Shown here piece after piece: positions 1-64,000 of a DNA stretch of 64,000 bases. The position numbers and the translations under genes are program-made. The stretch is from Polaribacter gangjinensis (GTDB lineage Bacteria > Bacteroidota > Bacteroidia > Flavobacteriales > Flavobacteriaceae), in contig NZ_CP150662.1 in the NCBI RefSeq assembly GCF_038024125.1, positions 1,567,501 to 1,631,500 of the forward strand. The letters run 5' to 3'. Numbering within the stretch: position 1 is the first letter of the stretch; each line of letters opens with the position of its first letter. The notes under the pieces are model-generated. The model was not told where the DNA came from. It made no database searches and worked only from the letters and a program-made list of their open reading frames with translations.

Positions 1-176
1 TCGATTAAGAAATTGTTAAGTCCTTAAAAATCAATAAAAATTACTTGTATATCAACCCATTACTTCATATTAAATTATTGTAACCAAAATTATTCAAAAT
101 TAAATGATTGTTAACAACAACAATTTCTAAAAGAATTATGAGTAAATTTGAACGATTTCTTATCAATAATAGTTTT

Positions 177-878
177 ATGAATAAAAACGATATTAAAATT
201 CTATTGGTAGATGACGAACCAGATATTTTAGAAATAGTTGGTTATAATCTTAAAAACGAAGGTTACGAAGTTTTTACCGCAGAAAATGGTTTAGAGGCTA
301 TAAAAGTCGCAAAAAAACAATTGCCTCATTTGATTTTATTAGACATTATGATGCCAGAAATGGATGGTATTGAAGCTTGTGAAAAAATCAGAAAAATAAA
401 AACCTTAGAAAATGTAATCATTGCATTTTTAACTGCAAGAGGCGAAGATTATTCTCAAGTCGCTGGTTTTGAAGCTGGTGCAGACGATTATATTACCAAA
501 CCTATCAAACCAAAAGTATTGATTAGCAAAATCAAATCGTTGTTAAGAAGGCTAAAATCAGACACGATTGAAGAAGAAGATAACTTAAAAATTGGTGATA
601 TTGTAATCGATAGAGATGAGTATGTAATTTACAAATCCAATAAAAAAATTGAACTTCCAAGAAAAGAATTTGAATTATTTTCATTACTTACTTCAAAACC
701 AGGAAAAGTTTTTAAAAGAGAAGCTATTTTAGATACAGTTTGGGGAAATGAAGTGGTTGTTGGCGGAAGAACTATTGATGTTCATATTCGTAAACTTCGC
801 GAAAAAATTGGTGATGATTACTTTAAAACCGTAAAAGGAGTTGGTTATAAATTTGTATTAAAAGGTCAAGATAAGTAG
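177..878 (+). CDS. PhoB/OmpR-family response regulator
   Basis: DNA-binding response regulator that is phosphorylated by the histidine kinase encoded just downstream. The receiver domain (about residues 5-125) has the acidic pair D12/D13, the phosphoacceptor D56 in LLDIMMPEMDG, T86 and K108. A winged-helix DNA-binding domain follows (about 140-233) and ends in VGYKFV. The frame is open from 108, but the domain begins right after the Met at 177, so I use that start (233 aa, usual for the family). The kinase starts 10 nt downstream, so the two form an operon. The phosphate-type name PhoB is only a similarity; no Pho box is visible upstream. Confidence 0.9.
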   Translation: MNKNDIKILLVDDEPDILEIVGYNLKNEGYEVFTAENGLEAIKVAKKQLPHLILLDIMMPEMDGIEACEKIRKIKTLENVIIAFLTARGEDYSQVAGFEAGADDYITKPIKPKVLISKIKSLLRRLKSDTIEEEDNLKIGDIVIDRDEYVIYKSNKKIELPRKEFELFSLLTSKPGKVFKREAILDTVWGNEVVVGGRTIDVHIRKLREKIGDDYFKTVKGVGYKFVLKGQDK

Positions 879-888
879 TTTTGTAGGT

Positions 889-1929
889 ATGAAATTTAAA
901 AAAACCTACGCATATGCATTTTGGTCAGCGTTATATTTAACGTTGCTTTTTGTAATTATTGCAGCTCTTTCTTATTTTTATTTCAGGGATTTTTTAGGTA
1001 ATTATACCATTTTGGTTGATATATTATTTTTCTTTTTAATTTCCTTTTTTTTCATACAATACAGAGCAGAACATTTTATTTATAGGCGTTTAAAAAAGAT
1101 TTATAACGATGTTTCTATTTTAGATGAAAAAAAATTAAAAAAAGATTCTACCATTACCGATATTGATAATATATCTAAAAGTATGGAAGAATTTGTAGAA
1201 GGTAAAAGGCTAGAAATAAAAAGTTTAACGGAAAGAGATTCTTTTAGAAGAGATTTTTTAGGCAATGTTGCTCATGAGCTAAAAACGCCCCTTTTTACTG
1301 TTCAGGGTTATATTTTAACCTTAATGGAAGGCGCTATCAATGACAAGCAAATCCGGATGAAATACTTGGATAGAGCCAATAAAGGTGTTGAAAGATTGGT
1401 GGCTGTTATCAAAGATTTAGATATGATTGCCAAACTTGAAACGGAGAGTTTAAAGCTAAATATTGAAGTATTTAACATCTTAGAGCTCATTCAAAATGTG
1501 TTTGATTTGTTTGAGATGAAAGCCAAAAAAAGAAATATCTCTTTAAAATTTGATCGTATTTATGAATTCCCAGTTTTTGTTAAAGCTGATGTTGAAAAAA
1601 TTGAACAAGTATTGATAAATCTTGTTGTAAATTCAATTAAATATGGCAAACCAAATGGCACCACCATTGTTGGTGTGGAAAGTTATAATGATAAAAAATT
1701 CATTGTAAAAGTGATTGATAACGGCGAAGGTATTCAAAAACAACATTTATCAAGATTGTTTGAACGCTTTTACAGAGTTGATCAAAGCAGGTCAAGAGAG
1801 CAAGGTGGCTCTGGGTTAGGCTTATCAATTGTAAAACACATCTTGGAAGCACATGATGAAAATATCTTGCTAAAAAGCACTTATGGCGAAGGTTCTGAAT
1901 TTTCTTTTACGGTAGAAAAAGCAAAATAA
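889..1929 (+). CDS. PhoR-like sensor histidine kinase
   Basis: Membrane sensor kinase of 346 aa, partner of the preceding response regulator. Two transmembrane helices lie at about residues 10-32 and 36-57 with almost no periplasmic loop, so the signal is probably sensed in the membrane or cytoplasm. The HisKA box carries H129 in NVAHELKTP. The ATPase domain shows the N box (NLVVNSIKYG), G1 (VIDNGEGI) and G2 (GGSGLGLSIV). The gene converges on purD with only 7 nt between stop codons. Family assignment is secure; the stimulus is unknown. Confidence 0.9.
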   Translation: MKFKKTYAYAFWSALYLTLLFVIIAALSYFYFRDFLGNYTILVDILFFFLISFFFIQYRAEHFIYRRLKKIYNDVSILDEKKLKKDSTITDIDNISKSMEEFVEGKRLEIKSLTERDSFRRDFLGNVAHELKTPLFTVQGYILTLMEGAINDKQIRMKYLDRANKGVERLVAVIKDLDMIAKLETESLKLNIEVFNILELIQNVFDLFEMKAKKRNISLKFDRIYEFPVFVKADVEKIEQVLINLVVNSIKYGKPNGTTIVGVESYNDKKFIVKVIDNGEGIQKQHLSRLFERFYRVDQSRSREQGGSGLGLSIVKHILEAHDENILLKSTYGEGSEFSFTVEKAK

Positions 1930-1936
1930 TTAAAAC

Positions 1937-3211
1937 TTACAGTAAGTCAAACCCAATATCTTTTCTGAAATACATTTTATCAAAACAAATGTTATCAATG
2001 CTTTTATAGCTTTTTGAAAGTGCTTCATCAATTGTATTTCCAAATGAGGTAATTGCCATTACTCTACCTCCATTTGTAACAACTTTACCATTATTTATTG
2101 AAGTTCCTGCATGGAAAACAATCGAATTTTCTACAGATTCAAAACCCGAGATTTCTTTGTTTTTTTCATAATCATTAGGATATCCTCCAGAAACTAACAT
2201 GACTGTTGTGGCTGTTTTTGAGGAAACTTGGAATGATTTTTCATCCAAAGTTTGATTGGCAACACCTTCAAATAAATCAAACAAATCCGATTCAATTCTT
2301 GGAATAACTACCTCTGTTTCAGGATCTCCCATTCTTACATTATATTCAACTACTGATGGATTTCCAGCATCGTTCATCAATCCAATAAAAATAAAACCGC
2401 GATAATCAATTCCGTCTTTTTGTAATCCAGCAATTGTTGGTTTTACAACCAAATCCTCTACTTTTTTAATGAAAGTAGTATCAGCAAATGGCACAGGAGA
2501 AATTGCTCCCATTCCACCAGTATTTAATCCTGTATCACCTTCACCAATTCGTTTATAATCTTTTGCTGAAGGTAAAATTTTGTACGATTTTCCATCTGTC
2601 AAAACAAAAACTGACAATTCAATTCCCTTTAAAAACTCTTCAATAACTACTGTTGATGAGGCTTCACCAAACTTTTGATTAGAAACCATTTCTTCTAATT
2701 CTGATTTAGCTTCTTCTAAAGAGTTTAAAATCAAAACGCCCTTTCCTGCAGCTAAACCATCTGCTTTTAAAACATACGGAGGTTGTAGGGTTTCTAAGAA
2801 TTCAAAGCCTTCAGATAAGTTATTTTTTGTAAATGATTGGTATTTAGCAGTTGGAATTCCGTGCTTTTGCATGAATTGTTTTGAAAAATCTTTACTTCCT
2901 TCTAACAAAGCACCGTCTTTTTTTGGCCCAATAACTGGAATGTTTTTCAACTCATCATCTGACAAAAAAAAGTCATGAATACCTGCAACTAAAGGAGCTT
3001 CAGGACCAACCACAACCATTTGAATTTGGTTGTCTAAAACTATTTTTTTAACCGCTTTAAAATCAGTTGGATTGATATTTACATTGATTGCTATTTCTTG
3101 AGTCCCTGCATTTCCTGGAGCTACAAAAAGTTTAGAAATCCTTTTACTTTCAGATAATTTGTATGCAAAAGCATGTTCTCTTCCTCCTGATCCTAAAATA
3201 AGTACATTCAT
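1937..3211 (-). CDS. purD: phosphoribosylamine--glycine ligase
   Basis: GAR synthetase of de novo purine synthesis: joins glycine to 5-phosphoribosylamine using ATP in the cytoplasm. The length of 424 aa is typical. The N-terminal nucleotide-binding motif VLILGSGGREHA, the ATP-grasp core with LKADGLAAGKGV, and the signature VRMGDPETEVV are all visible. It is monocistronic: the polysaccharide genes downstream in the minus direction belong to a unit transcribed towards it from 13 kb, and its own promoter sits directly upstream. Confidence 0.96.
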   Translation of the reverse strand: MNVLILGSGGREHAFAYKLSESKRISKLFVAPGNAGTQEIAINVNINPTDFKAVKKIVLDNQIQMVVVGPEAPLVAGIHDFFLSDDELKNIPVIGPKKDGALLEGSKDFSKQFMQKHGIPTAKYQSFTKNNLSEGFEFLETLQPPYVLKADGLAAGKGVLILNSLEEAKSELEEMVSNQKFGEASSTVVIEEFLKGIELSVFVLTDGKSYKILPSAKDYKRIGEGDTGLNTGGMGAISPVPFADTTFIKKVEDLVVKPTIAGLQKDGIDYRGFIFIGLMNDAGNPSVVEYNVRMGDPETEVVIPRIESDLFDLFEGVANQTLDEKSFQVSSKTATTVMLVSGGYPNDYEKNKEISGFESVENSIVFHAGTSINNGKVVTNGGRVMAITSFGNTIDEALSKSYKSIDNICFDKMYFRKDIGFDLL

Positions 3212-3233
3212 GATTTTTGTTTTGATTTGACTG

Positions 3234-3260
3234 CAAATATATTTTAAAAAAAGTTGGCAA
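3234..3260 (-). promoter_or_regulatory. predicted promoter of purD
   Basis: Reading the minus strand, a TATATTTG box (3234-3241) matches the Bacteroidota -7 consensus TAnnTTTG, with TTG 16 nt upstream (3258-3260). The box lies 22 nt before the purD start codon. It fits between the two genes, which are 49 nt apart. Confidence 0.5.
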
Positions 3261-4034
3261 TTAAAATCCCCATTTTAAAAAATATTTTATTGCGGATGAA
3301 GTGTGTCTTAAAAACAAATTAAAATCTTTAGATGAGCCTTTTTTTAGCACATGAATAATTTCCTCTTTGGGATAATATAATTTTTGCATATCTAAACGTT
3401 CAATTTTTTTACAAATATCAACATCTTCCATATATAAGAAATATCTTTCATCAAAACCTTGTAACCTTAAAAAGTCTTTAGTTTTGTATATATGAAAACA
3501 ACCAGTAATATATTCTGCAAAAAAAGAAGAATGTAAATCTTTGTCATTATACTTTCCTTTTTCAATATAATTCTTAAAAAAAAACTCTAAAAACTTAAAT
3601 CTCCTTGCTATCAACTCAAGTATTTTTGGATACCTTCTACATGAAAATTGATGTTTCCCATCTGGAAAAATTACCTTTGGAGCAATCATTGAAACAATTT
3701 CGTGCCTATTTAGCTTTTTTATTAAGTTTGGAATTACTTCAGGAAGAAAGCTTACATCAGGGTTTAATATTAAATGATTTTTAGAGAGGTTTTTTATTTT
3801 GTTTAAAATAATATTATGACCAGCTCCAAAACCAATATTTTTTCCTACAGCAATATATTCTATATCTATATGATTAAATGAGTTCTTATAATCACTCTTT
3901 TCATTATTATCAATCAAAAAAAGCTTTTTTTTTAGAGGAGTGTTTAAAAAACAATGAATGGTATGTGTTAATTCTTCAATGTTTTCTTTGTATAATACTA
4001 TAGATGCTGAAATATCTATTTTTTTTTCCTCCAT
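3261..4034 (-). CDS. GT2 glycosyltransferase, rhamnosyltransferase-like
   Basis: Family 2 (GT-A fold) glycosyltransferase of 257 aa that would add one sugar to the lipid-linked repeat unit at the cytoplasmic face. Visible motifs are SIVLYKE near the N terminus, GKNIGFGAGHN, the DxD-like NPDVSF, and YFLYMEDVDIC, which resemble WbbL-type rhamnosyltransferases. It is the last gene of the polysaccharide operon, 2 nt after the initiating transferase gene. A decayed rhamnose-pathway gene (rfbC) in the same cluster is compatible with a rhamnose substrate, but the donor sugar is not proved. Confidence 0.83.
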   Translation of the reverse strand: MEEKKIDISASIVLYKENIEELTHTIHCFLNTPLKKKLFLIDNNEKSDYKNSFNHIDIEYIAVGKNIGFGAGHNIILNKIKNLSKNHLILNPDVSFLPEVIPNLIKKLNRHEIVSMIAPKVIFPDGKHQFSCRRYPKILELIARRFKFLEFFFKNYIEKGKYNDKDLHSSFFAEYITGCFHIYKTKDFLRLQGFDERYFLYMEDVDICKKIERLDMQKLYYPKEEIIHVLKKGSSKDFNLFLRHTSSAIKYFLKWGF

Positions 4035-4036
4035 TT

Positions 4037-5398
4037 TTAGTATGCTTTGTCTTGCCCTTTAAAAACATTTAAAACTGTCAGAACAATAATTTTTATATCT
4101 AAAAATAAAGACCAATTTTCAATATAAAATATATCTAATCGAACTCTATTTTCTATATCTGATTTTTCTTTTATTTCTCCCCTATATCCAGAAACTTGAG
4201 CTAAACCTGTTATTCCAGGTTTTACCGAATTTCTTAATATATAATTCTCTATTTCTAAAAGGTATTTTTCAGTTTGAACATTTATATGAGGTCTTGGACC
4301 AACAACACTCATATCTCCTAAAAGAACATTGAAAAATTGAGGTAATTCATCTAAACTTGTCTTTCTTAAAAAAGCACCTACTTTTGTTAATCTATGATCA
4401 TTTTTTGATGCGGATATTTTATCTGCTAAATCGTTATTCTTCATGGATCTAATTTTATAACAGTAAAACTGCCTTCCCTTAATACCATCTCGTTTTTGTT
4501 TGAAAAAAAAATTTCCTCTAGAATCAATTTTTACAACAATCCAAAGTATTGGTAATAACCAAGAAAGAAGGAAAATACATATTATTAAAGAAAATATAAT
4601 ATCAAAAAGTCTTTTAATTATATGAGTTTCAATCTTTTCGAAAGGAAGCTCCTTTGGTTTTATAATTGGCAAAGTACCATAGTATTCTAATGTAAAATCT
4701 TTACTATAAATAGCTTTATTTTCAGGAATTAACCTAAACATAATCTTTCTTTTATCACAGAACTTTCTAATTTCATGAATTTTATGAATTGCAAGAGATT
4801 CTTCTTCGCAATAGACTTCATCTATTTCGTTTTTTTCTATAAATTCTAAACCTTCTTTTATTGTTCCTATATGTTTATTTAATTTACTCTGCTTATCTGA
4901 AAAAAATCCATGAAAACGATATCCAAAATCTTGTCTTTTATTGAATAAGCTTGCTACGCTTTGAGCTGACTTACTTTGTCCAAAAATAACAACTCTTCTA
5001 TAATTATTTCCAATTTGACGATAGTATTTTAAAAGAAAAAAGGTAAGGAATTTAAAAAGAGTAATGAAAATAATAATAGAAAAAAAAATATTTGATTGTT
5101 TACTTACAACATGCCCTTCTTCAAAAATAGAAAAATAAGAGAAAAATGCTAAAGTAAAAATAAAAAACTGAGTAAATAATAATTTAAGTAGAGTTAGTAA
5201 ATGAGTATATCTATAAACATAATAAAATTTCGTATAGATAGAAATTAATAACCAAAGTAAAGTTAAATAAGCACTGAATTTTAAATTTAAAATCTCAATA
5301 TCTGAGAATAAATATACAACAGTATTAATAGTCACTAAATCAAATAAAATTATAAGTGGACTTATTAGAATTGAGTATTTTTTTATTTTGGCAAACAC
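4037..5398 (-). CDS. polyprenyl glycosylphosphotransferase (WcaJ-type initiating transferase)
   Basis: Transfers the first sugar-1-phosphate (often glucose in WcaJ relatives) to undecaprenyl phosphate, starting repeat-unit assembly at the inner membrane. Its 453 aa have four N-terminal membrane helices, a central Rossmann-like region (VVIFGQSKSA), one further helix near residue 270, and the Bac_transf catalytic domain with FKQKRDG, KIRSM, RKTSLDELPQ and VGPRPH. The stop of the upstream GT4 gene overlaps this start by one base, indicating translational coupling. Confidence 0.92.
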   Translation of the reverse strand: MFAKIKKYSILISPLIILFDLVTINTVVYLFSDIEILNLKFSAYLTLLWLLISIYTKFYYVYRYTHLLTLLKLLFTQFFIFTLAFFSYFSIFEEGHVVSKQSNIFFSIIIFITLFKFLTFFLLKYYRQIGNNYRRVVIFGQSKSAQSVASLFNKRQDFGYRFHGFFSDKQSKLNKHIGTIKEGLEFIEKNEIDEVYCEEESLAIHKIHEIRKFCDKRKIMFRLIPENKAIYSKDFTLEYYGTLPIIKPKELPFEKIETHIIKRLFDIIFSLIICIFLLSWLLPILWIVVKIDSRGNFFFKQKRDGIKGRQFYCYKIRSMKNNDLADKISASKNDHRLTKVGAFLRKTSLDELPQFFNVLLGDMSVVGPRPHINVQTEKYLLEIENYILRNSVKPGITGLAQVSGYRGEIKEKSDIENRVRLDIFYIENWSLFLDIKIIVLTVLNVFKGQDKAY

Positions 5399-6627
5399 TA
5401 TTTAACTATTAAATTTAAAGTATTTTTGAACTCATTTAAAATCATATCTTTAGAGAAATTTTTTATAACAAACTCTCTAGCACTTTTTCCATAAATTTCT
5501 TTTAATTCATAATCTTCTTTAATTTTTTTTACAAAATCTACTACTTGATTGATATCTTTTTCATGAAAATATTTACCTGCATTGGATGAATTTATTATTG
5601 TTGCTACTTCAGATTTTAAATTACCTGTTATTATTGATGGTCTTTTACTTGACATCATTGCTAAAATCTTTGATGGCATAACTGTATCTATTACATCATT
5701 TTTCTGAAATAAAACATGTAAATCAGCACTGCACAATAAATCAGAAAGTTCAGAATATTTAACTGGGCTATAAAAATAAATATTATTTAAATCTAATAAT
5801 TTTTCTTCTAACCAAACTCTTTTACTTCCATTACCCACCACAATAACCTCAATATCTTTTAAAGGCTCTAAATATTTTACAAAGTCTATAAAAAATTCCC
5901 AATCTTGTTTTTCTCCTATATTTCCTGAATAAAGAATCTTAAACTTTAAAGAACTTAAAAATTTATGCCTTTTAAAGTTATTCGGTTTAATAAAATTAGG
6001 ATCAACCCAATTTGGTAATAATTTTTGATTTTTATTATTACCAACTTTTTGGCTTAATTTAAAAGTCATTGAATTACTTATAGTGCTTAAAAAATCAGCT
6101 GATTTTAATAGTCTTTTTTCTATCCAAAATAAAGTTTTAAATAATATACCAACATTGACTTTATTTTTAATCAAATTAGAATCGGAAACTGCGTCAAATT
6201 CAAAATCTTGAATATGAACCCAAAGTTTTGCTCCTTTAACTTTAGACAACATCTTTCCTATTAAAACTGTTCCTATAAAAGGAACTATACAAAGAACTAC
6301 ATCTGCTTTTTTTATTTTAAAACAATTAATTAAAGTTCCAAAAGAAAAATCAATTAAATGAAGAATTCTTTTTGTTAAAATTGGGTTTTTGGGAACATAT
6401 TGTTTATACCTAAAAATATTTACACCATTAATATTTTCATTTAAAAAAAATTTTCTAAACTTATACTTTTCATTTATTTTCCATGCTGGATAGTATGGAA
6501 AACCTGTGACAACAGTTACTTCAAAATCATTATCATTTAAATATTCAGCAAATTGAGTTGTATACAATCCAATTGCAGTATCCTCTGGAAAATAGTTTAT
6601 TCCTATAATTGTAATCCTCTTTTTCAA
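5398..6627 (-). CDS. GT4 glycosyltransferase, WcaI-like
   Basis: GT-B fold glycosyltransferase of 409 aa. The N terminus (ITIIGINYFPEDTAIG) and the FPYYPAW segment are typical of the colanic-acid WcaI group, and the C-terminal domain has YSGNIGEKQ and PSKILAMM near the nucleotide-sugar site. It follows the WcaF-like gene by 83 nt and overlaps the initiating transferase gene by one base. WcaI, WcaJ and WcaF homologues together suggest a colanic-acid-like assembly route; the sugar added is unknown. Confidence 0.87.
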   Translation of the reverse strand: MKKRITIIGINYFPEDTAIGLYTTQFAEYLNDNDFEVTVVTGFPYYPAWKINEKYKFRKFFLNENINGVNIFRYKQYVPKNPILTKRILHLIDFSFGTLINCFKIKKADVVLCIVPFIGTVLIGKMLSKVKGAKLWVHIQDFEFDAVSDSNLIKNKVNVGILFKTLFWIEKRLLKSADFLSTISNSMTFKLSQKVGNNKNQKLLPNWVDPNFIKPNNFKRHKFLSSLKFKILYSGNIGEKQDWEFFIDFVKYLEPLKDIEVIVVGNGSKRVWLEEKLLDLNNIYFYSPVKYSELSDLLCSADLHVLFQKNDVIDTVMPSKILAMMSSKRPSIITGNLKSEVATIINSSNAGKYFHEKDINQVVDFVKKIKEDYELKEIYGKSAREFVIKNFSKDMILNEFKNTLNLIVK

Positions 6628-6710
6628 AATAGATTGATACTTTTAAATTAAACAATAAATAAACAAATGCTAAAAATAAATAATTTAAATTGGTGATAGG
6701 TATTTTAAAA

Positions 6711-7259
6711 TTAACTAAATCTATTTTTTATAACTTTCGCAGGATTACCCATGCAAACTTTATTTTCTGGTAAATTTTTATAAACACTGCTTCTAGATCC
6801 AACTACAGTACCTTTCTCAATTGTAATTCCAGGAGCAACAAAAACATCTGCTGCCAACCAACATTGATCTTTGATGGTAATTTTCTTTGAATAAATCAAA
6901 AAATCCTCTCTTGTATAATCATGAGATGCGGCACATAAATATGATTTTTGAGAGATAACAACATTGTTTCCAATTTCAATTTCTCCTAAAGAATATAAAA
7001 CCACATCATCACCAATCCAAGAAAAATCTCCTATTGAAACTTTCCATGGATATGTTGTTCTAACTGTTGGTCTTATTATAACTTTTTTGCCAATTTTAGC
7101 GCCAAAAAGTCTTAATAAAAAACGTCTAAAACCATACATAAATTGTGGAGATGTTCCAAAAAAAAGACTCTGTACTAACCACCAAAGTTGAACTGTAAAG
7201 GCATTTCTTCCCCTAAAATTCTTTGGTAATATTGACTTATTAAGTTGTTGAATTTGCAT
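6711..7259 (-). CDS. WcaF-like O-acetyltransferase (left-handed beta-helix)
   Basis: Acetyl-CoA-dependent transferase of 182 aa that probably decorates the polysaccharide. Hexapeptide repeats run from about residue 55 to 165 (IGKKVIIRPTV, IGDDVVLYS, IGNNVVISQ), with the catalytic-type His in AASHDYT and the usual C-terminal GNPAKVIKNR. Its start overlaps the end of the upstream glycosyltransferase gene by 20 nt, so the two are likely coupled. A start at MQIQ gives the full family length. Confidence 0.88.
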   Translation of the reverse strand: MQIQQLNKSILPKNFRGRNAFTVQLWWLVQSLFFGTSPQFMYGFRRFLLRLFGAKIGKKVIIRPTVRTTYPWKVSIGDFSWIGDDVVLYSLGEIEIGNNVVISQKSYLCAASHDYTREDFLIYSKKITIKDQCWLAADVFVAPGITIEKGTVVGSRSSVYKNLPENKVCMGNPAKVIKNRFS

Positions 7260-8322
7260 AAAATACTTTTAATATTTCCTCTGAGAATTTATAAACGGTA
7301 AAATTATCTAAAAAATAGTTTTTGTTGTTAGTTGCAATCTGCTTTATTATACTTTTATTTTTATCAATTTCTAAAAGACGCATAACAATATCATTTGAAT
7401 TTTCTGCATCTACAAAAAATCCATTAATCCCTTCTTTTAAAATATCAGGAATTCCTGCGAAATTAGTCGTAATTATCAAATTTTCAGTTGCTAAAGCTTC
7501 TAAAATTGATATTGGCTGACCTTCCATTTTATAAAACGTTGGCAATATAAAAATAGTGCTCCATTGTAATAATTGTTTCTTGTCTTCTCCTGAAACTATG
7601 CCAACATATTGAGTGTTTTTCAATTCGTTAATTTTGCTTAAAATTTTATATTCTAAGGAACCATCAATATTTCCAGCAATTTTTGCTTCATATTGAATAT
7701 TTTCTGCTTCAAGCTGTTTTAAAGCTTCTAACAAATTGAAAATTCCTTTTTCCTCCATTAAATTACTTAAAAAAACAATTTTAATGCTGTCGAAACTTTT
7801 TTCATGCATATTTTGGTACAGATATTCTTCCGCAAAATTATGAACGACAGTAATTTTAGATTCATCTATAAATGGCAATAAATTGCTTTTTAATGAAGAT
7901 GAAAGAACAATTCCTTTTGTGAATTTAGAAATCAAAAACTTAAATAATTTCTTTTTAAAACCCTTTAATTGTTTGTATTGAAGTCCTAAATAATTTCCAT
8001 GAACATGAATAATAAGTTCTTTTTTCAGTAAAGAGGCTAGTAATATAAAAGTCGTATATTTTAAAATTCCAAAAAAAGTTTGTCCTGGTGTTGTATAAAT
8101 AATGTCACTTTTGAAAACTTTGTAACAAAAAACATTAAGTTTTAAAAAAAAAAATAATTTTTTGAATGAGAATGATCCAATTGAATCACTAAAAATTGGA
8201 AAAGAAGTATTAATAATTGAAACTTCGCTTTGTTTTTTAAGTATGTTTTTTACTACTTTATTTGAGACTGAAACTCCTGAAATAGGATCTGGAAATGGGC
8301 CAATCATTAAAATTTTTTTCAT
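7240..8322 (-). CDS. GT4-type glycosyltransferase
   Basis: GT-B fold glycosyltransferase of 360 aa. The N-terminal acceptor domain starts MIGPFPDPISGVSVSN and contains HVHGNYLG; the C-terminal donor domain has FLSNLMEEKGI, PTFYKMEGQPISILEA (with the ExxE-type site) and the loop GIPDIL. It overlaps the upstream ligase/polymerase gene by 4 nt and the downstream WcaF-like gene by 20 nt, so it is an internal gene of one transcript. Donor and acceptor cannot be told from the sequence. Confidence 0.86.
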   Translation of the reverse strand: MKKILMIGPFPDPISGVSVSNKVVKNILKKQSEVSIINTSFPIFSDSIGSFSFKKLFFFLKLNVFCYKVFKSDIIYTTPGQTFFGILKYTTFILLASLLKKELIIHVHGNYLGLQYKQLKGFKKKLFKFLISKFTKGIVLSSSLKSNLLPFIDESKITVVHNFAEEYLYQNMHEKSFDSIKIVFLSNLMEEKGIFNLLEALKQLEAENIQYEAKIAGNIDGSLEYKILSKINELKNTQYVGIVSGEDKKQLLQWSTIFILPTFYKMEGQPISILEALATENLIITTNFAGIPDILKEGINGFFVDAENSNDIVMRLLEIDKNKSIIKQIATNNKNYFLDNFTVYKFSEEILKVFYANSTT

Positions 8323-9563
8323 TTGATATTTTTATTCTTAAAATTCCAATTAGACTTAAGCAAGAAATTTATAAAAAAAGCATAAACTAAAACTCCTGAT
8401 TCTCTCTCTAAAATATTTTCGGACAACATATTTAAACATAAAAAAACAAATAAGCAGATAAACAAAATATCATTTCTAATTATTGATATTTTTAAAATAT
8501 AAAATAAATAAACCATAAATATAATAAACCCAAATAATCCAAGAGATACTAAATAACTTAAATATTGATTATGTGTGTTATAATTCTGATATTTAATTTG
8601 AAGTTTATTTACTAATCTATCTGATAAATTAATATCAGCATCTCCAGTGCCAATACCTAATAAAGGATTTTTTAAAAATATATCAATGGCTGTTCTATAT
8701 AAATAAACTCTCTTACCAATTGAGGTTTCTGGATCATAAATAACTGATGATATTTTTTTAAATTCATTAAAACTATTTTGGTCTTTATATCTTGGAAAAA
8801 AAACAACTCCTAAAAAAATAAGAATAATAAAAATGACATAATAAAACAAAGTTCGATTTTTATTAACATTTTTCTTAAAATTTAAAATTAAATAAATTAA
8901 ACCTACAATAATTAGAGATATTATTGCCATTCTTTTATTAATTATCGCTAAAAGCAAAACTGAAAATAAAATGAATATTGAATTTAATAATTTCAGATTA
9001 TTATTTTTTAAGGTTTTATGAATAAAAAAAGAAAAAATTAGACTAACACCTACATTTAAGGCTAAATAAATTGGATGTATTTGATATTTTGAATAAATAG
9101 ATATGTTCATCAAAGTATTATTATGCTGTATTATATAACTTAAAGTTCGCTCTTCGAAAATTTTAAAGTAAAAAAAAATAGATAAAGAAAAGATAAAGGT
9201 AGCAAAGCAGAAAAAACCTAAAATATAATTTAATCTATTTTCTATTTGCCATTTTATTTCTTTTTTTGGAATCAAGGCAAAACATAAAGGGTATAATAAA
9301 AGTGATGATCTAGTCTCTAATGCTTTTAAACCATAATAAATGTTTTGTGTATTTAACATGCCCAAAAGTAAAATTAAATAAGGTATTGATGTAAAAACAA
9401 AAAAATATTTATCTACTCTCCTAGTTGTCATATAACTATAGAAGGAAAGAATGAATAAAAAAAGGATTGGTATAAATTTGAAGTTCCTTGGAAAAAGAAG
9501 TAAAGTTGCGTTTAAGCAAAGAATAATTGTAAAAATTAAATTGAATTTTTTATTAAGTATCAT
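8319..9563 (-). CDS. O-antigen ligase/polymerase family membrane protein
   Basis: Polytopic inner-membrane protein of 414 aa with about ten to twelve hydrophobic helices. It carries the Wzy_C/WaaL region: NPLLGIGTGDAD followed by NYNTHNQYLSYLVSLGLFG, the loop that holds the essential His in ligases. It either polymerises repeat units or ligates the chain to lipid A-core. A second polymerase-like gene follows upstream (9560-10948, 4-nt overlap), so one of the two may be ligase and the other polymerase. Confidence 0.82.
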   Translation of the reverse strand: MILNKKFNLIFTIILCLNATLLLFPRNFKFIPILFLFILSFYSYMTTRRVDKYFFVFTSIPYLILLLGMLNTQNIYYGLKALETRSSLLLYPLCFALIPKKEIKWQIENRLNYILGFFCFATFIFSLSIFFYFKIFEERTLSYIIQHNNTLMNISIYSKYQIHPIYLALNVGVSLIFSFFIHKTLKNNNLKLLNSIFILFSVLLLAIINKRMAIISLIIVGLIYLILNFKKNVNKNRTLFYYVIFIILIFLGVVFFPRYKDQNSFNEFKKISSVIYDPETSIGKRVYLYRTAIDIFLKNPLLGIGTGDADINLSDRLVNKLQIKYQNYNTHNQYLSYLVSLGLFGFIIFMVYLFYILKISIIRNDILFICLFVFLCLNMLSENILERESGVLVYAFFINFLLKSNWNFKNKNIK

Positions 9564-10948
9564 TTTAATAATTTCATAAAAATTTTAGGAAAAATAAAGA
9601 ATGCTAGAAATGGAAGAAAAAAATATACAAACCCGTTTGTAAAATCTCCTCTCAATAAAAAAATAAGATGAATTGCAAAATAAAATGCACTTAATTGTCT
9701 TAAAGGATCATCGGATTTTAACCAATTCACAAACTTTAAACAAAGAAAAGCCAAAAGAATAGCATAAATTATAATTCCTATAATTCCAAAATCTATATAA
9801 GATTCAGCTACAAAAGGTAATGCTAAATTATGAAACCATTTACTTTTATCATGATGCTTTTGAATATGTTTACCAATCAACTCTCCTGATGAAATTGGTT
9901 TATTTTTCCAAATAGCTCTTGGTATAAAAAATAATCCAGTGGGCAATAACTGACGACCCATAGAGTGACCATTCTTTTCAACATAATCAATTGTAGATGC
10001 CGTCATTAAAAAAGCATCAAAATTTAAACTTGTAAACTGATTAGAAACACTTTTTTTTACATTCTTATAAGAAATCATTTCTTTAAAAGACATTTCCGAC
10101 AAATTCTTATTACTATGTGTGATTAAACTTGATAGTGGAAAAAAAATAACTAAACTTAACAATAATATAGATAAAATCTTAAAATTTGTATTAATCCATT
10201 TTGGGATAAACAGAAAAATTAAAGAGATATAAACAGGACCAAGTGCATTTCTTTTTTCTGTTAAAGGGTTTTTATATAGTAAAAAAATAAATAGGATTAC
10301 AATTACGATACAGTAAATTATATAAAAATTTTGCCTTTTATTTTTCCAATTATTTTTTAAATAATTTACTCCAAGAATAAGAGGAGCGAAAGGCAGAAAG
10401 AATAAAAACTTATCGCTAAGTATCCCACTCATTTTACTTGTATTGTTTATATATGAGGTTAAACTAATTTTAGTTATCAAATAATCATATTTTAAAATAA
10501 AAATAATAACATTCACAAGAAAAAAAAATAAAATGTAAAAAGGAATATATCTGTTTGGTATTATTTTTTTTTGCTTCTTAAAATATTTGTTGAATGAAAA
10601 ATAAACAGTAAAAAAAATAAGATTAAATAAAATTATTAAAAAGTTAGCTTTTAAAATAAGTGAATTAGAATAAATTAAACCGTTAAAAAACCGTTGGTTT
10701 TCTTTATTAAAAAATTCATCTAATTGCAAAATTGGCGCCATAATAAAAAACAAAAATGAAAACACTATATATGAGCCAATAAAGGGAGAAAAGTCTTTTT
10801 CATTGAGTAAATAAAATGCTGTAAAGAAAAATATTATTGAAAAACTAACAATAAACAATACTCTATGTTGTATTGGTGCAGAGTTACTTACTTGAAGAAC
10901 TATAAAAACAATAAGAAAAATTAATAAAATAAATAAACGTTTTTTCAT
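9560..10948 (-). CDS. oligosaccharide repeat-unit polymerase (Wzy-like)
   Basis: Polytopic membrane protein of 462 aa with about twelve helices and a long periplasmic loop. The segment LPTGLFFIPRAIWKNKP followed by FVAESYIDFG is typical of Wzy-type polymerases, which join lipid-linked repeat units on the periplasmic side. It is very AT-rich, like the other membrane genes of this cluster. It lies 22 nt after the flippase gene and overlaps the ligase-like gene by 4 nt. Confidence 0.82.
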   Translation of the reverse strand: MKKRLFILLIFLIVFIVLQVSNSAPIQHRVLFIVSFSIIFFFTAFYLLNEKDFSPFIGSYIVFSFLFFIMAPILQLDEFFNKENQRFFNGLIYSNSLILKANFLIILFNLIFFTVYFSFNKYFKKQKKIIPNRYIPFYILFFFLVNVIIFILKYDYLITKISLTSYINNTSKMSGILSDKFLFFLPFAPLILGVNYLKNNWKNKRQNFYIIYCIVIVILFIFLLYKNPLTEKRNALGPVYISLIFLFIPKWINTNFKILSILLLSLVIFFPLSSLITHSNKNLSEMSFKEMISYKNVKKSVSNQFTSLNFDAFLMTASTIDYVEKNGHSMGRQLLPTGLFFIPRAIWKNKPISSGELIGKHIQKHHDKSKWFHNLALPFVAESYIDFGIIGIIIYAILLAFLCLKFVNWLKSDDPLRQLSAFYFAIHLIFLLRGDFTNGFVYFFLPFLAFFIFPKIFMKLLK

Positions 10949-10970
10949 TTATATAACTTTTTATATTCTT

Positions 10971-12272
10971 TTAATTTTTATTTAATATGGAATAATTAAG
11001 TTTCAAAACTATAATCAACATTATTAAATCTATAAAAATAAAACTAACCGCTAAACCTGTAAGCCCTGTTATTGGTAATATAAAATATTGGACTACTAAT
11101 ACTAAAATACTTAAGATTGGATAATATGCTAACTTATCCATTCTATTAATGGATAATGGCAACATACTAGCAGCATTCCAGATATTATACACAATTATTG
11201 AACATAACATTAATATTAAAAAATTAACATCATACAAAAAACTATTTTTAAACCATAATTCAAAAATAAAATCTCTAAAAAAGTATATCCCAAAGCAAGA
11301 AATCAATGATACCAAAAAAATTAAAGCTAATAATTTTTTTAATTTAACAAATGCTTTTTCTTTTAAGTTTTTTGTTAATAAAACTGTAAATTCCTGCATT
11401 GTAGGAATATATAATATATTTATAAAAGATCTTAATGAATTTACTAAAGTTCTAATTGTATTGAATATTACAACCATAGATGAACCTAATACCATTCCTA
11501 CCAAAAAAGTACTTCCTTGGATAAAAAAAGCAGTTCCCAACTGAAAAAAACTAAGCTTTAAAGATACAGGCAACAATTTTATTGCCTTACTCCAATCTAA
11601 TGAGAAACCAAATTTATAAAATTTGAATTTCTTTAATTCTTTGTTGACTATAAATATCATTACTAAACGTATAGTTGACATTGTGATTGGAATAAAATAT
11701 AGCGCTATTTTAAAGTTTAAAATAATTAATGTTGCAATAAAATCTAAAAAAAGAGTGAGGGCTAAAAAATACTCGTGTTTATGAAATAAATTTAAAGATT
11801 TAAAATATCCTATCGTAACAAGGAAAATTAAATAACTAAAAATATTTATCATAAATGCCCCTAGGATAAGAAGAACATCTTTATTTGAAAAAAACAGTAA
11901 GTTTAATAAAGTCTTAAAATCAATAATATTAGATAATATTAAAAAAATAAAAATAAGAAATACTACAATTACGGAAAGAAAACTTAATGTAGCTTTAAAT
12001 AATTTTTCTTGACTAGAAAACTCTTTTAGGTTTATTAACCTACAAATTTCATTTGTTACTGTTAATGTTAAACCTAAATCACTTAAAAGCAAATAATTTG
12101 GAATTGTCGTTAAAATTAGCCACTCTCCATATTGCTCAATTCCTAAATTAAAAATAAATGCAGGAATTAAAAACAATTGTGAAATCAGCATACAAAACCT
12201 TTGCAAAAAAGAAGAAAAATAATTGTGAAAGTGTTTTTGAATATTAGATTTAATCATTCTTTCTAAATTCAT
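10971..12272 (-). CDS. polysaccharide flippase (Wzx-like, MATE/MOP superfamily)
   Basis: Twelve-helix membrane protein of 433 aa that would flip the lipid-linked repeat unit across the inner membrane. The start SFLQRFCMLISQLFLIPAFI with GIEQYGEWLILTTIP matches the amphipathic first helices of the Wzx/MOP family, and LGLTLTVTNEI is a further family-like stretch. The gene overlaps the upstream glycosyltransferase gene by 23 nt. The repeat unit specificity is unknown. Confidence 0.86.
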   Translation of the reverse strand: MNLERMIKSNIQKHFHNYFSSFLQRFCMLISQLFLIPAFIFNLGIEQYGEWLILTTIPNYLLLSDLGLTLTVTNEICRLINLKEFSSQEKLFKATLSFLSVIVVFLIFIFLILSNIIDFKTLLNLLFFSNKDVLLILGAFMINIFSYLIFLVTIGYFKSLNLFHKHEYFLALTLFLDFIATLIILNFKIALYFIPITMSTIRLVMIFIVNKELKKFKFYKFGFSLDWSKAIKLLPVSLKLSFFQLGTAFFIQGSTFLVGMVLGSSMVVIFNTIRTLVNSLRSFINILYIPTMQEFTVLLTKNLKEKAFVKLKKLLALIFLVSLISCFGIYFFRDFIFELWFKNSFLYDVNFLILMLCSIIVYNIWNAASMLPLSINRMDKLAYYPILSILVLVVQYFILPITGLTGLAVSFIFIDLIMLIIVLKLNYSILNKN

Positions 12273-13347
12273 TCATATGTTCAATAGCCATATTTTCAAA
12301 GGTTTTGTTCTTAATTACTTGTAAATTATTAAAACTCAACTTATGAGCATAATCATCATCTTCACTAATTTTTTTTAGAATTTTACCCAAATAAACATAA
12401 TCATCTACTGGAAAGATACATTCTTTATCCATTAACAAATCAAGACCAGCAGGACATTTATCTGTTGTAACTACTGGAAGGCCTTTTGACATAGCTTCGT
12501 TTATCACCAAACCCCAAACATCACCTCTTGTAGGTAATACAAAAATATCAGCAGCTAAAAACCAAACCTCTAATTCATCTTTTAGTAAAAAATCAATAAA
12601 ATGTATATTACTCAAATTTAGTTTATTTTTTATATCGAGATACTCTTCTGTAGGATTTCCACCTATAATGTAAACTCCAACATTTTTGTCTAAAAAAATA
12701 CTACTTTTGATAAGTATATCAAATCCTTTAATATTGATAAATCTTCCTACTCCAATAACTATTTTTTCGTATGGTATATGAAGTTCAGTTTTGAATTTAC
12801 TTTTTTCTTCTTTAGAAACAATGTTTTTCAGTATATCTTTTTTAAATAAACTTGTAAAGGTATATCTAGTAATATTTTCTGGCTTAGCACCATAACTTAT
12901 TAAATACTTATCACATTGATCACCAGTACTGAAGTAGGATTTTGCATTCCCAATTAAGAGTCTTTTAAAAAATTTATTTAATTTTGACTCATTATCCCTT
13001 ATCAAACCACCATCAGTCTCAAAATAGTAATTCTTATTTAAAATTTTAAATAGAAGAATTAATAAAGATTGTGTTCTAGTATTATAAGTAGAAATTACAA
13101 TTTTATCAAAGTCGCCAAATATTACTTTTTTAATAATCGGAAATATAACTTTATACTCATCAAAAAATTCATTAAAGAAAATAGCTTTAAATGAGGAAAT
13201 AGTTTTATCATTCCAATTAAATATTATTTCTTTATCTTTTGTTCTCCTTCCTTCAAAAAAAACAGTTAATTCACAATATTTTGATAGTTCCGAAAAAAAA
13301 TTAACTCTATAAGGACTTGGTAAGTTTGTAATAAATAAAGTTTTCAT
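12250..13347 (-). CDS. GT4 glycosyltransferase, first intact gene of the polysaccharide operon
   Basis: GT-B glycosyltransferase of 365 aa. The N terminus TNLPSPYRVNFFSEL is typical of GT4 enzymes. The donor domain shows VGRFINIKGFDILI, VLPTRGDVWGLVINEAMSKGLPVV (the catalytic ExxxxxxxE region) and CPAGLDLL. It is the most upstream intact gene of the block running to 3261. Directly upstream lies about 800 nt without an intact gene, including the decayed rfbC. Confidence 0.87.
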   Translation of the reverse strand: MKTLFITNLPSPYRVNFFSELSKYCELTVFFEGRRTKDKEIIFNWNDKTISSFKAIFFNEFFDEYKVIFPIIKKVIFGDFDKIVISTYNTRTQSLLILLFKILNKNYYFETDGGLIRDNESKLNKFFKRLLIGNAKSYFSTGDQCDKYLISYGAKPENITRYTFTSLFKKDILKNIVSKEEKSKFKTELHIPYEKIVIGVGRFINIKGFDILIKSSIFLDKNVGVYIIGGNPTEEYLDIKNKLNLSNIHFIDFLLKDELEVWFLAADIFVLPTRGDVWGLVINEAMSKGLPVVTTDKCPAGLDLLMDKECIFPVDDYVYLGKILKKISEDDDYAHKLSFNNLQVIKNKTFENMAIEHMNEFRKND

Positions 13348-13529
13348 AGATGTTTTTTTGAAAAATCTTAGTCATATAATTACTATTTCTGAGTTTCTTG
13401 TGGGTTTTTGCTGATTTAGTTATAGATATTTTATGCTATTAAATTATTTGATAATATTTTTAAATAAAAATTAAATCTTAAGTTTTAAAAAATATTATTG
13501 TAACGAAATTAATTAAAGTTTAAAAAAAT
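13348..13529. other. AT-rich spacer between the polysaccharide operon and the decayed rfbC
   Basis: Very AT-rich, without an intact reading frame on either strand. It probably contains the promoter or leader of the glycosyltransferase operon on the minus strand, but I see no exact TAnnTTTG box. Confidence 0.4.
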
Positions 13530-14060
13530 AAAATCTTTAAATTCTTTTAATGTCTTTTCTTTCTATAATAAAATAATATCCTCTTTTTCAACATCTATTC
13601 TATATTCAAAGTGGAATCATTTTAAATTACACCAACTTCAGCATCAAAATTGTAATAATTATCTCATTTATAAGAGAAAATTGTATTGTTTTCTAATACT
13701 GTAAATCCATGTAAAAACCCCATTGCAATAAATAACTATTGGTTATCTATAGAGGAAAATATGATTGAAAATTTCTGTCCAAATGTTGGAGAATTTTTTC
13801 GGACATCAACAACAACATCTAATACTTTTCCCTCTGTAACTCGTACTAATTTTACTTGTGCAAATTGACCTTTTTAAATGTGCAAACCTTTTAAAACCCC
13901 ATAATGTGAAATTGACTGGTTGTCTAAAATAAAATTCGTTTCAATACCCTTCTTTTTCTCAAACTCAGATTGATTAAAACAAATTAAAAAACTGTCGATG
14001 TTATCTTTAAAAGATTGTGGTACCATATAAAACACTCTTATAAACTTTTTTCTATCACTT
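13530..14060 (-). pseudogene. rfbC: decayed dTDP-4-dehydrorhamnose 3,5-epimerase gene (rfbC/rmlC)
   Basis: Translating the minus strand gives a recognisable RmlC: QSFKDN near 14010, FNQSEFEKKKG, ISHYGVLKGLH, then KGQFAQVKLVRVTEGKVLDV, DVRKNSPTFGQ, GFLHGFTVLENNTIFSYK, and DNYYNFDAEVGVI. The frame is kept over about 130 codons yet contains five stops: after GLHI, after DNQ, after FSYK, after VGVI, and after NIE. The 5' end has further stops and probably a frame change, and no good start remains. The intact enzyme would make dTDP-6-deoxy-4-keto-L-mannose for dTDP-L-rhamnose. It lies between the chain-length gene and the glycosyltransferase operon, where sugar-nucleotide genes are common. Confidence 0.86.
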
Positions 14061-14144
14061 TAATTTACAAACTATCATTTTATTTATTTCCAAATACCAA
14101 TTAAGAGAGGTTTTATTAACTTTTAAAATATTTAATAAAAATTT

Positions 14145-15188
14145 TTATTTCTTATAATTATTCAAATAAATATTCAATTTCAACATCATTAAATAAAGAA
14201 TCATTAAAACTGCACCTAAACCTCCTAATTGAAAAGCATAATTTTTTGTAATTCCTTTGATTTCATAACCTACTGGCTGAAAGTTAGAAATTACATTGAT
14301 AACTTCATATTTATTTGACTTTTCAAATGCAATATTTTTTAAATCGTTATTTATTTTTCGATTAGTTTCAAAGAGTTCTAATTCCTTAGTAGTTTCCTTT
14401 TCGCCACTCATATTGATATTGGTTCCTGAAGTTACTTTTTTTGCTTCATCTAACATTACTTGCATATACACTTTTCGCAACGAATCTATTTGTGATAAAT
14501 TCTCCTTGTAAACAGAATCTGTTCTATTCAAATTTTCGTTTGTCAATTCTTTCAATCTATTGAAATATTGATTTTTTACCACTGAAGATATGATGACATC
14601 ATCCAATTTATCAAATACATCGCTTTTTTCAGCAATTACTGATACTTTATGAATTTTGTAGTCATAATTAGTGAATGCTGTTTTAAATTTATCAAATTCA
14701 TAACTTTTTATAGTTAATGTATCTACAGACAAAATCAATTCATCATAAGCATTGATGATATCTTTTTCGTTTTTTACTGGCTCAATGGCAAACTTTTTTA
14801 GAGAAGCAGCTTCTGATTTTGTTAAATTGAAAGTCTCTTGCAGCTTTAACGTGTCCTTTTGTTTTACCAAATCATTGTAATAATTCACATTGTTGTATAA
14901 TTGTAAACTACTTTTAAAATTGGGTTCAATCAACAATTCTGACCCATATGTTTTTGGAGATTTTACTTCTAAAAAAACTCCAACTATTAAACCAATAACG
15001 GTGGCTATCCCTATTTTTAAAATATTTTCTTTTATAAAAATCAAAAATAAAATAACAACATGAAAAATTCCTTTGAAAATACTTCCAATAAAATTGAAAA
15101 ATTTAGAAAATCCTCTTCCAATAATTACAAATAACGATCCTAAATCTACTTCTTCTTCGTTACTTTTTTGCGTTTGGTTTGTTAACAT
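14145..15188 (-). CDS. Wzz-like polysaccharide chain-length determinant
   Basis: Inner-membrane protein of 347 aa. After an acidic cytosolic start (SNEEEVDLGSLF) come hydrophobic helices at about residues 32-55 and 58-75, a periplasmic part (about 75-315) rich in charged helices, and a last helix at about 322-342 (LGGLGAVLMILYLMML). This is the Wzz/PCP topology, which controls polymer length. There is no C-terminal tyrosine kinase domain. It starts 25 nt after the conserved unknown gene at 15214 and precedes the decayed rfbC, so it probably belongs functionally to the polysaccharide cluster. Confidence 0.8.
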   Translation of the reverse strand: MLTNQTQKSNEEEVDLGSLFVIIGRGFSKFFNFIGSIFKGIFHVVILFLIFIKENILKIGIATVIGLIVGVFLEVKSPKTYGSELLIEPNFKSSLQLYNNVNYYNDLVKQKDTLKLQETFNLTKSEAASLKKFAIEPVKNEKDIINAYDELILSVDTLTIKSYEFDKFKTAFTNYDYKIHKVSVIAEKSDVFDKLDDVIISSVVKNQYFNRLKELTNENLNRTDSVYKENLSQIDSLRKVYMQVMLDEAKKVTSGTNINMSGEKETTKELELFETNRKINNDLKNIAFEKSNKYEVINVISNFQPVGYEIKGITKNYAFQLGGLGAVLMILYLMMLKLNIYLNNYKK

Positions 15189-15213
15189 TATAAAAAAAAT
15201 TAGCTTAAATATT

Positions 15214-16890
15214 TTATAAAATTTGTTCTAAAATTCGTTGTGTGATAGCATAAGTTGGTACGACTCCTGTCATTCCTAAACCTCCTGAAGCCAGAGTAGC
15301 ACCAGTTTCAATTGGATTATCAGAAGCGTAATACGCATATCTTACTTTTACATTTTCAGAAATGTTCCCTCTGATTTTTGATGCAGATTGAATTGCCTTT
15401 TGATAATGTGCACCTTCCATTTCCAATCCAATAACATTCCAAGTAGAGTCATGGAAAAATTTCAGTAAATCTTTATTTTGAAGTGAGGTTCCTAAAACAG
15501 TAATCATAGCTCCATCAAAAACTTTTACTCCAAAACCTTCTAAATCTTCTTTTGATAATTCATTTTTAAAAGGATAATTATCAGCTGTACCTTCAAAAAT
15601 ATGTGATGTTGGAATCATGATATCTCCTTTTCCTCCCTCTAAAATTCCTGCTTTTCCCATAATTGAGATTGATTTTACATCTAAATGAATTTTCTTTTTT
15701 CCTTCTTTATACGGTTTTAACAACTCGTCCATAGTCTCAAAAGCCTGTTCTCCAAAAGCATAATCCATTACAAATATGACAGGATTTTCAGATGATTTTC
15801 CTTTTTGAAACGAAAAAACATCGAAGTTTATTTTATCGGTATCAATTATTTGTACATCAATATTTGTCCCTGAGGTGAAATCTATAGAAATTAAGCCATT
15901 TTTTGAAGCAAATTCTTTTACTTTATGTTGTAAATTTTTGCTTTCAGATGAACTTAACAATCGGAATAATTCAAAATCTTTGTGTTTTTTTGCCTCTTCT
16001 GGCAAGGCATTTTTTGCGTAAATCGAATTCATCACACTGTGCATATTGGCACTGATAATGTGAATTGGTCTTTGTAATAAATTATGCTCTTTTAAAACTT
16101 TTTTGATGTCATTTGCCCAAATTTCCCCATAAATATGATGCCCAATTTCTTCTACTAAAACTGAACTAAATGTAATCGTTCGTTTTTTTGATTCTATCAA
16201 TTCATTAATGGCTAATTTACCTAACCAATAAATTAAATTGAAAAATTTATGCGGATTTTGTTCCGATGAAAAACTGTTATAAACTGATGAAACTTCATCA
16301 AAAGTTCGTCCCAAAATATTTCCTAAATGAACAATAAGTACTTCTTTTTCTTTGTCAGAAATTGGTTTTTGATACAACACAACATCCTCTAAATGTTTCC
16401 ATTCTCGAATGTAATCTTCTCCTTCGTTGATAGAAATTCTTTGGAATATTTTATGAGATTCAATAAATAAAAACGTCAAATGGGTTAAAATATCATAGAT
16501 TTCAGATCTTCCTCTGGTAATCTCAATATTCATTTGATCTTTATCAATTCTGTAGCAATTTCGTCTTCTTTTTGGTGGAACAATGGCTTTAAAATGAGAA
16601 TTCTTATAGCCCTCGTCCGTAGTTAAATTAATGAATTGACACTCTTCAATTCCTTCTGGCAAACGTTCAATTACATACACCAATCCATTTAACTCTACTC
16701 TGTCTTCTGCAATTGATCCATAAATTTCAGGACGCAATAACAACAGTGATTTTCGCAAAGTTTCACCAGAAACTCCCATTGGTTTGTAAAAACCTCTTGT
16801 GAATAAATGACGCATTGAAATATACAATTTTTCAATTGCGTTTGTAGACTCTTGAGCTCTTGTGCGTTCTATAATTCTGATTGGTTTCAT
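15214..16890 (-). CDS. conserved Bacteroidota protein of unknown function (DUF6909-like) with a nucleosidase-like C-terminal part
   Basis: Soluble protein of 558 aa without signal peptide or membrane helix. I recognise it only as a conserved Bacteroidota family (DUF6909-like, from memory). The C-terminal third has IMGKAGILEGGKGDIMIPTS and NVIGLEMEGAHY; the second resembles the nucleobase-binding Glu-Met-Glu motif of nucleoside phosphorylases and AMP/MTA nucleosidases. A central part carries EEIGHHIYGE, reminiscent of a metal-binding site. It sits between a processing protease (28 nt) and the Wzz-like gene (25 nt), so these may be cotranscribed. The nucleosidase idea is inference. Confidence 0.6.
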   Translation of the reverse strand: MKPIRIIERTRAQESTNAIEKLYISMRHLFTRGFYKPMGVSGETLRKSLLLLRPEIYGSIAEDRVELNGLVYVIERLPEGIEECQFINLTTDEGYKNSHFKAIVPPKRRRNCYRIDKDQMNIEITRGRSEIYDILTHLTFLFIESHKIFQRISINEGEDYIREWKHLEDVVLYQKPISDKEKEVLIVHLGNILGRTFDEVSSVYNSFSSEQNPHKFFNLIYWLGKLAINELIESKKRTITFSSVLVEEIGHHIYGEIWANDIKKVLKEHNLLQRPIHIISANMHSVMNSIYAKNALPEEAKKHKDFELFRLLSSSESKNLQHKVKEFASKNGLISIDFTSGTNIDVQIIDTDKINFDVFSFQKGKSSENPVIFVMDYAFGEQAFETMDELLKPYKEGKKKIHLDVKSISIMGKAGILEGGKGDIMIPTSHIFEGTADNYPFKNELSKEDLEGFGVKVFDGAMITVLGTSLQNKDLLKFFHDSTWNVIGLEMEGAHYQKAIQSASKIRGNISENVKVRYAYYASDNPIETGATLASGGLGMTGVVPTYAITQRILEQIL

Positions 16891-16918
16891 GCTTGTTTTT
16901 TAAGGGGCAAAGATAAAA

Positions 16919-18553
16919 TTATTTACTAGATAAAATTTGAGTGTAACTTTTACTGTTTTTGAGTAGTTGCGTTGCTTTTAAAATCGTTTGATCATTTTTC
17001 AATTGATATTGAAACCATCCTTCTTCGTAAAAATAATTTTTTAAGATTTCTTCTTTGATGATTTCTGTGATAATATCTTCATTTTTTGCAACTTCACTGA
17101 TTTTATCCTGTACTAATTTTTCTTTTATCTTTTGATGTTCCTTATTGATATCGGCATTTTTTGAAGCCTCAAAAGCATCTTGAAATAGCTTTTCTTGCTT
17201 GGTAACAAAGGTGGTGTCAATGGCTAAAAAGTTGGTAAACTCTTTAAAATCAGCATTTGTAAAACGGAAATTTTCAAAAGACTCCATTTTCGGATTTTTA
17301 TATAAATAGGCAACACCAAAATTAAAAATAGCTTTCGAATCTAAAAGTGTTTCTGTAATTGGCAATCTTTTGCTTGTTTCCAAAACTATATCTGGAGTTA
17401 CACCTCCTCCATCATATACTGTTCGTCCATTTTCTGTCTTGAAAGCCTGAATTCCTCTATCAGAAAACTTCGGAACTTCGCCTGTTTTTGGGTCTCTGTT
17501 TGTATAATCTAACTCCTGAATACAGCGTCCACTTGGCGTATAATATTTAGAAATGGTTACTTTTAATTGCGTACCATAAGTCAACTCTCTATAACGTTGA
17601 ACCAAACCTTTTCCAAAAGAACGTTGTCCCATGATTACAGCTCTGTCATAATCTTGCAAAGCGCCAATCACGATTTCTGATGCGGAGGCTGAGCGTCTAT
17701 TGATTAATACTACTATCGGAATTTGTAAATCCAAAGGATCATTTGAGGCTCTATAAACAGTGCTCAAACTTTTTACTTTTGCTTTGGTTGAAACAATAGT
17801 TTTTCCTTTCGGAATAAAGAAATTGGTAATATTGATTGCTTCTAAAAGTGATCCTCCTGGATTGGAACGCAAATCAAAAACCAGCTTTTTCATCCCTTTT
17901 TGTTGCAAATCTTTAAAGGCTTTTTTTACTTCAAAAGATGCTTTTTCATTGAACTCTGTCAAAACAATATAACCTGTTTCTGAATCAATCATTTCAGAGA
18001 AAGGCACTGGGTTTAAAACCACTTTTTCTCTAGTCAATTCTTTTTGGATTTTTTTTCCTTGACGCTCAATTTCAACCAATACTTTACTATTTGGAACACC
18101 TTTTAAAAACTCTGATTGCTGATCAACATTCATATTTTTTAAAGATTGATTACCTACAGAAACAATAATATCTCCAGGTTTTAAACCTGCTTTGTCTGCT
18201 GAAAAACCTTTGTAAATCTCTCTGATATGAATTCCTTCTTTGGTATAAAACACATTTACTCCAACACCACCATATTCGCCTTCTCTAGCAATTTTGGCAT
18301 TTTCAACCATTTGTTCGTTGTAAAAATTGGTATATGGGTCTAGAGAATTTAGGGTATTTTTAATCGCTTTTTCGGTTAATTCTGCCGGATTTATTTCATC
18401 CACATAATACATATTTAACTCTTTGAAAAGTGTATTGTAAATTTCAATCTGTTTTGCTATTTCAAAAAAGTTTGATTTAAATGAAAACGATAAAGAAATC
18501 GCTCCAATTAAAATAAGTATCAAAAAGAGGTTTTTAAACTTAAACTGTTTCAT
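16919..18553 (-). CDS. S41 family C-terminal processing peptidase
   Basis: Periplasmic serine protease of 544 aa (Prc/CtpA type) that trims or degrades envelope proteins from their C termini. It has an N-terminal signal anchor (about residues 8-24), a PDZ domain (about 90-165, with GGVGVNV and GLKPGDIIVSV), the conserved DLRSNPGG, and the Ser/Lys dyad S290 (in RRSASASE) and K315 (in GQRSFGKG), 25 residues apart as in the family. The C-terminal extension after residue 400 is charged and helical. The start overlaps the 3' end of rnpA by 14 nt. Confidence 0.92.
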   Translation of the reverse strand: MKQFKFKNLFLILILIGAISLSFSFKSNFFEIAKQIEIYNTLFKELNMYYVDEINPAELTEKAIKNTLNSLDPYTNFYNEQMVENAKIAREGEYGGVGVNVFYTKEGIHIREIYKGFSADKAGLKPGDIIVSVGNQSLKNMNVDQQSEFLKGVPNSKVLVEIERQGKKIQKELTREKVVLNPVPFSEMIDSETGYIVLTEFNEKASFEVKKAFKDLQQKGMKKLVFDLRSNPGGSLLEAINITNFFIPKGKTIVSTKAKVKSLSTVYRASNDPLDLQIPIVVLINRRSASASEIVIGALQDYDRAVIMGQRSFGKGLVQRYRELTYGTQLKVTISKYYTPSGRCIQELDYTNRDPKTGEVPKFSDRGIQAFKTENGRTVYDGGGVTPDIVLETSKRLPITETLLDSKAIFNFGVAYLYKNPKMESFENFRFTNADFKEFTNFLAIDTTFVTKQEKLFQDAFEASKNADINKEHQKIKEKLVQDKISEVAKNEDIITEIIKEEILKNYFYEEGWFQYQLKNDQTILKATQLLKNSKSYTQILSSK

Positions 18554-18929
18554 CGTTTTTGCTTGTTTCTTTAATCAATAAATGTAACAAATTTGTCATT
18601 TTCAAAAAAAGTTGGTCAAAAGGCATTTCATCTCTACCAATATACGAAATCATACAAATAGTTGGCTTATCTAATTTCGAATATACTATTTCTTTTTGCA
18701 AACGATAGGTTTCGCGCAACAATCTTTTGATTCTATTTCTATCAACAGCTTTTTTAAAATTTCTTTTTGGCACTGAAAATGCAGCCTGAATTGGAAATGT
18801 TGATGTATGTGGAACTTGTAAAAAAACCATTCTTAGTGGAAAATTTTTGACAGATTTTCCATCTGTAAAAAGTTTTTCAATCAACTTTCTACTTTTTAAT
18901 CGTTCTTGTTTTCCTAAGGTCAATTTCAT
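18540..18929 (-). CDS. rnpA: ribonuclease P protein component
   Basis: Basic protein of 129 aa that binds RNase P RNA and helps 5' processing of tRNA. The signature RNR motif is present in AVDRNRIKRLLRETYR, with the conserved FSVPKRNFKKA just before it. Unlike in many bacteria, rpmH is not next to it: the neighbour upstream is a divergent acyl-CoA dehydrogenase gene. It overlaps the protease gene downstream by 14 nt. A TAAGTTTG box lies only 5 nt before the start codon (18935-18942). Confidence 0.93.
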   Translation of the reverse strand: MKLTLGKQERLKSRKLIEKLFTDGKSVKNFPLRMVFLQVPHTSTFPIQAAFSVPKRNFKKAVDRNRIKRLLRETYRLQKEIVYSKLDKPTICMISYIGRDEMPFDQLFLKMTNLLHLLIKETSKNDETV

Positions 18930-19058
18930 TGCAACAAACTTACTCAGACTTTTGCCAAAAAAAAAGGATTCAAGTTGTATTGAGGTAAAAAAGATACTAG
19001 TGTTGCAATTCGATTATTTTATTCTTAGAAAAAGAACTTCTTTTTACGGTTTTTTCAA

Positions 19059-19066
19059 TAAATTTG
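19059..19066 (+). promoter_or_regulatory. -7 promoter box before the acyl-CoA dehydrogenase gene
   Basis: TAAATTTG matches TAnnTTTG exactly and lies 26 nt before the start codon at 19093. I see no clear TTG element at the right distance upstream. Confidence 0.4.
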
Positions 19067-19092
19067 TGGTAAAATTGAATAAAAACCAACAA

Positions 19093-20271
19093 ATGAAACC
19101 AGATAACTTTCAAGCTCCTGATTATTACAATATTGATGATTTACTAACTGATGAACATAAATTGGTTAGAGAAGCTGCTCGTGATTGGGTAAAAAGAGAT
19201 GTTTCTCCAATCATTGAAGACTATGCACAAAGAGCAGAATTCCCAACGCAAATCATTCAAGGTTTGGCAGACATTGGGGCTTTTGGTCCTTATATTCCTG
19301 AAGAATATGGAGGCGCAGGTTTAGATCAAATTGCTTACGGATTGATCATGCAAGAGATAGAACGTGGAGATTCTGGTGTGCGTTCTACAGCTTCTGTGCA
19401 GTCATCCTTAGTAATGTATCCTATTTATAAATTTGGAAATGAAGCACAACGTAAAAAATATTTACCCAAATTAGCCTCTGGAGAATGGATGGGTTGTTTT
19501 GGTTTGACTGAACCAAATCACGGCTCAAATCCTGCAGGAATGGAAACGAAATTCAAAGATATGGGCGATCATTATTTGCTAAATGGCGCAAAAATGTGGA
19601 TTTCGAATGCACCTTTTGCACAAGTGGCAGTGGTTTGGGCCAAGAGTGAAGAAGGAAGAATTCATGGTTTGATTGTGGAACGTGGCATGGAAGGATTTTC
19701 AACTCCCGAAACTCATAACAAATGGTCTTTGCGAGCTTCAGCAACTGGCGAATTGATTTTTAACAACGTAAAAGTTCCTAAAGAAAATTTGTTACCCAAC
19801 AAATCTGGATTGGGAGCGCCTTTGCAATGTTTAGATTCTGCACGTTTTGGAATTGCTTGGGGCGCAATTGGTGCAGCAATGGACTGTTATGACACAGCTT
19901 TGCGTTACTGTAAAGAAAGAGAACAATTTGGAAAACCAATTGGACAATTTCAATTGCAACAAAAAAAATTAGCTGAAATGATTACAGAAATTACCAAAGC
20001 ACAATTATTGGCTTGGAGATTGGGTGTTTTACGAAACGAAGGCAAAGCAACTTCTGCACAAATATCAATGGCAAAAAGAAATAATGTTGCTATGGCAATT
20101 CATATTGCACGTGAAGCAAGACAAATTCTAGGTGGTATGGGAATTACTGGAGAATACTCTATCATGCGTCATTCTATGAATTTAGAAAGTGTAATTACTT
20201 ATGAAGGAACTCACGATATTCACCTATTAATTACAGGATTAGATATTACAGGATTGAATGCGTTTAAATAA
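19093..20271 (+). CDS. acyl-CoA dehydrogenase, glutaryl-CoA dehydrogenase-like
   Basis: FAD-dependent acyl-CoA dehydrogenase of 392 aa from the Met at 19093. The frame is open further upstream, but that part overlaps rnpA on the other strand and looks non-coding. FAD-binding motifs are seen in CFGLTEPNHGSNP and MWISNAPFA. The catalytic-base region is ITYEGTHDIHLLITG (E371), the form found in glutaryl-CoA dehydrogenases of lysine/tryptophan breakdown; ARFGIAWGAIGAA also agrees. The SGNH lipoprotein gene starts 16 nt downstream. Confidence 0.88.
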   Translation: MKPDNFQAPDYYNIDDLLTDEHKLVREAARDWVKRDVSPIIEDYAQRAEFPTQIIQGLADIGAFGPYIPEEYGGAGLDQIAYGLIMQEIERGDSGVRSTASVQSSLVMYPIYKFGNEAQRKKYLPKLASGEWMGCFGLTEPNHGSNPAGMETKFKDMGDHYLLNGAKMWISNAPFAQVAVVWAKSEEGRIHGLIVERGMEGFSTPETHNKWSLRASATGELIFNNVKVPKENLLPNKSGLGAPLQCLDSARFGIAWGAIGAAMDCYDTALRYCKEREQFGKPIGQFQLQQKKLAEMITEITKAQLLAWRLGVLRNEGKATSAQISMAKRNNVAMAIHIAREARQILGGMGITGEYSIMRHSMNLESVITYEGTHDIHLLITGLDITGLNAFK

Positions 20272-20287
20272 GTAACTATTCTTTTTT

Positions 20288-20770
20288 ATGAAACATTGGT
20301 GGATATTTTTTGTAACTATTTTAATTGTTTTTTCTTGTGGAAATACTTTGGAAGAAGAAACATCACAAGAAATTACTATTCCTGAAGACAATCCAATAAA
20401 AGAAACAAACATCAAAAAAAATCTAAAAATCCTTTCTTTAGGAGATAGTTATACCATTGGTGAAAGTGTTTGTGTAAAATGTAAATTTCCTGAACAGCTG
20501 AAAGACAGTTTGCTAAAAGAATTTAGCTCAGAAACAACAATTGATTTGAAAGTAATTGCACGAACTGGTTGGACAACAACCAATTTAATTGATGCAATTG
20601 ATGCTGAAAATCTCACTGCAGATTATGATTTGGTAACGCTTTTAATTGGTGTAAATAACCAATACCAACGTAAAGATTTTTCTATTTATGAGTCTGAATT
20701 TCCAAAATTGGTAAATACAGCTATCAAAGCAGGCAATAATGACAAAAAAAATATAATTGTAGTTTTGTAA
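20288..20770 (+). pseudogene. SGNH/GDSL hydrolase lipoprotein, 5' part, cut by an insertion sequence
   Basis: First part of an esterase-like lipoprotein. It has a lipoprotein signal (VFSC, C17), the block I nucleophile S54 in LSLGDSYTIGE, and IGVNNQYQ as block III. The native frame ends at 20765, where the IS begins; the last codons up to 20770 read into the element. Joining 20288-20765 to 21988-22244 restores one uninterrupted 244-aa frame reading through NIIVVSIPDYAF. Truncated as it stands, it lacks the catalytic Asp/His and is presumably inactive. Confidence 0.9.
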
Positions 20771-20806
20771 GCTTCCCTTAAATTCGATCCATTCAAAAAT
20801 AGAATT

Positions 20807-21631
20807 TTATTCATTTAATCTGTATTCAATTGGTGATTTATTTTTAAGTGATTTATGTGGTCTATTGTAATTATAATCGTTTATCCACTCTTGGCTTATA
20901 TCTTTTACTTCTTGGATAGATTTAAACACGTAAGCATTGAGTATATCTCTTCTAAAAGTCCCGTTTAATCTTTCAATAAAAGCATTTTGTGTTGGTTCTC
21001 CTGGTTGGATAAATATGAGTTTAATCTCATTTTCTTTGCACCAACTATCGAGTTTTGCACTTATAAATTCGGGACCATTATCAACCCTAATCATTTTTGG
21101 TAATCCTCTACGTTCGCCTATTTGGGCTAAGCATCTAATAACTCTTAGTGTTGGTAATGAGGTATCTGTTTCAATCATCAATACTTCTCTATTATAATCA
21201 TCTATAACGTTTAATAATCGGATTCTTCTACCATTCCACAGAGAATCACTCATAAAATCAATACTCCAAACTTCGTTCATTTGCGTTGGCTGAAATAGTT
21301 GTTGTTTGACTCTTGCAGGTAATCTTTTCTTGGAACGTCTTCTTATATTTAATTTCATGGATGTATAAATGCGATATAATTTTTTGTGATTAACAAGAGT
21401 TCCTGACTTTCGTATGCGATGATAACTTTGCCAAAAACCAATGGTTACATGTTTTTGTACCAGCAAATCAAGTTGTTTTATAAATACATCATCTTGCTTA
21501 ACAACCGCCTTGTAACTGAAGCTACTTCTAGGAACTGTGACTATTTTACACGCTTTACGTTCACTTATAGCATAATTACTTGTGATGTAAGTGACTAGTT
21601 CTTTTTTCTCGCAAAGCGTTAAAGCTTTTTT
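20807..21631 (-). CDS. IS3-family transposase OrfB (DDE integrase domain), made by -1 frameshift
   Basis: Catalytic part of the transposase. The frame is open from 21631, just after an in-frame stop, to 20807. It has the HTH-like SERKACKIVTVPRSSFSY, and the DDE residues in SIDFMSD, RVDNGPEF and NAFIERLNGTFR, ending HKSLKNKSPIEYRL. There is no good start at the upstream end; it is expected as the OrfAB fusion, through slippage on the seven-A run (21626-21632) near the end of orfA. A shorter internal start at 21466 would lose the N-terminal part. Confidence 0.9.
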   Translation of the reverse strand, partial: KKALTLCEKKELVTYITSNYAISERKACKIVTVPRSSFSYKAVVKQDDVFIKQLDLLVQKHVTIGFWQSYHRIRKSGTLVNHKKLYRIYTSMKLNIRRRSKKRLPARVKQQLFQPTQMNEVWSIDFMSDSLWNGRRIRLLNVIDDYNREVLMIETDTSLPTLRVIRCLAQIGERRGLPKMIRVDNGPEFISAKLDSWCKENEIKLIFIQPGEPTQNAFIERLNGTFRRDILNAYVFKSIQEVKDISQEWINDYNYNRPHKSLKNKSPIEYRLNE

Positions 21632-21885
21632 TCAATCACATCTTTTAATGCTTGATTCATCAGTGCTAAATCGGCATACATTCTTTTGAGCTTTGAATTC
21701 TCTGCTTCTAGTTCTTTTATGCGTTTTAGTTCTGTGGCATCCATACCTCCATATTTGCTTTTCCAACGATAAAACGTTTTGTCGGATATACCATTGGCTC
21801 TGGCAATATCGGTAACTTTAACTCCTTGCTCTTGTTGTTTTAACATGGCAACAATCTGGTTTTCGGTAAATTGGGTTGTCTTCAT
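21619..21885 (-). CDS. IS3-family transposase OrfA
   Basis: DNA-binding subunit of 88 aa. A helix-turn-helix (about residues 9-45: IVAMLKQQEQGVKV, DIARANGISDKTFYRWK) is followed by a leucine-zipper-like coiled coil (ELEAENSKLKRMYADLAL). It ends DVIEKKL, directly over the A7 slippery run, after which the -1 frame continues into OrfB. It would bind the element's terminal repeats. Confidence 0.92.
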   Translation of the reverse strand: MKTTQFTENQIVAMLKQQEQGVKVTDIARANGISDKTFYRWKSKYGGMDATELKRIKELEAENSKLKRMYADLALMNQALKDVIEKKL

Positions 21886-21987
21886 AAGTTTTCGGCTTTA
21901 AATTTAATAATTTTTACTGAACGCGCTCCTTCGTCGCTTGTCGAATTCTATTTTTAAATGGCCGAATTTTGGGGAAGCTTACAGTTT

Positions 21988-22244
21988 CAATTCCTGATTA
22001 TGCTTTTACTCCTTTTGGAAGAGGAAATACAAGTATTTCAAGTGATATAGATAACTATAACAACTTTGCAAAAAATTACTGTGAAGCCAATGGAATTACT
22101 TTTGTAAATATTACAGACATTACTCGTGAAGGATTGACAAATACTGCTTTAGTTGCTTCAGATAACTTGCATCCATCAACATTGGCTTACACAAAATTTG
22201 TTGGAAGAATATTGCCTTTTGCGTTGGAAAAAATTCAGAATTAA
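21988..22244 (+). pseudogene. SGNH/GDSL hydrolase lipoprotein, 3' part, downstream of the insertion sequence
   Basis: C-terminal part of the split hydrolase, starting after the second GTTT copy. It contains IPDYAFTPFGRG and DNLHPSTLAY, which holds the catalytic Asp and His of block V. A Met at 21969 inside the IS end could start a short chimeric product, but nothing suggests it is used. The stop overlaps by 3 nt the stop of a small Cys-rich reading frame on the other strand. Confidence 0.88.
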
Positions 22245-22417
22245 GAAGCATGTTTTACTAAAATATGAGGGCATCTTTTACAATTGATGCCCTTTTTTTT
22301 GTACTTCTCGCAGCAACTCCCTTTAGGTTTTACACAATTGATAGCGCAGTTTGCATTACAATTTGATATTTCAGAAAGTTGGATGGTTCGTTTGCTATTA
22401 GTATAAAAAACAATCAT
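22241..22417 (-). CDS. small cysteine-rich protein (58 aa), unknown function
   Basis: Short minus-strand reading frame too small for usual gene calls. The protein has eight Cys in a regular layout: SNCNANC, AINCVKPKGSCC, then GINCKRCPH. The basic KKK linker and paired CxxC-like spacing suggest a small metal (zinc or iron) binding protein. I think similar 55-60 aa proteins occur in other Flavobacteriia, but cannot search. Its 3' part overlaps the hairpin that looks like the terminator of the hydrolase gene on the plus strand, so one of the two calls may be wrong. Confidence 0.5.
   Translation of the reverse strand: MIVFYTNSKRTIQLSEISNCNANCAINCVKPKGSCCEKYKKKGINCKRCPHILVKHAS
22267..22300 (+). 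terminator. intrinsic terminator after the SGNH hydrolase gene
   Basis: Perfect 7-bp stem GGGCATC (22269-22275) / GATGCCC (22286-22292) followed by eight T, about 25 nt after the hydrolase stop. On the minus strand no T tract follows, so it acts only for plus-strand transcripts. Confidence 0.7.
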
Positions 22418-22477
22418 ATTTTTTCTAAATAAAGTACAAAAATACTATTTATTTAGAATAAATAAAAATAAAACAAG

Positions 22478-22512
22478 AAAAAAGGCATGAATCCCCCAAT
22501 ACATGCCCTTTT
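22478..22512 (-). terminator. intrinsic terminator after the 45-aa membrane protein gene
   Basis: Read on the minus strand: GGGCATG, a 12-nt loop and CATGCC (stem halves at 22502-22508 and 22484-22489), then six T interrupted by C. It begins a few bases after the stop codon of the small membrane protein gene. Confidence 0.65.
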
Positions 22513-22650
22513 CTATTTCTTTGGTTTATCGCTATTCATTAACATTAAAACAGCTGCTACTAACCCTACTACAACCAGAACAAAAATTCCGATCATGATA
22601 ATACCATTCGTCCATGAAACCAACGAAATATTGTATAATTGTGATGTCAT
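22513..22650 (-). CDS. small single-pass membrane protein (45 aa), unknown function
   Basis: Reading frame of 46 codons with a strong hydrophobic helix (IIMIGIFVLVVVGLVAAVLM, about residues 18-38) and a short basic tail DKPKK. It has its own terminator immediately downstream and a TATTTTTG promoter box 15 nt upstream, so it looks like an independent transcription unit. Similar small proteins accompany many envelope systems; no function can be assigned. Confidence 0.6.
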   Translation of the reverse strand: MTSQLYNISLVSWTNGIIMIGIFVLVVVGLVAAVLMLMNSDKPKK

Positions 22651-22665
22651 CTTTCAAATTTTTAT

Positions 22666-22690
22666 CAAAAATAACGAGAAGAATTCTTCT
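22666..22690 (-). promoter_or_regulatory. promoter box and 14-bp palindrome before the small membrane protein gene
   Basis: On the minus strand TATTTTTG (22666-22673) matches TAnnTTTG. Right upstream is a perfect 14-bp palindrome AGAAGAATTCTTCT (22677-22690), in the position of an operator or activator site. No other copy was noticed in the window. Confidence 0.4.
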
Positions 22691-22753
22691 ATTTTATGAT
22701 AAAAATCAGGTTTTTAACATGCTGTTTTAATTTCTGAATTATAAGTTTGTCAC

Positions 22754-22939
22754 TTACTTTTTAACACCTAATTTTTGCAAGATGATTTCTAACAAACACC
22801 ATTTTGTGAATGCTGATTGTAACATATTTGCGCCAATAAAAACGGTAAACCACATCCAATTGTGATGAACATAAACAGTTAATACAACACTTAATATGAT
22901 GAAAGTGCCTACGATTGCTCTAAAATATTTGTTTAACAT
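22754..22939 (-). CDS. DUF2892 family inner-membrane protein
   Basis: Protein of 61 aa with two hydrophobic helices (about residues 8-26 and 28-45) matching the DUF2892/YgaP membrane-domain pattern: NKYFRAIVGTFI, WFTVFIGANMLQSAFTKWC and a C-terminal CLLEIILQKLGVKK. Such proteins often sit beside rhodaneses, thioredoxins and efflux systems in Bacteroidota. It is the last gene of the RND operon, 19 nt after the PII-like gene. Role unknown; a link to sulfur or metal handling is inference from context. Confidence 0.78.
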   Translation of the reverse strand: MLNKYFRAIVGTFIILSVVLTVYVHHNWMWFTVFIGANMLQSAFTKWCLLEIILQKLGVKK

Positions 22940-22958
22940 TGTTTTTGATTTTTAAAAT

Positions 22959-23264
22959 TTATATTGATTTTTCTATGGGTAAAACGACGGCCCGAACTGG
23001 ATTATTAGTTTCTAAATGAATATTGAATTCCTTTATAAGTTCGAGTAATGCATCAATCTGAGTTTCCTCTGTAAAAGAGAAAAACATATTAGACTCATTA
23101 CCTCCTTTATTACTGCCAAACCAATTTGGTGTAACTACGAATCCGTTTGATGATTTATATCCATCAATAGTTGATTCACTAAAATTCTCAATATTTGCTT
23201 TTTTGAAGAGCTTCAAAATATCATTATGAAACTCTTGAACTGCTGTTACGATTACTAATTTCAT
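22959..23264 (-). CDS. PII-like small protein encoded with the RND pump
   Basis: Soluble protein of 101 aa. The beta-alpha-beta start KLVIVTAVQEFHNDILKLFKKANI and a late strand NPVRAVVLPIEKS suggest the ferredoxin-like PII fold; it resembles the DUF3240-type proteins found beside CusA-like pumps, though I cannot verify the family. A loop (NWFGSNKGGNESN) takes the place of the T-loop. It starts 12 nt after the RND permease stop, so it is cotranscribed and may tune or sense pump activity. Confidence 0.6.
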   Translation of the reverse strand: MKLVIVTAVQEFHNDILKLFKKANIENFSESTIDGYKSSNGFVVTPNWFGSNKGGNESNMFFSFTEETQIDALLELIKEFNIHLETNNPVRAVVLPIEKSI

Positions 23265-23276
23265 GATAGTTAATTT

Positions 23277-26200
23277 TTATTTATAGTTCTTTTTTTCGAT
23301 CATATAATACACTAAAGGCACCACCAGCAAAGTAAGGATTGTAGAAACAATGGTTCCTCCCATTAATGAAATTGCCAATCCTTGGAAAATTGGGTCAAAT
23401 AAAATCACAAAAGCGCCTATTACAACAGTTCCTGCAGTTAACAAAATAGGAGTTGTTCTCACTGCTCCTGCCTCAATAGCTGCTTGTTTTAACGGAATTC
23501 CTTCTTCTAATCTAAGGTTGATAAAATCGATTAATAAAACCGAATTTCGCACCATGATTCCCGCCAAAGCAATCATTCCAATAAAAGATGTTGCTGTAAA
23601 AAATGCTCCCATCATCCAATGTCCTAAAATGATTCCGATTAATGATAAAGGAATAGCAACCATCATAACCACAGGCGCTTTAAAGTTTTGAAACCAGCCT
23701 ACAATCAAAATGTAAATCAAGATAATTGCGCCTAAAAATGCGATTCCTAAATCTCTAAAAACCTCTAAGGTAATTTGCCATTCTCCATCCCATTTTACCG
23801 TATAATCATCTTCAAAATCTGGTTGACCTAAATACATTTCGTTCAATTCATATCCTTTTGGCAATGGAATTTCTTTTAGTTTTTTGTCCATTCCTAAGAT
23901 GGCATATGCAGGACTTTCTAATTCTCCTGCCATATCTGCCAAAACATACACTACTCTTTTTTGGTTTTTTCTATAAATACTTTTTGCAGCAGTAGTTTCT
24001 TCAATTGTCACCAAATCAGTTATTGGAACTAAATTTCCTTGGTTTGATTTTACTTTTAATTGCGCTATGTCTTTTACAGTAGATTTGTCACTTTCATCCA
24101 AAGCCAACACCAAACCAATTTGTTTTACAGCATCTTCATCATACAATGTAGTAACGGCTCTGTTTGATAATGCCATATTCATGGTATAGGCAATTTGCTG
24201 AGGAGCAACACCATATAACATGGCTTTCTCTTTATCAATGGTAAATTGATATTCAGTTTGGTCAGCCTCTACCATCCAATCAACATCAACTACATCAGTT
24301 GTATTATTTAGAATATTTTGAATATTGTCTGCAATTTTTATCTGTTGATTGTAATCAGGCCCATAAACTTCAGCAACAATTGTTGATAAAACAGGTGGTC
24401 CTGGCGGAACTTCAACTAATTTTACATTGGCATTAAATTTTGACGCAATCTTTTGAATATCAGCTCGTAATAATTTTGCGATATCATGACTTTGTGCAGA
24501 ACGTTCGCTTTTATCAACTAAGTTTACTTGAATATCTGCCATATTGCTTCCTCCACGCAAATCGTAATGACGCACCAAACCATTGAAAGTAATAGGTGCA
24601 GAAGTACCCACATAATTCTGATAATTCACCACTTCTGGTCTTGTAGCTAAGTATTGTGAAATTTCTTTTGCCACCAACGAAGTTCTCTCTAACGTGGTTC
24701 CTTCTGGCATATCAATGACTACTTGAAACTCATTTTTATTATCAAAAGGAAGCATTTTTACAGCAACAGAATTGGTAAAAAACAATCCAAAAGTTGCTAA
24801 TAAAAGGGCGAAAGTACCTCCTAAAAAAATCCAACGTTTTGTTTTATTTTCTAATAAAGGTGTTTCAAACTTGCTATAAATTCTGTAAATTAAGGTTTCT
24901 TCAATAGGTTTTTCTGGTTTTTCTTCAGCTCCAGCTTTGTCTTTCTCTCTTAAAAAAATATATCCTAAATAAGGAGTAATTGTCAACGCAACAAACAACG
25001 ATAAAATCATGGCAATTGAAGCTCCAATTGGCATTGGTGCCATGTAAGGCCCCATTAATCCTGATACAAATGCCATTGGTAATACTGATGCAATTACTGT
25101 AAAAGTTGCTAAAATTGTTGGGTTTCCTACTTCATTAATCGCATACAACGCTGCTTGTTTAAATGGTAAACGCTTCATTTTAAAATGCCTGTGCATATTT
25201 TCGGCAATGATGATGGAATCATCTACCACAATTCCTGTTACAAAAACCAACGCAAAAAGTGTGATTCTGTTCAGGGTATAATCCAACATATAATAGCTCA
25301 GCAATGTCAATGCAAATGTGATTGGTACTGATAAAAACACGACCAATCCACCTCTCCAACCCATGGCTAACATTACCACCAAAGTAACAGCAATGATAGA
25401 TCCTATAAGGTGTAACAACAATTCTGATACTTTATGAGAAGCTGTTTCCCCATAATTTCTGGTGATTTCAACATGAACATCATCAGGAATTAATGTGGTT
25501 CTTAAATGATCCACTTTATCGATGATTACATCTGCAATTTTCATGGCATCTGCACCTTTTCTTTTGGCAACAGAAATCGTTACTGCTGGATATTCTGAAT
25601 TGAATTTGGATGATTTTTCACTCGCTTTTCCAAAACCTAAACTCACATAGTTTTTAGGAACTTCTGGTCCATCAATAATTGTAGCAATTTGTTTTAAATA
25701 AATGGGTTGATTTTGTTGAACGCCAACTACTAAATTTTCTACATCTTGTGCACTTTCTAAAAATTTACCAGTATTGATGATAAATTCAGTATCATTTTTA
25801 TCAAAATAACCTGAATTTAATTGTGCATTATTCGCATTGATCATTTCAGAAACAGACAAGAAATCCAATCCAGCTGATGCTAATTTATCTTTATCCAATA
25901 CCACACGCACTTGACGCTCTCTTCCACCAATTTTGTTAGTAACTGCAACATCATTCACTTTTTTAATTTCAGCTTCCAGTTCTTGCGCCATTTGGCCTAA
26001 TTGATAATCGTCGTAATTTTCACTCCAAAGTGTCAATCCTAACATAGGTACATCATCAATAGCTCTTGTTTTTACCAATGGAAACGTAACGCCTTTTGGC
26101 ATTTGATCCATGTGTTTATTGATTTCGTTGTACAATTTTACAAACGAACGTTCAATATCTTCACCCACATAAAACTGAACAATCACCATTCCTTGCTCTT

Positions 26201-26471
26201 TCATAGAAGTTGAATATACATACTCAACACCTTTGATATTGGAAATCAATTTTTCTAGTGGTTTGATAACTCTCGATTCTACTTCTGTAGGACTTGCTCC
26301 TGGATATCCCACAAAAATATCTGCCATTGGCACATCAATTTGTGGTTCTTCTTCACGCGGAATTAGAAACGAACTGTACACGCCAATGACCATAAAAACA
26401 ATCATCAACAGCACTGTTAATTTCGAATTCATAAAAACTTTGGCAATTTTGCCAGCTAAACCTTCTTTCAT
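23277..26471 (-). CDS. RND efflux transporter permease (AcrB/CusA superfamily)
   Basis: Inner-membrane proton-driven pump of about 1064 aa, forming a trimer with the adaptor and TolC partners encoded just upstream. It has twelve helices in two repeats and large periplasmic loops. Typical motifs are REEEPQI, GYPGASPTEVE, GIVVDDSIIIAENMHR in helix 4, and GIMVRNSVLLIDF in helix 10. The frame starts at 26495, but those eight residues come from a repeat-like spacer; MKEGLAGK at 26471 is the likelier start. Substrate is unknown; metal, drug or a thiol compound are all possible. Confidence 0.9.
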   Translation of the reverse strand: MKEGLAGKIAKVFMNSKLTVLLMIVFMVIGVYSSFLIPREEEPQIDVPMADIFVGYPGASPTEVESRVIKPLEKLISNIKGVEYVYSTSMKEQGMVIVQFYVGEDIERSFVKLYNEINKHMDQMPKGVTFPLVKTRAIDDVPMLGLTLWSENYDDYQLGQMAQELEAEIKKVNDVAVTNKIGGRERQVRVVLDKDKLASAGLDFLSVSEMINANNAQLNSGYFDKNDTEFIINTGKFLESAQDVENLVVGVQQNQPIYLKQIATIIDGPEVPKNYVSLGFGKASEKSSKFNSEYPAVTISVAKRKGADAMKIADVIIDKVDHLRTTLIPDDVHVEITRNYGETASHKVSELLLHLIGSIIAVTLVVMLAMGWRGGLVVFLSVPITFALTLLSYYMLDYTLNRITLFALVFVTGIVVDDSIIIAENMHRHFKMKRLPFKQAALYAINEVGNPTILATFTVIASVLPMAFVSGLMGPYMAPMPIGASIAMILSLFVALTITPYLGYIFLREKDKAGAEEKPEKPIEETLIYRIYSKFETPLLENKTKRWIFLGGTFALLLATFGLFFTNSVAVKMLPFDNKNEFQVVIDMPEGTTLERTSLVAKEISQYLATRPEVVNYQNYVGTSAPITFNGLVRHYDLRGGSNMADIQVNLVDKSERSAQSHDIAKLLRADIQKIASKFNANVKLVEVPPGPPVLSTIVAEVYGPDYNQQIKIADNIQNILNNTTDVVDVDWMVEADQTEYQFTIDKEKAMLYGVAPQQIAYTMNMALSNRAVTTLYDEDAVKQIGLVLALDESDKSTVKDIAQLKVKSNQGNLVPITDLVTIEETTAAKSIYRKNQKRVVYVLADMAGELESPAYAILGMDKKLKEIPLPKGYELNEMYLGQPDFEDDYTVKWDGEWQITLEVFRDLGIAFLGAIILIYILIVGWFQNFKAPVVMMVAIPLSLIGIILGHWMMGAFFTATSFIGMIALAGIMVRNSVLLIDFINLRLEEGIPLKQAAIEAGAVRTTPILLTAGTVVIGAFVILFDPIFQGLAISLMGGTIVSTILTLLVVPLVYYMIEKKNYK

Positions 26472-26594
26472 ATTTCTATCCCTAACCCTTTCCAAAAGAA
26501 AGGGAATTGTTGCGGGTATTTTTTAATTAATAACTATCTTTTTAAACTGATCACTGAATACTAATTACTGAATACTGATTACTGAATACTAACT
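26472..26594. repeat. hairpin plus three 14-bp tandem repeats in the adaptor-permease spacer
   Basis: The spacer inside the operon holds an inverted repeat CCCTTTC (26486-26492) / GAAAGGG (26498-26504) and three tandem copies of ACTGAATACTRATT-like 14-mers at 26553, 26567 and 26581. The adaptor stop codon lies in the third copy, so the final residues S-I-Q are encoded by the repeat. Confidence 0.75.
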
Positions 26595-27655
26595 TTAGCT
26601 CCATTAAACAATTTTCCATTAGCAGAAACAATGTAACTTTCGTTTGCATTCAATCCTGATAAAACCTCTACTTGATTACCATACGATTTTCCTAAAGTCA
26701 ACCATCGTAAAATGGCTGTATTTGATTGACTTACCGTGTAAACTCCAGATAATTGTCCGTTTGAAATAATAACATCCTTTGGAATTAGAATACTATTTGA
26801 TTTCGCAGTTTTAGCTACAGGAAACTGAACAGTTGCAAACATTCCTGATAAAATAGTATTCGGAGTTTTTGTCAATTGAATTTTCACCAAATATTGACCT
26901 CCTGTATTTTTAGAGGAAGTACTTACTTCTTTTACAATTCCTTTTACAGTTTCATTGATTGATTTTATAGAAACATCTACAGAAATTCCTTGTTTGATAA
27001 CAGAAATTTCAGATTCTGGAACCATAGCAATTACTTCAAAATTGCCTGGAGCTTCCATAGAAATTAACGGTTGACCAGGATTTGCCATATCACCTTTTTC
27101 AATCATTTTGGCAGTTATCACTCCACTAAAAGGTGCTGTGATATTGGTATATGCAAATTGAGAATTGATCTCATTTTTCATTTGATTGGCTGCCTCTAAA
27201 CGTGCTTTTGCCATTTGATAATGAGCAGTTACATCGTCAAATTCTTTTTGAGAAGCACTTTTGTCTTGAAACAAATTTTTAAAACGATTGTAGTCTTTTT
27301 CAGCATTTTTAAAAGCGGCAGTTGCCTCTAAAATACTCGCATTTACTTGAGCTTTTTTTGCTTGTAAATCATCATTATTAATGGCAACTAACAATTGACC
27401 ATTGCTTACTTTATCACCCACATTTACAGGAACATTGGTTACAAAACCCATCATTCTTGTGCTTAGTGTCGCACTTTTTTCTGATTGAATTTTTCCACTT
27501 ACGGATAAAAGTGGGCTGTTGGTATTTTCTGAAATTTGACTCACTGTTACTGTTATTGCTGCTGTATTATCAACAGCTTTTTTTGTGTCTTCACTACCAC
27601 AACTTGCTAGAAATGCAGTCGCTAAAAGTGATATAATTATGGATATTTTTTTCAT
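26579..27655 (-). CDS. RND efflux periplasmic adaptor (membrane fusion protein), lipoprotein
   Basis: Adaptor of 358 aa linking the RND permease to TolC. It has a lipoprotein signal with AFLASC (C19). The order is a barrel-sandwich half (SGKIQSEKSATLSTRMMGFV), a helical hairpin (about residues 105-165), the second lipoyl half (YTNITAPFSGVIT) and beta-barrel regions ending in GLNANESYIVSANGKL. It lies between the TolC gene (43 nt) and the permease gene. The end of the coding sequence falls in a tandem repeat. Confidence 0.9.
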   Translation of the reverse strand: MKKISIIISLLATAFLASCGSEDTKKAVDNTAAITVTVSQISENTNSPLLSVSGKIQSEKSATLSTRMMGFVTNVPVNVGDKVSNGQLLVAINNDDLQAKKAQVNASILEATAAFKNAEKDYNRFKNLFQDKSASQKEFDDVTAHYQMAKARLEAANQMKNEINSQFAYTNITAPFSGVITAKMIEKGDMANPGQPLISMEAPGNFEVIAMVPESEISVIKQGISVDVSIKSINETVKGIVKEVSTSSKNTGGQYLVKIQLTKTPNTILSGMFATVQFPVAKTAKSNSILIPKDVIISNGQLSGVYTVSQSNTAILRWLTLGKSYGNQVEVLSGLNANESYIVSANGKLFNGAKVSIQ

Positions 27656-27698
27656 TTTATATTGATTTTTTAAACTTTAAATTTTGATCTTAAATTGA

Positions 27699-29009
27699 TT
27701 ATTCTTTTGTTAGAAACTGAACATACGCTTGCGCATAATTGTACTCGAAAATTGTTTGATAATACTCTAATTGTTTTTGAGAAAATTGCGTTTCAGCATT
27801 CAGCAAATCCGTTGTTTTTTCTAAACCTTCTTTAAAACGATTGGTTCTAATTCGCAAAGATTCTTCTGATTGATTTAACGCTAATTTTGAAAGCTGAAGT
27901 TTGTTTTCAGCATCTATCAACATACGTTTTGCTTTGTTTAATTCTAAATTACTTTTAGAAACATATTGAGTATATTCCATTTTTGATTTTTCAAATTCGG
28001 CCTTGCTTTTTTGTGCTTTTCCAATGCGTTTTGAACCTTGAAAAATATCCCAACTCAATTGCGCACCTACTAAATATCCATTGGCATCTGCTTGAAAAAT
28101 GTTGTTATCATACAATTCGTAACTTCCAAAGGCATTCAAACGTGGTAAAAAAGCCATTTTATCAGCTTTGTTCATGTCTTTGTATGCTTCAGTTGCCAAT
28201 TGCATTGCCTTGATATCACTACGATTTTCAGAAATTTTCGCATCAATCATTGAAACAGTTTGAATATTTAATTCATCACTAGGAATGTATTGCACATAGC
28301 TTTCATCGTTCATCAAAAAAGACATATAATTGGATGCATTTTGCACATTACTTTTGGCTTGTTGCAAATGATTTTGAACCTCAGTAACGCGAACTTCAAC
28401 ATTCAAAACATCTGCTTTTTGCAAATAGCCTTGTTTGAAACTATTTTCAGCCAATTGTTTATTCGCATTTGCAGCTTCTAACGCTTTTTCTAAAACTGCT
28501 AAAGCTTTATAAGCCAATTGCAATTCCATGTAAGCTTTTTCAACTTCAAAAAGTAAATATTCTTCTGTTCTTTGAGTTTGCAACGATTTTGCTTCCATGG
28601 TTGATTTGGCTGCTTTTCGTTGAAAAACTCCATCTAAATTGATCAAAGGTTGCTCAACTTTAATAATTGTAGCAAAATTTTGAGTTTGAGTTGGATTGTT
28701 TAACAACGCAGGATTGAAATCAGCCTGAGTTAAAATCCCTTGATTTAATTTTGAGCCAAATGCCATTAAAGGATTTGTGGTGGCAAATCCTGTGTGACTT
28801 GCAGTGATATTGGGCAAAAAAATTGCGTTGGTTTGACGATAATCTGCTTTTGCTTTATTGAATTCTTCCGAAGAAATTTTCAATGATAAATTGCGTTCTT
28901 TTATTTTTTGAATGACTGCAGATTTTTCAATCGTAATCATTTCTTGCGCTTGTATTGGAATATACAAAATCAAGATAAAAATGGTAAGATACTTCATTTG
29001 ATATTTCAT
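27699..29009 (-). CDS. TolC family outer-membrane efflux protein
   Basis: Outer-membrane channel of 436 aa with a signal peptide (about residues 1-21), two OEP repeats of long amphipathic helices and the usual LPRLNAFGSYELYD and FEGLEKTTDLLNAETQF stretches. It is the first gene of the operon TolC, adaptor, permease, PII-like, DUF2892. A start at MKYQMKYL or the second Met (MKYLTIFI) gives nearly the same product. A Crp/Fnr-like operator with a -7 box lies upstream. Confidence 0.9.
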   Translation of the reverse strand: MKYQMKYLTIFILILYIPIQAQEMITIEKSAVIQKIKERNLSLKISSEEFNKAKADYRQTNAIFLPNITASHTGFATTNPLMAFGSKLNQGILTQADFNPALLNNPTQTQNFATIIKVEQPLINLDGVFQRKAAKSTMEAKSLQTQRTEEYLLFEVEKAYMELQLAYKALAVLEKALEAANANKQLAENSFKQGYLQKADVLNVEVRVTEVQNHLQQAKSNVQNASNYMSFLMNDESYVQYIPSDELNIQTVSMIDAKISENRSDIKAMQLATEAYKDMNKADKMAFLPRLNAFGSYELYDNNIFQADANGYLVGAQLSWDIFQGSKRIGKAQKSKAEFEKSKMEYTQYVSKSNLELNKAKRMLIDAENKLQLSKLALNQSEESLRIRTNRFKEGLEKTTDLLNAETQFSQKQLEYYQTIFEYNYAQAYVQFLTKE

Positions 29010-29028
29010 TTATATGTTTTTGATGAAG

Positions 29029-29036
29029 CAAAATTA
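29029..29036 (-). promoter_or_regulatory. -7 promoter box of the TolC/RND operon
   Basis: TAATTTTG on the minus strand matches TAnnTTTG, 19 nt before the tolC-like start codon. It lies 21 nt downstream of the GTAAC-N4-GTTAC palindrome, which replaces an obvious -33 element, as expected of an activator-dependent promoter. Confidence 0.65.
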
Positions 29037-29057
29037 GGATGAAAAAAAAGTGTAGTC

Positions 29058-29073
29058 AGTAACATTAGTTACT
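29058..29073 (-). promoter_or_regulatory. Crp/Fnr-type operator of the TolC/RND operon
   Basis: AGTAAC-ATTA-GTTACT, a perfect 6-bp inverted repeat with a 4-nt spacer. Read on the minus strand its 14-nt core GTAACTAATGTTAC is identical to the site at 30801-30816. With 21 nt to the -7 box the centre falls near -41, the class II activator position. The likely ligand is the Crp/Fnr protein encoded at 36329-36970. Confidence 0.65.
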
Positions 29074-29136
29074 TAACAAAATTGATATATTTTGACGTTT
29101 ATCAAAATCTAATCAATACATTATTGATACTGAAAA

Positions 29137-30750
29137 TTAATTTTTTATAAATTTCTTTTCAATGATTTTCGAGGAATTTTTAAAAATCAGCACATATTCT
29201 CCTGATGCAAATTTTGAGATGTCAATAGGTATTTTTTTATTTCCAATTGATTTTTCAATATCAATTTTCTGAATAGTTCTTCCTAATAAATCAAAAATTT
29301 CAACAGTACTTTTTTCAATATTTGGAATAAAAACTTCGAGCGTAATAGAATCTTTTGAAGGATTTGGATATAAATTTAGTTGATACACATTTTTATCTGT
29401 CAATTTTGTTTCTTGAAGACTCAAGGTTGATTTTGTGATAAAAACCTTGAATGCTAAATTACTAGCAGAACTTTGAGTGCCATTATTAATGAAAAAGATA
29501 TTTTCTTGTGTACTTTCAATTCCACCAAAAATGTAACCAATCAAAGTTTTTTCGGTTGGTAAATTGTTTAAATTCAAAATTTCGTGATTCATGTATAAAC
29601 TTGCATTTGAAATCGGAATAAATTCTGCCCCTGAACCCAAAAGTGTTGGCATTTTAATATCTAAAATACTCTCGAGCATTGAACCGTCAGCAAATCTTGA
29701 TACTTTACTGATGGTATTTACAAAAGGAACATTGTCGTCTTTAATCAAATTATTGTTTGCATCTAATTTATACTGACTCATTCCTCCAAAAAATAAAGTA
29801 TGCATAGAGTTATTTTCGCTATCAAACACCGGAATTTTTGCACTGTGATACTGACTCAAATATTGATTAAAAGTGTTGTTTACTGTATACCCATTTTCAT
29901 AAACATCAACTGTATTTAGCCAAGGTAAATTCACAGAATGTTGAAAAACACCACTAAACATGGTAAATCCCTGAGAACCATCAGGAAAAATTTGAGGCGC
30001 CATATTATAATCTCTTCTGTGTAAATTATTGCTGTCTTTTTGGGCATTATAATTTGTTATTGAAAGATTTGTTCCGTCATCAATAATTTGAAAAGTTCTA
30101 ATTTCTTCGGTATAAACTTGGGTAAAACCAGTGGCATTATTTGGTCCTTGTGGATTGTATTTTCCTTTAAAATACTGTCCTCCACACAAATAAAAAGTGT
30201 TATTCAAAAAACCCAATTGTCCTCCAGTTACTGCCAAATTCGGATTTGAAATTTGTCTAAAAAAAGATGAAATTGCTTGATTATTGATAACAGCATTTGC
30301 CAAACCATCTACATTAATTGCAGTTAATTTATCATACGTTACATGATCATTTTGAGTTGCACTAAAACCATAACCCCCAATAATATACAAGGTGTTTTCA
30401 CGCTGATAAAACTCTTGATTGGTTGCTTGTAATTGTTCAAAAATTGGGGCTGATAAAACACTCAAAGAAGCACTCCAAGTTTGATTATTTTGGGGATCAA
30501 CAACAAAAACATTTTTGTTATTGTCATTTTCTAAAAACGATGAAAAAGGCTGTCTTTGATGCAAACCATCTATTCTTCCTCCTAGTATGATCCATTTTCC
30601 ATCCGTAGTTTTTCCTACAGAATATGAATGAACATTTGGGGCATTTGCAATGGTTAATGGTTCTATTTGTACTGTAAATTGCTCTTGAGAAACCAATAAA
30701 GTGGTCATCAAAAGAAATAAATTTAGTAGTAAAAAGGTATGATTTTTCAT
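29137..30750 (-). CDS. secreted Kelch-like beta-propeller protein with T9SS type A sorting domain
   Basis: Exported protein of 537 aa: signal peptide (about residues 1-21, ending LLVSQ), a region of about six propeller-like repeats with GG turns (IILGGRID, YIIGGYGF, YLCGGQYF, LFFGGMSQY, IFGGIEST), and a C-terminal type A sorting domain from about 455 (LNLYPNPSKDSITLEV, ending EKKFIKN). It should cross the outer membrane through the type IX system and be anchored on the surface. Its start codon is 51 nt from a Crp/Fnr-like site shared with the divergent copper-type genes. Ligand unknown. Confidence 0.82.
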   Translation of the reverse strand: MKNHTFLLLNLFLLMTTLLVSQEQFTVQIEPLTIANAPNVHSYSVGKTTDGKWIILGGRIDGLHQRQPFSSFLENDNNKNVFVVDPQNNQTWSASLSVLSAPIFEQLQATNQEFYQRENTLYIIGGYGFSATQNDHVTYDKLTAINVDGLANAVINNQAISSFFRQISNPNLAVTGGQLGFLNNTFYLCGGQYFKGKYNPQGPNNATGFTQVYTEEIRTFQIIDDGTNLSITNYNAQKDSNNLHRRDYNMAPQIFPDGSQGFTMFSGVFQHSVNLPWLNTVDVYENGYTVNNTFNQYLSQYHSAKIPVFDSENNSMHTLFFGGMSQYKLDANNNLIKDDNVPFVNTISKVSRFADGSMLESILDIKMPTLLGSGAEFIPISNASLYMNHEILNLNNLPTEKTLIGYIFGGIESTQENIFFINNGTQSSASNLAFKVFITKSTLSLQETKLTDKNVYQLNLYPNPSKDSITLEVFIPNIEKSTVEIFDLLGRTIQKIDIEKSIGNKKIPIDISKFASGEYVLIFKNSSKIIEKKFIKN

Positions 30751-30771
30751 AATTTGTTAGGTTAGTATTTA

Positions 30772-30779
30772 CAAATTTC
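30772..30779 (-). promoter_or_regulatory. -7-like box of the secreted propeller gene
   Basis: GAAATTTG on the minus strand matches five of the six fixed bases of TAnnTTTG. It is exactly 21 nt from the operator at 30801-30816, the same distance as in the TolC promoter. Confidence 0.5.
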
Positions 30780-30800
30780 TGAAAATTACTGCGTGATTTT

Positions 30801-30816
30801 GGTAACTAATGTTACC
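30801..30816. promoter_or_regulatory. Crp/Fnr-type operator in a divergent promoter region
   Basis: GGTAAC-TAAT-GTTACC, a perfect 6-bp inverted repeat with 4-nt spacer between the secreted propeller gene (minus) and the CxGKC protein gene (plus). On the minus strand a near-consensus -7 box lies 21 nt away. On the plus strand the octamer 21 nt away (TCTAATTG, 30838-30845) matches only four of six fixed positions, so activation of the plus-strand genes is less sure. Confidence 0.65.
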
Positions 30817-30882
30817 GAAAAAGCATTTAAAAAAAAGTCTAATTGCTCAAATATTAGAATCCATTATAGTAATTTTACCCCC

Positions 30883-31257
30883 ATGAAAAAACATCCATTA
30901 TTTTTTTCAGTGTTTTTCAGTTTCATCCTTTTGTATAGCACTTTGAGGGTTTCATTTACGTATATATATTATACTGTTGATCCAATTGGTTTTATTGAAG
31001 AATTGTGCGAAAACAAAGACACTCCAGAAATGCAATGTAATGGAAAATGTCAATTAAAAAAGGTATCAGAAAGTAGTCAATCTTCAGAGAAAGTACCTGT
31101 CAATTTAATTGATTTTAAAGAACTTATCTTATACAAAGAAACTCTACAATCTTATACAAAATTGTCTTTTTTTGAAAAAAATCTCACCTTATTTTCGTAT
31201 TTAAACAACTATACCTATTTAAATACAGAATCGAGTTTTCATCCACCAAAAGTTTAA
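30883..31257 (+). CDS. small membrane protein with CNGKC motif
   Basis: Protein of 124 aa from the Met at 30883; the open frame upstream runs over the operator and is not credible. One hydrophobic segment (about residues 7-28, FFSVFFSFILLYSTL) is followed by a likely periplasmic part with ELCENKD and MQCNGKCQLKK. The CxGxC motif with a nearby third Cys suggests metal binding. I recall short proteins of this type near copper-related TonB receptors in Bacteroidota, but no function is established. It heads a plus-strand group with the lipoprotein and receptor genes. Confidence 0.68.
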   Translation: MKKHPLFFSVFFSFILLYSTLRVSFTYIYYTVDPIGFIEELCENKDTPEMQCNGKCQLKKVSESSQSSEKVPVNLIDFKELILYKETLQSYTKLSFFEKNLTLFSYLNNYTYLNTESSFHPPKV

Positions 31258-31374
31258 TTTATTTTTTTGATTCTAGATTATGAATCATGCAAAAATGTAT
31301 CAATTGGTTTAAGTTTTACCTCTTAAACTAAAGGTTTTTGTTATACACATATATTAAAAATAAATAAAATTAAA

Positions 31375-32223
31375 ATGAAACCATATTTTAAAAAAATAGC
31401 AATCTTATTGGTTGCAACCATTGCATTTGCATCTTGTTCAAAAGAGGTAAATGAAACAGAAATGAATGAATTAGAGGGATTAACTAAAATAAGAGAACTG
31501 TCAAATTCAACACATACTATAGAATTGTACTCAAAAAAAGGAGAATTAACTGTAGGTTTTAATGAAATAAAACTAAGAATTTTAGATAACACTTCAGATA
31601 TTTTTGTAAAAAATGCACAAGTTTCTTGGATGCCAGTAATGCACATGATGATGATGAATCATTCTTGTCCAAAATCAACTGTAGAAAAAGTGGCTGATGA
31701 AGGAAATTTATACGAAGGATATATCATGTTTCAAATGGCTGAAAATGCATCAGAATATTGGGATTTAACAATTGATTATACCATAAATGGTGTTGACTAT
31801 TCAATTACTTCTGAAATTGATGTGCTTGCAACTGAAAAAAGAACTGTTAATTCATTTACTGGTTCAGATAATGAAAGATATTTAGTCACTTACATAGAAC
31901 CAACTGAACCTAAAGTTGCCATTAACGACATGAAAATTGGGGTTTGGAAAATGGAAAATATGATGAGTTTTCCAATGGTAAATGATTACACCGTGAAAAT
32001 TGACCCAAGAATGCCAAGTATGGGAAATCACTCATCACCCAATAATGAAAATGCAACTCAAAGCAATCCTGATGATTTTTATGAAGGAAAATTATCATTA
32101 ACAATGACTGGTTATTGGAAAATAAATCTGCAATTGGCAAAAGCGGATGGTACTATTTTGAAAGGAGAAGAAATTACAAGTACTGTTGAATCTAGCAGTA
32201 TTTTCTTTGAAATTGAATTTTAA
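31375..32223 (+). CDS. Met/His-rich lipoprotein with two YtkA/FixH-like domains (putative copper binding)
   Basis: Lipoprotein of 282 aa (IAFASC, C20). Two beta-sandwich-like halves each carry a candidate metal site: SWMPVMHMMMMNHSCP (about residues 84-100) and KIDPRMPSMGNHSS (about 203-216). The first half holds VGFNEIKLRILD, typical of YtkA-like domains. Clustered Met and His with one Cys point to Cu(I) binding in the periplasm. It precedes the TonB-dependent receptor by 44 nt and is probably cotranscribed. Copper as ligand is inference. Confidence 0.72.
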   Translation: MKPYFKKIAILLVATIAFASCSKEVNETEMNELEGLTKIRELSNSTHTIELYSKKGELTVGFNEIKLRILDNTSDIFVKNAQVSWMPVMHMMMMNHSCPKSTVEKVADEGNLYEGYIMFQMAENASEYWDLTIDYTINGVDYSITSEIDVLATEKRTVNSFTGSDNERYLVTYIEPTEPKVAINDMKIGVWKMENMMSFPMVNDYTVKIDPRMPSMGNHSSPNNENATQSNPDDFYEGKLSLTMTGYWKINLQLAKADGTILKGEEITSTVESSSIFFEIEF

Positions 32224-32226
32224 TTT

Positions 32227-32254
32227 AATCAAAGTTCAAATTTGAACTTTGATT
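32227..32254. repeat. 28-bp perfect palindrome between lipoprotein and receptor genes
   Basis: The half AATCAAAGTTCAAA (32227-32240) is followed directly by its exact reverse complement. It lies 3 nt after the lipoprotein stop and 13 nt before the receptor start. It may be an attenuator or RNA-stability hairpin that lowers receptor expression; no T tract follows, so a full terminator is unlikely. Confidence 0.7.
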
Positions 32255-32267
32255 TAAACCTTTCTAA

Positions 32268-34262
32268 ATGAGAGATTTATCAACAGTGTTTTTGCTGTTT
32301 TTGGGTTTTGGATTTTTATCAGCTCAAAACAAAGAAAAAGACACTACTAAAATCATACAATTAAAAGAAATTGTTTTAATAGGTAAAAAAGCAGCTATTT
32401 ATCAAAATCAAGCAAAGTCTTTGGGTAGTATTGATGGGTATTTAAACCAATCTTCACTCATAAATATGATAAAACGTGGAGCGTATGCTTGGGAACCAAT
32501 CATCAATAATATGGCAACTGAAAGAACCTTGGTAACAATTGATGGAATGCGAATTTTTGGTGCTTGTACTGATAAAATGGATCCTATAACATCGTATGTT
32601 GAAGTTACCAATCTTTCAGAAGCAACAGTAAAAGATGGACAATCAGGAAGTCTTTTTGGCAATACAATTGGTGGCTCTATTGATTTAAAAAGGAACAAAA
32701 CAATTTTTGGAGAAAAAAAACTGGAAGTCCAATTTCAATCGGGATTTGAATCAAATAATAGTCAAAAAATATTAGGAAGTTCCTTGAATTTTAAAAATGA
32801 TAAATTTTACTTTGATTTGGATGTAATGATCAGAAATGCAGAAAACTATAGCGCAGCAAACAATCAAGAAGTTTTATATTCTCAGTTTAACAAACTCAAT
32901 TTTTCGAATATTTTTGGTTTTAAAATAAAAGAAAACAAATTGCTAGAAACCTCTGTAATTTATGATAAAGCAACTGATGTTGGATATCCTGCATTGACTA
33001 TGGATGTTTCTTTGGCTGAAGCTCTCATAACATCCTTAAAATATGAAGTAATTCCTAAGAATTCAACAATCGAAAATTGGGAAACCAAAATTTATTTTAA
33101 CACCATAAAACATGTAATGGATGATACAACGCGTCCAAATGTACCTATTCATATGGATATGCCAGGTTGGAGCGAAACATTTGGATTTTATTCAAAGTTG
33201 ACATATAGTTTTGAAAAACATCATTTTTTAGTCAATTTGAATTCATTTTACAATAAATCACTGGCTGAAATGACGATGTATCCCAATAATCCAAACGAAA
33301 ACTTGATGTTTATGCTTACTTGGCCAGATGTACGAACTTTGTATAATGGTGTTTTTATTGAAGACAGTTTTAATGTGAGTAAAAATTCAAATCTTACATT
33401 GAATATTTCATTAGGAAACCATTTGAATACAGTTGCTTGTCAATTCGGATTGAAAAGTTTACAAATTTTTTATCCAGAAATGTCTGATAAAAAAAATAGA
33501 TTTCTAAAAAGTTTTGGGGCTAATTACCATTTTTCTAAATCAGGATTTGAGTATCATTTTGGAATTGCTTATAGTGAACGAGCACCCTCTGTATCTGAAG
33601 GTTATGGATTTTACCTGTTCAATAGTTTTGATGGTTATGACAATATTGGAAATCCAAATTTGAAAAATGAATCAGCATTTGAAAGCAATTTTTCAATTGG
33701 ATTGAAAAAAGAAAAATTTAGGATAAAAGCAAATGCCTCTTACTTTTATTTTTATGATTATATCATTGCTAAAACAGATTCAAGTTTATCACCAATGACA
33801 CTTGGAGCAAATGGTGTTCGTGTTTATTCGGCCTTAGAAAATGCTGCAATTTTAAATACCAGCCTTTCATTTGAATATTTTATAAATCAATTTTTTACTT
33901 GGAATGTACAAACAACGTATGCACTAGGTAAAACCAATGACAACGAATATTTGCCATTTATCAGTCCATTTAGTTATATAAGTTCGTTGAGTTTCAAAAA
34001 AAATAAATTTATTAGTGAAATTCAATTAGTTGGCAATGCAACTCAATCCAATTTCAATCCTGAATTTGGCGAAGATCAAACACCTAATTTTGCGATTATA
34101 AATACCAATACTGGTTATACATTTAAATTTGACAAAAATGATTTGATGTTAAAAACAGGAGTTGAAAATGTATTTGATAAAAATTATTCTACCTATGCTG
34201 ATTGGAACAATATTCCAAGAATGGGAAGGAATTTTTATGTGAATTTGAATTATGTATTTTAA
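32268..34262 (+). CDS. TonB-dependent receptor, copper-receptor (OprC/NosA)-like
   Basis: Outer-membrane receptor of 664 aa with signal peptide (ends LSAQ). The plug domain (about residues 30-145) contains IDGMRIFGACTDKMDPITSYVE, the CxxxMDP pattern I associate with copper receptors of the OprC/NosA group, and GSLFGNTIGGSIDLKR. The 22-strand barrel ends NFYVNLNYVF with the terminal Phe. There is no N-terminal carboxypeptidase-like domain, as in SusC proteins. The preceding Met/His-rich lipoprotein supports metal uptake or binding. Confidence 0.82.
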   Translation: MRDLSTVFLLFLGFGFLSAQNKEKDTTKIIQLKEIVLIGKKAAIYQNQAKSLGSIDGYLNQSSLINMIKRGAYAWEPIINNMATERTLVTIDGMRIFGACTDKMDPITSYVEVTNLSEATVKDGQSGSLFGNTIGGSIDLKRNKTIFGEKKLEVQFQSGFESNNSQKILGSSLNFKNDKFYFDLDVMIRNAENYSAANNQEVLYSQFNKLNFSNIFGFKIKENKLLETSVIYDKATDVGYPALTMDVSLAEALITSLKYEVIPKNSTIENWETKIYFNTIKHVMDDTTRPNVPIHMDMPGWSETFGFYSKLTYSFEKHHFLVNLNSFYNKSLAEMTMYPNNPNENLMFMLTWPDVRTLYNGVFIEDSFNVSKNSNLTLNISLGNHLNTVACQFGLKSLQIFYPEMSDKKNRFLKSFGANYHFSKSGFEYHFGIAYSERAPSVSEGYGFYLFNSFDGYDNIGNPNLKNESAFESNFSIGLKKEKFRIKANASYFYFYDYIIAKTDSSLSPMTLGANGVRVYSALENAAILNTSLSFEYFINQFFTWNVQTTYALGKTNDNEYLPFISPFSYISSLSFKKNKFISEIQLVGNATQSNFNPEFGEDQTPNFAIINTNTGYTFKFDKNDLMLKTGVENVFDKNYSTYADWNNIPRMGRNFYVNLNYVF

Positions 34263-34274
34263 AATCTAAATTAA

Positions 34275-34306
34275 AAAGAGGACATTTTTTAAAAAATGTC
34301 CTCTTT
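34275..34306. terminator. bidirectional terminator, 32-bp perfect palindrome
   Basis: AAAGAGGACATTTTTT (34275-34290) followed by its exact reverse complement, between the convergent receptor and methyltransferase genes. The GC-rich base of the stem and flanking A/T runs allow termination in both directions. Confidence 0.75.
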
Positions 34307-34318
34307 AAACTAAAATAT

Positions 34319-34912
34319 TTAAGTCTTAGTTATTGTATTTTTAAAAACACAAAACAACTCCATTCCTGCTCTAGAATTTATTGAGTTAAAAGCATTTTCC
34401 ATAATTTCTATGGAGAAATAAGGTTCAAAATAGGCTTTATATTCTTCTTTATTGCCTCCAAAAGGCGGATGATTGTCATTCAGTTTTGCATCAAAAAGAA
34501 GACCAACTAATTTGCCATTTGGCTTTAAAAGTTCGTTCATTTTTTTGGCATAATTTGCTCTTAAATTTGGATGAATAGCACAAAAAAAGGTTTGTTCTAC
34601 AATCAAATCAAATGAATTATTGATGTCAAAAAAGTTAGCATGAATTAACTGTGAAGTTGGAAAATCAGGAATTCTTTGTTGGATATTTTTCAACGCAATT
34701 TCTGACAAGTCTACTACAAAAACATTTTGAAATCCGTTTTTAAAAAGCCATTCCGCCTCGTAAGAATTGCCTCCACCAGGAATTAAAATTTTGATGTTTT
34801 TATGTGTAAGTTGTTCAAAATATGCTTTTAATGGCGGAGAAATTTCGCCTAAATCCCATCCAATTTGATTGTTTTTATATTTTGTATTCCAAAAATCTGC
34901 TGATAAATCCAT
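34319..34912 (-). CDS. TPMT-family SAM-dependent methyltransferase
   Basis: Soluble protein of 197 aa. It starts ADFWNTKYKNNQIGWDLG, the hallmark of thiopurine methyltransferase-like enzymes, followed by the SAM motif ILIPGGGNSYEAEWL, the acidic strand end VVDLSE, and EQTFFCAIHP with PPFGGNKEEY. Bacterial members methylate thiols, thiocyanate-like or metalloid substrates such as tellurite or selenium compounds. It sits next to thioredoxin and a metal-type module, in line with detoxification, but the substrate is not shown by the sequence. Confidence 0.85.
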   Translation of the reverse strand: MDLSADFWNTKYKNNQIGWDLGEISPPLKAYFEQLTHKNIKILIPGGGNSYEAEWLFKNGFQNVFVVDLSEIALKNIQQRIPDFPTSQLIHANFFDINNSFDLIVEQTFFCAIHPNLRANYAKKMNELLKPNGKLVGLLFDAKLNDNHPPFGGNKEEYKAYFEPYFSIEIMENAFNSINSRAGMELFCVFKNTITKT

Positions 34913-34935
34913 CCTCTAAAATTATACTTTTTATG

Positions 34936-34968
34936 ATAAAAAAAGCACCTGAAATAAATTCCAGGTGC
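34936..34968 (-). terminator. intrinsic terminator after thioredoxin
   Basis: Read on the minus strand: GCACCTG, a 10-nt loop, CAGGTGC, then a run of seven T. It follows the thioredoxin stop by about 25 nt and separates it from the methyltransferase gene. Confidence 0.82.
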
Positions 34969-34992
34969 CAACTAACCAACTATTATAAAAAA

Positions 34993-35289
34993 CTAACTAA
35001 ATTTATTAATAATTGAAACTAACTCTCTTTTTTGAACCATGCCTGATTGTCTCCAAACTTGCTGACCTTTATTATACAAAACCAATGTTGGCACACCTCT
35101 CACTTGAAATTGAGACGCCAAATTTTGATTTTTGTCTACATCAATTTTAATGATGGAAACTTTTTCACCCAATTCATCTTTTACTTCTTTTAAAATTGGA
35201 CTCATCATTTTGCAAGGTCCACACCATTCTGCAAAAAAATCGACCAAAACTGGTTTTTCTTGATTGATTAGTGATGAAAAATTGCTCAT
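34993..35289 (-). CDS. thioredoxin
   Basis: Thiol-disulfide reductant of 98 aa with the classical active site WCGPC (C23, C26), the cis-Pro loop GVPTLVLY and VDVDKN-like IKIDVDKN. No signal peptide, so cytoplasmic. It starts 8 nt after the cytochrome lipoprotein gene stop and shares its transcript, thus the operator at 36318. An additional thioredoxin in such a context is often stress-related rather than the main housekeeping one. Confidence 0.92.
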   Translation of the reverse strand: MSNFSSLINQEKPVLVDFFAEWCGPCKMMSPILKEVKDELGEKVSIIKIDVDKNQNLASQFQVRGVPTLVLYNKGQQVWRQSGMVQKRELVSIINKFS

Positions 35290-35297
35290 AATTTATT

Positions 35298-36281
35298 TTA
35301 TTTTTTGAACGTAATATTCCAAATTCCTCTTACTTCATTAATATCATAGCCAATAGCTTTATCATTTGGATACTTTTTTTGAATAACTGCAAAAGTATTA
35401 TCCGAAACTTCACCTTTTAGATTTCCATGACATTGCAAACACATACTATTGGTAACAATTGGATAATAAACACTAGCAATATTATTCTTCTCAACTAGAA
35501 TTGGCTCAGAATCTATGTTTTTTTTGATTTCTTCTTTAAAAATATCAATGTACTTTTCTTCTTCTAAAGTTGCTTTGTTTTTACTATTTCTTGGTTTATC
35601 AGAAACTCTTTTTATAGAAACATTATTCACTAAAGCCATGCTATCTGTTAAAGACAATGCTTTGATATTACAAAATTCTATAGCAGCAATTGTGCCTTGT
35701 TTTTGTATTTTTCCCATCAAATTTTTACCCAAAACAGCTTTGGTTTCTAAGGCAATTCTCAACCCATACTCTTTAAAAGAATTAGTTGATTTATAAAGAT
35801 TTGCTTCATTTTTTTGCTCTTTCATCATGCCTTTTCCTTGCCCTTTTTTTCCATGATTTTCATCATATCCTTGAGGTTTTTCTACGTCATTATCAAACAA
35901 ATAATCTGCAATTTCACGAATGGCTTTATCAGAATAATATTGTTTTGGCATCAATCCAAATTTCTTTACTGCGTTTGGCATTTTGGAGTTTTCAACAGTA
36001 GGATTCTTCACAAATTTTTGAATGTCTTTGATAAAATCTTCTTTGCTAATCCCTTTTGTTAAATAATGATTCTTGATGGCAATCATAGGAGGAGCAATTC
36101 TGTTTTGTTCTGCTGTTTTTGGATTGTGGCAAATGTAACATTGCATTTCCATAAGTTTTTTTCCTGGATGTTTTTCTTGAACAACATCTGGTGCTATAGA
36201 TTTCATTGCATAAACTGGTTTTTCAGATTTTTGACATCCGAAAAAAATAGCAATTATAAAAATGGTGATATACTGTTTCAT
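35298..36281 (-). CDS. lipoprotein fusing cytochrome c and DUF3365 heme domains
   Basis: Envelope lipoprotein of 327 aa (FFGC, C16). The N-terminal part is a monoheme cytochrome c domain: CYICH (C48, C51, H52) with a later Met ligand candidate in NSKMPN. After a charged linker (about 138-165) comes a DUF3365/Tll0287-like domain with a second heme motif CLQCH (C281, C284, H285) and ending EVRGIWNITFKK. It would carry electrons or sense redox state in the periplasm. It is cotranscribed with thioredoxin and has a Crp/Fnr-like site upstream. Confidence 0.86.
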   Translation of the reverse strand: MKQYITIFIIAIFFGCQKSEKPVYAMKSIAPDVVQEKHPGKKLMEMQCYICHNPKTAEQNRIAPPMIAIKNHYLTKGISKEDFIKDIQKFVKNPTVENSKMPNAVKKFGLMPKQYYSDKAIREIADYLFDNDVEKPQGYDENHGKKGQGKGMMKEQKNEANLYKSTNSFKEYGLRIALETKAVLGKNLMGKIQKQGTIAAIEFCNIKALSLTDSMALVNNVSIKRVSDKPRNSKNKATLEEEKYIDIFKEEIKKNIDSEPILVEKNNIASVYYPIVTNSMCLQCHGNLKGEVSDNTFAVIQKKYPNDKAIGYDINEVRGIWNITFKK

Positions 36282-36289
36282 TTGATTAC

Positions 36290-36297
36290 AAAATTAT
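36290..36297 (-). promoter_or_regulatory. -7 promoter box of the cytochrome-thioredoxin operon
   Basis: TAATTTTG on the minus strand, identical to the box of the TolC operon, 20 nt downstream of the palindrome at 36318-36333 and 8 nt before the start codon. The leader would be very short. Confidence 0.55.
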
Positions 36298-36317
36298 ATT
36301 CTTTAAACATTTTTTTC

Positions 36318-36333
36318 AGTAACAAAAGTTACA
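36318..36333 (-). promoter_or_regulatory. Crp/Fnr-type operator of the cytochrome-thioredoxin operon
   Basis: A-GTAAC-AAAA-GTTAC-A: perfect 5-bp arms with 4-nt spacer, the same arms as at 29058 and 30801. The right arm contains the stop codon of the Crp/Fnr gene itself (36329-36331), so operator and coding end overlap. Confidence 0.6.
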
Positions 36334-36970
36334 ATACTAATACTTTGATACTGTTTCTAAACAGTTTGATTTTACCTTCGTTTTCTAACTTTTTTAAAAG
36401 TCTTGAAATAACAACTCTTGAAGTGTGCAAATCATCAGAAATTTCATTGTGGGTTGTGTAAATTACATCATCATGCGTAATCATTGCTTTGTCTTTCAGA
36501 TATTTATACAATCGTTCATCCATTTTTAAAAAGGCAATCGTATCAATAGCTTCTAACAATTCATCTACTCTCGCATGGTAACTTTGCAATATGAAAGCTT
36601 GCCAAGATTTGTATTTTGCCAACCATTCTCCCATTTTTTCCTTGGGAATCATAATGATATCAACATCAGTTTCGGCAATTGCAGCAATTTTGCTTTTGGT
36701 TTGTCCTAGACAACAAGACAATGTCATGGCACAAGTATCGCCTTTTTCTAAATAATACAAAACCAATTCCTCACCTTGCTCATCTTCTCGCAAGATTTTG
36801 ATTGCTCCTTTTAAAATGAGTGGCATGGATTTGATATATTCTCCAACTCCAATTATGGGAGTATTTTTGGGAATGGTTTTGTACACACCAACTTTTTGAA
36901 TTTCATCAATTAATTCCTCTTCAAATAAATATCCAAAATTGGTTTGCAAGTAGTGTTTTTCATCAGACAT
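36329..36970 (-). CDS. Crp/Fnr-family transcriptional regulator with Cys-rich sensor loop
   Basis: Regulator of 213 aa. The N-terminal cyclic-nucleotide-like beta-barrel (about residues 25-115) lacks an evident cAMP-binding signature and instead has TCAMTLSCCLG (C80, C86, C87), which could bind metal, an Fe-S cluster or react with thiols. A dimer helix follows (115-145), then the winged HTH (about 160-205) with NEISDDLHTSRVVISRLLKKLE. It adjoins the cytochrome/thioredoxin operon and is the obvious candidate to bind the three GTAAC-N4-GTTAC sites. Activation is inferred from site position. Confidence 0.86.
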   Translation of the reverse strand: MSDEKHYLQTNFGYLFEEELIDEIQKVGVYKTIPKNTPIIGVGEYIKSMPLILKGAIKILREDEQGEELVLYYLEKGDTCAMTLSCCLGQTKSKIAAIAETDVDIIMIPKEKMGEWLAKYKSWQAFILQSYHARVDELLEAIDTIAFLKMDERLYKYLKDKAMITHDDVIYTTHNEISDDLHTSRVVISRLLKKLENEGKIKLFRNSIKVLVL

Positions 36971-37026
36971 AGATACTAATTTTAGTAAAAAGATAAAGTT
37001 AGTAAATAGTACTCAAAAAAATACTA

Positions 37027-38346
37027 TTAAAAGGCAACATTTAAAATATCTCCACTCAATTGCAATAACTGAATTTCAATTAATTTTGCATCGAATTTTG
37101 CATTGTTGAATGCCGTTTTTGCATTGATTAAATTGATTTGAGCTTGTCTAAATTCAATAGATGTTACTTGTCCTAATTTATAACGCTCTTCTGTTCTGTT
37201 GAAATTATTTTGATTTGTCAACACATTTTTTTCTTGAGCACTTAACACAAACAACTGATTTTGATAGTTTTCCCAGGTATTTTTTAAATTATTTTGGATG
37301 GTTGTTTTTTGTTGTTCTAACAAAATTTGCTGATTTTCTAAGGCTATTTTTGCGTTGGCAACTCGTGTTTTTGTTGCGCCTCCATCAAACAAATTCCATG
37401 TTAAATTCAATCCTGCATTTAAACCTGTAATAGTTGCTCCAGCCAAAAATGATGTTGCAGGGTTGTCACTTTGATTCCATCCGTAAGAAGATGTCAAACC
37501 CAACCTTGGTAAATATTGCGATTTATTAATTTTGATATTGAATTCACTAATGGCAATATTTTGTTCGTTTTGTTTTAACAACGCATTGTTTGCCATTGTT
37601 TTTTGCAACAAATCATCAAAATTCATCATTTTATTGAAATCAACCTCTGTTTCAACAGCATAATTTGGTTCTTTGTCAATTCCTAAAATGACGTTTAAAC
37701 CACGTTTTGCATTGTTTAGTTGTTGCTTTGCGGTGATGTAAGAAATGCTATCATTATTTACATCTACCTCAGCATTTAGCAATTCTAATTTGGTTGATTG
37801 CCCGAAATTGTATTGATAATTAGCACGCTCTAAACGTCTTTTTGAAATTAAAAGTGCCTCAGATAAATTTTGAGTATTTTCAGACAATCTAGCAATTTGA
37901 AAGTAAATGGTAAACAATTGGACATAGGTATTTTCAATGGTTTCTCTAGCTTGGATTTCGCTTAAATTATAGGTTTCTTTTAATTGTTGATAATTGTATT
38001 TTCGTCCTAAACCATCAAAAAGAGTGTAATTTAAACTCAAAGCTGCATTGTACGATTTTGTTACAGCACCATCAATACTTCTATTTGTTCCGTCTTGAAA
38101 TGTTACATCTTGATTTTCTCTTCTGTAATTTGTACCTGATGTTGCTGCAATTGTTGGTAAAAATCCAGTGTTTAAAACAGAGGCATTGTTTTTGGCAACT
38201 TCTAGATTGTTGTTGGCAATTTTAATTCCGAAATTGTTTTCAAGTGTAATTTCCAGCGCTTGTTTTTTGGTTAAAATTTCTTGAGAAAATCCTTGAAAAA
38301 CCGAAAGAAATATAATTATTAAGAGATTGTATTTTATTGATTTCAT
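37027..38346 (-). CDS. TolC family outer-membrane efflux protein (second system)
   Basis: Outer-membrane channel of about 439 aa. The frame runs upstream over the permease 3' end, but the Met at 38346 begins a good signal peptide (KSIKYNLLIIIFLSVFQGFSQ) and starts 4 nt after the permease stop, so I choose it. Two OEP helical repeats are clear, for example RLERANYQYNFGQSTKLELLNAEVDV and the matching RTEERYKLGQVTSIEFRQAQ. It is the last gene of the operon adaptor, permease, TolC. Confidence 0.9.
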   Translation of the reverse strand: MKSIKYNLLIIIFLSVFQGFSQEILTKKQALEITLENNFGIKIANNNLEVAKNNASVLNTGFLPTIAATSGTNYRRENQDVTFQDGTNRSIDGAVTKSYNAALSLNYTLFDGLGRKYNYQQLKETYNLSEIQARETIENTYVQLFTIYFQIARLSENTQNLSEALLISKRRLERANYQYNFGQSTKLELLNAEVDVNNDSISYITAKQQLNNAKRGLNVILGIDKEPNYAVETEVDFNKMMNFDDLLQKTMANNALLKQNEQNIAISEFNIKINKSQYLPRLGLTSSYGWNQSDNPATSFLAGATITGLNAGLNLTWNLFDGGATKTRVANAKIALENQQILLEQQKTTIQNNLKNTWENYQNQLFVLSAQEKNVLTNQNNFNRTEERYKLGQVTSIEFRQAQINLINAKTAFNNAKFDAKLIEIQLLQLSGDILNVAF

Positions 38347-38350
38347 AAGA

Positions 38351-41300
38351 TTATTTTTTAAGTGCATCTTCAGCATCATTATCATCACTTTCTTGTTCAT
38401 ATTCAATTTCCATTAAAGCTCTTTCTACTTCTTCTTTAGTAACATTATTTCCTGTTTTTAACCATTTGATACCCACTTTTATGGAGTTTGAAACAGATAA
38501 TAAAATAGGTAACATTACAAGAGTTAAAAGGGTTGCAATGGCAATTCCGTAAGCAATGGAAATTGCCATCGGAATTAAAAATTGAGCTTGCCTGCTTTTT
38601 TCAAAAATCAGCGGCCCTAACCCTGCAATTGTAGTGATTGAGGTTAATAAAATAGCTCTAAATCTTGATTGACCAGCCATAATTAAAGCTTCATCAAATT
38701 TAACACCTTCCTTTAAATAACCATTAAATTTACCAATCAAAACCAAACCATCATTTACCATAATTCCGATTAAAGCAATGATTCCTAACCATGATAAAAT
38801 TCCGATTGGAAAACTATGAATATAATGTCCCCAAACCACACCAATCATACTAAAAGGTATCATTAAAATCAATAAAATTGGCTGACTGTAAGAACGGAAT
38901 GTAAATGCAATCACTAAATAAATTAACAATAAAATGATAGGGCCTACAACATTCACAGAATCTGTGGTTTTTTTTGCTTCTCGATTTTGACCTTCATACA
39001 AAGGTGAAACTGAAGGATATTTTGATAAAATTGGAGGCATCACACGTGTTTTAATATCCTCTAAAATTTCTGTAGCTGTATCTGCTTTGTTTTTTAAATC
39101 CGCAGTTACTTGAATTTCACGTTTTCCAGACAAATGATTGATAGCAATATCACCACGCTCAATAGTATAATTGGCAATTTCCGAAAAAGGAATTCTACTT
39201 CCATTTGGAGCAATAATGCGCATTTCATCTAAATTTTTAATCGATGAACGATCTTTTTTGTCATAACGAACCCACACTTTTATTTCGTCTTGACCACGTT
39301 GAAAACGCTGTGCTTGAAATCCGAAGAAACCATCACGCACTTGCGCCATTACTGACTGTAAATTCAAGCCTAATAAATACGCATTGTCTTTTAAAGTGAT
39401 TTTAATTTCTTTGATTCCTGCAGGATCATTATCAACAACATCTTTTAATGCGGCATTATTTAAAAGCGATTGTTTTAATTCTTCTTTGGCAGCTTTCAAT
39501 TCTCCAATATTATTACCAAGCAAAGAAACTGCAACAGGACTTCCTCCAAAATTTCCACCAGAACCAAATACTAGACTTTCAACACCATAGACTTTTCCAA
39601 CAACATCGCTAATTCTATTAGTAATTTCTGGAGATGAAAAATCTCTTGCCTCACCTGGTAATAAATTGACTGTCAAACTCCCGCTTGCACTTCCAGGACC
39701 AATTCTTTTGATGATATTTTCAACCACAGGAATATTTCCAGTTTGTTTTTCTGTATATTCTTTATGAACTAACCACACTTTTTCTTCGATCATAGAAATG
39801 ATTGAATCTGTGATTTTTTCATTGGTTCCTTGTGGCATTTTCAAGGATATTTGAATCTGATCACTTGCAATAGAGGGAAAAAACGAGGTTTTTACAATGC
39901 CTCCACCAATTGCTGAAAAACTAAAAATCAATAAAGCCAAAGGAATTGAAAAAGCAAATAGTTTGTTTTTTAAAGAAAATCTCAAAAACGGCATGTAATA
40001 ATTATCCCTTACTTTTACTAACCAACTATCAGCAACTAGATTTACTTTATTGAAAAAAGTATCAAATTTATTTTGTTTGATTTCTTCGCCATTTTCAGTT
40101 TTCTTTCTTTCTAAAGTTCTTGAGTGAACAATATGTGCAGGTAAAATAATTAACGCTTCTAATAACGAAACTGACAAAGTTAAAATTACAATGGTAGAAA
40201 CTTCACCAAAGAAACTTCCGATATTTCCGTCTACAAAAAAGAAGGTAGAAAAGGCAATCAATGTTGTTAAAATTGCAGAAACAATGGGCGGAATTACTTC
40301 CATAGTTCCATCAATTGCGGCTCTAATTTTTGATTTTCCTAAATCGTAATAATGATGGTAAATATTTTCACCAATTACAATTCCATCATCCACCAAAATT
40401 CCGATTACAATAATCATCCCAAAAAGTGATAATACATTGATGGTAACATTGAATTGCGCTGCAAAAATAAACATCCCAAAAAATGCGATTGGCAAACCAA
40501 AAGCTACCCAAATTGCCAAACGAACATTTAGAAAAAGTGCCAAGAAAAAGAGTACCAATAAAATGCCGACAATACCATTTTCTATTAATAATTTTGTTCT
40601 TCCATTTAATGTTGTACTTCTATCACTGGTTACATTTAACTGAATATTTTGTTGCTTTTGATTGAATTCGTAAATGTAGTCTTTGATTTTATCGGCTGTA
40701 GATAGCAAATCTTCGCTATTGGTATTACTCACTGTAATATCAATTGCTAAATCATCATTAAAATACAGTCTATCAGGAATTTCAGACCAAGTATCTTTAA
40801 CATTTGCAACATCTTTTAAACGGATAATGGTTCCATTTGGTTGTGTTCTTACAATTAAGTTTTGCAAATCATCTCCATAATAAGAACGATTGCTTGCTCT
40901 GATCAAATAATCTTCTTGAGGTGTTTTTATATTTCCACCAGTAATTAAAATATTGGCATTTCTTACGGCATTTGCAACCTCAGTAAACGATAAATTATAG
41001 GCTAATAAATCATTTTCACGAACCGCAATTTCAATTTCTTCTTCAGGAAAACCAGATATGGCAATTTGTGAAATTCCCTCAATACCACGAATATCGTTTT
41101 CTATATTTCTGGCATATTGTTTCAAGGTTTTCAAAGTAACGCCTTGACCACTCACTGTAAAACTAATAGTTGGTCGTAAATTCTCCACTTTTGCAATTAC
41201 AGGAGGTTCTAAACCTACAGGAAAAGAGGGAATTCTATCAACCGCATTTTTAACATCAGACAAAACAACATCAATATTCTGTCCTTTAAAAACCTCGACA

Positions 41301-41578
41301 GTTACCACAGCTGAATTTTCTCTAGAAACCGAGGTAACTCTTTCTACACCAACTATTCCCTTTAAATTATCTTCAATTTTTAAAACAACTCCTTCTTCAA
41401 TTTCAGCAGGAGAAGCTCCAGGATATGCTAAGCTAATAATGATTAAACGTGAATCAACCAAAGGAAAAAAGGAAGATTTCATGGTGAAAATCCCTACAGT
41501 TCCTAAGATGATAAATGCCAAAATCAATACATTGACAGCAACTGAATATTTGATAAAAAATGTAATTATTTTTTTCAT
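38351..41578 (-). CDS. RND efflux transporter permease (second system)
   Basis: Inner-membrane pump of 1075 aa with the two six-helix repeats. Motifs include LAYPGASPAEIEEGV, GILVDDGIVIGENIYHH in helix 4 and GIMVNDGLVLIGKFNGYL in helix 10. The lack of the PREEEPQI start and the different helix motifs show it is not a recent copy of the pump at 23277. The acidic tail (EYEQESDDNDAEDALKK) is cytoplasmic. Substrate unknown; such multidrug-type pumps of Bacteroidota export drugs, bile or lipid-like compounds. Confidence 0.92.
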   Translation of the reverse strand: MKKIITFFIKYSVAVNVLILAFIILGTVGIFTMKSSFFPLVDSRLIIISLAYPGASPAEIEEGVVLKIEDNLKGIVGVERVTSVSRENSAVVTVEVFKGQNIDVVLSDVKNAVDRIPSFPVGLEPPVIAKVENLRPTISFTVSGQGVTLKTLKQYARNIENDIRGIEGISQIAISGFPEEEIEIAVRENDLLAYNLSFTEVANAVRNANILITGGNIKTPQEDYLIRASNRSYYGDDLQNLIVRTQPNGTIIRLKDVANVKDTWSEIPDRLYFNDDLAIDITVSNTNSEDLLSTADKIKDYIYEFNQKQQNIQLNVTSDRSTTLNGRTKLLIENGIVGILLVLFFLALFLNVRLAIWVAFGLPIAFFGMFIFAAQFNVTINVLSLFGMIIVIGILVDDGIVIGENIYHHYYDLGKSKIRAAIDGTMEVIPPIVSAILTTLIAFSTFFFVDGNIGSFFGEVSTIVILTLSVSLLEALIILPAHIVHSRTLERKKTENGEEIKQNKFDTFFNKVNLVADSWLVKVRDNYYMPFLRFSLKNKLFAFSIPLALLIFSFSAIGGGIVKTSFFPSIASDQIQISLKMPQGTNEKITDSIISMIEEKVWLVHKEYTEKQTGNIPVVENIIKRIGPGSASGSLTVNLLPGEARDFSSPEITNRISDVVGKVYGVESLVFGSGGNFGGSPVAVSLLGNNIGELKAAKEELKQSLLNNAALKDVVDNDPAGIKEIKITLKDNAYLLGLNLQSVMAQVRDGFFGFQAQRFQRGQDEIKVWVRYDKKDRSSIKNLDEMRIIAPNGSRIPFSEIANYTIERGDIAINHLSGKREIQVTADLKNKADTATEILEDIKTRVMPPILSKYPSVSPLYEGQNREAKKTTDSVNVVGPIILLLIYLVIAFTFRSYSQPILLILMIPFSMIGVVWGHYIHSFPIGILSWLGIIALIGIMVNDGLVLIGKFNGYLKEGVKFDEALIMAGQSRFRAILLTSITTIAGLGPLIFEKSRQAQFLIPMAISIAYGIAIATLLTLVMLPILLSVSNSIKVGIKWLKTGNNVTKEEVERALMEIEYEQESDDNDAEDALKK

Positions 41579-41580
41579 GC

Positions 41581-42696
41581 TTAGTCGTTTTTAATGGCTT
41601 TTACAATCATTCCATCAAATGCGCCTGGAACAGGTTTTGACACCAAAATATCACCATCTTTCAAACCTCCAACAACTACTTTATCTTTTCCAAAATACAA
41701 AGGATTTATGGGAGTTAATGTTAAAATACTATCATTTACAATGGTATAAACGGCTTTATTGTCAACTACTAATTTTCTTGAAATTTCTACGGCATTTTGA
41801 ACCGATTTTGCCACTAAATTGGCTTCTAAAAACATGCCTTCTTTTAAATCTGGATGTTTCAATTCGATATATGCAGTAATGGTTTGTGAAACTTGATCTA
41901 TTTTTCCATTAACACGAACCACTTTACCTGTGTACATTTTTGATTTATCTAAATTGGTCAACTCAACTGTATTGCCAACTTTCAACATATCAGCATAACT
42001 AGCACTGATAGACACTTCCATTTCATACACACTTGTATCAATAAATTCACCTAACTTTTGTCCTGATCTTACTAAAGTTCCTGGAGTCACTAACGCCTCT
42101 GTTAAAACTCCTGTAAATGGTGCTTTTATTAGATGTTTTGACAAACGAACTTCAAGGTTTTTAACATTAAAATACGCTGTTAAAATACCTCTTCCCGAGA
42201 TAAAATATTTTTCTTTTTCAGATGAAAATGATGGAATTTTAGGAACTGTTTTATTGATATCAAAACTTTGCAAATAGGTTTCCCATTTGTTGAATTCAGA
42301 TGGAAAATCCAAACGAATATCAGGTAAAACCGAAGTTATTAAATTGAATAAATTGCTTTTTTGAGATTGCAAACTTGCGTAAAACTCATCACTATTAATA
42401 CTTAGTAAAGTTTCATTTTGAACATACATTGTTCCTGGTCTAAATGCTTTGTTTGAAGATTGCAACACACCTTGAACCTCGGAAAAAAGTTCGATTTTAT
42501 TTTTAGCAATCAAATTGCCATTTGCCGATAACACAATTGGAATCTCTTTATTTAAAATTGGCTCTGTAAAAACGGTATTGATTGTTTTTTTAAACGTAGG
42601 TTTCGGAGCCATGTTTTTATCTACAATATATTTTCCTAAAAAAATAGCGGCAACAACCAAAATAATTCCTAGAACTGATAAAATGATATTCCTCAT
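41581..42696 (-). CDS. RND efflux periplasmic adaptor (second system)
   Basis: Membrane fusion protein of 371 aa. A single N-terminal anchor helix (about residues 4-23, IILSVLGIILVVAAIFLGKY) replaces the lipoprotein signal of the first system. It has SEVQGVLQSSNKAFRPG (first lipoyl half), a short hairpin, HLIKAPFTGVLTEALVTPGTLVRSG (second half) and a beta-barrel. It ends 2 nt before the permease start. It heads the operon and is divergent from the acetyltransferase-like gene at 42863. Confidence 0.9.
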   Translation of the reverse strand: MRNIILSVLGIILVVAAIFLGKYIVDKNMAPKPTFKKTINTVFTEPILNKEIPIVLSANGNLIAKNKIELFSEVQGVLQSSNKAFRPGTMYVQNETLLSINSDEFYASLQSQKSNLFNLITSVLPDIRLDFPSEFNKWETYLQSFDINKTVPKIPSFSSEKEKYFISGRGILTAYFNVKNLEVRLSKHLIKAPFTGVLTEALVTPGTLVRSGQKLGEFIDTSVYEMEVSISASYADMLKVGNTVELTNLDKSKMYTGKVVRVNGKIDQVSQTITAYIELKHPDLKEGMFLEANLVAKSVQNAVEISRKLVVDNKAVYTIVNDSILTLTPINPLYFGKDKVVVGGLKDGDILVSKPVPGAFDGMIVKAIKND

Positions 42697-42713
42697 GATG
42701 TGATAATTGTACT

Positions 42714-42744
42714 TTTGGTTCGAAAAAAGAAATTGTTATTTTTG
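42714..42744 (+). promoter_or_regulatory. predicted promoter for the 42.9-44.9 kb genes
   Basis: TTTG (42714-42717) and TATTTTTG (42737-42744) separated by 19 nt fit the Bacteroidota promoter. It would give a leader of about 110 nt. A second box TACTTTTG (42853-42860) lies only 2 nt before the start codon. Confidence 0.5.
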
Positions 42745-42750
42745 AGAGAG

Positions 42751-42758
42751 CAAAGATA
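42751..42758 (-). promoter_or_regulatory. -7 promoter box of the second RND operon
   Basis: TATCTTTG on the minus strand matches TAnnTTTG, 54 nt before the adaptor start. It lies beside the opposing plus-strand promoter, so the two units would compete for polymerase. Confidence 0.4.
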
Positions 42759-42862
42759 ATTTTAAATAAATTAAATTCCCGGGAAAGAATTTTTTGTTTG
42801 TTAAAGAAACGTTATAATTCTATGATTTTCGTAAGTAAAGTTCGAATTCAGCTACTTTTGAA

Positions 42863-44071
42863 ATGCAAAAAACAGCAATTACGCTTTTGAATTATCAAAC
42901 TAAAAATTTCAATCATTCTTTTTTTTCTAGAATTGATGCCATTTCAATAGAAATTTGGGAAGATTTGGATTGCGAAAATAATCGCTATTTTCATCGTAAC
43001 TTTTTAAAATCTGTTGAAAAAAATCATCCAGAAATTGATTTTTATTATCAAATTTTGTTTGATAATAACAAAAAAGCTTGCGCTATTTTTTCTATTCAAA
43101 TAATTGATTTTGAAATTAATAGTATTAAAAATAATTTTCGACTTTTAATCAAAAAAATTCAAAAAGTAACCAATAAAATTCCGTTTTTACCATCAAGCAG
43201 ACCTTTCAAAATTTTGATTGTTGGGAACACTTTTATAAGTGGCGAACATGGATTTTTTATCAAAGAAACTTTGGATAAAAAATTGGTTTTAAAAGAATTT
43301 TCAAAAGCCATTTTACAGTTTTCAAATTCTCAAAGCCAACTACAAATTGATGCTATTTTGTGTAAAGATTTTAAATATGAATCCTTATCAAGTACCTCAG
43401 TTTTCGAGAAATTTCAATTCAAGCGATTCTCTGTTGAACCTAACTTAGTTATGGAAATTAATGAGAATTGGAAAAATTTTAATGATTATTTATCTGCATT
43501 AAAAACCAAATTTCGAATAAAAGCAAAAAAAGCGTTGCAACAAAGCTCTGAATTAAAATTGATTGAAATTAGTCCAGAAAACTGTGAACATCAATTGATA
43601 AAAATGACAGAATTATACCAAAAAGTAAGCTCGAATGCAGGTTTTAATTTGGCAAATTTTAATGTGGCTACCTACAAAGATTTGAAGCAGGCTTTTGGCG
43701 AAAATTACCTATTACAATCGTATTGGATTGATGACAAAATGGTGGGATTTTTATCAGGAATGATTACAAACAATTCTTTGGATGCACATTTTGTTGGTAT
43801 TGATTATTCGCTAAATAAACAATATGCCATTTATCAACGAATGTTGTATGATTATATTAAAATTGCCATTGATAAAAATTTAAAATTTGTTAATTTTGGA
43901 CGCACAGCAAGTGAAATAAAAAGTTCTGTTGGTGCCATTCCACAAGATTTAACCATCTATTTTCGTCACAAAAAACGAATCACAAACCGAATTTTACACC
44001 TATTTTTGCAACGCGTGCAACCCACTGCATTTCAACAAAAATTTCCTTTTAAAAACACAGAAACAATATGA
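42863..44071 (+). CDS. GNAT-like (BioF2/FemAB-type) acyltransferase
   Basis: Soluble protein of 402 aa with a likely double GNAT fold. The N half includes EIWEDLDCENNRYFHRNFLKSVE and a conserved GNTFISGEHGF; the C half shows the basic FRIKAKKAL, LLQSYWIDDKMVGFLSGMI and NFGRTASEIKSSVGA, as in peptidogalycan-type or FemAB-like aminoacyl/acyl transferases. The exact acyl donor and acceptor are unknown. The stop overlaps the thioesterase start (ATGA), so they are coupled, hinting at lipid or acyl-CoA metabolism. Confidence 0.68.
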   Translation: MQKTAITLLNYQTKNFNHSFFSRIDAISIEIWEDLDCENNRYFHRNFLKSVEKNHPEIDFYYQILFDNNKKACAIFSIQIIDFEINSIKNNFRLLIKKIQKVTNKIPFLPSSRPFKILIVGNTFISGEHGFFIKETLDKKLVLKEFSKAILQFSNSQSQLQIDAILCKDFKYESLSSTSVFEKFQFKRFSVEPNLVMEINENWKNFNDYLSALKTKFRIKAKKALQQSSELKLIEISPENCEHQLIKMTELYQKVSSNAGFNLANFNVATYKDLKQAFGENYLLQSYWIDDKMVGFLSGMITNNSLDAHFVGIDYSLNKQYAIYQRMLYDYIKIAIDKNLKFVNFGRTASEIKSSVGAIPQDLTIYFRHKKRITNRILHLFLQRVQPTAFQQKFPFKNTETI

Positions 44072-44934
44072 AAAACGCTCAGGAATTAATCAATTTATTA
44101 CATCTTGAACAATTGGAAACACACTTATTTAGTGGACAAAGTGTTACCATTGGAAGTGCGATTGTTTTTGGTGGACAAGTTTTAGCGCAAGCTGTAAATG
44201 CCGCTTATAGAACAATTCCTGAAAACCGATTTTTACATTCATTACATGGCTATTTTTTAGAAGCAGGAGATTTAACAACGGATATTCAATATCATGTGGA
44301 AATTATCAGAAATGGAGGCAGTTTTTCTACAAGACGAATTACTGCAAAACAACAGGAAAAAACGATTTTTATCTTGGCAGCTTCTTTTCATCAAAGAGAA
44401 GAAGGTTTTGAGCATCAAGCCTTAATGAATCAAGACATTAAACAACCAGAAGATTTATTAAGTTGGGATGAAATGTTAGCTCAATTTGGTGAATTTTTAC
44501 CTGCATCAACCAAATCGTTTTTAAGCATTGAACGTCCAATTGCTTTTAAACCTGTTCATATCCAAAATCCTTTAGAAAGGCAAAATTTACCACCAAAAGA
44601 AGAAGTTTGGTTCAAATTAAAAGGTCCAATTCCTGAGATGACAATTCAGAAAAAACATCAAATTTTGACTTACATTTCTGATTACAATGTGTTGAATCCT
44701 ATTTTTAAACCGAATGCAAAAAACTATCATTTTGGCAATACAATGACAGCCAGTTTAGATCATTCTATGTGGTTTTTTAGAGATTTTGATTTTGATGATT
44801 GGATGTTATATTCAGCTGAATCACCCAATGCTTTTGGTGCAAGAGGTTTATCAAGAGGAAATATTTTTACAAGAAACGGAAAATTAATAGCTTCTTTTGC
44901 ACAAGAAGGATTGTTGCGACCTTTGAAAAAATAA
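44068..44934 (+). CDS. tesB: acyl-CoA thioesterase II
   Basis: Hydrolyses acyl-CoA to free fatty acid and CoA. The 288 aa form two hot-dog domains: the first with FGGQVLAQAVNAA and LHSLHGYFLEAGD, the second with the conserved SLDHSMWFFRDFDFDDWMLY and QEGLLRP at the end. This is the usual TesB length and order. It overlaps the preceding acyltransferase-like gene by 4 nt. Confidence 0.93.
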   Translation: MKNAQELINLLHLEQLETHLFSGQSVTIGSAIVFGGQVLAQAVNAAYRTIPENRFLHSLHGYFLEAGDLTTDIQYHVEIIRNGGSFSTRRITAKQQEKTIFILAASFHQREEGFEHQALMNQDIKQPEDLLSWDEMLAQFGEFLPASTKSFLSIERPIAFKPVHIQNPLERQNLPPKEEVWFKLKGPIPEMTIQKKHQILTYISDYNVLNPIFKPNAKNYHFGNTMTASLDHSMWFFRDFDFDDWMLYSAESPNAFGARGLSRGNIFTRNGKLIASFAQEGLLRPLKK

Positions 44935-44974
44935 TTTGTTGGCTTTTTTTAAATGAACTATTGGATTTTAGAAT

Positions 44975-45298
44975 ATGAACTGGATTTTTCTCATCATTGC
45001 CGGACTTTTTGAAGTTGCCTTTGCCTTTTGTTTAGGAAAAGCTAAAGAAAGTTCAGGTAATGAAACCTTTTATTGGTATTTGGGATTTTTGGTTTGTTTA
45101 GGAATCAGCATGTCGTTATTGGTAAAAGCAACACAAACAATTCCGATTGGAACTGGCTACGCTGTTTGGACAGGAATTGGCGCAGTTGGAACTGTACTCG
45201 TAGGAATTTTTATATTTAAAGAACCCACCACATTTTGGCGATTGTTTTTTATTTCGACATTAATTGCTTCCATTGTTGGTTTGAAAGTGGTTTCTTAA
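44975..45298 (+). CDS. SMR family transporter, Gdx/SugE-like
   Basis: Four-helix membrane protein of 107 aa. E13 in AGLFEVAFAFCLGKAK is the proton/substrate-coupling residue, and PIGTGYAVWTGIGAVGTVLVG is the third-helix signature shared by SugE/Gdx proteins, which export guanidinium or quaternary ammonium compounds. It is encoded alone, without a paired second subunit, so a homodimer of dual topology is likely. It converges on recO with 6 nt between stops. Confidence 0.88.
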   Translation: MNWIFLIIAGLFEVAFAFCLGKAKESSGNETFYWYLGFLVCLGISMSLLVKATQTIPIGTGYAVWTGIGAVGTVLVGIFIFKEPTTFWRLFFISTLIASIVGLKVVS

Positions 45299-45304
45299 AC
45301 TTAT

Positions 45305-46027
45305 CTAACGAAAAACAGCCTCTAAAACATCCAATGATTTTGGATTTCTAAAACTATCTATGTGCAATTTGTAATAAGAAATGAGAACTTGCAGTACCTG
45401 TTGCCTTTCAAATTTACTAAAAGAAAGTTGATCGCTATTTTCAAAATTGACATTCAATAATTTTTTAAATAGAAAAAAAACATTCTCAGAAATTACATTT
45501 TTATCATAGGTTTCATCCGTAAAAAAGCCTTCTAATAAATGAAAACCCTTTTTATTAGAATCTGAAATGTCTGGGTAAAATCCTAAAAAACTGGTTAATT
45601 TTACTAAAAATACCAAATGAAAATTCGAAATTTTTTCATGAGAATCCAACCAATGAAAAGAACTTTCTAAGAAATCATACAATGCTGAATTTGTCTCTTC
45701 TTCTTGAATAACATTCGAAACTACTTCTGATAAAAAGAAAGTGATGGATTGTTTTACAATATCTTGATATATAGTTTGATACGGCTGTAAAACTTGAATT
45801 TCTTTGATCGAATTTAAAGTGCTTTTTATGTTGTGATTTGCCACCAATTTCAACTGAGTTAACGGTTGAAAATAGGCAACTTTCAATCCGCCTTTTTTAG
45901 CTTTTAAAATGCCTCTTACTAGATACGATTTTACGCCATCTTGTTGAGTAAAGCATTTTACAATTAAGCTCGAGTCACCAAATTTTAGCGAACTTAAAAC
46001 AATAGCATTTGTAGTAATAATGGGCAT
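45305..46027 (-). CDS. recO: DNA repair protein RecO
   Basis: Recombination mediator of 240 aa that helps load RecA with RecR. It has the N-terminal OB fold (TTNAIVLSSLKFGDSSLIVKCF, then GVKSYLVRGILKAKKG and FQPLTQLKLV) and a helical C-terminal domain. The four zinc-ligand Cys of some RecO proteins are absent, as in many Bacteroidota. Its first base is the last base of the PorZ-like gene, a typical neighbour in this group. Confidence 0.9.
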   Translation of the reverse strand: MPIITTNAIVLSSLKFGDSSLIVKCFTQQDGVKSYLVRGILKAKKGGLKVAYFQPLTQLKLVANHNIKSTLNSIKEIQVLQPYQTIYQDIVKQSITFFLSEVVSNVIQEEETNSALYDFLESSFHWLDSHEKISNFHLVFLVKLTSFLGFYPDISDSNKKGFHLLEGFFTDETYDKNVISENVFFLFKKLLNVNFENSDQLSFSKFERQQVLQVLISYYKLHIDSFRNPKSLDVLEAVFR

Positions 46028-48354
46028 TAATTAACAATCGCAATTTTAGTAACAGCGGTTTGTGTACCATCTTCAGCAGCTAATAACACAACATAAATTC
46101 CTGATGCAACTTTTTTACCAGCCAAATTTTTTTTGTTCCAGACTACTTTTCCACCTTGCACTTCTTGACCTTCTACAACATTGGTTTCATAGACTAAATT
46201 TCCGGCAACATCCAAAATTTTTACATTGGTTCCGCGTGGTAAACTAGTACCATTTCTACCAGTAATCGTAATTGTCTCATGATTTTTCAATGCCGGATTT
46301 GGATACGAATATACATCTCCTAAAACTTCACCAAAAGGGGCTACTTTACTGTTATAAGCAACAATACCTCTATCTGTGGCAAAAAACACTTTTCCAGAAC
46401 TATCATCAACTCTAATTTTCAAAATTCTATTAGATGGCAATGGAGAATTTTGCCTACTAAAATTTGCTAAAGTTCTTTGACCTGAAGGATTTGTGTACAA
46501 AACACCTCCACTATCAGTTCCAAACCATTTATTATCTGCACCATCAATTTCAATAGAATTGACTCTTAAATCTCCCAACAAACGTTCTCCAACACCATTT
46601 TCTTCAATGATAACAGGTTGTGCATTCAAAACCGTAGCATCAAAAACTGAGGATGTTCCTCTAAAAACAACCAAGCCTCTACTTGTGCCAATCCAAACTC
46701 TGCTGCTATTATCAACAGCAACCGAAAAAACTTGCAAATCTGGTAAATTTCCTTGGTTTGGAGTAGCAATTAAACGTGCTTTACGATTGCCATTTTCATT
46801 AAAAACATAGACCCCATTTCTTCTTGTTCCAATCCAAACTGTGTTATTTCTATCAATCGAAATTTCTGACAACCCTAATGCACTATCCGTTTTTAATGAA
46901 CTTATATCAAAACTACTCCAGGCTCCAGAGTTTGATAATTTTTTCAATTCTTGATTTGCATTGATATTATTTACCCATAAATTTCCTTGACGATCTATGG
47001 CTGTTCCACTAACCCTAATGGTTACTCTATTGATTTCATTGGGTACAATATCTTCTAAAGTACTGTTTAAATGATTATAAAATGTTGTAATTTGATCATT
47101 TTCAACCACCAATAAACCACCTGTTGAAACAGAATTTATTTCTCTAGTATCACCAAATGAACTGATAAAAACCTTGTTTTTTGCATTCGGATCAATGGTA
47201 ACATGATTCAAATCAATAAAAGGAAAAGTGGGATTGAAAGGAGTATTGATCCACTTTTGACCATCAAAATGACTAAAACCTCTTCGTCTTTGCAATGGCG
47301 TATATGTTGCATCATAACCTCCAAAAACAACCCAAAGATGCTCATTTTCTGCATCTATTGAAAAAACATCGTTTGATAATGGCCCTTCAGGATGAATCTC
47401 CTGGTAATTGGTTGATTGAGTTGACGTTGTTTTTAAAATTCCGAATTCGTGAGTGGCTAAATAAATGGTGTTATTTTCAAAAAAAGCATTGGAAAGTGAA
47501 AAATCAAAATCAGATGTAGTACCAAAATTCAATATTTCATTCATTGATAAATTTAAAATACTAGCACTTTTTTGAAGTGAAATTGCCAAATGAGTAGCAG
47601 ATGATTTTACTCCTAAAATGGGTTGAGAATAATCTTTTGTTTCTATCAAACTTGCCCCATTTAATTGAAATAATTTCGAGTTTTCCGTTACAAAAATTTG
47701 ATTATTAAATTGTACAATATGCGTGAAATCTCTTCCAGGAAACTGTTGTGTCCAATTGTTAAAATCGATTAATAAATTATTAGTAATGTCTGCCGTAAAA
47801 ATTCCCTCTTCAGTAACCGCAAAAATGGTATTATTTAATATAGTTGTCTCGTTAATTCGAACAGAAGAAGAATTATTTCCTACAAAAAAAGTATCACCAA
47901 ATTCTAATTGTTCAATATCATACTCAACAATTGCAAAAGGTGTTGAGAGGTACAAAGTGTTTCCAATACCCGAAATATGATTGACTCTTTTTTCTTGTGA
48001 TTGATTAAAATTCGCCAAATCTGATGAAATTGTTATGGAATTATTTTCATCAATTACTTCAATCAAGCCATTTTCGTAGCCAATTACCAATCTTTTTGAG
48101 GTTGTATCGTAATAAATTGCAGAAGTAATTTCGCCTGATAAACCTTGAATAGAAGAGAATTTTTTGGTCTCAGAAGTTGTTTCATCGAACGTAAAAACGG
48201 CATTATCAACCAAAGCAAAAATTTGATTATCAACTTTTACAAAATCTTTAACATTGTTGTATGAATAGAAGTCTTCCCAAGAATCACTATAATCAACTTG
48301 TGAAAATACACTTGTTGATAACAAAAAAAACAATAAATTGAGTATGTTTTTCAT
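46027..48354 (-). CDS. porZ: PorZ-like T9SS protein: two beta-propellers with C-terminal sorting domain
   Basis: Exported protein of 775 aa with signal peptide (ends STSVFSQ). Two seven-bladed-type propeller regions follow (about residues 20-340 and 345-670), including two-component-regulator blades such as GNLWVNNINA, NTVWIGTRRNGVY and SRVWIGTSRGLVV. A C-terminal domain (about 690-775, VYSYPNPALKNHETITITG ... SGIYVVLL) has the T9SS signature. Length and order match PorZ, the surface component that delivers A-LPS to the attachment complex in Porphyromonas. Adjacent recO agrees. A TATCTTTG box lies upstream at 48372-48379. Confidence 0.82.
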   Translation of the reverse strand: MKNILNLLFFLLSTSVFSQVDYSDSWEDFYSYNNVKDFVKVDNQIFALVDNAVFTFDETTSETKKFSSIQGLSGEITSAIYYDTTSKRLVIGYENGLIEVIDENNSITISSDLANFNQSQEKRVNHISGIGNTLYLSTPFAIVEYDIEQLEFGDTFFVGNNSSSVRINETTILNNTIFAVTEEGIFTADITNNLLIDFNNWTQQFPGRDFTHIVQFNNQIFVTENSKLFQLNGASLIETKDYSQPILGVKSSATHLAISLQKSASILNLSMNEILNFGTTSDFDFSLSNAFFENNTIYLATHEFGILKTTSTQSTNYQEIHPEGPLSNDVFSIDAENEHLWVVFGGYDATYTPLQRRRGFSHFDGQKWINTPFNPTFPFIDLNHVTIDPNAKNKVFISSFGDTREINSVSTGGLLVVENDQITTFYNHLNSTLEDIVPNEINRVTIRVSGTAIDRQGNLWVNNINANQELKKLSNSGAWSSFDISSLKTDSALGLSEISIDRNNTVWIGTRRNGVYVFNENGNRKARLIATPNQGNLPDLQVFSVAVDNSSRVWIGTSRGLVVFRGTSSVFDATVLNAQPVIIEENGVGERLLGDLRVNSIEIDGADNKWFGTDSGGVLYTNPSGQRTLANFSRQNSPLPSNRILKIRVDDSSGKVFFATDRGIVAYNSKVAPFGEVLGDVYSYPNPALKNHETITITGRNGTSLPRGTNVKILDVAGNLVYETNVVEGQEVQGGKVVWNKKNLAGKKVASGIYVVLLAAEDGTQTAVTKIAIVN

Positions 48355-48371
48355 AAAAATATTCAGAGAAT

Positions 48372-48379
48372 CAAAGATA
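48372..48379 (-). promoter_or_regulatory. -7 promoter box before the porZ-like gene
   Basis: TATCTTTG on the minus strand matches TAnnTTTG, 17 nt before the start codon. No clear TTG element is seen upstream. Confidence 0.4.
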
Positions 48380-48439
48380 TTTAAATATTATAGAATAACG
48401 ATAAAAACGGGTATATTCGTGTAAAAATCAGATAAATTT

Positions 48440-48913
48440 ATGAGTTTAGAAATAGAAAGAAAATTTTTAGTAAAAAATGATGATTTTAAAAAAGTTGCTT
48501 TTCAACAAAAAATACTACAACAAGGCTATTTAAATTCAGACAAACACAGAACAGTTCGTATTCGAATTGCTGATAATCAAGGATTTATTACCATAAAAGG
48601 AGTTTCTAACACTTCAGGAACCACTCGTTTTGAATGGGAAAAAGAAATTGATGTACAAGAAGCAAAACAATTGCTAACACTTTGCGAACCCAATATTATC
48701 GAAAAAACGAGATTTTTAGTAAAAAAAGGAATTCATATTTTTGAAATTGATGAGTTTTTTGGAGCAAATAAAGGCTTATTGATAGCCGAAATTGAGTTAA
48801 ATTCAGAAAATGAAACATTTGAAAAACCTTCTTGGTTGGGTGAAGAAGTCACTGGAAATTCTAAGTATTACAATGCTTCTTTGAGTAAATTACCATTTTC
48901 ATCTTGGAAATAA
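48440..48913 (+). CDS. CYTH domain protein (triphosphate tunnel enzyme)
   Basis: Protein of 157 aa with the family signature EIERKFLV at residues 4-11, then VRIRIADNQGFITIKG, FEWEKEID and LIAEIELNSENE: the charged residues lining the triphosphate tunnel. Likely hydrolyses inorganic triphosphate or a similar substrate; class IV adenylate cyclases share the fold, so activity is not certain. Stand-alone gene. Confidence 0.88.
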   Translation: MSLEIERKFLVKNDDFKKVAFQQKILQQGYLNSDKHRTVRIRIADNQGFITIKGVSNTSGTTRFEWEKEIDVQEAKQLLTLCEPNIIEKTRFLVKKGIHIFEIDEFFGANKGLLIAEIELNSENETFEKPSWLGEEVTGNSKYYNASLSKLPFSSWK

Positions 48914-48929
48914 ATAGCTATATTTTTAG

Positions 48930-49568
48930 CTATAAATTATAAATCGCTAAAAAATGACTTGCACTTCCTAACAACACAAAAACATGAAAAATTGCATGAT
49001 TGTATGGAATTTTTTTAATGGAATACAAAATGGCTCCCACTGAATAAAAAATTCCTCCAGCAACCAAATATTGAAAATTTTCTACACTTAATTGTTGCAT
49101 CAAAGGTTTGATAAAAACCATTACTTGCCATCCCATTAACAAATACATAGCCGTTGAAATTTTGTCGTATTTTCCGGTAAAAAATAGCTTCAAAATAACG
49201 CCTACCAATGCAAAAATCCACACAAACAAAAACATATACCAACCTAATTTTGAATCCAAACCAACCAAACAAAAAGGGGAATAACTGCCTGCAATGAGAA
49301 TGTAAATAGCTGCGTGATCAAAAATATTGAGTCTTCTTCGTTTTTTTGGCTCTTTAGCTGCATGATAAAATGTAGAAGCAGCATATAAAAGTATCATACT
49401 TAGCCCATATATTATATAGCTGATGGGTTTCCAAAAACCCTCAAATTCTTGAGATTTTAAAATTAAAAAAGGAAATGCAACAACACTTAATACCAACCCA
49501 AAACCATGAGAAATAATGTTAAGTGTTTCTTCTTTTTCAGGATAATGGTGATTTAAATTCTTTGTCAT
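48930..49568 (-). CDS. PAQR/hemolysin III family membrane protein
   Basis: Seven-helix membrane protein of 212 aa from the Met at 49568; the frame is open to 49607 but the extra residues overlap the acyltransferase 3' end more deeply. Visible are EETLNIISHGFGL (the first His), YAASTFYHA, IFDHAAIYILIAGSYSPFCL and the C-terminal HAIFHVFVLLGSASHF, giving the conserved Ser/Asp/His zinc site of PAQR proteins. Probably a lipid hydrolase or membrane-homeostasis protein. It overlaps plsC by about 32 nt. Confidence 0.87.
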   Translation of the reverse strand: MTKNLNHHYPEKEETLNIISHGFGLVLSVVAFPFLILKSQEFEGFWKPISYIIYGLSMILLYAASTFYHAAKEPKKRRRLNIFDHAAIYILIAGSYSPFCLVGLDSKLGWYMFLFVWIFALVGVILKLFFTGKYDKISTAMYLLMGWQVMVFIKPLMQQLSVENFQYLVAGGIFYSVGAILYSIKKIPYNHAIFHVFVLLGSASHFLAIYNL

Positions 49569-50331
49569 TATTCGGTCTGTTTGTGTCGTCCATATATTTT
49601 TTGTCATTTACCAAATCATTGTAAATCAATTGAAAAGTTTGTTGTTTCAATGATTCCACATCTTGCATTTGCAAATGAGATGTTTCAATAAATTTGTGTT
49701 GGCGCACTCTTATTGTTCCTGGGCCACCTTTCCAAAAATCCCAAGAAAATAAGCGTTTTCCATCAAAATAAACCTGAGGAACAATGGGAATTTGAAATTC
49801 AATAGCCAAGCTAAAAGCGCCGTTTTTAAAGGGTGCTAAAATTACATTTTCTGTAGGCACTAATCCTTCTGGAAAAATTCCCAAACTAACACCATTTTTC
49901 AAACGTTTTTTAGCTTCTTCGTATACATTTTTTCTGCTTTCAGGACTACTTCTGTCAACCATGATTACCACTCTTTTGTAGAAAAATCCGAAAATAGGAA
50001 TTTTCACAAACTCTTGTTTTCCAATAAAAACGATGGGATTTTTACTCAAAATGATTAAAATAAAAGCATCTAATAATGAAGAATGATTGGGACAAAACAA
50101 GTAACTTTTATTCATTTCAATGTGTTGATCTGCAATCAGTTTTAAACGAAAACCCATTCCATAAACCAAAATTTTAGCCCAAATACGCACCATTTTCCAA
50201 AAAGTTGGATAGTACTTTTCACTAGTAGTAAGAATTAGCAAAAATGGAATCATTGCTAAAATTGTAATCAATAAAAGGATGTAAAACCACATCCTCCAAA
50301 GAAATAAAAACGGAATTTTCAAAAATTTCAT
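49537..50331 (-). CDS. plsC: 1-acyl-sn-glycerol-3-phosphate acyltransferase
   Basis: Membrane-bound enzyme that adds the second acyl chain to make phosphatidic acid. Its 264 aa include a hydrophobic N terminus (about residues 5-35), the catalytic CPNHSSLLDAF (HxxxxD), the FPEGLVP motif in place of FPEGT, and VPQVYFDGKRL. A start three codons upstream (50340) is equally open. It is followed by an overlapping PAQR gene, so both act in membrane lipids. Confidence 0.85.
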   Translation of the reverse strand: MKFLKIPFLFLWRMWFYILLLITILAMIPFLLILTTSEKYYPTFWKMVRIWAKILVYGMGFRLKLIADQHIEMNKSYLFCPNHSSLLDAFILIILSKNPIVFIGKQEFVKIPIFGFFYKRVVIMVDRSSPESRKNVYEEAKKRLKNGVSLGIFPEGLVPTENVILAPFKNGAFSLAIEFQIPIVPQVYFDGKRLFSWDFWKGGPGTIRVRQHKFIETSHLQMQDVESLKQQTFQLIYNDLVNDKKYMDDTNRPNNDKEFKSPLS

Positions 50332-50359
50332 ACGATCCAAAAATACTAATATTTTGTTG

Positions 50360-50394
50360 TTTGATTGATTTTTTGAAACAAAACCTTATTTTTG
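50360..50394 (+). promoter_or_regulatory. predicted promoter of trpS
   Basis: TTTG (50360-50363) and TATTTTTG (50387-50394) with 23 nt between them fit the TTG-N17-23-TAnnTTTG pattern. The leader to the start codon would be about 40 nt. Confidence 0.55.
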
Positions 50395-50440
50395 CCAACA
50401 CATTTTTTTGAAGCGTCAAAAAATTGTAAAAAACAAACTT

Positions 50441-51409
50441 ATGTCTAGAATTTTAACGGGAGTACAAAGTACAGGAACGCCACATTTAGGGAATTTATTA
50501 GGTGCTATTTTACCTGCCATAAAAATGGCAAATGACCCTAAAAATGAATCGTTTTTATTCATTGCTGATATGCATTCTTTAACACAAATTAAAGACGGCA
50601 AACAATTGAGAGAAAATACCTACAGTACAGCTGCAACTTGGCTGGCTTGCGGTTTAGACATTAACAAAACCGTATTTTACAGACAAAGTGATATACCCCA
50701 AGTAACAGAACTTTCTTGGTATTTAAACTGTTTTTTTCCTTACCAAAGATTGACGTTGGCTCACAGTTTTAAAGACAAAGCTGATAGATTAGCTGATGTA
50801 AATTCGGGATTATTTACCTATCCAATGTTGATGGCTGCAGATATTTTACTATATGATGCTGAAATTGTTCCTGTTGGAAAAGATCAATTGCAACATTTAG
50901 AAATGACGCGTGATGTAGCTAGTAGATTCAATAATTTGATTGGTGAAACATTGATTATTCCTGAGGCAAAAATTCAGGATGACACAAAATTAGTTCCTGG
51001 TACTGATGGTGAAAAAATGAGTAAATCAAGAGAAAATACTATCAATATTTTTTTACCAGACAAACAATTGCGTAAGCAAATAATGTCTATTCAAACTGAT
51101 AGTACTCCTTTAGAAGAGCCTAAAAATACTGAAAACGACACTATTTTTGCATTGTATAAATTACTGGCTTCAGAAACGCAAGTTCAAGAAATGAAAGCAA
51201 GTTATGAAGCAGGAAATTATGGTTATGGTCATGCAAAACAAGCTTTGTATGAATTAATTTTATCAGAATTTTCAGCGATTAGAGAACGTTATAATCATTT
51301 TATAACACACAAAGAAGAAATAGACGCTGCTCTTGAAATTGGTGCTAAAAAAGCAACTTTGGTTGCAAATGAAGTTTTGAAAAGAGTTCGTAAAAAAATT
51401 GGATATTAA
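50441..51409 (+). CDS. trpS: tryptophan--tRNA ligase
   Basis: Class I aminoacyl-tRNA synthetase of 322 aa that charges tRNA-Trp. The HIGH-like motif is in GTPHLGNLLGA, the KMSKS motif in GEKMSKSRENT, and VPVGKDQLQHLEMTRD is typical of TrpS. The frame extends to 50408, but the Met at 50441 starts MSRILTGVQSTG, the conserved beginning. A strong terminator follows. Confidence 0.95.
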   Translation: MSRILTGVQSTGTPHLGNLLGAILPAIKMANDPKNESFLFIADMHSLTQIKDGKQLRENTYSTAATWLACGLDINKTVFYRQSDIPQVTELSWYLNCFFPYQRLTLAHSFKDKADRLADVNSGLFTYPMLMAADILLYDAEIVPVGKDQLQHLEMTRDVASRFNNLIGETLIIPEAKIQDDTKLVPGTDGEKMSKSRENTINIFLPDKQLRKQIMSIQTDSTPLEEPKNTENDTIFALYKLLASETQVQEMKASYEAGNYGYGHAKQALYELILSEFSAIRERYNHFITHKEEIDAALEIGAKKATLVANEVLKRVRKKIGY

Positions 51410-51420
51410 ATTCTAAACAT

Positions 51421-51451
51421 AAAAAAATCCCAATTTAATTGGGATTTTTTT
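51421..51451. terminator. bidirectional terminator between trpS and the DUF4837 gene
   Basis: A run of seven A, stem TCCCAATT / AATTGGGA with a 2-nt loop, then seven T. It lies between convergent genes and works in both directions. Confidence 0.85.
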
Positions 51452-51470
51452 ATTGACTAAATTGATTGAT

Positions 51471-52451
51471 TTAGTTAATTTTTATCGATTTTGCAATCGC
51501 TTCTAATTCAAAAACAAAAGCTCTTTTGTTTACTGAAGGCGCATAGGTAAATCCTTCAAAAACAACAACTCTGTTATTTTTTTTGTCAATGATTGAATAA
51601 TTTAAAAACGGACCTGCCATAAAATCATCTTTTACTTCCCATTTTCCACGAGTCTCATAGGCTTTTTTACCATCAATAGTTGCATCAAAAATAAATGGTG
51701 TATAAGCTGCTTCAGTAATCATATACATGCCTTCGAACGAACCTGGAATGTATTTTTTACCAATACTATCCCTAACAGCTACAATATTTTCGGAAACTAT
51801 TTGTTCATTTTCTAATGGAATGGAATATACTAAAATGTTATTGCTACCAGTTTTTGCAATACCACTTAATAAATGCTGACGTAACCAAAGAAACTCTCCT
51901 GTGTCGTCAACCAATTTATATGATGTTGGAATGGTTAAAGAAATTCCTAAATTTTTGATGGTTTTAAATTGGTTTTCTGCCAATTTATCTTTTTCAAAAA
52001 CTGCTTGTGTAAACTTTACATCTGCATCAATAAAAATTTCTTTGATATCGTTTTTATGTTTTTGTAGTAATTTGATGATGGTTTCATCATTTTTTCCTTG
52101 AACATATACAATGGTTTGTGGTTGGGCAAAAACGTTTTTTCTAACAGAAAATCCTTCATTGTCTGATTCTGAAATGATTAATAAATTTCTGTGTGCTTTC
52201 ATCATTGCTGAAAATCCACTTGGTGCAACTTGTGAAAGTGTTAAAATTGGTTCAGGTTGAGGCAATCCTACCATAAGTTCACCAAAAGAAGTTCTAATTT
52301 CTTGACCAATGTCACTTGTCCAATCGCTTACTTTTGCAACAACCATCACTTTGTTGAGGCTTCCAATAGAATCTTTTAAAACGTATTTGTCATTTCCTGT
52401 ACAAGAGATCAATAAAAAGGAAGTAATTGCAATAAATAGAAAATTTTTCAT
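51471..52451 (-). CDS. DUF4837 family lipoprotein
   Basis: Lipoprotein of 326 aa (LLISC, C17) conserved in Bacteroidota. The body includes GSLNKVMVVAKVSDW, DIGQEIRTSFGELMVGLPQPEP and WLRQHLLSGIAKTGSNNILVY, patterns I associate with DUF4837. No enzymatic motif is seen. It starts 5 nt after the lytic transglycosylase gene, so it may assist cell-wall turnover at the outer membrane; that role is inference from the operon. Confidence 0.8.
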   Translation of the reverse strand: MKNFLFIAITSFLLISCTGNDKYVLKDSIGSLNKVMVVAKVSDWTSDIGQEIRTSFGELMVGLPQPEPILTLSQVAPSGFSAMMKAHRNLLIISESDNEGFSVRKNVFAQPQTIVYVQGKNDETIIKLLQKHKNDIKEIFIDADVKFTQAVFEKDKLAENQFKTIKNLGISLTIPTSYKLVDDTGEFLWLRQHLLSGIAKTGSNNILVYSIPLENEQIVSENIVAVRDSIGKKYIPGSFEGMYMITEAAYTPFIFDATIDGKKAYETRGKWEVKDDFMAGPFLNYSIIDKKNNRVVVFEGFTYAPSVNKRAFVFELEAIAKSIKIN

Positions 52452-52455
52452 AAAG

Positions 52456-53958
52456 TTAGCTTTTTAATATTTTGAGTTTCATTCCGGGTTTCAAAATATT
52501 TTCATTCCAAATATTGTTCCACTTTTTCAAATCATCGATAGAAACTTTATCAAATTTTTTAGAAATGATCCAAAGTGAATCTCCTTCTTTCACCTCATAA
52601 ATATCAAATTTCGCATTTTCAGGAATTACAAAAGTAGTTTTCACTTGATTTTTAGGTTCTTCTTTTGCTATTGTAGCATTCTTTTTAGGAAAGATATTGA
52701 GCCTTTGACCTACATCTATATTGCTGGTTTTTAACTTGTTCCAACTTTTTAAATCACTAACTCTAACACCAAATTTCATAGCTATTTTTCCTAAATTATC
52801 ACCACTTTTTACTTTGTAACGGATGCTCTTGTCCATTGCAAAATTTTCGGGTAATGGTTTTTCTCTTTTAGAGTCGTCTAAATCTGCCAAAGCATAAATT
52901 TCGTGTTCTTTGTCTAAAAAATCAATGATTTTGTGTTTTGGCAAACGCAATGCATAATTTCTATTTTCAACATAAGGAATCACATCTAATTTATAAGACG
53001 GATTTAAAAATGTTAAAACCTCTTGCTCTAACCCAATAATTTCAGAAATTTGATCAAAACCAATGGTTCTTTTTACTTGAACTGTATCGGTTTCAAAATC
53101 ATAAAATCTAGGCATATTTGGATACAATTGATGCTCTTCTGCATATTCAAAAATATACATTGTGGCATAAAAAGCAGGCACATAACTTGCGGTTTCTCTT
53201 GGTAAAAACTGACGAATATTCCAATAATTTTTTTGTCCTCCTGAACGTTTAATGGCTTTTAAAACATTTCCTGGACCTGAATTATAGGCTGCTAATGCCA
53301 AATCCCAATCACCAAAAACTTTAAACAATCTGCTCAAATATTCGCAAGCAGCAATGGTTGATTTTACAGGATCTTGACGTTCATCAACATACGAACTTAC
53401 TTTTAAATCATATAATTTTCCTGTACCAAACATAAATTGCCACAAACCAGTTGCACCTGCATGCGATTTGATGTTTGGAATTAATGCTGATTCAACAACG
53501 GCTAAGTATTTCATTTCTAGCGGAATATCATACTTATCCAAATATTTTTCAAACATTGGAAAATAGTATTTAGCTCTAGACATCAACTCTGGAAATTGTT
53601 TTCTTCTTTGAACCAAATAACTATTGATTACTTTTTCTAATGCTGGATTATAGGCTAAATTGAAAGGCGTATTTTGATTTAATTGATACAATCTGGCCTT
53701 TAAAACATCTGTTGTTAAAGCAACAACAGTATTATTTTCAATGTCTTTGTCATTCATCACAAAATTAAGCGTATCCACAAAAGAGGCACTAAAAGATTGT
53801 TGTACTAACAAACTATCAATTTTTTTTAAATCTTTGTCTGAGAAAAAAGGCTTGTTTTTATATGCTCTTAAAGAATCTTTTTTTATTGAAATACTGTCAA
53901 CTTTTGTCTGTGAAAAAGCGGTGAATGAAAAAAAGAGAATTATTAAAAACCTGTTCAT
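52456..53958 (-). CDS. membrane-bound lytic murein transglycosylase with two LysM domains (MltD-like)
   Basis: Cleaves peptidoglycan glycan strands to 1,6-anhydro products. From the Met at 53958 (501 aa) there is a signal peptide ending FTAFSQ; the frame is open to 53994 without coding character. The SLT domain (about residues 130-270) has the catalytic Glu in YLAVVESALIPNIKS, then GATGLWQFM and AAYNSGPGNVLKAI. Two LysM repeats follow (YKVKSGDNLGKIAMKFG and YEVKEGDSLWIISKKF). Operon order is xth, this gene, DUF4837. Confidence 0.9.
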   Translation of the reverse strand: MNRFLIILFFSFTAFSQTKVDSISIKKDSLRAYKNKPFFSDKDLKKIDSLLVQQSFSASFVDTLNFVMNDKDIENNTVVALTTDVLKARLYQLNQNTPFNLAYNPALEKVINSYLVQRRKQFPELMSRAKYYFPMFEKYLDKYDIPLEMKYLAVVESALIPNIKSHAGATGLWQFMFGTGKLYDLKVSSYVDERQDPVKSTIAACEYLSRLFKVFGDWDLALAAYNSGPGNVLKAIKRSGGQKNYWNIRQFLPRETASYVPAFYATMYIFEYAEEHQLYPNMPRFYDFETDTVQVKRTIGFDQISEIIGLEQEVLTFLNPSYKLDVIPYVENRNYALRLPKHKIIDFLDKEHEIYALADLDDSKREKPLPENFAMDKSIRYKVKSGDNLGKIAMKFGVRVSDLKSWNKLKTSNIDVGQRLNIFPKKNATIAKEEPKNQVKTTFVIPENAKFDIYEVKEGDSLWIISKKFDKVSIDDLKKWNNIWNENILKPGMKLKILKS

Positions 53959-53963
53959 AATCT

Positions 53964-54725
53964 TTAAAATTTTAGTTCTAGTGCAATTGGACAATGATCA
54001 GAATGTTTTGCTTCTGACAAAATATATGCTCTTGAAATATGTTTTTTTAGTGGAGCTGCAACCATGGCATAATCCAAACGCCAACCTTTGTTGTTTGCTC
54101 TAGAATTAGCCCTGTAACTCCACCAAGAATATTCTTGTTTTTCAGGATTCAAATAACGATAACTATCTATAAATCCGTTATTTATAAATTCACTCATCCA
54201 TTTACGCTCTTCAGGTAAAAATCCAGAAACGTCTTTCATTTTCGGATTATGAATGTCAATTTCTTCATGACAAATATTGTAATCGCCACAAATCACTAAA
54301 TTCGGAATCTCATTTTTTAGCTCATTGATATAGGCTAAAAATTCATCCATATAATTGAACTTAAAACTCAACCTGTCATCATTTGTTCCTGAAGGAAGGT
54401 ACAAACTCATAATAGAAACCTGATCAAAATCAACCCGTAAATTTCTGCCCTCAAAATCCATGGATTCAATTCCTGTTCCATACACCACATTTTTAGGTTT
54501 TTCTTTGCAAAAAATTGCGACTGAAGAATAGCCTTTTTTTTGTGCAGAAAACCAGTAATGATAAGGATATCCAGCGTTTTCGAATTCAGAAACATCCAAT
54601 TGTTCTTGATGTGCTTTGGTTTCTTGAATGCAAATCACATCTGGATTTGCAGCTTGTAACCATTGTATAAATCCTTTGTTTAAAGCAGCTCTGATTCCGT
54701 TTACGTTATATGATATGATTTTCAT
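53964..54725 (-). CDS. xth: exodeoxyribonuclease III
   Basis: AP endonuclease and 3'-5' exonuclease of base excision repair, 253 aa. Motifs: YNVNGIRAALNKGF, the metal ligand Glu in CIQETKA, LYLPSGTNDDRLSFK, ICGDYNICHEEIDIHNP, and the catalytic KHSDHCPIALEL at the end. It starts a minus-strand unit with the transglycosylase gene 5 nt downstream. Confidence 0.94.
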   Translation of the reverse strand: MKIISYNVNGIRAALNKGFIQWLQAANPDVICIQETKAHQEQLDVSEFENAGYPYHYWFSAQKKGYSSVAIFCKEKPKNVVYGTGIESMDFEGRNLRVDFDQVSIMSLYLPSGTNDDRLSFKFNYMDEFLAYINELKNEIPNLVICGDYNICHEEIDIHNPKMKDVSGFLPEERKWMSEFINNGFIDSYRYLNPEKQEYSWWSYRANSRANNKGWRLDYAMVAAPLKKHISRAYILSEAKHSDHCPIALELKF

Positions 54726-54974
54726 TAAAAGTTAAATTTTAATTTTCCGAAAGTTGAGAAACGCAAAAATCTGAATCTTATTGTTTTCTTATTTATTGAA
54801 AAACAATTATTTAACTTGCTCTTCAGAAACGTTTTACTTTATGAACAGTGTAAACTGTTGGAAAATATTTTTTTGAATTGGCAATATTAACAATATTTGA
54901 TTCATTATTCAAAATTTTAAGAATCAATTAAGGAATTAAACAAAAATTGATAAAGAGAAGATGCGTTTTAATGA
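54726..54974. other. intergenic region between scoB and xth
   Basis: 249 AT-rich nt without a reading frame. It holds an inverted repeat AACAGT-GTAA-ACTGTT (54844-54859) and AATATT-AAC-AATATT about 40 nt further on. These could be an operator or a weak scoB terminator. I see no exact TAnnTTTG box for xth. Confidence 0.4.
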
Positions 54975-55631
54975 TTAAAAACTCATTTCAGGAATTTCAC
55001 CTTCTACAATTAAAGTGCCTTCAGTAGCATTTTGAATTTCTTCTACTGAAACTCCAGGAGCTCTTTCTAAGAGATAAAAAGCATTGTTCTTAACTTCTAA
55101 AACTGCCAAATTAGTCACCACTTTTTTAACACAACCAACACCAGTTAATGGCAACGTACATTGTTTTAAAATTTTAGATTCTCCTTCTTTATTGGTGTGC
55201 ATCATGGCAACAATGATATTTTCTGCAGAGGCCACTAAATCCATGGCACCTCCCATTCCTTTGACCATTTTTCCAGGAATTTTCCAATTGGCAATGTCAC
55301 CATTTTGTGATACTTCCATTGCTCCTAAAATGGTTAAATGGACATGTTTTCCACGAATCATGGAAAAACTTGTTGCTGAATCAAAAAAACTTGCTCCAGG
55401 TAAAGTAGTAATTGTTTGTTTGCCAGCATTGATAATATCAGCATCTTCTTCACCATCAAAAGGAAAAGGTCCCATTCCTAAAACCCCATTTTCTGATTGA
55501 AATTCTACTTCAATATCTTCACGAACATAATTCGCAACCAACGTTGGAATTCCAATTCCCAAATTCACATAGTATCCGTTTTTTACTTCTTTAGCAATTC
55601 TTTTTGCTATTAAATTTTTGTCTAGTGCCAT
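54975..55631 (-). CDS. scoB: 3-oxoacid CoA-transferase subunit B
   Basis: Beta subunit of succinyl-CoA:3-ketoacid CoA-transferase, 218 aa. GYYVNLGIGIPTLVANYV is the start of the fold and QSENGVLGMGPFP contains the catalytic Glu that forms the CoA thioester. Works with subunit A, encoded 2 nt upstream, in ketone-body or branched-chain 3-oxoacid use. Confidence 0.94.
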   Translation of the reverse strand: MALDKNLIAKRIAKEVKNGYYVNLGIGIPTLVANYVREDIEVEFQSENGVLGMGPFPFDGEEDADIINAGKQTITTLPGASFFDSATSFSMIRGKHVHLTILGAMEVSQNGDIANWKIPGKMVKGMGGAMDLVASAENIIVAMMHTNKEGESKILKQCTLPLTGVGCVKKVVTNLAVLEVKNNAFYLLERAPGVSVEEIQNATEGTLIVEGEIPEMSF

Positions 55632-55633
55632 GG

Positions 55634-56335
55634 TTATTGTTTTTGTCTTACGGTTCTCTGTTCAATTCTTTTTTCATAATTTGTTCCTTGAAAAATTCGT
55701 TGTACAAAAATCCCTGGAATATGAATATTGTTTGGGTCTAATTCGCCAACAGGAACCAATTCTTCTACCTCAGCAACTGTAATTTTTGCAGCTCCACACA
55801 TATTTGCATTGAAATTTCTAGCTGTTCCTTTAAAAATTAAATTTCCTGCTGCATCTCCTTTCCAAGCTTTTACAAATGCAAAATCGGCTTTGAAAGCAGG
55901 TTCTAATACATACATTTTGCCATCAAATTCACGAGTTTCTTTGCCTTCTGCTACTTCAGTTCCAAATCCTGCAGGTGTGTAAAAAGCAGGAAAACCTGCT
56001 TGTGCAGCTCTGCATTTTTCAGCTAAAGTTCCTTGTGGAGTTAATTCAACCTCTAATTCTCCCGACAACATCTGACGTTCAAATTCTTGATTTTCACCAA
56101 CATAAGATGAAATCATTTTTTTGATTTGCTTTTTTTGCAATAACAATCCCAATCCAAAATCATCTACACCTGCATTGTTAGAAATACATGTAAGTTCGTT
56201 AATATTTCTTTTAACAAGTTCAGCAATTGCGTTTTCTGGAATGCCACACAATCCAAATCCGCCTAACATAAGTGTCATGCCGTTTTCAACTCCCTTGAGT
56301 GCCTCTGTTACGTTGTTTACTTTTTTGTTGATCAT
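55634..56335 (-). CDS. scoA: 3-oxoacid CoA-transferase subunit A
   Basis: Alpha subunit of 233 aa. The glycine-rich [16 protein letters not shown] and the stretch [15 protein letters not shown] are signature regions, as is [16 protein letters not shown]. It overlaps nothing but is only 2 nt from scoB; 62 nt separate it from the PBP1A gene upstream, so it may be read from the same long transcript. Confidence 0.94.
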
Positions 56336-56397
56336 CAGATTTAGTTTTGAGTCTTTAGTTTTTAGTTTAAATGATAAAAATTATTCTTAATTCTTAA

Positions 56398-58674
56398 TTA
56401 AAAATCCGTGTCTCCACCTCGAATTTCATTCAATGTATTTTCTGAAGTTCCACTACAATTGATATTGATCGTTACATTTTCAGGTTTTTCAAAATCATCT
56501 TTACTGATGTTCAATGATTTATCAGCATAACATTTTCTCATAAAAATTGCCCAAGTTGGTAGCGCCATTGTTGCTCCCTGACCTTTTATAATTCCTCTAA
56601 AGTGTGTTGCTCTATCTTCTCCACCTGTCCAAACTCCAGTGACTAAATTAGGCACCATTCCCATAAACCATCCATCAGATTGATTTTGAGTAGTTCCTGT
56701 TTTGCCTGCAATTGGATTTGTAAAACTATAAGGAAACCCTGTAGCTACTTTTCCTGCGGATGTATAATTTGAGCGCAAACGAATTCCTGAGCCAGCATTG
56801 GTTACACCTTTTAACAAATCAATAATTACGTATGCTGATTCTTCGCTCAACACCTCTTGTGTTTTTGGTGTAAAATCTTTAAGAACTGTTCCGTTTTTAT
56901 CTTCAATTCTGGTAATAATCATAGGTTCGACTCGCAAACCTTTGTTGGCGAAAGTACTGTATGCACTTGTCATTTCTAGCAAAGACAAATCAACAGCTCC
57001 TAAAGCTATGGATGGCATTGGTTTGATGGGAGTTTCAATTCCTGCAGCTTTTGCCAAACGCACTACATTTTCTGGAGCAACCATATCAATCAATCTTGCT
57101 GAAATGGTATTTACAGATCCCGCTAAAGCTTCTTTTATGGTTAACATTCCTCCGTATTTGTTGTCAGAATTTTCTGGAGTCCAATCTTGAATTAATCCAT
57201 ATTTTCCGGTAGGAATTGTATATCTGATGTTAGGCAATTCTTCGCAAGGAGACATACTTAATTGATTGATTGCTGTCGCATACACAAATGGTTTAAAGGT
57301 AGAGCCTACTTGTCTTTTTTGTTGAGAAACAGCATCATAACTAAAGTGTTTGTTGTCAATACCACCTACCCAAGCTTTGATGTAACCCGTTTGTGGTTCT
57401 ATAGAAACCAATCCAGATCGTAAGAAAAACTTATAATATTTGATAGAATCATTTGGTGACATGATGGTATCAATGTTTCCTTTCCAAGAAAACACACTCA
57501 TATCAGTTTTTGTATTGAAAATTTTATCAATTTCTTTTTTAGAGACTCCTGCTGCTTTTAAGCGATAATATCTGTCAGAATTCCTTTTTGCACGTTCTAA
57601 AATACCATCAATTTGTTCTTTATCAATATCGTAAAAAGGCGCTTTTTTGTTGTATTTCTGCTCAGCAAAAAAATACGATTGTAAGTTTGCCATGTGCTCT
57701 TTTACAGCTTCTTCAGCGTATTTTTGAATTCGAGAATCAATAGTTACGTAGATTTTTAATCCGTCTTTAAAAATATCATAATACTCGCCATCTGGTTTTG
57801 GATTATTTTTTACCCAATCACGCATTACTTTTTGCAAATGCGATCTAAAATAAGTGGCATATCCATCACTATGACTTTCAGGAGTAAAATTGATTTTTAG
57901 AGGCAATTTTTGTAACGAATCTTTTTCCTCTTCAGTTAAGTAACCGTTTTTTTCCATTTGACTAAACACTACATTTCTTCTTTCTAAAGATTTTTCTTTA
58001 GAAATTTTTCTATTCGGATTGTATTGTCTTGGATTTTTTAGCATTGCCACAATGATGGCTGATTCTTGCACATCTAAATCTTTGGCTTCTTTTCCAAAAT
58101 AAATTCTTGATGCTGAACGAATTCCAACAGCATTGAAAATAAAATCTTGCGTGTTCAAATACATGGCAATGATTTCTTCTTTGGTATATTGCCTTTCTAA
58201 TTTGATGGCAACAACCCACTCTTTTAATTTTTGTAAAACACGTTTTATTTTATTACTTGACGCATTTTTTGTGAACAAATTTTTAGCCAATTGTTGGGTA
58301 ATTGTACTTGCTCCACCACCACTTCCTAGTTTTACAACAGCTCTTGCAGTTCCTTTAAAATCAATTCCTGAATGTTCGTAAAAACGTTCATCTTCAGTAG
58401 CAATTAATGCATGAACCAAATTTTGAGGCAAATCTTTATATTTAATTGGTGTTCTGTTTTCTTTGGCATATTTTCCAATAGTTACTCCATCAACTGAAAT
58501 GACCTCAGTTGCCAAATTAGATTGTGGATTTTCTAAATCTTGGAAAGAAGGTAAAGGACCAAAACCGCCCAAAGCTGCAATGATAAATAGCAAAAAAACG
58601 AAAGCAAATCCTCCTAAAAAGATGCTCCAAAACCATTTGATGTATTTTTTAAATTGCGTTTCTTGTTTTTTCAT
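56398..58674 (-). CDS. penicillin-binding protein 1A (bifunctional transglycosylase/transpeptidase)
   Basis: Peptidoglycan synthase of 758 aa. A short cytosolic start and membrane helix (about residues 13-37) precede the GT51 domain with the catalytic Glu in ATEDERFYEHSGID (E94) and STITQQLAKNLF. The transpeptidase domain has the SxxK serine in GSTFKPF (S458, K461), GSVNTISA and GKTGTTQ. The C-terminal tail ends SENTLNEIRGGDTDF. Its start overlaps the gldH stop by 4 nt. Confidence 0.94.
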   Translation of the reverse strand: MKKQETQFKKYIKWFWSIFLGGFAFVFLLFIIAALGGFGPLPSFQDLENPQSNLATEVISVDGVTIGKYAKENRTPIKYKDLPQNLVHALIATEDERFYEHSGIDFKGTARAVVKLGSGGGASTITQQLAKNLFTKNASSNKIKRVLQKLKEWVVAIKLERQYTKEEIIAMYLNTQDFIFNAVGIRSASRIYFGKEAKDLDVQESAIIVAMLKNPRQYNPNRKISKEKSLERRNVVFSQMEKNGYLTEEEKDSLQKLPLKINFTPESHSDGYATYFRSHLQKVMRDWVKNNPKPDGEYYDIFKDGLKIYVTIDSRIQKYAEEAVKEHMANLQSYFFAEQKYNKKAPFYDIDKEQIDGILERAKRNSDRYYRLKAAGVSKKEIDKIFNTKTDMSVFSWKGNIDTIMSPNDSIKYYKFFLRSGLVSIEPQTGYIKAWVGGIDNKHFSYDAVSQQKRQVGSTFKPFVYATAINQLSMSPCEELPNIRYTIPTGKYGLIQDWTPENSDNKYGGMLTIKEALAGSVNTISARLIDMVAPENVVRLAKAAGIETPIKPMPSIALGAVDLSLLEMTSAYSTFANKGLRVEPMIITRIEDKNGTVLKDFTPKTQEVLSEESAYVIIDLLKGVTNAGSGIRLRSNYTSAGKVATGFPYSFTNPIAGKTGTTQNQSDGWFMGMVPNLVTGVWTGGEDRATHFRGIIKGQGATMALPTWAIFMRKCYADKSLNISKDDFEKPENVTININCSGTSENTLNEIRGGDTDF

Positions 58675-59177
58675 AGTTCGTTGACTTTTTCAATACTGAA
58701 TCCAATATCTTGAATTCCATTTAGTTTTTGTAATGGTTTTACTTCGCCATTTTTTCTCATTGCTTGACGCACCTGAAATTGATATTTTCCTGCTTTTGGA
58801 AATATTTTTTGTTCTTTGTAAAACAACTTACTTTCTTTGATATCTGTGATGCCTTTTCCTAAAAATTTCCCAGAGACATCTGCCATTTCATATTGTAAAG
58901 TGTCTATAACTTTTGTTTCATCAGGAAATGTTAGTGTTGTAATGACATACAAATTGCTAAAGGGATATTCACTGGTGTTTCTAACATGAATGAACAAGTT
59001 TTTGGGTGAAATAGTATCCTGAATTGTAAAATCAAACCTAACTTTTTGGGAAGTTTTCCATGCAGCATTTTCTATGGGTTCAAATTGTATGAACTCAATA
59101 GTATCATCACAGGATAAAAAAGAGATTACAAAAAACAATGTTAAAAAGACGCTTTTTTTATTGCGAATTGGAATCAT
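58671..59177 (-). CDS. gldH: gliding motility lipoprotein GldH
   Basis: Outer-membrane or periplasmic lipoprotein of 168 aa from the Met at 59177 (lipobox FLSC, C23). Typical stretches are FDFTIQDTISPKNLFIHVRNTSEYPFSNLYV and the late FQVRQAMRKNGEVKPLQKL...GIQDIGFSIE. GldH is needed for gliding and T9SS function in Flavobacterium. The start lies 20 nt inside the end of the RicT gene. An earlier Met at 59246 lies wholly in the other gene and would precede no signal peptide. Confidence 0.9.
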   Translation of the reverse strand: MIPIRNKKSVFLTLFFVISFLSCDDTIEFIQFEPIENAAWKTSQKVRFDFTIQDTISPKNLFIHVRNTSEYPFSNLYVITTLTFPDETKVIDTLQYEMADVSGKFLGKGITDIKESKLFYKEQKIFPKAGKYQFQVRQAMRKNGEVKPLQKLNGIQDIGFSIEKVNEL

Positions 59178-60546
59178 TTTTTGGCTTTCTATTTTTTCTA
59201 TTTCTGTTATTATACCTTTTTTTATTAGTGCTTTGAGTGGTTGCATTCGGCTGATTTACATTTTCTGGATTGTTAACAGACGCTGGTTTTTGAGCTTGCT
59301 TTTGAGGCTGTTGTTGTTGTTTTTGTTTTTGAGGTTGTGGTTTTCTAGGTTGATTTCCAGATTTTTGAGGAGTATCAACAATCGATTTTTCAGCAACTTC
59401 TGTAAATTTCTTTTTTGATTTTTTTCTTCTTTTGCTTTTGATAGGTACATCAAAACGAGTTAAACTATCTTCACCTACAGCATCTTCAAAACTTACTTTT
59501 GTTGGTAATTCAATTTCTGATTCATATTCTTCTAACGAAGCTGAAAGCTCATTATTTTTATTCAACTCAATAATCTCTAGAACATGATCTAGCGTTAAAC
59601 GATACCATTTAGAGCTTTCATCTTTGTATGTATACCAGAGAAAGTTTTTGAAAATATCCATTTTCACGAAAATAGCTTCCCCTTTTTCTGTCTTTAGAAC
59701 CAATTCTTGTTTTGGAAAAGGTTTCAATGCATCTAAATAAGAATCTAATTCAAAATTTAAACAACATTTCAATTTGCCACATTGACCCGCTAACTTTAAC
59801 GGATTTAATGACAATTGTTGGTAACGTGCTGCAGAAGTAGTAACTTTTCTAAAATCTGTTAACCAAGTTGAGCAGCACAACTCTCTTCCACAAGAACCTA
59901 CACCTCCTAATCTTGCTGCCTCTTGTCTTGCGCCCACTTGTTTCATTTCTACTCGCACTGAAAAAGCGCTTGCAAAATCGCGAATCAATTGTCTGAAATC
60001 GACTCTTGATTCGGCTGTATAATAAAAGGTTGCTTTGTTTCCATCTCCTTGATATTCAACGTCAGAGAGTTTCATTTGCAATCCTAAACGACTTAAAATT
60101 TCTCTTCCTTTTCGTTGAGTTTCCTCTTCTTTGTCTCTGGCTGCTTGCCAAATATCAATATCTTTTTGGGTTGCTTTTCTGTAGATTTTATTGATTTCAT
60201 CACTATCAATAGCAATATTTCTTTTTTTCATTTGCACTTTTACCAATTCTCCTGCCAAAGAAACCACACCAATATCATGTCCTGGTGAACTTTCTACAGC
60301 CACAACATCACCCATTGAAATGGTTAAATTTTCGGTATTTCTGTAAAAATGCTTGCGTCCGTTTTTAAAACGTACCTCAAAAATATTGAATCGTTCTTGA
60401 CCACTTGGTAATGTCATATTTGATAACCAGTCAAAAACAGCCAATTTTTCACTGCCACTACCACAAGTGCCAGTGCCACAATTTCCATTACTTTTACAAC
60501 CTCTAGGAACACCATTTACGGTTGTTCCACAACTTCCACATGCCAT
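59158..60546 (-). CDS. ricT: RicT/PSP1-domain protein
   Basis: Cytoplasmic protein of 462 aa. The N terminus has a Cys cluster (MACGSCGTT, GCKSNGNCGTGTCGSG); the PSP1 core carries VGSCGRELCCSTWL and GQCGKLKCCLNFE, the Cys pairs of RicT/YaaT that hold an Fe-S cluster with its partners and affect RNA processing in Bacillus. The tail (about 395-462) is low-complexity, Gln/Lys/Asn-rich. Gene order ricT, gldH, PBP1A is common in Flavobacteriia. Whether the Bacillus RNase Y role applies here is unknown. Confidence 0.88.
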   Translation of the reverse strand: MACGSCGTTVNGVPRGCKSNGNCGTGTCGSGSEKLAVFDWLSNMTLPSGQERFNIFEVRFKNGRKHFYRNTENLTISMGDVVAVESSPGHDIGVVSLAGELVKVQMKKRNIAIDSDEINKIYRKATQKDIDIWQAARDKEEETQRKGREILSRLGLQMKLSDVEYQGDGNKATFYYTAESRVDFRQLIRDFASAFSVRVEMKQVGARQEAARLGGVGSCGRELCCSTWLTDFRKVTTSAARYQQLSLNPLKLAGQCGKLKCCLNFELDSYLDALKPFPKQELVLKTEKGEAIFVKMDIFKNFLWYTYKDESSKWYRLTLDHVLEIIELNKNNELSASLEEYESEIELPTKVSFEDAVGEDSLTRFDVPIKSKRRKKSKKKFTEVAEKSIVDTPQKSGNQPRKPQPQKQKQQQQPQKQAQKPASVNNPENVNQPNATTQSTNKKRYNNRNRKNRKPKNDSNSQ

Positions 60547-60763
60547 GTAATTCTTTTATTTTTAGAAAAGCGTACTGCTTTTGTAAATTATTTTATTGAT
60601 TTTTAAGTATTTGTAAAATTACAACTTTACAAAGTACAATCAGTAAATATATAAAATCTGATTGAGAAGTGAAGTTTAAATTTTTGCTAATAAAGAAAGA
60701 AGCTTTTTGATGATGGATTTTTATTTAATTATTGATAATTAAACAGTAAAAATTCTCATGGAA

Positions 60764-61777
60764 TTATTTTTTATTTGAAGATTCTCTTATGATCAATTCT
60801 GACTCCAACAAAAATGATTGATTTACAGTTGATTTATCTTCAATTTGAGATATTAATAAACTAGAAGCTTTTTTCCCCATTTCAAATGCAGGCTGATTTA
60901 CAGTGGTCAAAGAAGGTTCAATTACAGCTGCAATTGGATCGTTGTTAAAACCGACAACAGCAATATCTTCAGGAATTTTTATTCCTTCTGATTTTAAATA
61001 TTGAATGGCACTGATGGCAGCAGTATCATTCGAAGAATATAGTCCATCAATTTTTGGATTTGCAAGTATTTTTTTAGCCATCAAAATACCATCTTCTTCT
61101 GAAAGATTCGATTCGAAAATTAAACTTTCGTCAAGTTCGATTTGATGTTTTTTCAATGCATCTAAATAGCCATTTTTTCGTTGTTTGTATAATTCGATAT
61201 TCTGTTTTCCTGAAAAATGAGCAATATGTTTGCATCCTTTTTGTAATAAATGTTCAGTTGCTAAAAAACTTGCACGGAAATTATCAATATTGATGTTTAC
61301 ACAGTTTTCTAAATTACAAGGTCTGTCAAAAAAAACAATCGGATTCTTAAATGATTGATACGACTTTAAATGATCGTAATTTGAAGTTTCCATTGAGATG
61401 GAAATTAAAATACCATCAACTCTATTTGAAATTAAATTTGAAATGATTTTTTTCTCTCGTTCAAAACTATCAAAACTTTGACAAATGATTACATTGTATC
61501 CTTTTTCTTGAGCAATTTGTTCAACTCCTGCAATAACCGTAGCAAAAAAGTATCTGGAAATTCGAGGCAATACAATAGCTATGGTTTGGGTTTTATTTGT
61601 TCGTAAATTAGAAGCTAATATGTTGCGTTGATAACCTAATTCTTTGGCCTTTTGTAAAATTAATTCTTTCGTTTTTTTTGTGACCCTATCACTATCATTC
61701 AAAGCTCTTGAAACGGTTGAGCTATCTATTCCTAAGACCCTAGAAATATCGTGAATGGTTACTTTTTTTTGATTCAT
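60764..61777 (-). CDS. LacI-family transcriptional regulator of the uronate locus
   Basis: Regulator of 337 aa. The HTH is at residues 4-25 (VTIHDISRVLGIDSSTVSRALND), the hinge helix at about 45-60 (GYQRNILASNLRT), and the rest is a periplasmic-binding-like sensor domain (IAIVLPRISRYFFATVIAGVE, DGILISISMET, DGLYSSNDTAAI). It is divergent from kduI and would be released by a uronate breakdown product such as KDG; the inducer is inferred from the neighbours. A 16-bp palindrome lies in the shared promoter region. Confidence 0.9.
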   Translation of the reverse strand: MNQKKVTIHDISRVLGIDSSTVSRALNDSDRVTKKTKELILQKAKELGYQRNILASNLRTNKTQTIAIVLPRISRYFFATVIAGVEQIAQEKGYNVIICQSFDSFEREKKIISNLISNRVDGILISISMETSNYDHLKSYQSFKNPIVFFDRPCNLENCVNINIDNFRASFLATEHLLQKGCKHIAHFSGKQNIELYKQRKNGYLDALKKHQIELDESLIFESNLSEEDGILMAKKILANPKIDGLYSSNDTAAISAIQYLKSEGIKIPEDIAVVGFNNDPIAAVIEPSLTTVNQPAFEMGKKASSLLISQIEDKSTVNQSFLLESELIIRESSNKK

Positions 61778-61804
61778 AAGCTAAAGATAACGAAATATTT
61801 AAAA

Positions 61805-61812
61805 CAAAAATA
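61805..61812 (-). promoter_or_regulatory. -7 promoter box of the LacI-type regulator gene
   Basis: TATTTTTG on the minus strand; a TTG inside the palindrome (on the minus strand at 61830-61832) lies 17 nt upstream. The operator therefore covers the -33 element, as expected for autorepression. Confidence 0.5.
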
Positions 61813-61826
61813 TGAAAATTTTATTT

Positions 61827-61842
61827 ATACAATCGATTGTAT
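61827..61842. promoter_or_regulatory. LacI-type operator, 16-bp perfect palindrome
   Basis: ATACAATCGATTGTAT with a central CG, the usual form of LacI/GalR sites. It overlaps the first bases of the kduI -7 box (61840-61847) on one side and the regulator's -33 element on the other, so one bound dimer could repress both directions. Confidence 0.75.
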
Positions 61843-61847
61843 TTTTG
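61840..61847 (+). promoter_or_regulatory. -7 promoter box of the kdu operon
   Basis: TATTTTTG on the plus strand, 43 nt before the kduI start codon, overlapping the palindromic operator by three bases. No clear TTG element is seen upstream. Confidence 0.45.
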
Positions 61848-61890
61848 AAATAATTTTTTATTTTTACCAAAATTTTGAAATAATTCTAAA

Positions 61891-62733
61891 ATGAAAACAA
61901 GATACCAAACAAGATACGCCTCTTCTCCAAAAGATGTTAAAACTTACGATACCAAACGATTACGTGAAGAATTTTTAATTGACACGTTGATGCAAGAAGA
62001 TAAAATCAGTTTGGTTTATTCACATTTTGACAGGTTTATTGCTGGTAGTGCTGTTCCAAAAAGTGATACCTTAAAATTAGAAAGTATTGATGCTTTGAAA
62101 TCGGAATTTTTTCTAGAAAGAAGAGAATTGGGTATCATCAATGTTGGTGAGTCTGGAAGTGTCATTGTTGATGGAACTGAGTATATTTTAGAAAATAAAG
62201 AAGCATTATATGTTGGTCAAGGAAATAAAGAAGTTATTTTTTCTAGTAAAAATTCAGAAAATCCTGCACTATTTTATATAAACTCTACTCCCGCTCACAA
62301 GTCCTATCCAACAAAAAAAATTGGAAAAGAGGATGTTGAAACCATTGAATTAGGTTCTCCTGAAACTGCCAACGCAAGAACTTTAAGAAAATATATTGTT
62401 AGTACTGTTGTAGATGTTTGCCAATTACAAATGGGAATGACCGCACTAAAACCTGGCAGTTCTTGGAACACAATGCCAGCACATGTGCATGATAGAAGAA
62501 TGGAAGTGTATTTTTATTTTGAAATTGACCCAAACCAAGCAGTATGTCATTTTATGGGAGAGCCACAAGAAACAAGACATATTTGGATGGCAAATCATCA
62601 AGCTGTAATTTCTCCACCTTGGTCTATTCATTCAGGCTCTGGTACTAGCAGTTATTCTTTTATTTGGGGAATGGCTGGTGAAAATTTAGATTATGGAGAT
62701 ATGGATCATTGTAAAATTAACGAACTAAAATAA
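61891..62733 (+). CDS. kduI: 5-dehydro-4-deoxy-D-glucuronate isomerase
   Basis: Converts 5-keto-4-deoxyuronate (DKI, from unsaturated uronates of pectin, alginate-like or glycosaminoglycan-type polymers) to 2,5-diketo-3-deoxygluconate. The 280 aa form a bicupin fold; MPAHVHDRRMEVYFYFE holds the metal-binding His/His/Glu and SPPWSIHSGSGTSSYSFIW the last His. Length and start TRYASSPKDVKTYDT match KduI. It is followed 20 nt later by kduD. Confidence 0.94.
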   Translation: MKTRYQTRYASSPKDVKTYDTKRLREEFLIDTLMQEDKISLVYSHFDRFIAGSAVPKSDTLKLESIDALKSEFFLERRELGIINVGESGSVIVDGTEYILENKEALYVGQGNKEVIFSSKNSENPALFYINSTPAHKSYPTKKIGKEDVETIELGSPETANARTLRKYIVSTVVDVCQLQMGMTALKPGSSWNTMPAHVHDRRMEVYFYFEIDPNQAVCHFMGEPQETRHIWMANHQAVISPPWSIHSGSGTSSYSFIWGMAGENLDYGDMDHCKINELK

Positions 62734-62753
62734 TTAATAAACCTTACAAAATT

Positions 62754-63542
62754 ATGTCAATCAATTTATTCGATTTAACTGGAAAAACAGCCTTAATCAC
62801 TGGTGGAATTCACGGACTTGGAATGGCTATGGCCAAAGGACTTGGAAATGCTGGTGCCACAATTGTTGTAAATAACAACTCAGAAGAGGCTCTTATTGAT
62901 GCTATTGCTGAATACAAAGCCTGTGGATTTAAGGCTTTTGGATATGTATTTGATGTCACCAAAGAAAATGAAGTGTTTGATGCCATACAAAAAATTGAAA
63001 GTGAAGTTGGTCCTATTGATATATTGGTAAACAATGCTGGTATCATCAAAAGAACTCCAATTGTTGATATGGAAGTATCTGATTTTAAAATGGTGATTGA
63101 TGTTGATTTGGTGGGTCCTTTTATAGTTTCAAAAAATGTAGCAAAAGGGATGATTCAGAGAGGTGGTGGAAAAATTATCAATATTTGCTCTATGATGAGT
63201 GAATTAGGTAGAGATACTGTAAGTGCTTATGCATCCGCAAAAGGAGGATTAAAAATGCTAACCAGAAGCATGGCTACTGAGTGGGCAAAATTCAATATTC
63301 AAACAAATGGTATTGGACCTGGGTATTTTGCTACCAGCCAAACCGCTCCTATTAGAGTTGATGGACATCCGTTTAATGAGTTTATCATCAAAAGAACGCC
63401 TGCCGCACGTTGGGGAGAACCTGAAGATTTACAAGGTGCCGCAATCTTTTTAAGTTCTAAGGCAAGTGATTTTGTAAACGGTCATATTTTGTATGTTGAT
63501 GGTGGTATTTTAGCTACTATTGGTAAACCTTCTAATGAATAA
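62754..63542 (+). CDS. kduD: 2-dehydro-3-deoxy-D-gluconate 5-dehydrogenase (SDR family)
   Basis: NAD(P)-dependent reductase of 262 aa that turns diketo-deoxygluconate into KDG. It has the SDR cofactor motif TGGIHGLGMAMAKGL, the NNAG motif, Ser in ICSMMSE and the catalytic YxxxK in SAYASAKGG. A gluconate 5-dehydrogenase activity is possible from sequence alone, but the kduI neighbour favours KduD. Confidence 0.9.
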   Translation: MSINLFDLTGKTALITGGIHGLGMAMAKGLGNAGATIVVNNNSEEALIDAIAEYKACGFKAFGYVFDVTKENEVFDAIQKIESEVGPIDILVNNAGIIKRTPIVDMEVSDFKMVIDVDLVGPFIVSKNVAKGMIQRGGGKIINICSMMSELGRDTVSAYASAKGGLKMLTRSMATEWAKFNIQTNGIGPGYFATSQTAPIRVDGHPFNEFIIKRTPAARWGEPEDLQGAAIFLSSKASDFVNGHILYVDGGILATIGKPSNE

Positions 63543-63546
63543 AATA

Positions 63547-64000
63547 ATGAAAAACTATCGCATTTTATTTTTGGCAAGTTTTATATCATTGTTTTTTTCT
63601 TGCAATAAAGGTTCATCAAAAATTATAATCAATGTAAAAAATACCCTTACAATTAACAGACAATTTGAAACTGTTGAACTAACAAAAGAACAATTAAATT
63701 TAAAAGATTTACACCTTTACACAATTAAAGATGCAAAATCAAATGAAATTTTAGTCACACAAACTGTTGATTTAGATGGAGATGGAATCTCAGATCAATT
63801 GCTTTTTCAACCAAAAATAAAAGCAAATGATACCAAACATTTTGAAATTGTTTTAATTTCCAAAACCAAAAAAACTCCAGATACTATTCATTGCTACTCT
63901 CGATTTGTTCCAGAAAGAACAGATGATTACGCTTGGGAAAATGACAAAGTTGCGTTTAGAACTTATGGACCTACTGCTCAAAAAATGGTTGAAGAAAATA
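63547..64000 (+). CDS. DUF4861-like lipoprotein, cut by the window end
   Basis: First 151 codons of a protein starting 4 nt after the kduD stop. It has a lipoprotein signal (SLFFSC, C19), TQTVDLDGDGISDQLLFQP, and HCYSRFVPERTDDYAWENDKVAFRTYGP, the pattern I associate with DUF4861 proteins found in pectin and uronate utilisation loci. The function is not established; the 3' end lies outside the window. Confidence 0.75.
   Translation, partial: MKNYRILFLASFISLFFSCNKGSSKIIINVKNTLTINRQFETVELTKEQLNLKDLHLYTIKDAKSNEILVTQTVDLDGDGISDQLLFQPKIKANDTKHFEIVLISKTKKTPDTIHCYSRFVPERTDDYAWENDKVAFRTYGPTAQKMVEEN

Follow-up and report, generated by a model that had tools for sequence, protein, structure and literature searches.

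A Crp/Fnr protein of Polaribacter gangjinensis as the likely activator of a sulfide and sulfane-sulfur defence regulon

Which protein reads three copies of one palindrome in the genome of Polaribacter gangjinensis, and what do the genes behind these copies have in common? We analysed a window of 64,000 nucleotides (positions 1,567,501 to 1,631,500 of contig NZ_CP150662.1), in which the original prediction had placed palindromes with GTAAC/GTTAC arms at 29058-29073, 30801-30816 and 36318-36333. All three were found as exact GTAACN4GTTAC 14-mers (29059-29072, 30802-30815 and 36319-36332), and the cores of the first two are, as had been noticed, identical in opposite orientation (GTAACATTAGTTAC and its reverse complement GTAACTAATGTTAC). 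With up to one mismatch, the window holds 6 matches compared to a mean of 0.74 in shuffled sequences, and none of 100 shuffles reached 6. The whole genome (2.94 Mb) contains 7 exact sites, 3 of them inside 7.3 kb of the window, while the motif read backwards as a control occurs 12 times. One-mismatch places number 113 compared to 229 for the control; degenerate matches in this genome are thus background and a broad degenerate motif was rejected. The motif itself shows no excess in this genome, and the case for it rests on placement, geometry and comparison with relatives.

Regarding geometry, we took positions -12 to -5 as the -7 box, following PMC9723704, and measured the gap to it from the edge of the 14-mer. 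At site 1, site 3 and the minus side of site 2 this gap is 22 nt, which replaces the claimed spacings of 21, 21 and 20 nt; it puts the palindrome centre near -41.5, in agreement with the proposed centre near -41. Among 126 site-gene pairs, 55 carry an exact box 22 nt from the motif and 94 a box with at most one mismatch, compared to means of 0.09 and 1.2, respectively, at other distances. Over the same 126 pairs no TTG peak appeared upstream of the box. A dyad centre at about -41.5 next to a sigmaA -7 box, with no need of a -33 box, is the arrangement of class II Crp-type activators. We derive this class II position from the distance to the box, hence with predicted start sites, and a regulator bound there would presumably activate. 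A search for sigma70-type promoters between 22500 and 37500 gave no excess (75 compared to 77.0 in shuffles). Two of the four exact sites elsewhere in the genome are promoter-placed: one before sqr, where no box stands at 22 nt, and one before a Thioredoxin_9 gene, where the box at this distance is exact. The remaining two were not counted as promoters, as one lies inside an ORF (C1:996173) and the other where two convergent ORFs end (C1:1927517).

Site 1 (29059..29072, minus strand) is the predicted operator of a TolC-RND operon, with an exact -7 box TAATTTTG at 29029..29036 (minus strand). The operon, predicted from ORFs with gaps of 43, 83, 12 and 19 nt (22754..29009, minus strand), comprises genes for a TolC-like protein (27699-29009, Pfam OEP), a membrane fusion protein (26579-27655, Pfam HlyD), an RND permease (23277-26495, Pfam ACR_tran), a small protein with no Pfam match (22959-23264) and a YgaP-like TM protein (22754-22939, Pfam YgaP-like_TM). 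Counting that of the window, nine TolC promoters carry the site, and in all nine an exact box follows at 22 nt. Site 3 (36319..36332, minus strand) overlaps the stop codon of the Crp/Fnr regulator gene and is the predicted operator of a cytochrome c-thioredoxin operon (34993..36281, minus strand, from profile matches), again with an exact box TAATTTTG at 36289..36296 (minus strand). This operon holds the genes for a cytochrome c with a Tll0287-like domain (35298-36281) and a thioredoxin (34993-35289); an exact box stands at 22 nt in four of five oriented promoters of cytochrome c genes. A TPMT-like methyltransferase gene (34319..34912, minus strand, Pfam TPMT) is a candidate operon member past a terminator-like hairpin (34944-34969), a structure not commoner here than in shuffles (5 compared to 6.2).

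Site 2 (30802..30815, listed on the minus strand) is a predicted operator between a kelch-like gene and oppositely oriented YtkA/TonB genes. A -7-like box with one mismatch (GAAATTTG, 30772..30779) is present on its minus side only, and the kelch-like secreted protein with a T9SS sorting tail (29137..30750, minus strand, Por_Secre_tail) is a probable target; it forms a single-member target cluster and, among the loci compared, is a target in this genome only. On the plus side, the 8-mer at 22 nt (TCTAATTG) has two mismatches to the box by eye, so that the genes there are not clearly under site 2. They run from 30883 to 34262 on the plus strand, with a small protein gene (30883-31257), a YtkA-like gene (31375-32223, Pfam YtkA) and a TonB-dependent receptor gene (32268-34262), which matches the TonB-copper family TIGR01778 (E 3e-39) at 135 bits, below the cut-off of 472, and are weak candidate targets. 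The possible copper receptor module of the original prediction is a doubtful plus-strand target of site 2.

The candidate for reading these sites is the Crp/Fnr regulator itself (213 aa, 36329..36970, minus strand), which belongs to the superfamily according to Pfam cNMP_binding (41 bits, cut-off 27.5) and HTH_Crp_2 (28.4 bits, cut-off 27). Its recognition helix reads TSRVVISRLL, in which R185, V186 and R190 are invariant in all 61 family proteins. In 60 orthologue regions we found 113 exact motifs (0.65 expected; none with the reversed control), with at least one in 50 regions and no exact site in 10, and the motif took first place when all 5-mer palindromes (spacers of 0-12) were ranked over the regulator regions. 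Sites in these regions were intergenic in 114 of 116 cases and near a gene start in 115 of 116. The commonest place of a site in relatives is near the 3' end of the regulator gene (-60 to +200), where 49 of 103 loci with the helix valine (Val-type) have an exact site. Of 116 genomes with a close orthologue, 97 contain the motif together with the box and 19 do not; among the 33 genomes that lack a close orthologue, the combination occurs in 3. Over all genomes there were 224 such matches compared to 4 for the control. Chance palindromes are rejected by the window shuffles, the regulator regions, the palindrome ranking and this genome comparison. The assignment of the sites to the protein at 36329-36970 is strongly supported, as motif plus box tracks the orthologue, and promoter placement and conservation with the regulator, two of the points on which the original prediction had staked itself, were both confirmed.

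The motif extends to other families of the class, with 23 copies around 43 Val-type regulators compared to 0.20 expected. In one lineage with Glu in place of the helix Val, GTGACN4GTCAC replaces GTAACN4GTTAC. Overall, an exact GTGAC site is missing near the regulator end in 19 of the 22 Glu-type loci, and when the whole region is counted 4 of the 22 carry such a site; most have neither motif near the regulator gene, and we looked for a motif common to most Glu-type loci and found none. The 60 Val-type regions also contain 5 copies of GTGACN4GTCAC (Val/Glu counts leave out three duplicate loci, L118, L124 and L130). The switch of helix and operator is a single evolutionary event. Might, then, another regulator bind the GTAAC sites, with the Crp/Fnr gene a mere neighbour or target? 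A site before the regulator gene itself in 3 loci and the Glu-type loci lacking both motifs would agree with this, as would the fact that the protein is linked to the sites by sequence comparison. We consider it very improbable, since the combination of motif and box goes with the regulator from genome to genome, unlinked places included, the motif half changes with the helix residue in the one lineage, and this genome has just one other Crp/Fnr-like match, a weak one with 25% identity across residues 24-130.

What could such a regulator sense? The only cysteines of the window protein are residues 80, 86 and 87, conserved in 61, 59 and 58 of the 61 family proteins and in 126, 121 and 112 of 126 when both sets are taken together. 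This nearly invariant CX5CC, which makes up the sole cysteines of the window protein and of most of the 61, lies where CRP has its cyclic-nucleotide cassette and is a candidate sensor. An identity with CRP (cAMP receptor protein) was rejected (57.7 bits, cut-off 266; cassette residues replaced, by eye): CRP Glu72 and Arg82 align, as we take it from an alignment by eye, with M82 and K92. The regulator shares with CRP of Escherichia coli the fold family, the recognition-helix arginines and the class II position, but has Val in place of Glu181, and changes at CRP residue 181 alter operator specificity. NtcA was likewise rejected (49.4 bits, cut-off 244.95; sulfur genes as targets), and so was a 4Fe-4S sensor of the FNR type, the protein having cysteines at 80, 86 and 87 only and no N-terminal cluster. 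According to PMC3898017, cyanobacterial NtcA is a Crp-family activator at GTAN8TAC sites centred at about -41.5, a consensus that the present palindrome fits, but it answers nitrogen status, in contrast to the sulfur-gene targets found here. The best solved-structure match, PDB 3dv8 (Crp/Fnr family, E 1.1e-13), has a CX5C pair that aligns by eye with C80 and C86; it differs by a Glu in the recognition helix and is listed without function.

Sulfur genes make up most of the targets in relatives, with persulfide dioxygenase (PDO)/rhodanese, TauE and YeeE as the commonest and SQR and SulP besides; cytochrome bd, cytochrome c and, as in the window, the TolC-RND operon are further targets. By gene content only, taken from the target clusters around the regulator and at motif-plus-box loci and from sqr in this genome, with SQR, PDO/rhodanese and sulfite or thiosulfate transport, this is the profile of a sulfide/sulfane-sulfur response regulator. 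The computation establishes the motif with its geometry, the fact that it depends on the regulator, and the presence of sulfur genes in the regulon of relatives. Since the same sites precede sulfur and cytochrome bd genes there, it seems best to count the operons for the RND pump and for cytochrome c and thioredoxin as part of a response to sulfide and sulfane sulfur. Seen beside these genes of relatives, the set linked in the original prediction is no odd mixture. Box matches are poor at the SQR promoters of relatives (exact in 0 of 7, with one mismatch in 4 of 7), and the PDO and TauE genes of this genome have no exact or one-mismatch site nearby.

Three cysteines could also bind a metal, and the RND, YtkA, TonB and TPMT-like genes could then form a response to copper, arsenic or tellurium with the regulator as thiophilic metal or metalloid sensor. 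The sub-threshold TIGR01778 match and heavy-metal-like small proteins near the regulator in 13 loci (cluster 10, named by eye) point that way. Against this stand the commonest targets in relatives, the absence of metal genes among first targets at 30 motif-plus-box loci (0 of 30) and the copper-receptor genes of this genome, which have no fitting box. In Acinetobacter baumannii, moreover, sulfide is an inducer of cydAB and of the OprC copper receptor (PMC7315123), so that a copper gene fits a sulfide response too. The targets in relatives lead us to reject a copper regulon, and metal sensing in general is quite improbable. An answer to oxygen, NO or general redox state (FNR/DNR-like, thiol stress), with the sulfide genes as part of a respiratory regulon, would suit the cytochrome bd and c targets and cysteines able to react with other oxidants. 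It is unlikely in view of the missing N-terminal cluster, with CX5CC alone in the window protein and most of the 61, and of targets dominated by sulfur transport and oxidation.

We therefore regard the protein at 36329-36970 as most likely a class II activator whose regulon serves defence against sulfide and sulfane sulfur. Persulfide or polysulfide would be sensed by C80 and C86 (and C87) at the position of the CRP cassette; the dimer would bind GTAAC-N4-GTTAC centred near -41.5 and recruit RNA polymerase to an adjoining -7 box TAnnTTTG with no -33 element. In this genome, the TolC-RND pump and cytochrome c-thioredoxin operons would be turned on in this way, along with the gene of the secreted T9SS protein. 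At unlinked loci the protein would act on sulfide:quinone oxidoreductase, together with a DsrC-like gene, and on a member of the thioredoxin family. We infer that the protein binds the sites directly, that it activates and does not repress, and that it senses persulfide or polysulfide. It also seems rather probable to us that the Bacteroidota possess a dedicated sensor of their own for sulfide and sulfane sulfur, a protein of the Crp/Fnr type whose cyclic-nucleotide cassette has turned into a CX5CC thiol switch. Such a protein is common in the family to which the window belongs and is found in many other families of the class, and it would activate a core of SQR, persulfide dioxygenase, TauE and YeeE/YedE together with an RND pump that may export reactive sulfur species.

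The FisR and BigR regulons of Acinetobacter baumannii are alike in that SQR, persulfide dioxygenase, TauE and YeeE/YedE are regulated, but FisR is a sigma54 activator and BigR a repressor, with folds that differ from the present one, and a word search of the text of PMC7315123 found no mention of an RND pump, a predicted target here. The sulfide/persulfide sensors among the literature matches listed are of other kinds (FisR, BigR, SqrR and MarR types); none of the open-access matches listed described a sulfide regulator of the Crp/Fnr type from Bacteroidota, which is weak evidence of absence. If our reading is correct, a large group of environmental bacteria gains its sulfide switch, a so far unnamed route by which the group may turn on hydrogen sulfide defence: a Crp/Fnr protein that carries a cysteine cassette and reads a defined 14-bp operator at a fixed distance within the promoter. 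It also offers a natural pair of helix and operator variants, Val with GTAAC and Glu with GTGAC, and would place the RND pump and several small proteins of no known role in a physiological frame. Homologues of the small protein and of the YgaP-like TM protein of the RND operon recur in the regulator regions of relatives (clusters 22 and 23).

All three GTAACN4GTTAC palindromes named in the original prediction are present in the window as exact matches: site 1 (29059-29072) before a TolC-RND operon, site 2 (30802-30815) between a kelch-like gene on the minus strand and YtkA/TonB receptor genes on the plus strand, and site 3 (36319-36332) before a cytochrome c-thioredoxin operon. Matches with one mismatch number six in the window versus 0.74 expected. 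The entire genome (2.94 Mb, one contig) holds seven exact copies, three of them in the window, compared to 12 copies of the backward-read control pattern; the motif is thus not over-represented in this genome alone, and the case therefore rests on placement, geometry and comparison.

Homologues of the Crp/Fnr regulator (36329-36970, minus strand) were found in 126 of 149 genomes of the family (E ≤ 1e-10) and, across the class, in 72 of 295 (E ≤ 1e-50); the nearest named ones, from Polaribacter, share 75-78% identity with it, and closer ones reach up to 96%. In 60 regulator regions of relatives (1.19 Mb), the motif ranked first of all 5-mer palindromes with spacers of 0-12, with 113 exact copies in 50 regions (0.65 expected; reversed control 0; absent from the other ten), while the palindromes ranked second and third (34 and 24 versus 2.75 expected) are frame-shifted versions of the same word. 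With the window included, 114 of 116 sites are intergenic in DNA with a coding fraction of 0.87, and 115 have a gene start within 350 bp. A scan of the 149 genomes for the motif plus a TAnnTTTG -7 box (gap 21-23) yielded 224 matches versus 4 for the control. We found that the motif is conserved together with the regulator: at least one such match occurs in 97 of the 116 genomes that carry a close orthologue (E ≤ 1e-55; 0.551 matches per megabase), but in only 3 of 33 without (0.034 per megabase; 23 genomes without homologue, three of them assigned by elimination, and ten with a distant homologue only).

The box TAATTTTG starts 22 nt past the 14-mer at sites 1 and 3 on the minus strand, and at site 2 the minus side carries GAAATTTG, with one mismatch, at the same distance of 22 nt; the spacing had been put at 21, 21 and 20 nt, which was near but wrong. 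The claimed matching geometry holds for sites 1 and 3 and the minus side of site 2. On the plus side of site 2, the copper-receptor genes lack a box that fits, and at none of the other compared loci was the kelch gene a target. Among 126 site-gene pairs (116 sites from the 60 relatives and the window; 100 pairs from single-target sites), 55 have the exact box at 22 nt and 94 have it with up to one mismatch, compared to means of 0.09 and 1.2 (maxima 1 and 4) at other distances (0-19 and 26-59 nt). With the -7 box at -12 to -5, where PMC9723704 places it in Flavobacterium psychrophilum, the 22 nt gap would put the palindrome centre at -41.5. In the 126 pairs, no TTG peak was found where a -33 element would be expected, consistent with a protein at that place activating transcription.

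R185, V186 and R190 of the recognition helix are invariant in 61 family proteins, and 22 non-duplicate regulators of the class carry Glu at residue 186. Between -60 and +200 of the regulator end, 49 of 103 Val types have an exact GTAAC site and none a GTGAC site, compared to none and three of the 22 Glu types, respectively. Over whole regions, the 60 family regions hold five copies of the GTGAC site and the remaining 43 Val types none, and 4 of the 22 Glu types have it; a GTAAC site is present in 1 of 22 Glu types, and most Glu types have neither. In a tree of 85 regulators built without the helix columns, the three GTGAC-bearing Glu types group in a single nested lineage; its sister, L148, has Val and a GTAAC site, and the co-change therefore counts as one event. 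CRP mutants of altered specificity at residue 181 would predict this same change. At least one of eleven regulon query genes, of which thioredoxin and rhodanese match unspecifically, was found in longer class regions of 16 of 18 Val types versus 6 of 22 Glu types. Glu-type orthologues at L136-L142, L154, L158, L162-L167 and L171 keep C80 and C86; none has any of the query genes in its vicinity, and for most no motif was recognised.

Around the regulator, predicted targets comprise persulfide dioxygenase (PDO)/rhodanese (32 proteins, 24 loci), TauE (26 loci), TolC-RND and YeeE (9 each), SQR-like proteins (7), cytochrome c (6), and SulP, heavy-metal-like and desaturase-like proteins and the regulator itself (3 each); smaller clusters include a polysulfide-reductase-like protein, a molybdoenzyme and cytochrome bd. 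Cluster names are Pfam matches, available for some representatives. In a second set of 30 loci (30 of the 224 matches), 17 of which lie more than 10 kb from a regulator or on a different contig by coordinates, first targets were TolC (7), TauE (6), PDO (5), a small protein followed by DoxX (4), SulP (3), and one each of rhodanese, cytochrome bd, Thioredoxin_9 and, by eye, YgaP-like/YeeE and a porin-like protein. The small protein (about 105-125 aa, no Pfam match), DoxX and a further gene without Pfam match follow a motif-plus-box site in each of four genomes (L183, L188, L192, L205), a candidate undescribed sulfur-linked operon.

Elsewhere in the own genome (C1), the motif precedes sqr and a DsrC-like gene at C1:11022 with no box at 22 nt; by eye, TAATTTTG stands at 49 nt instead. 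The DsrC-like gene (PF04358) follows sqr in the same direction downstream of the GTAAC site (C1:9522-12535, L001). A Thioredoxin_9 gene at C1:1877522, a target in L201 as well, is preceded by the motif with an exact box. Near this genome's PDO and TauE genes, neither an exact nor a one-mismatch site occurs. Before the PDO gene (C1:2104838), an FNR-like palindrome, TTGATAAAAATCAG (L102:1433), stands 22 nt ahead of TAAATTTG. The class II geometry is thus identical and the word differs; in this genome, control of PDO may have been taken over by a different Crp/Fnr-type regulator.

According to PMC7315123, persulfide-sensing regulators of Acinetobacter control much of the same gene set as the predicted targets, and sulfide induces cydAB and the copper receptor OprC there. 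On the basis of this likeness, we interpret the window cluster as the share of a putative sulfide/sulfane-sulfur regulon that lies at this locus. C80 is present in all 61 family regulators and all 65 regulators of a further set, C86 in 59 and 62, and C87 in 58 and 54. In an alignment judged by eye, the stretch that holds these cysteines matches the cAMP cassette of CRP in position, and it shares a CX5C pair with the solved Crp-type structure 3dv8. Conservation, alignment and shared pair suggest the three cysteines as a candidate sensor, whose signal might be sulfide, persulfide or something else thiol-reactive.

Regarding the window genes, a terminator-like hairpin separates a methyltransferase (34319-34912) from the cytochrome c-thioredoxin operon, to which it may not belong. 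All NCBIfam matches of the RND pump are under cut-off, and a small protein of its operon (22959-23264) has no Pfam or NCBIfam match and homologues in 6 of 61 regulator regions. A second TolC-RND-fusion set (37027-42696) adjoins the regulator with no exact GTAAC site in front. By eye, plus-strand ORFs at 20288-20770 and 21969-22244 resemble the two ends of one putative GDSL-type lipase/esterase gene, split by IS3-type transposase-like ORFs on the minus strand (20807-21466, 21619-21885).
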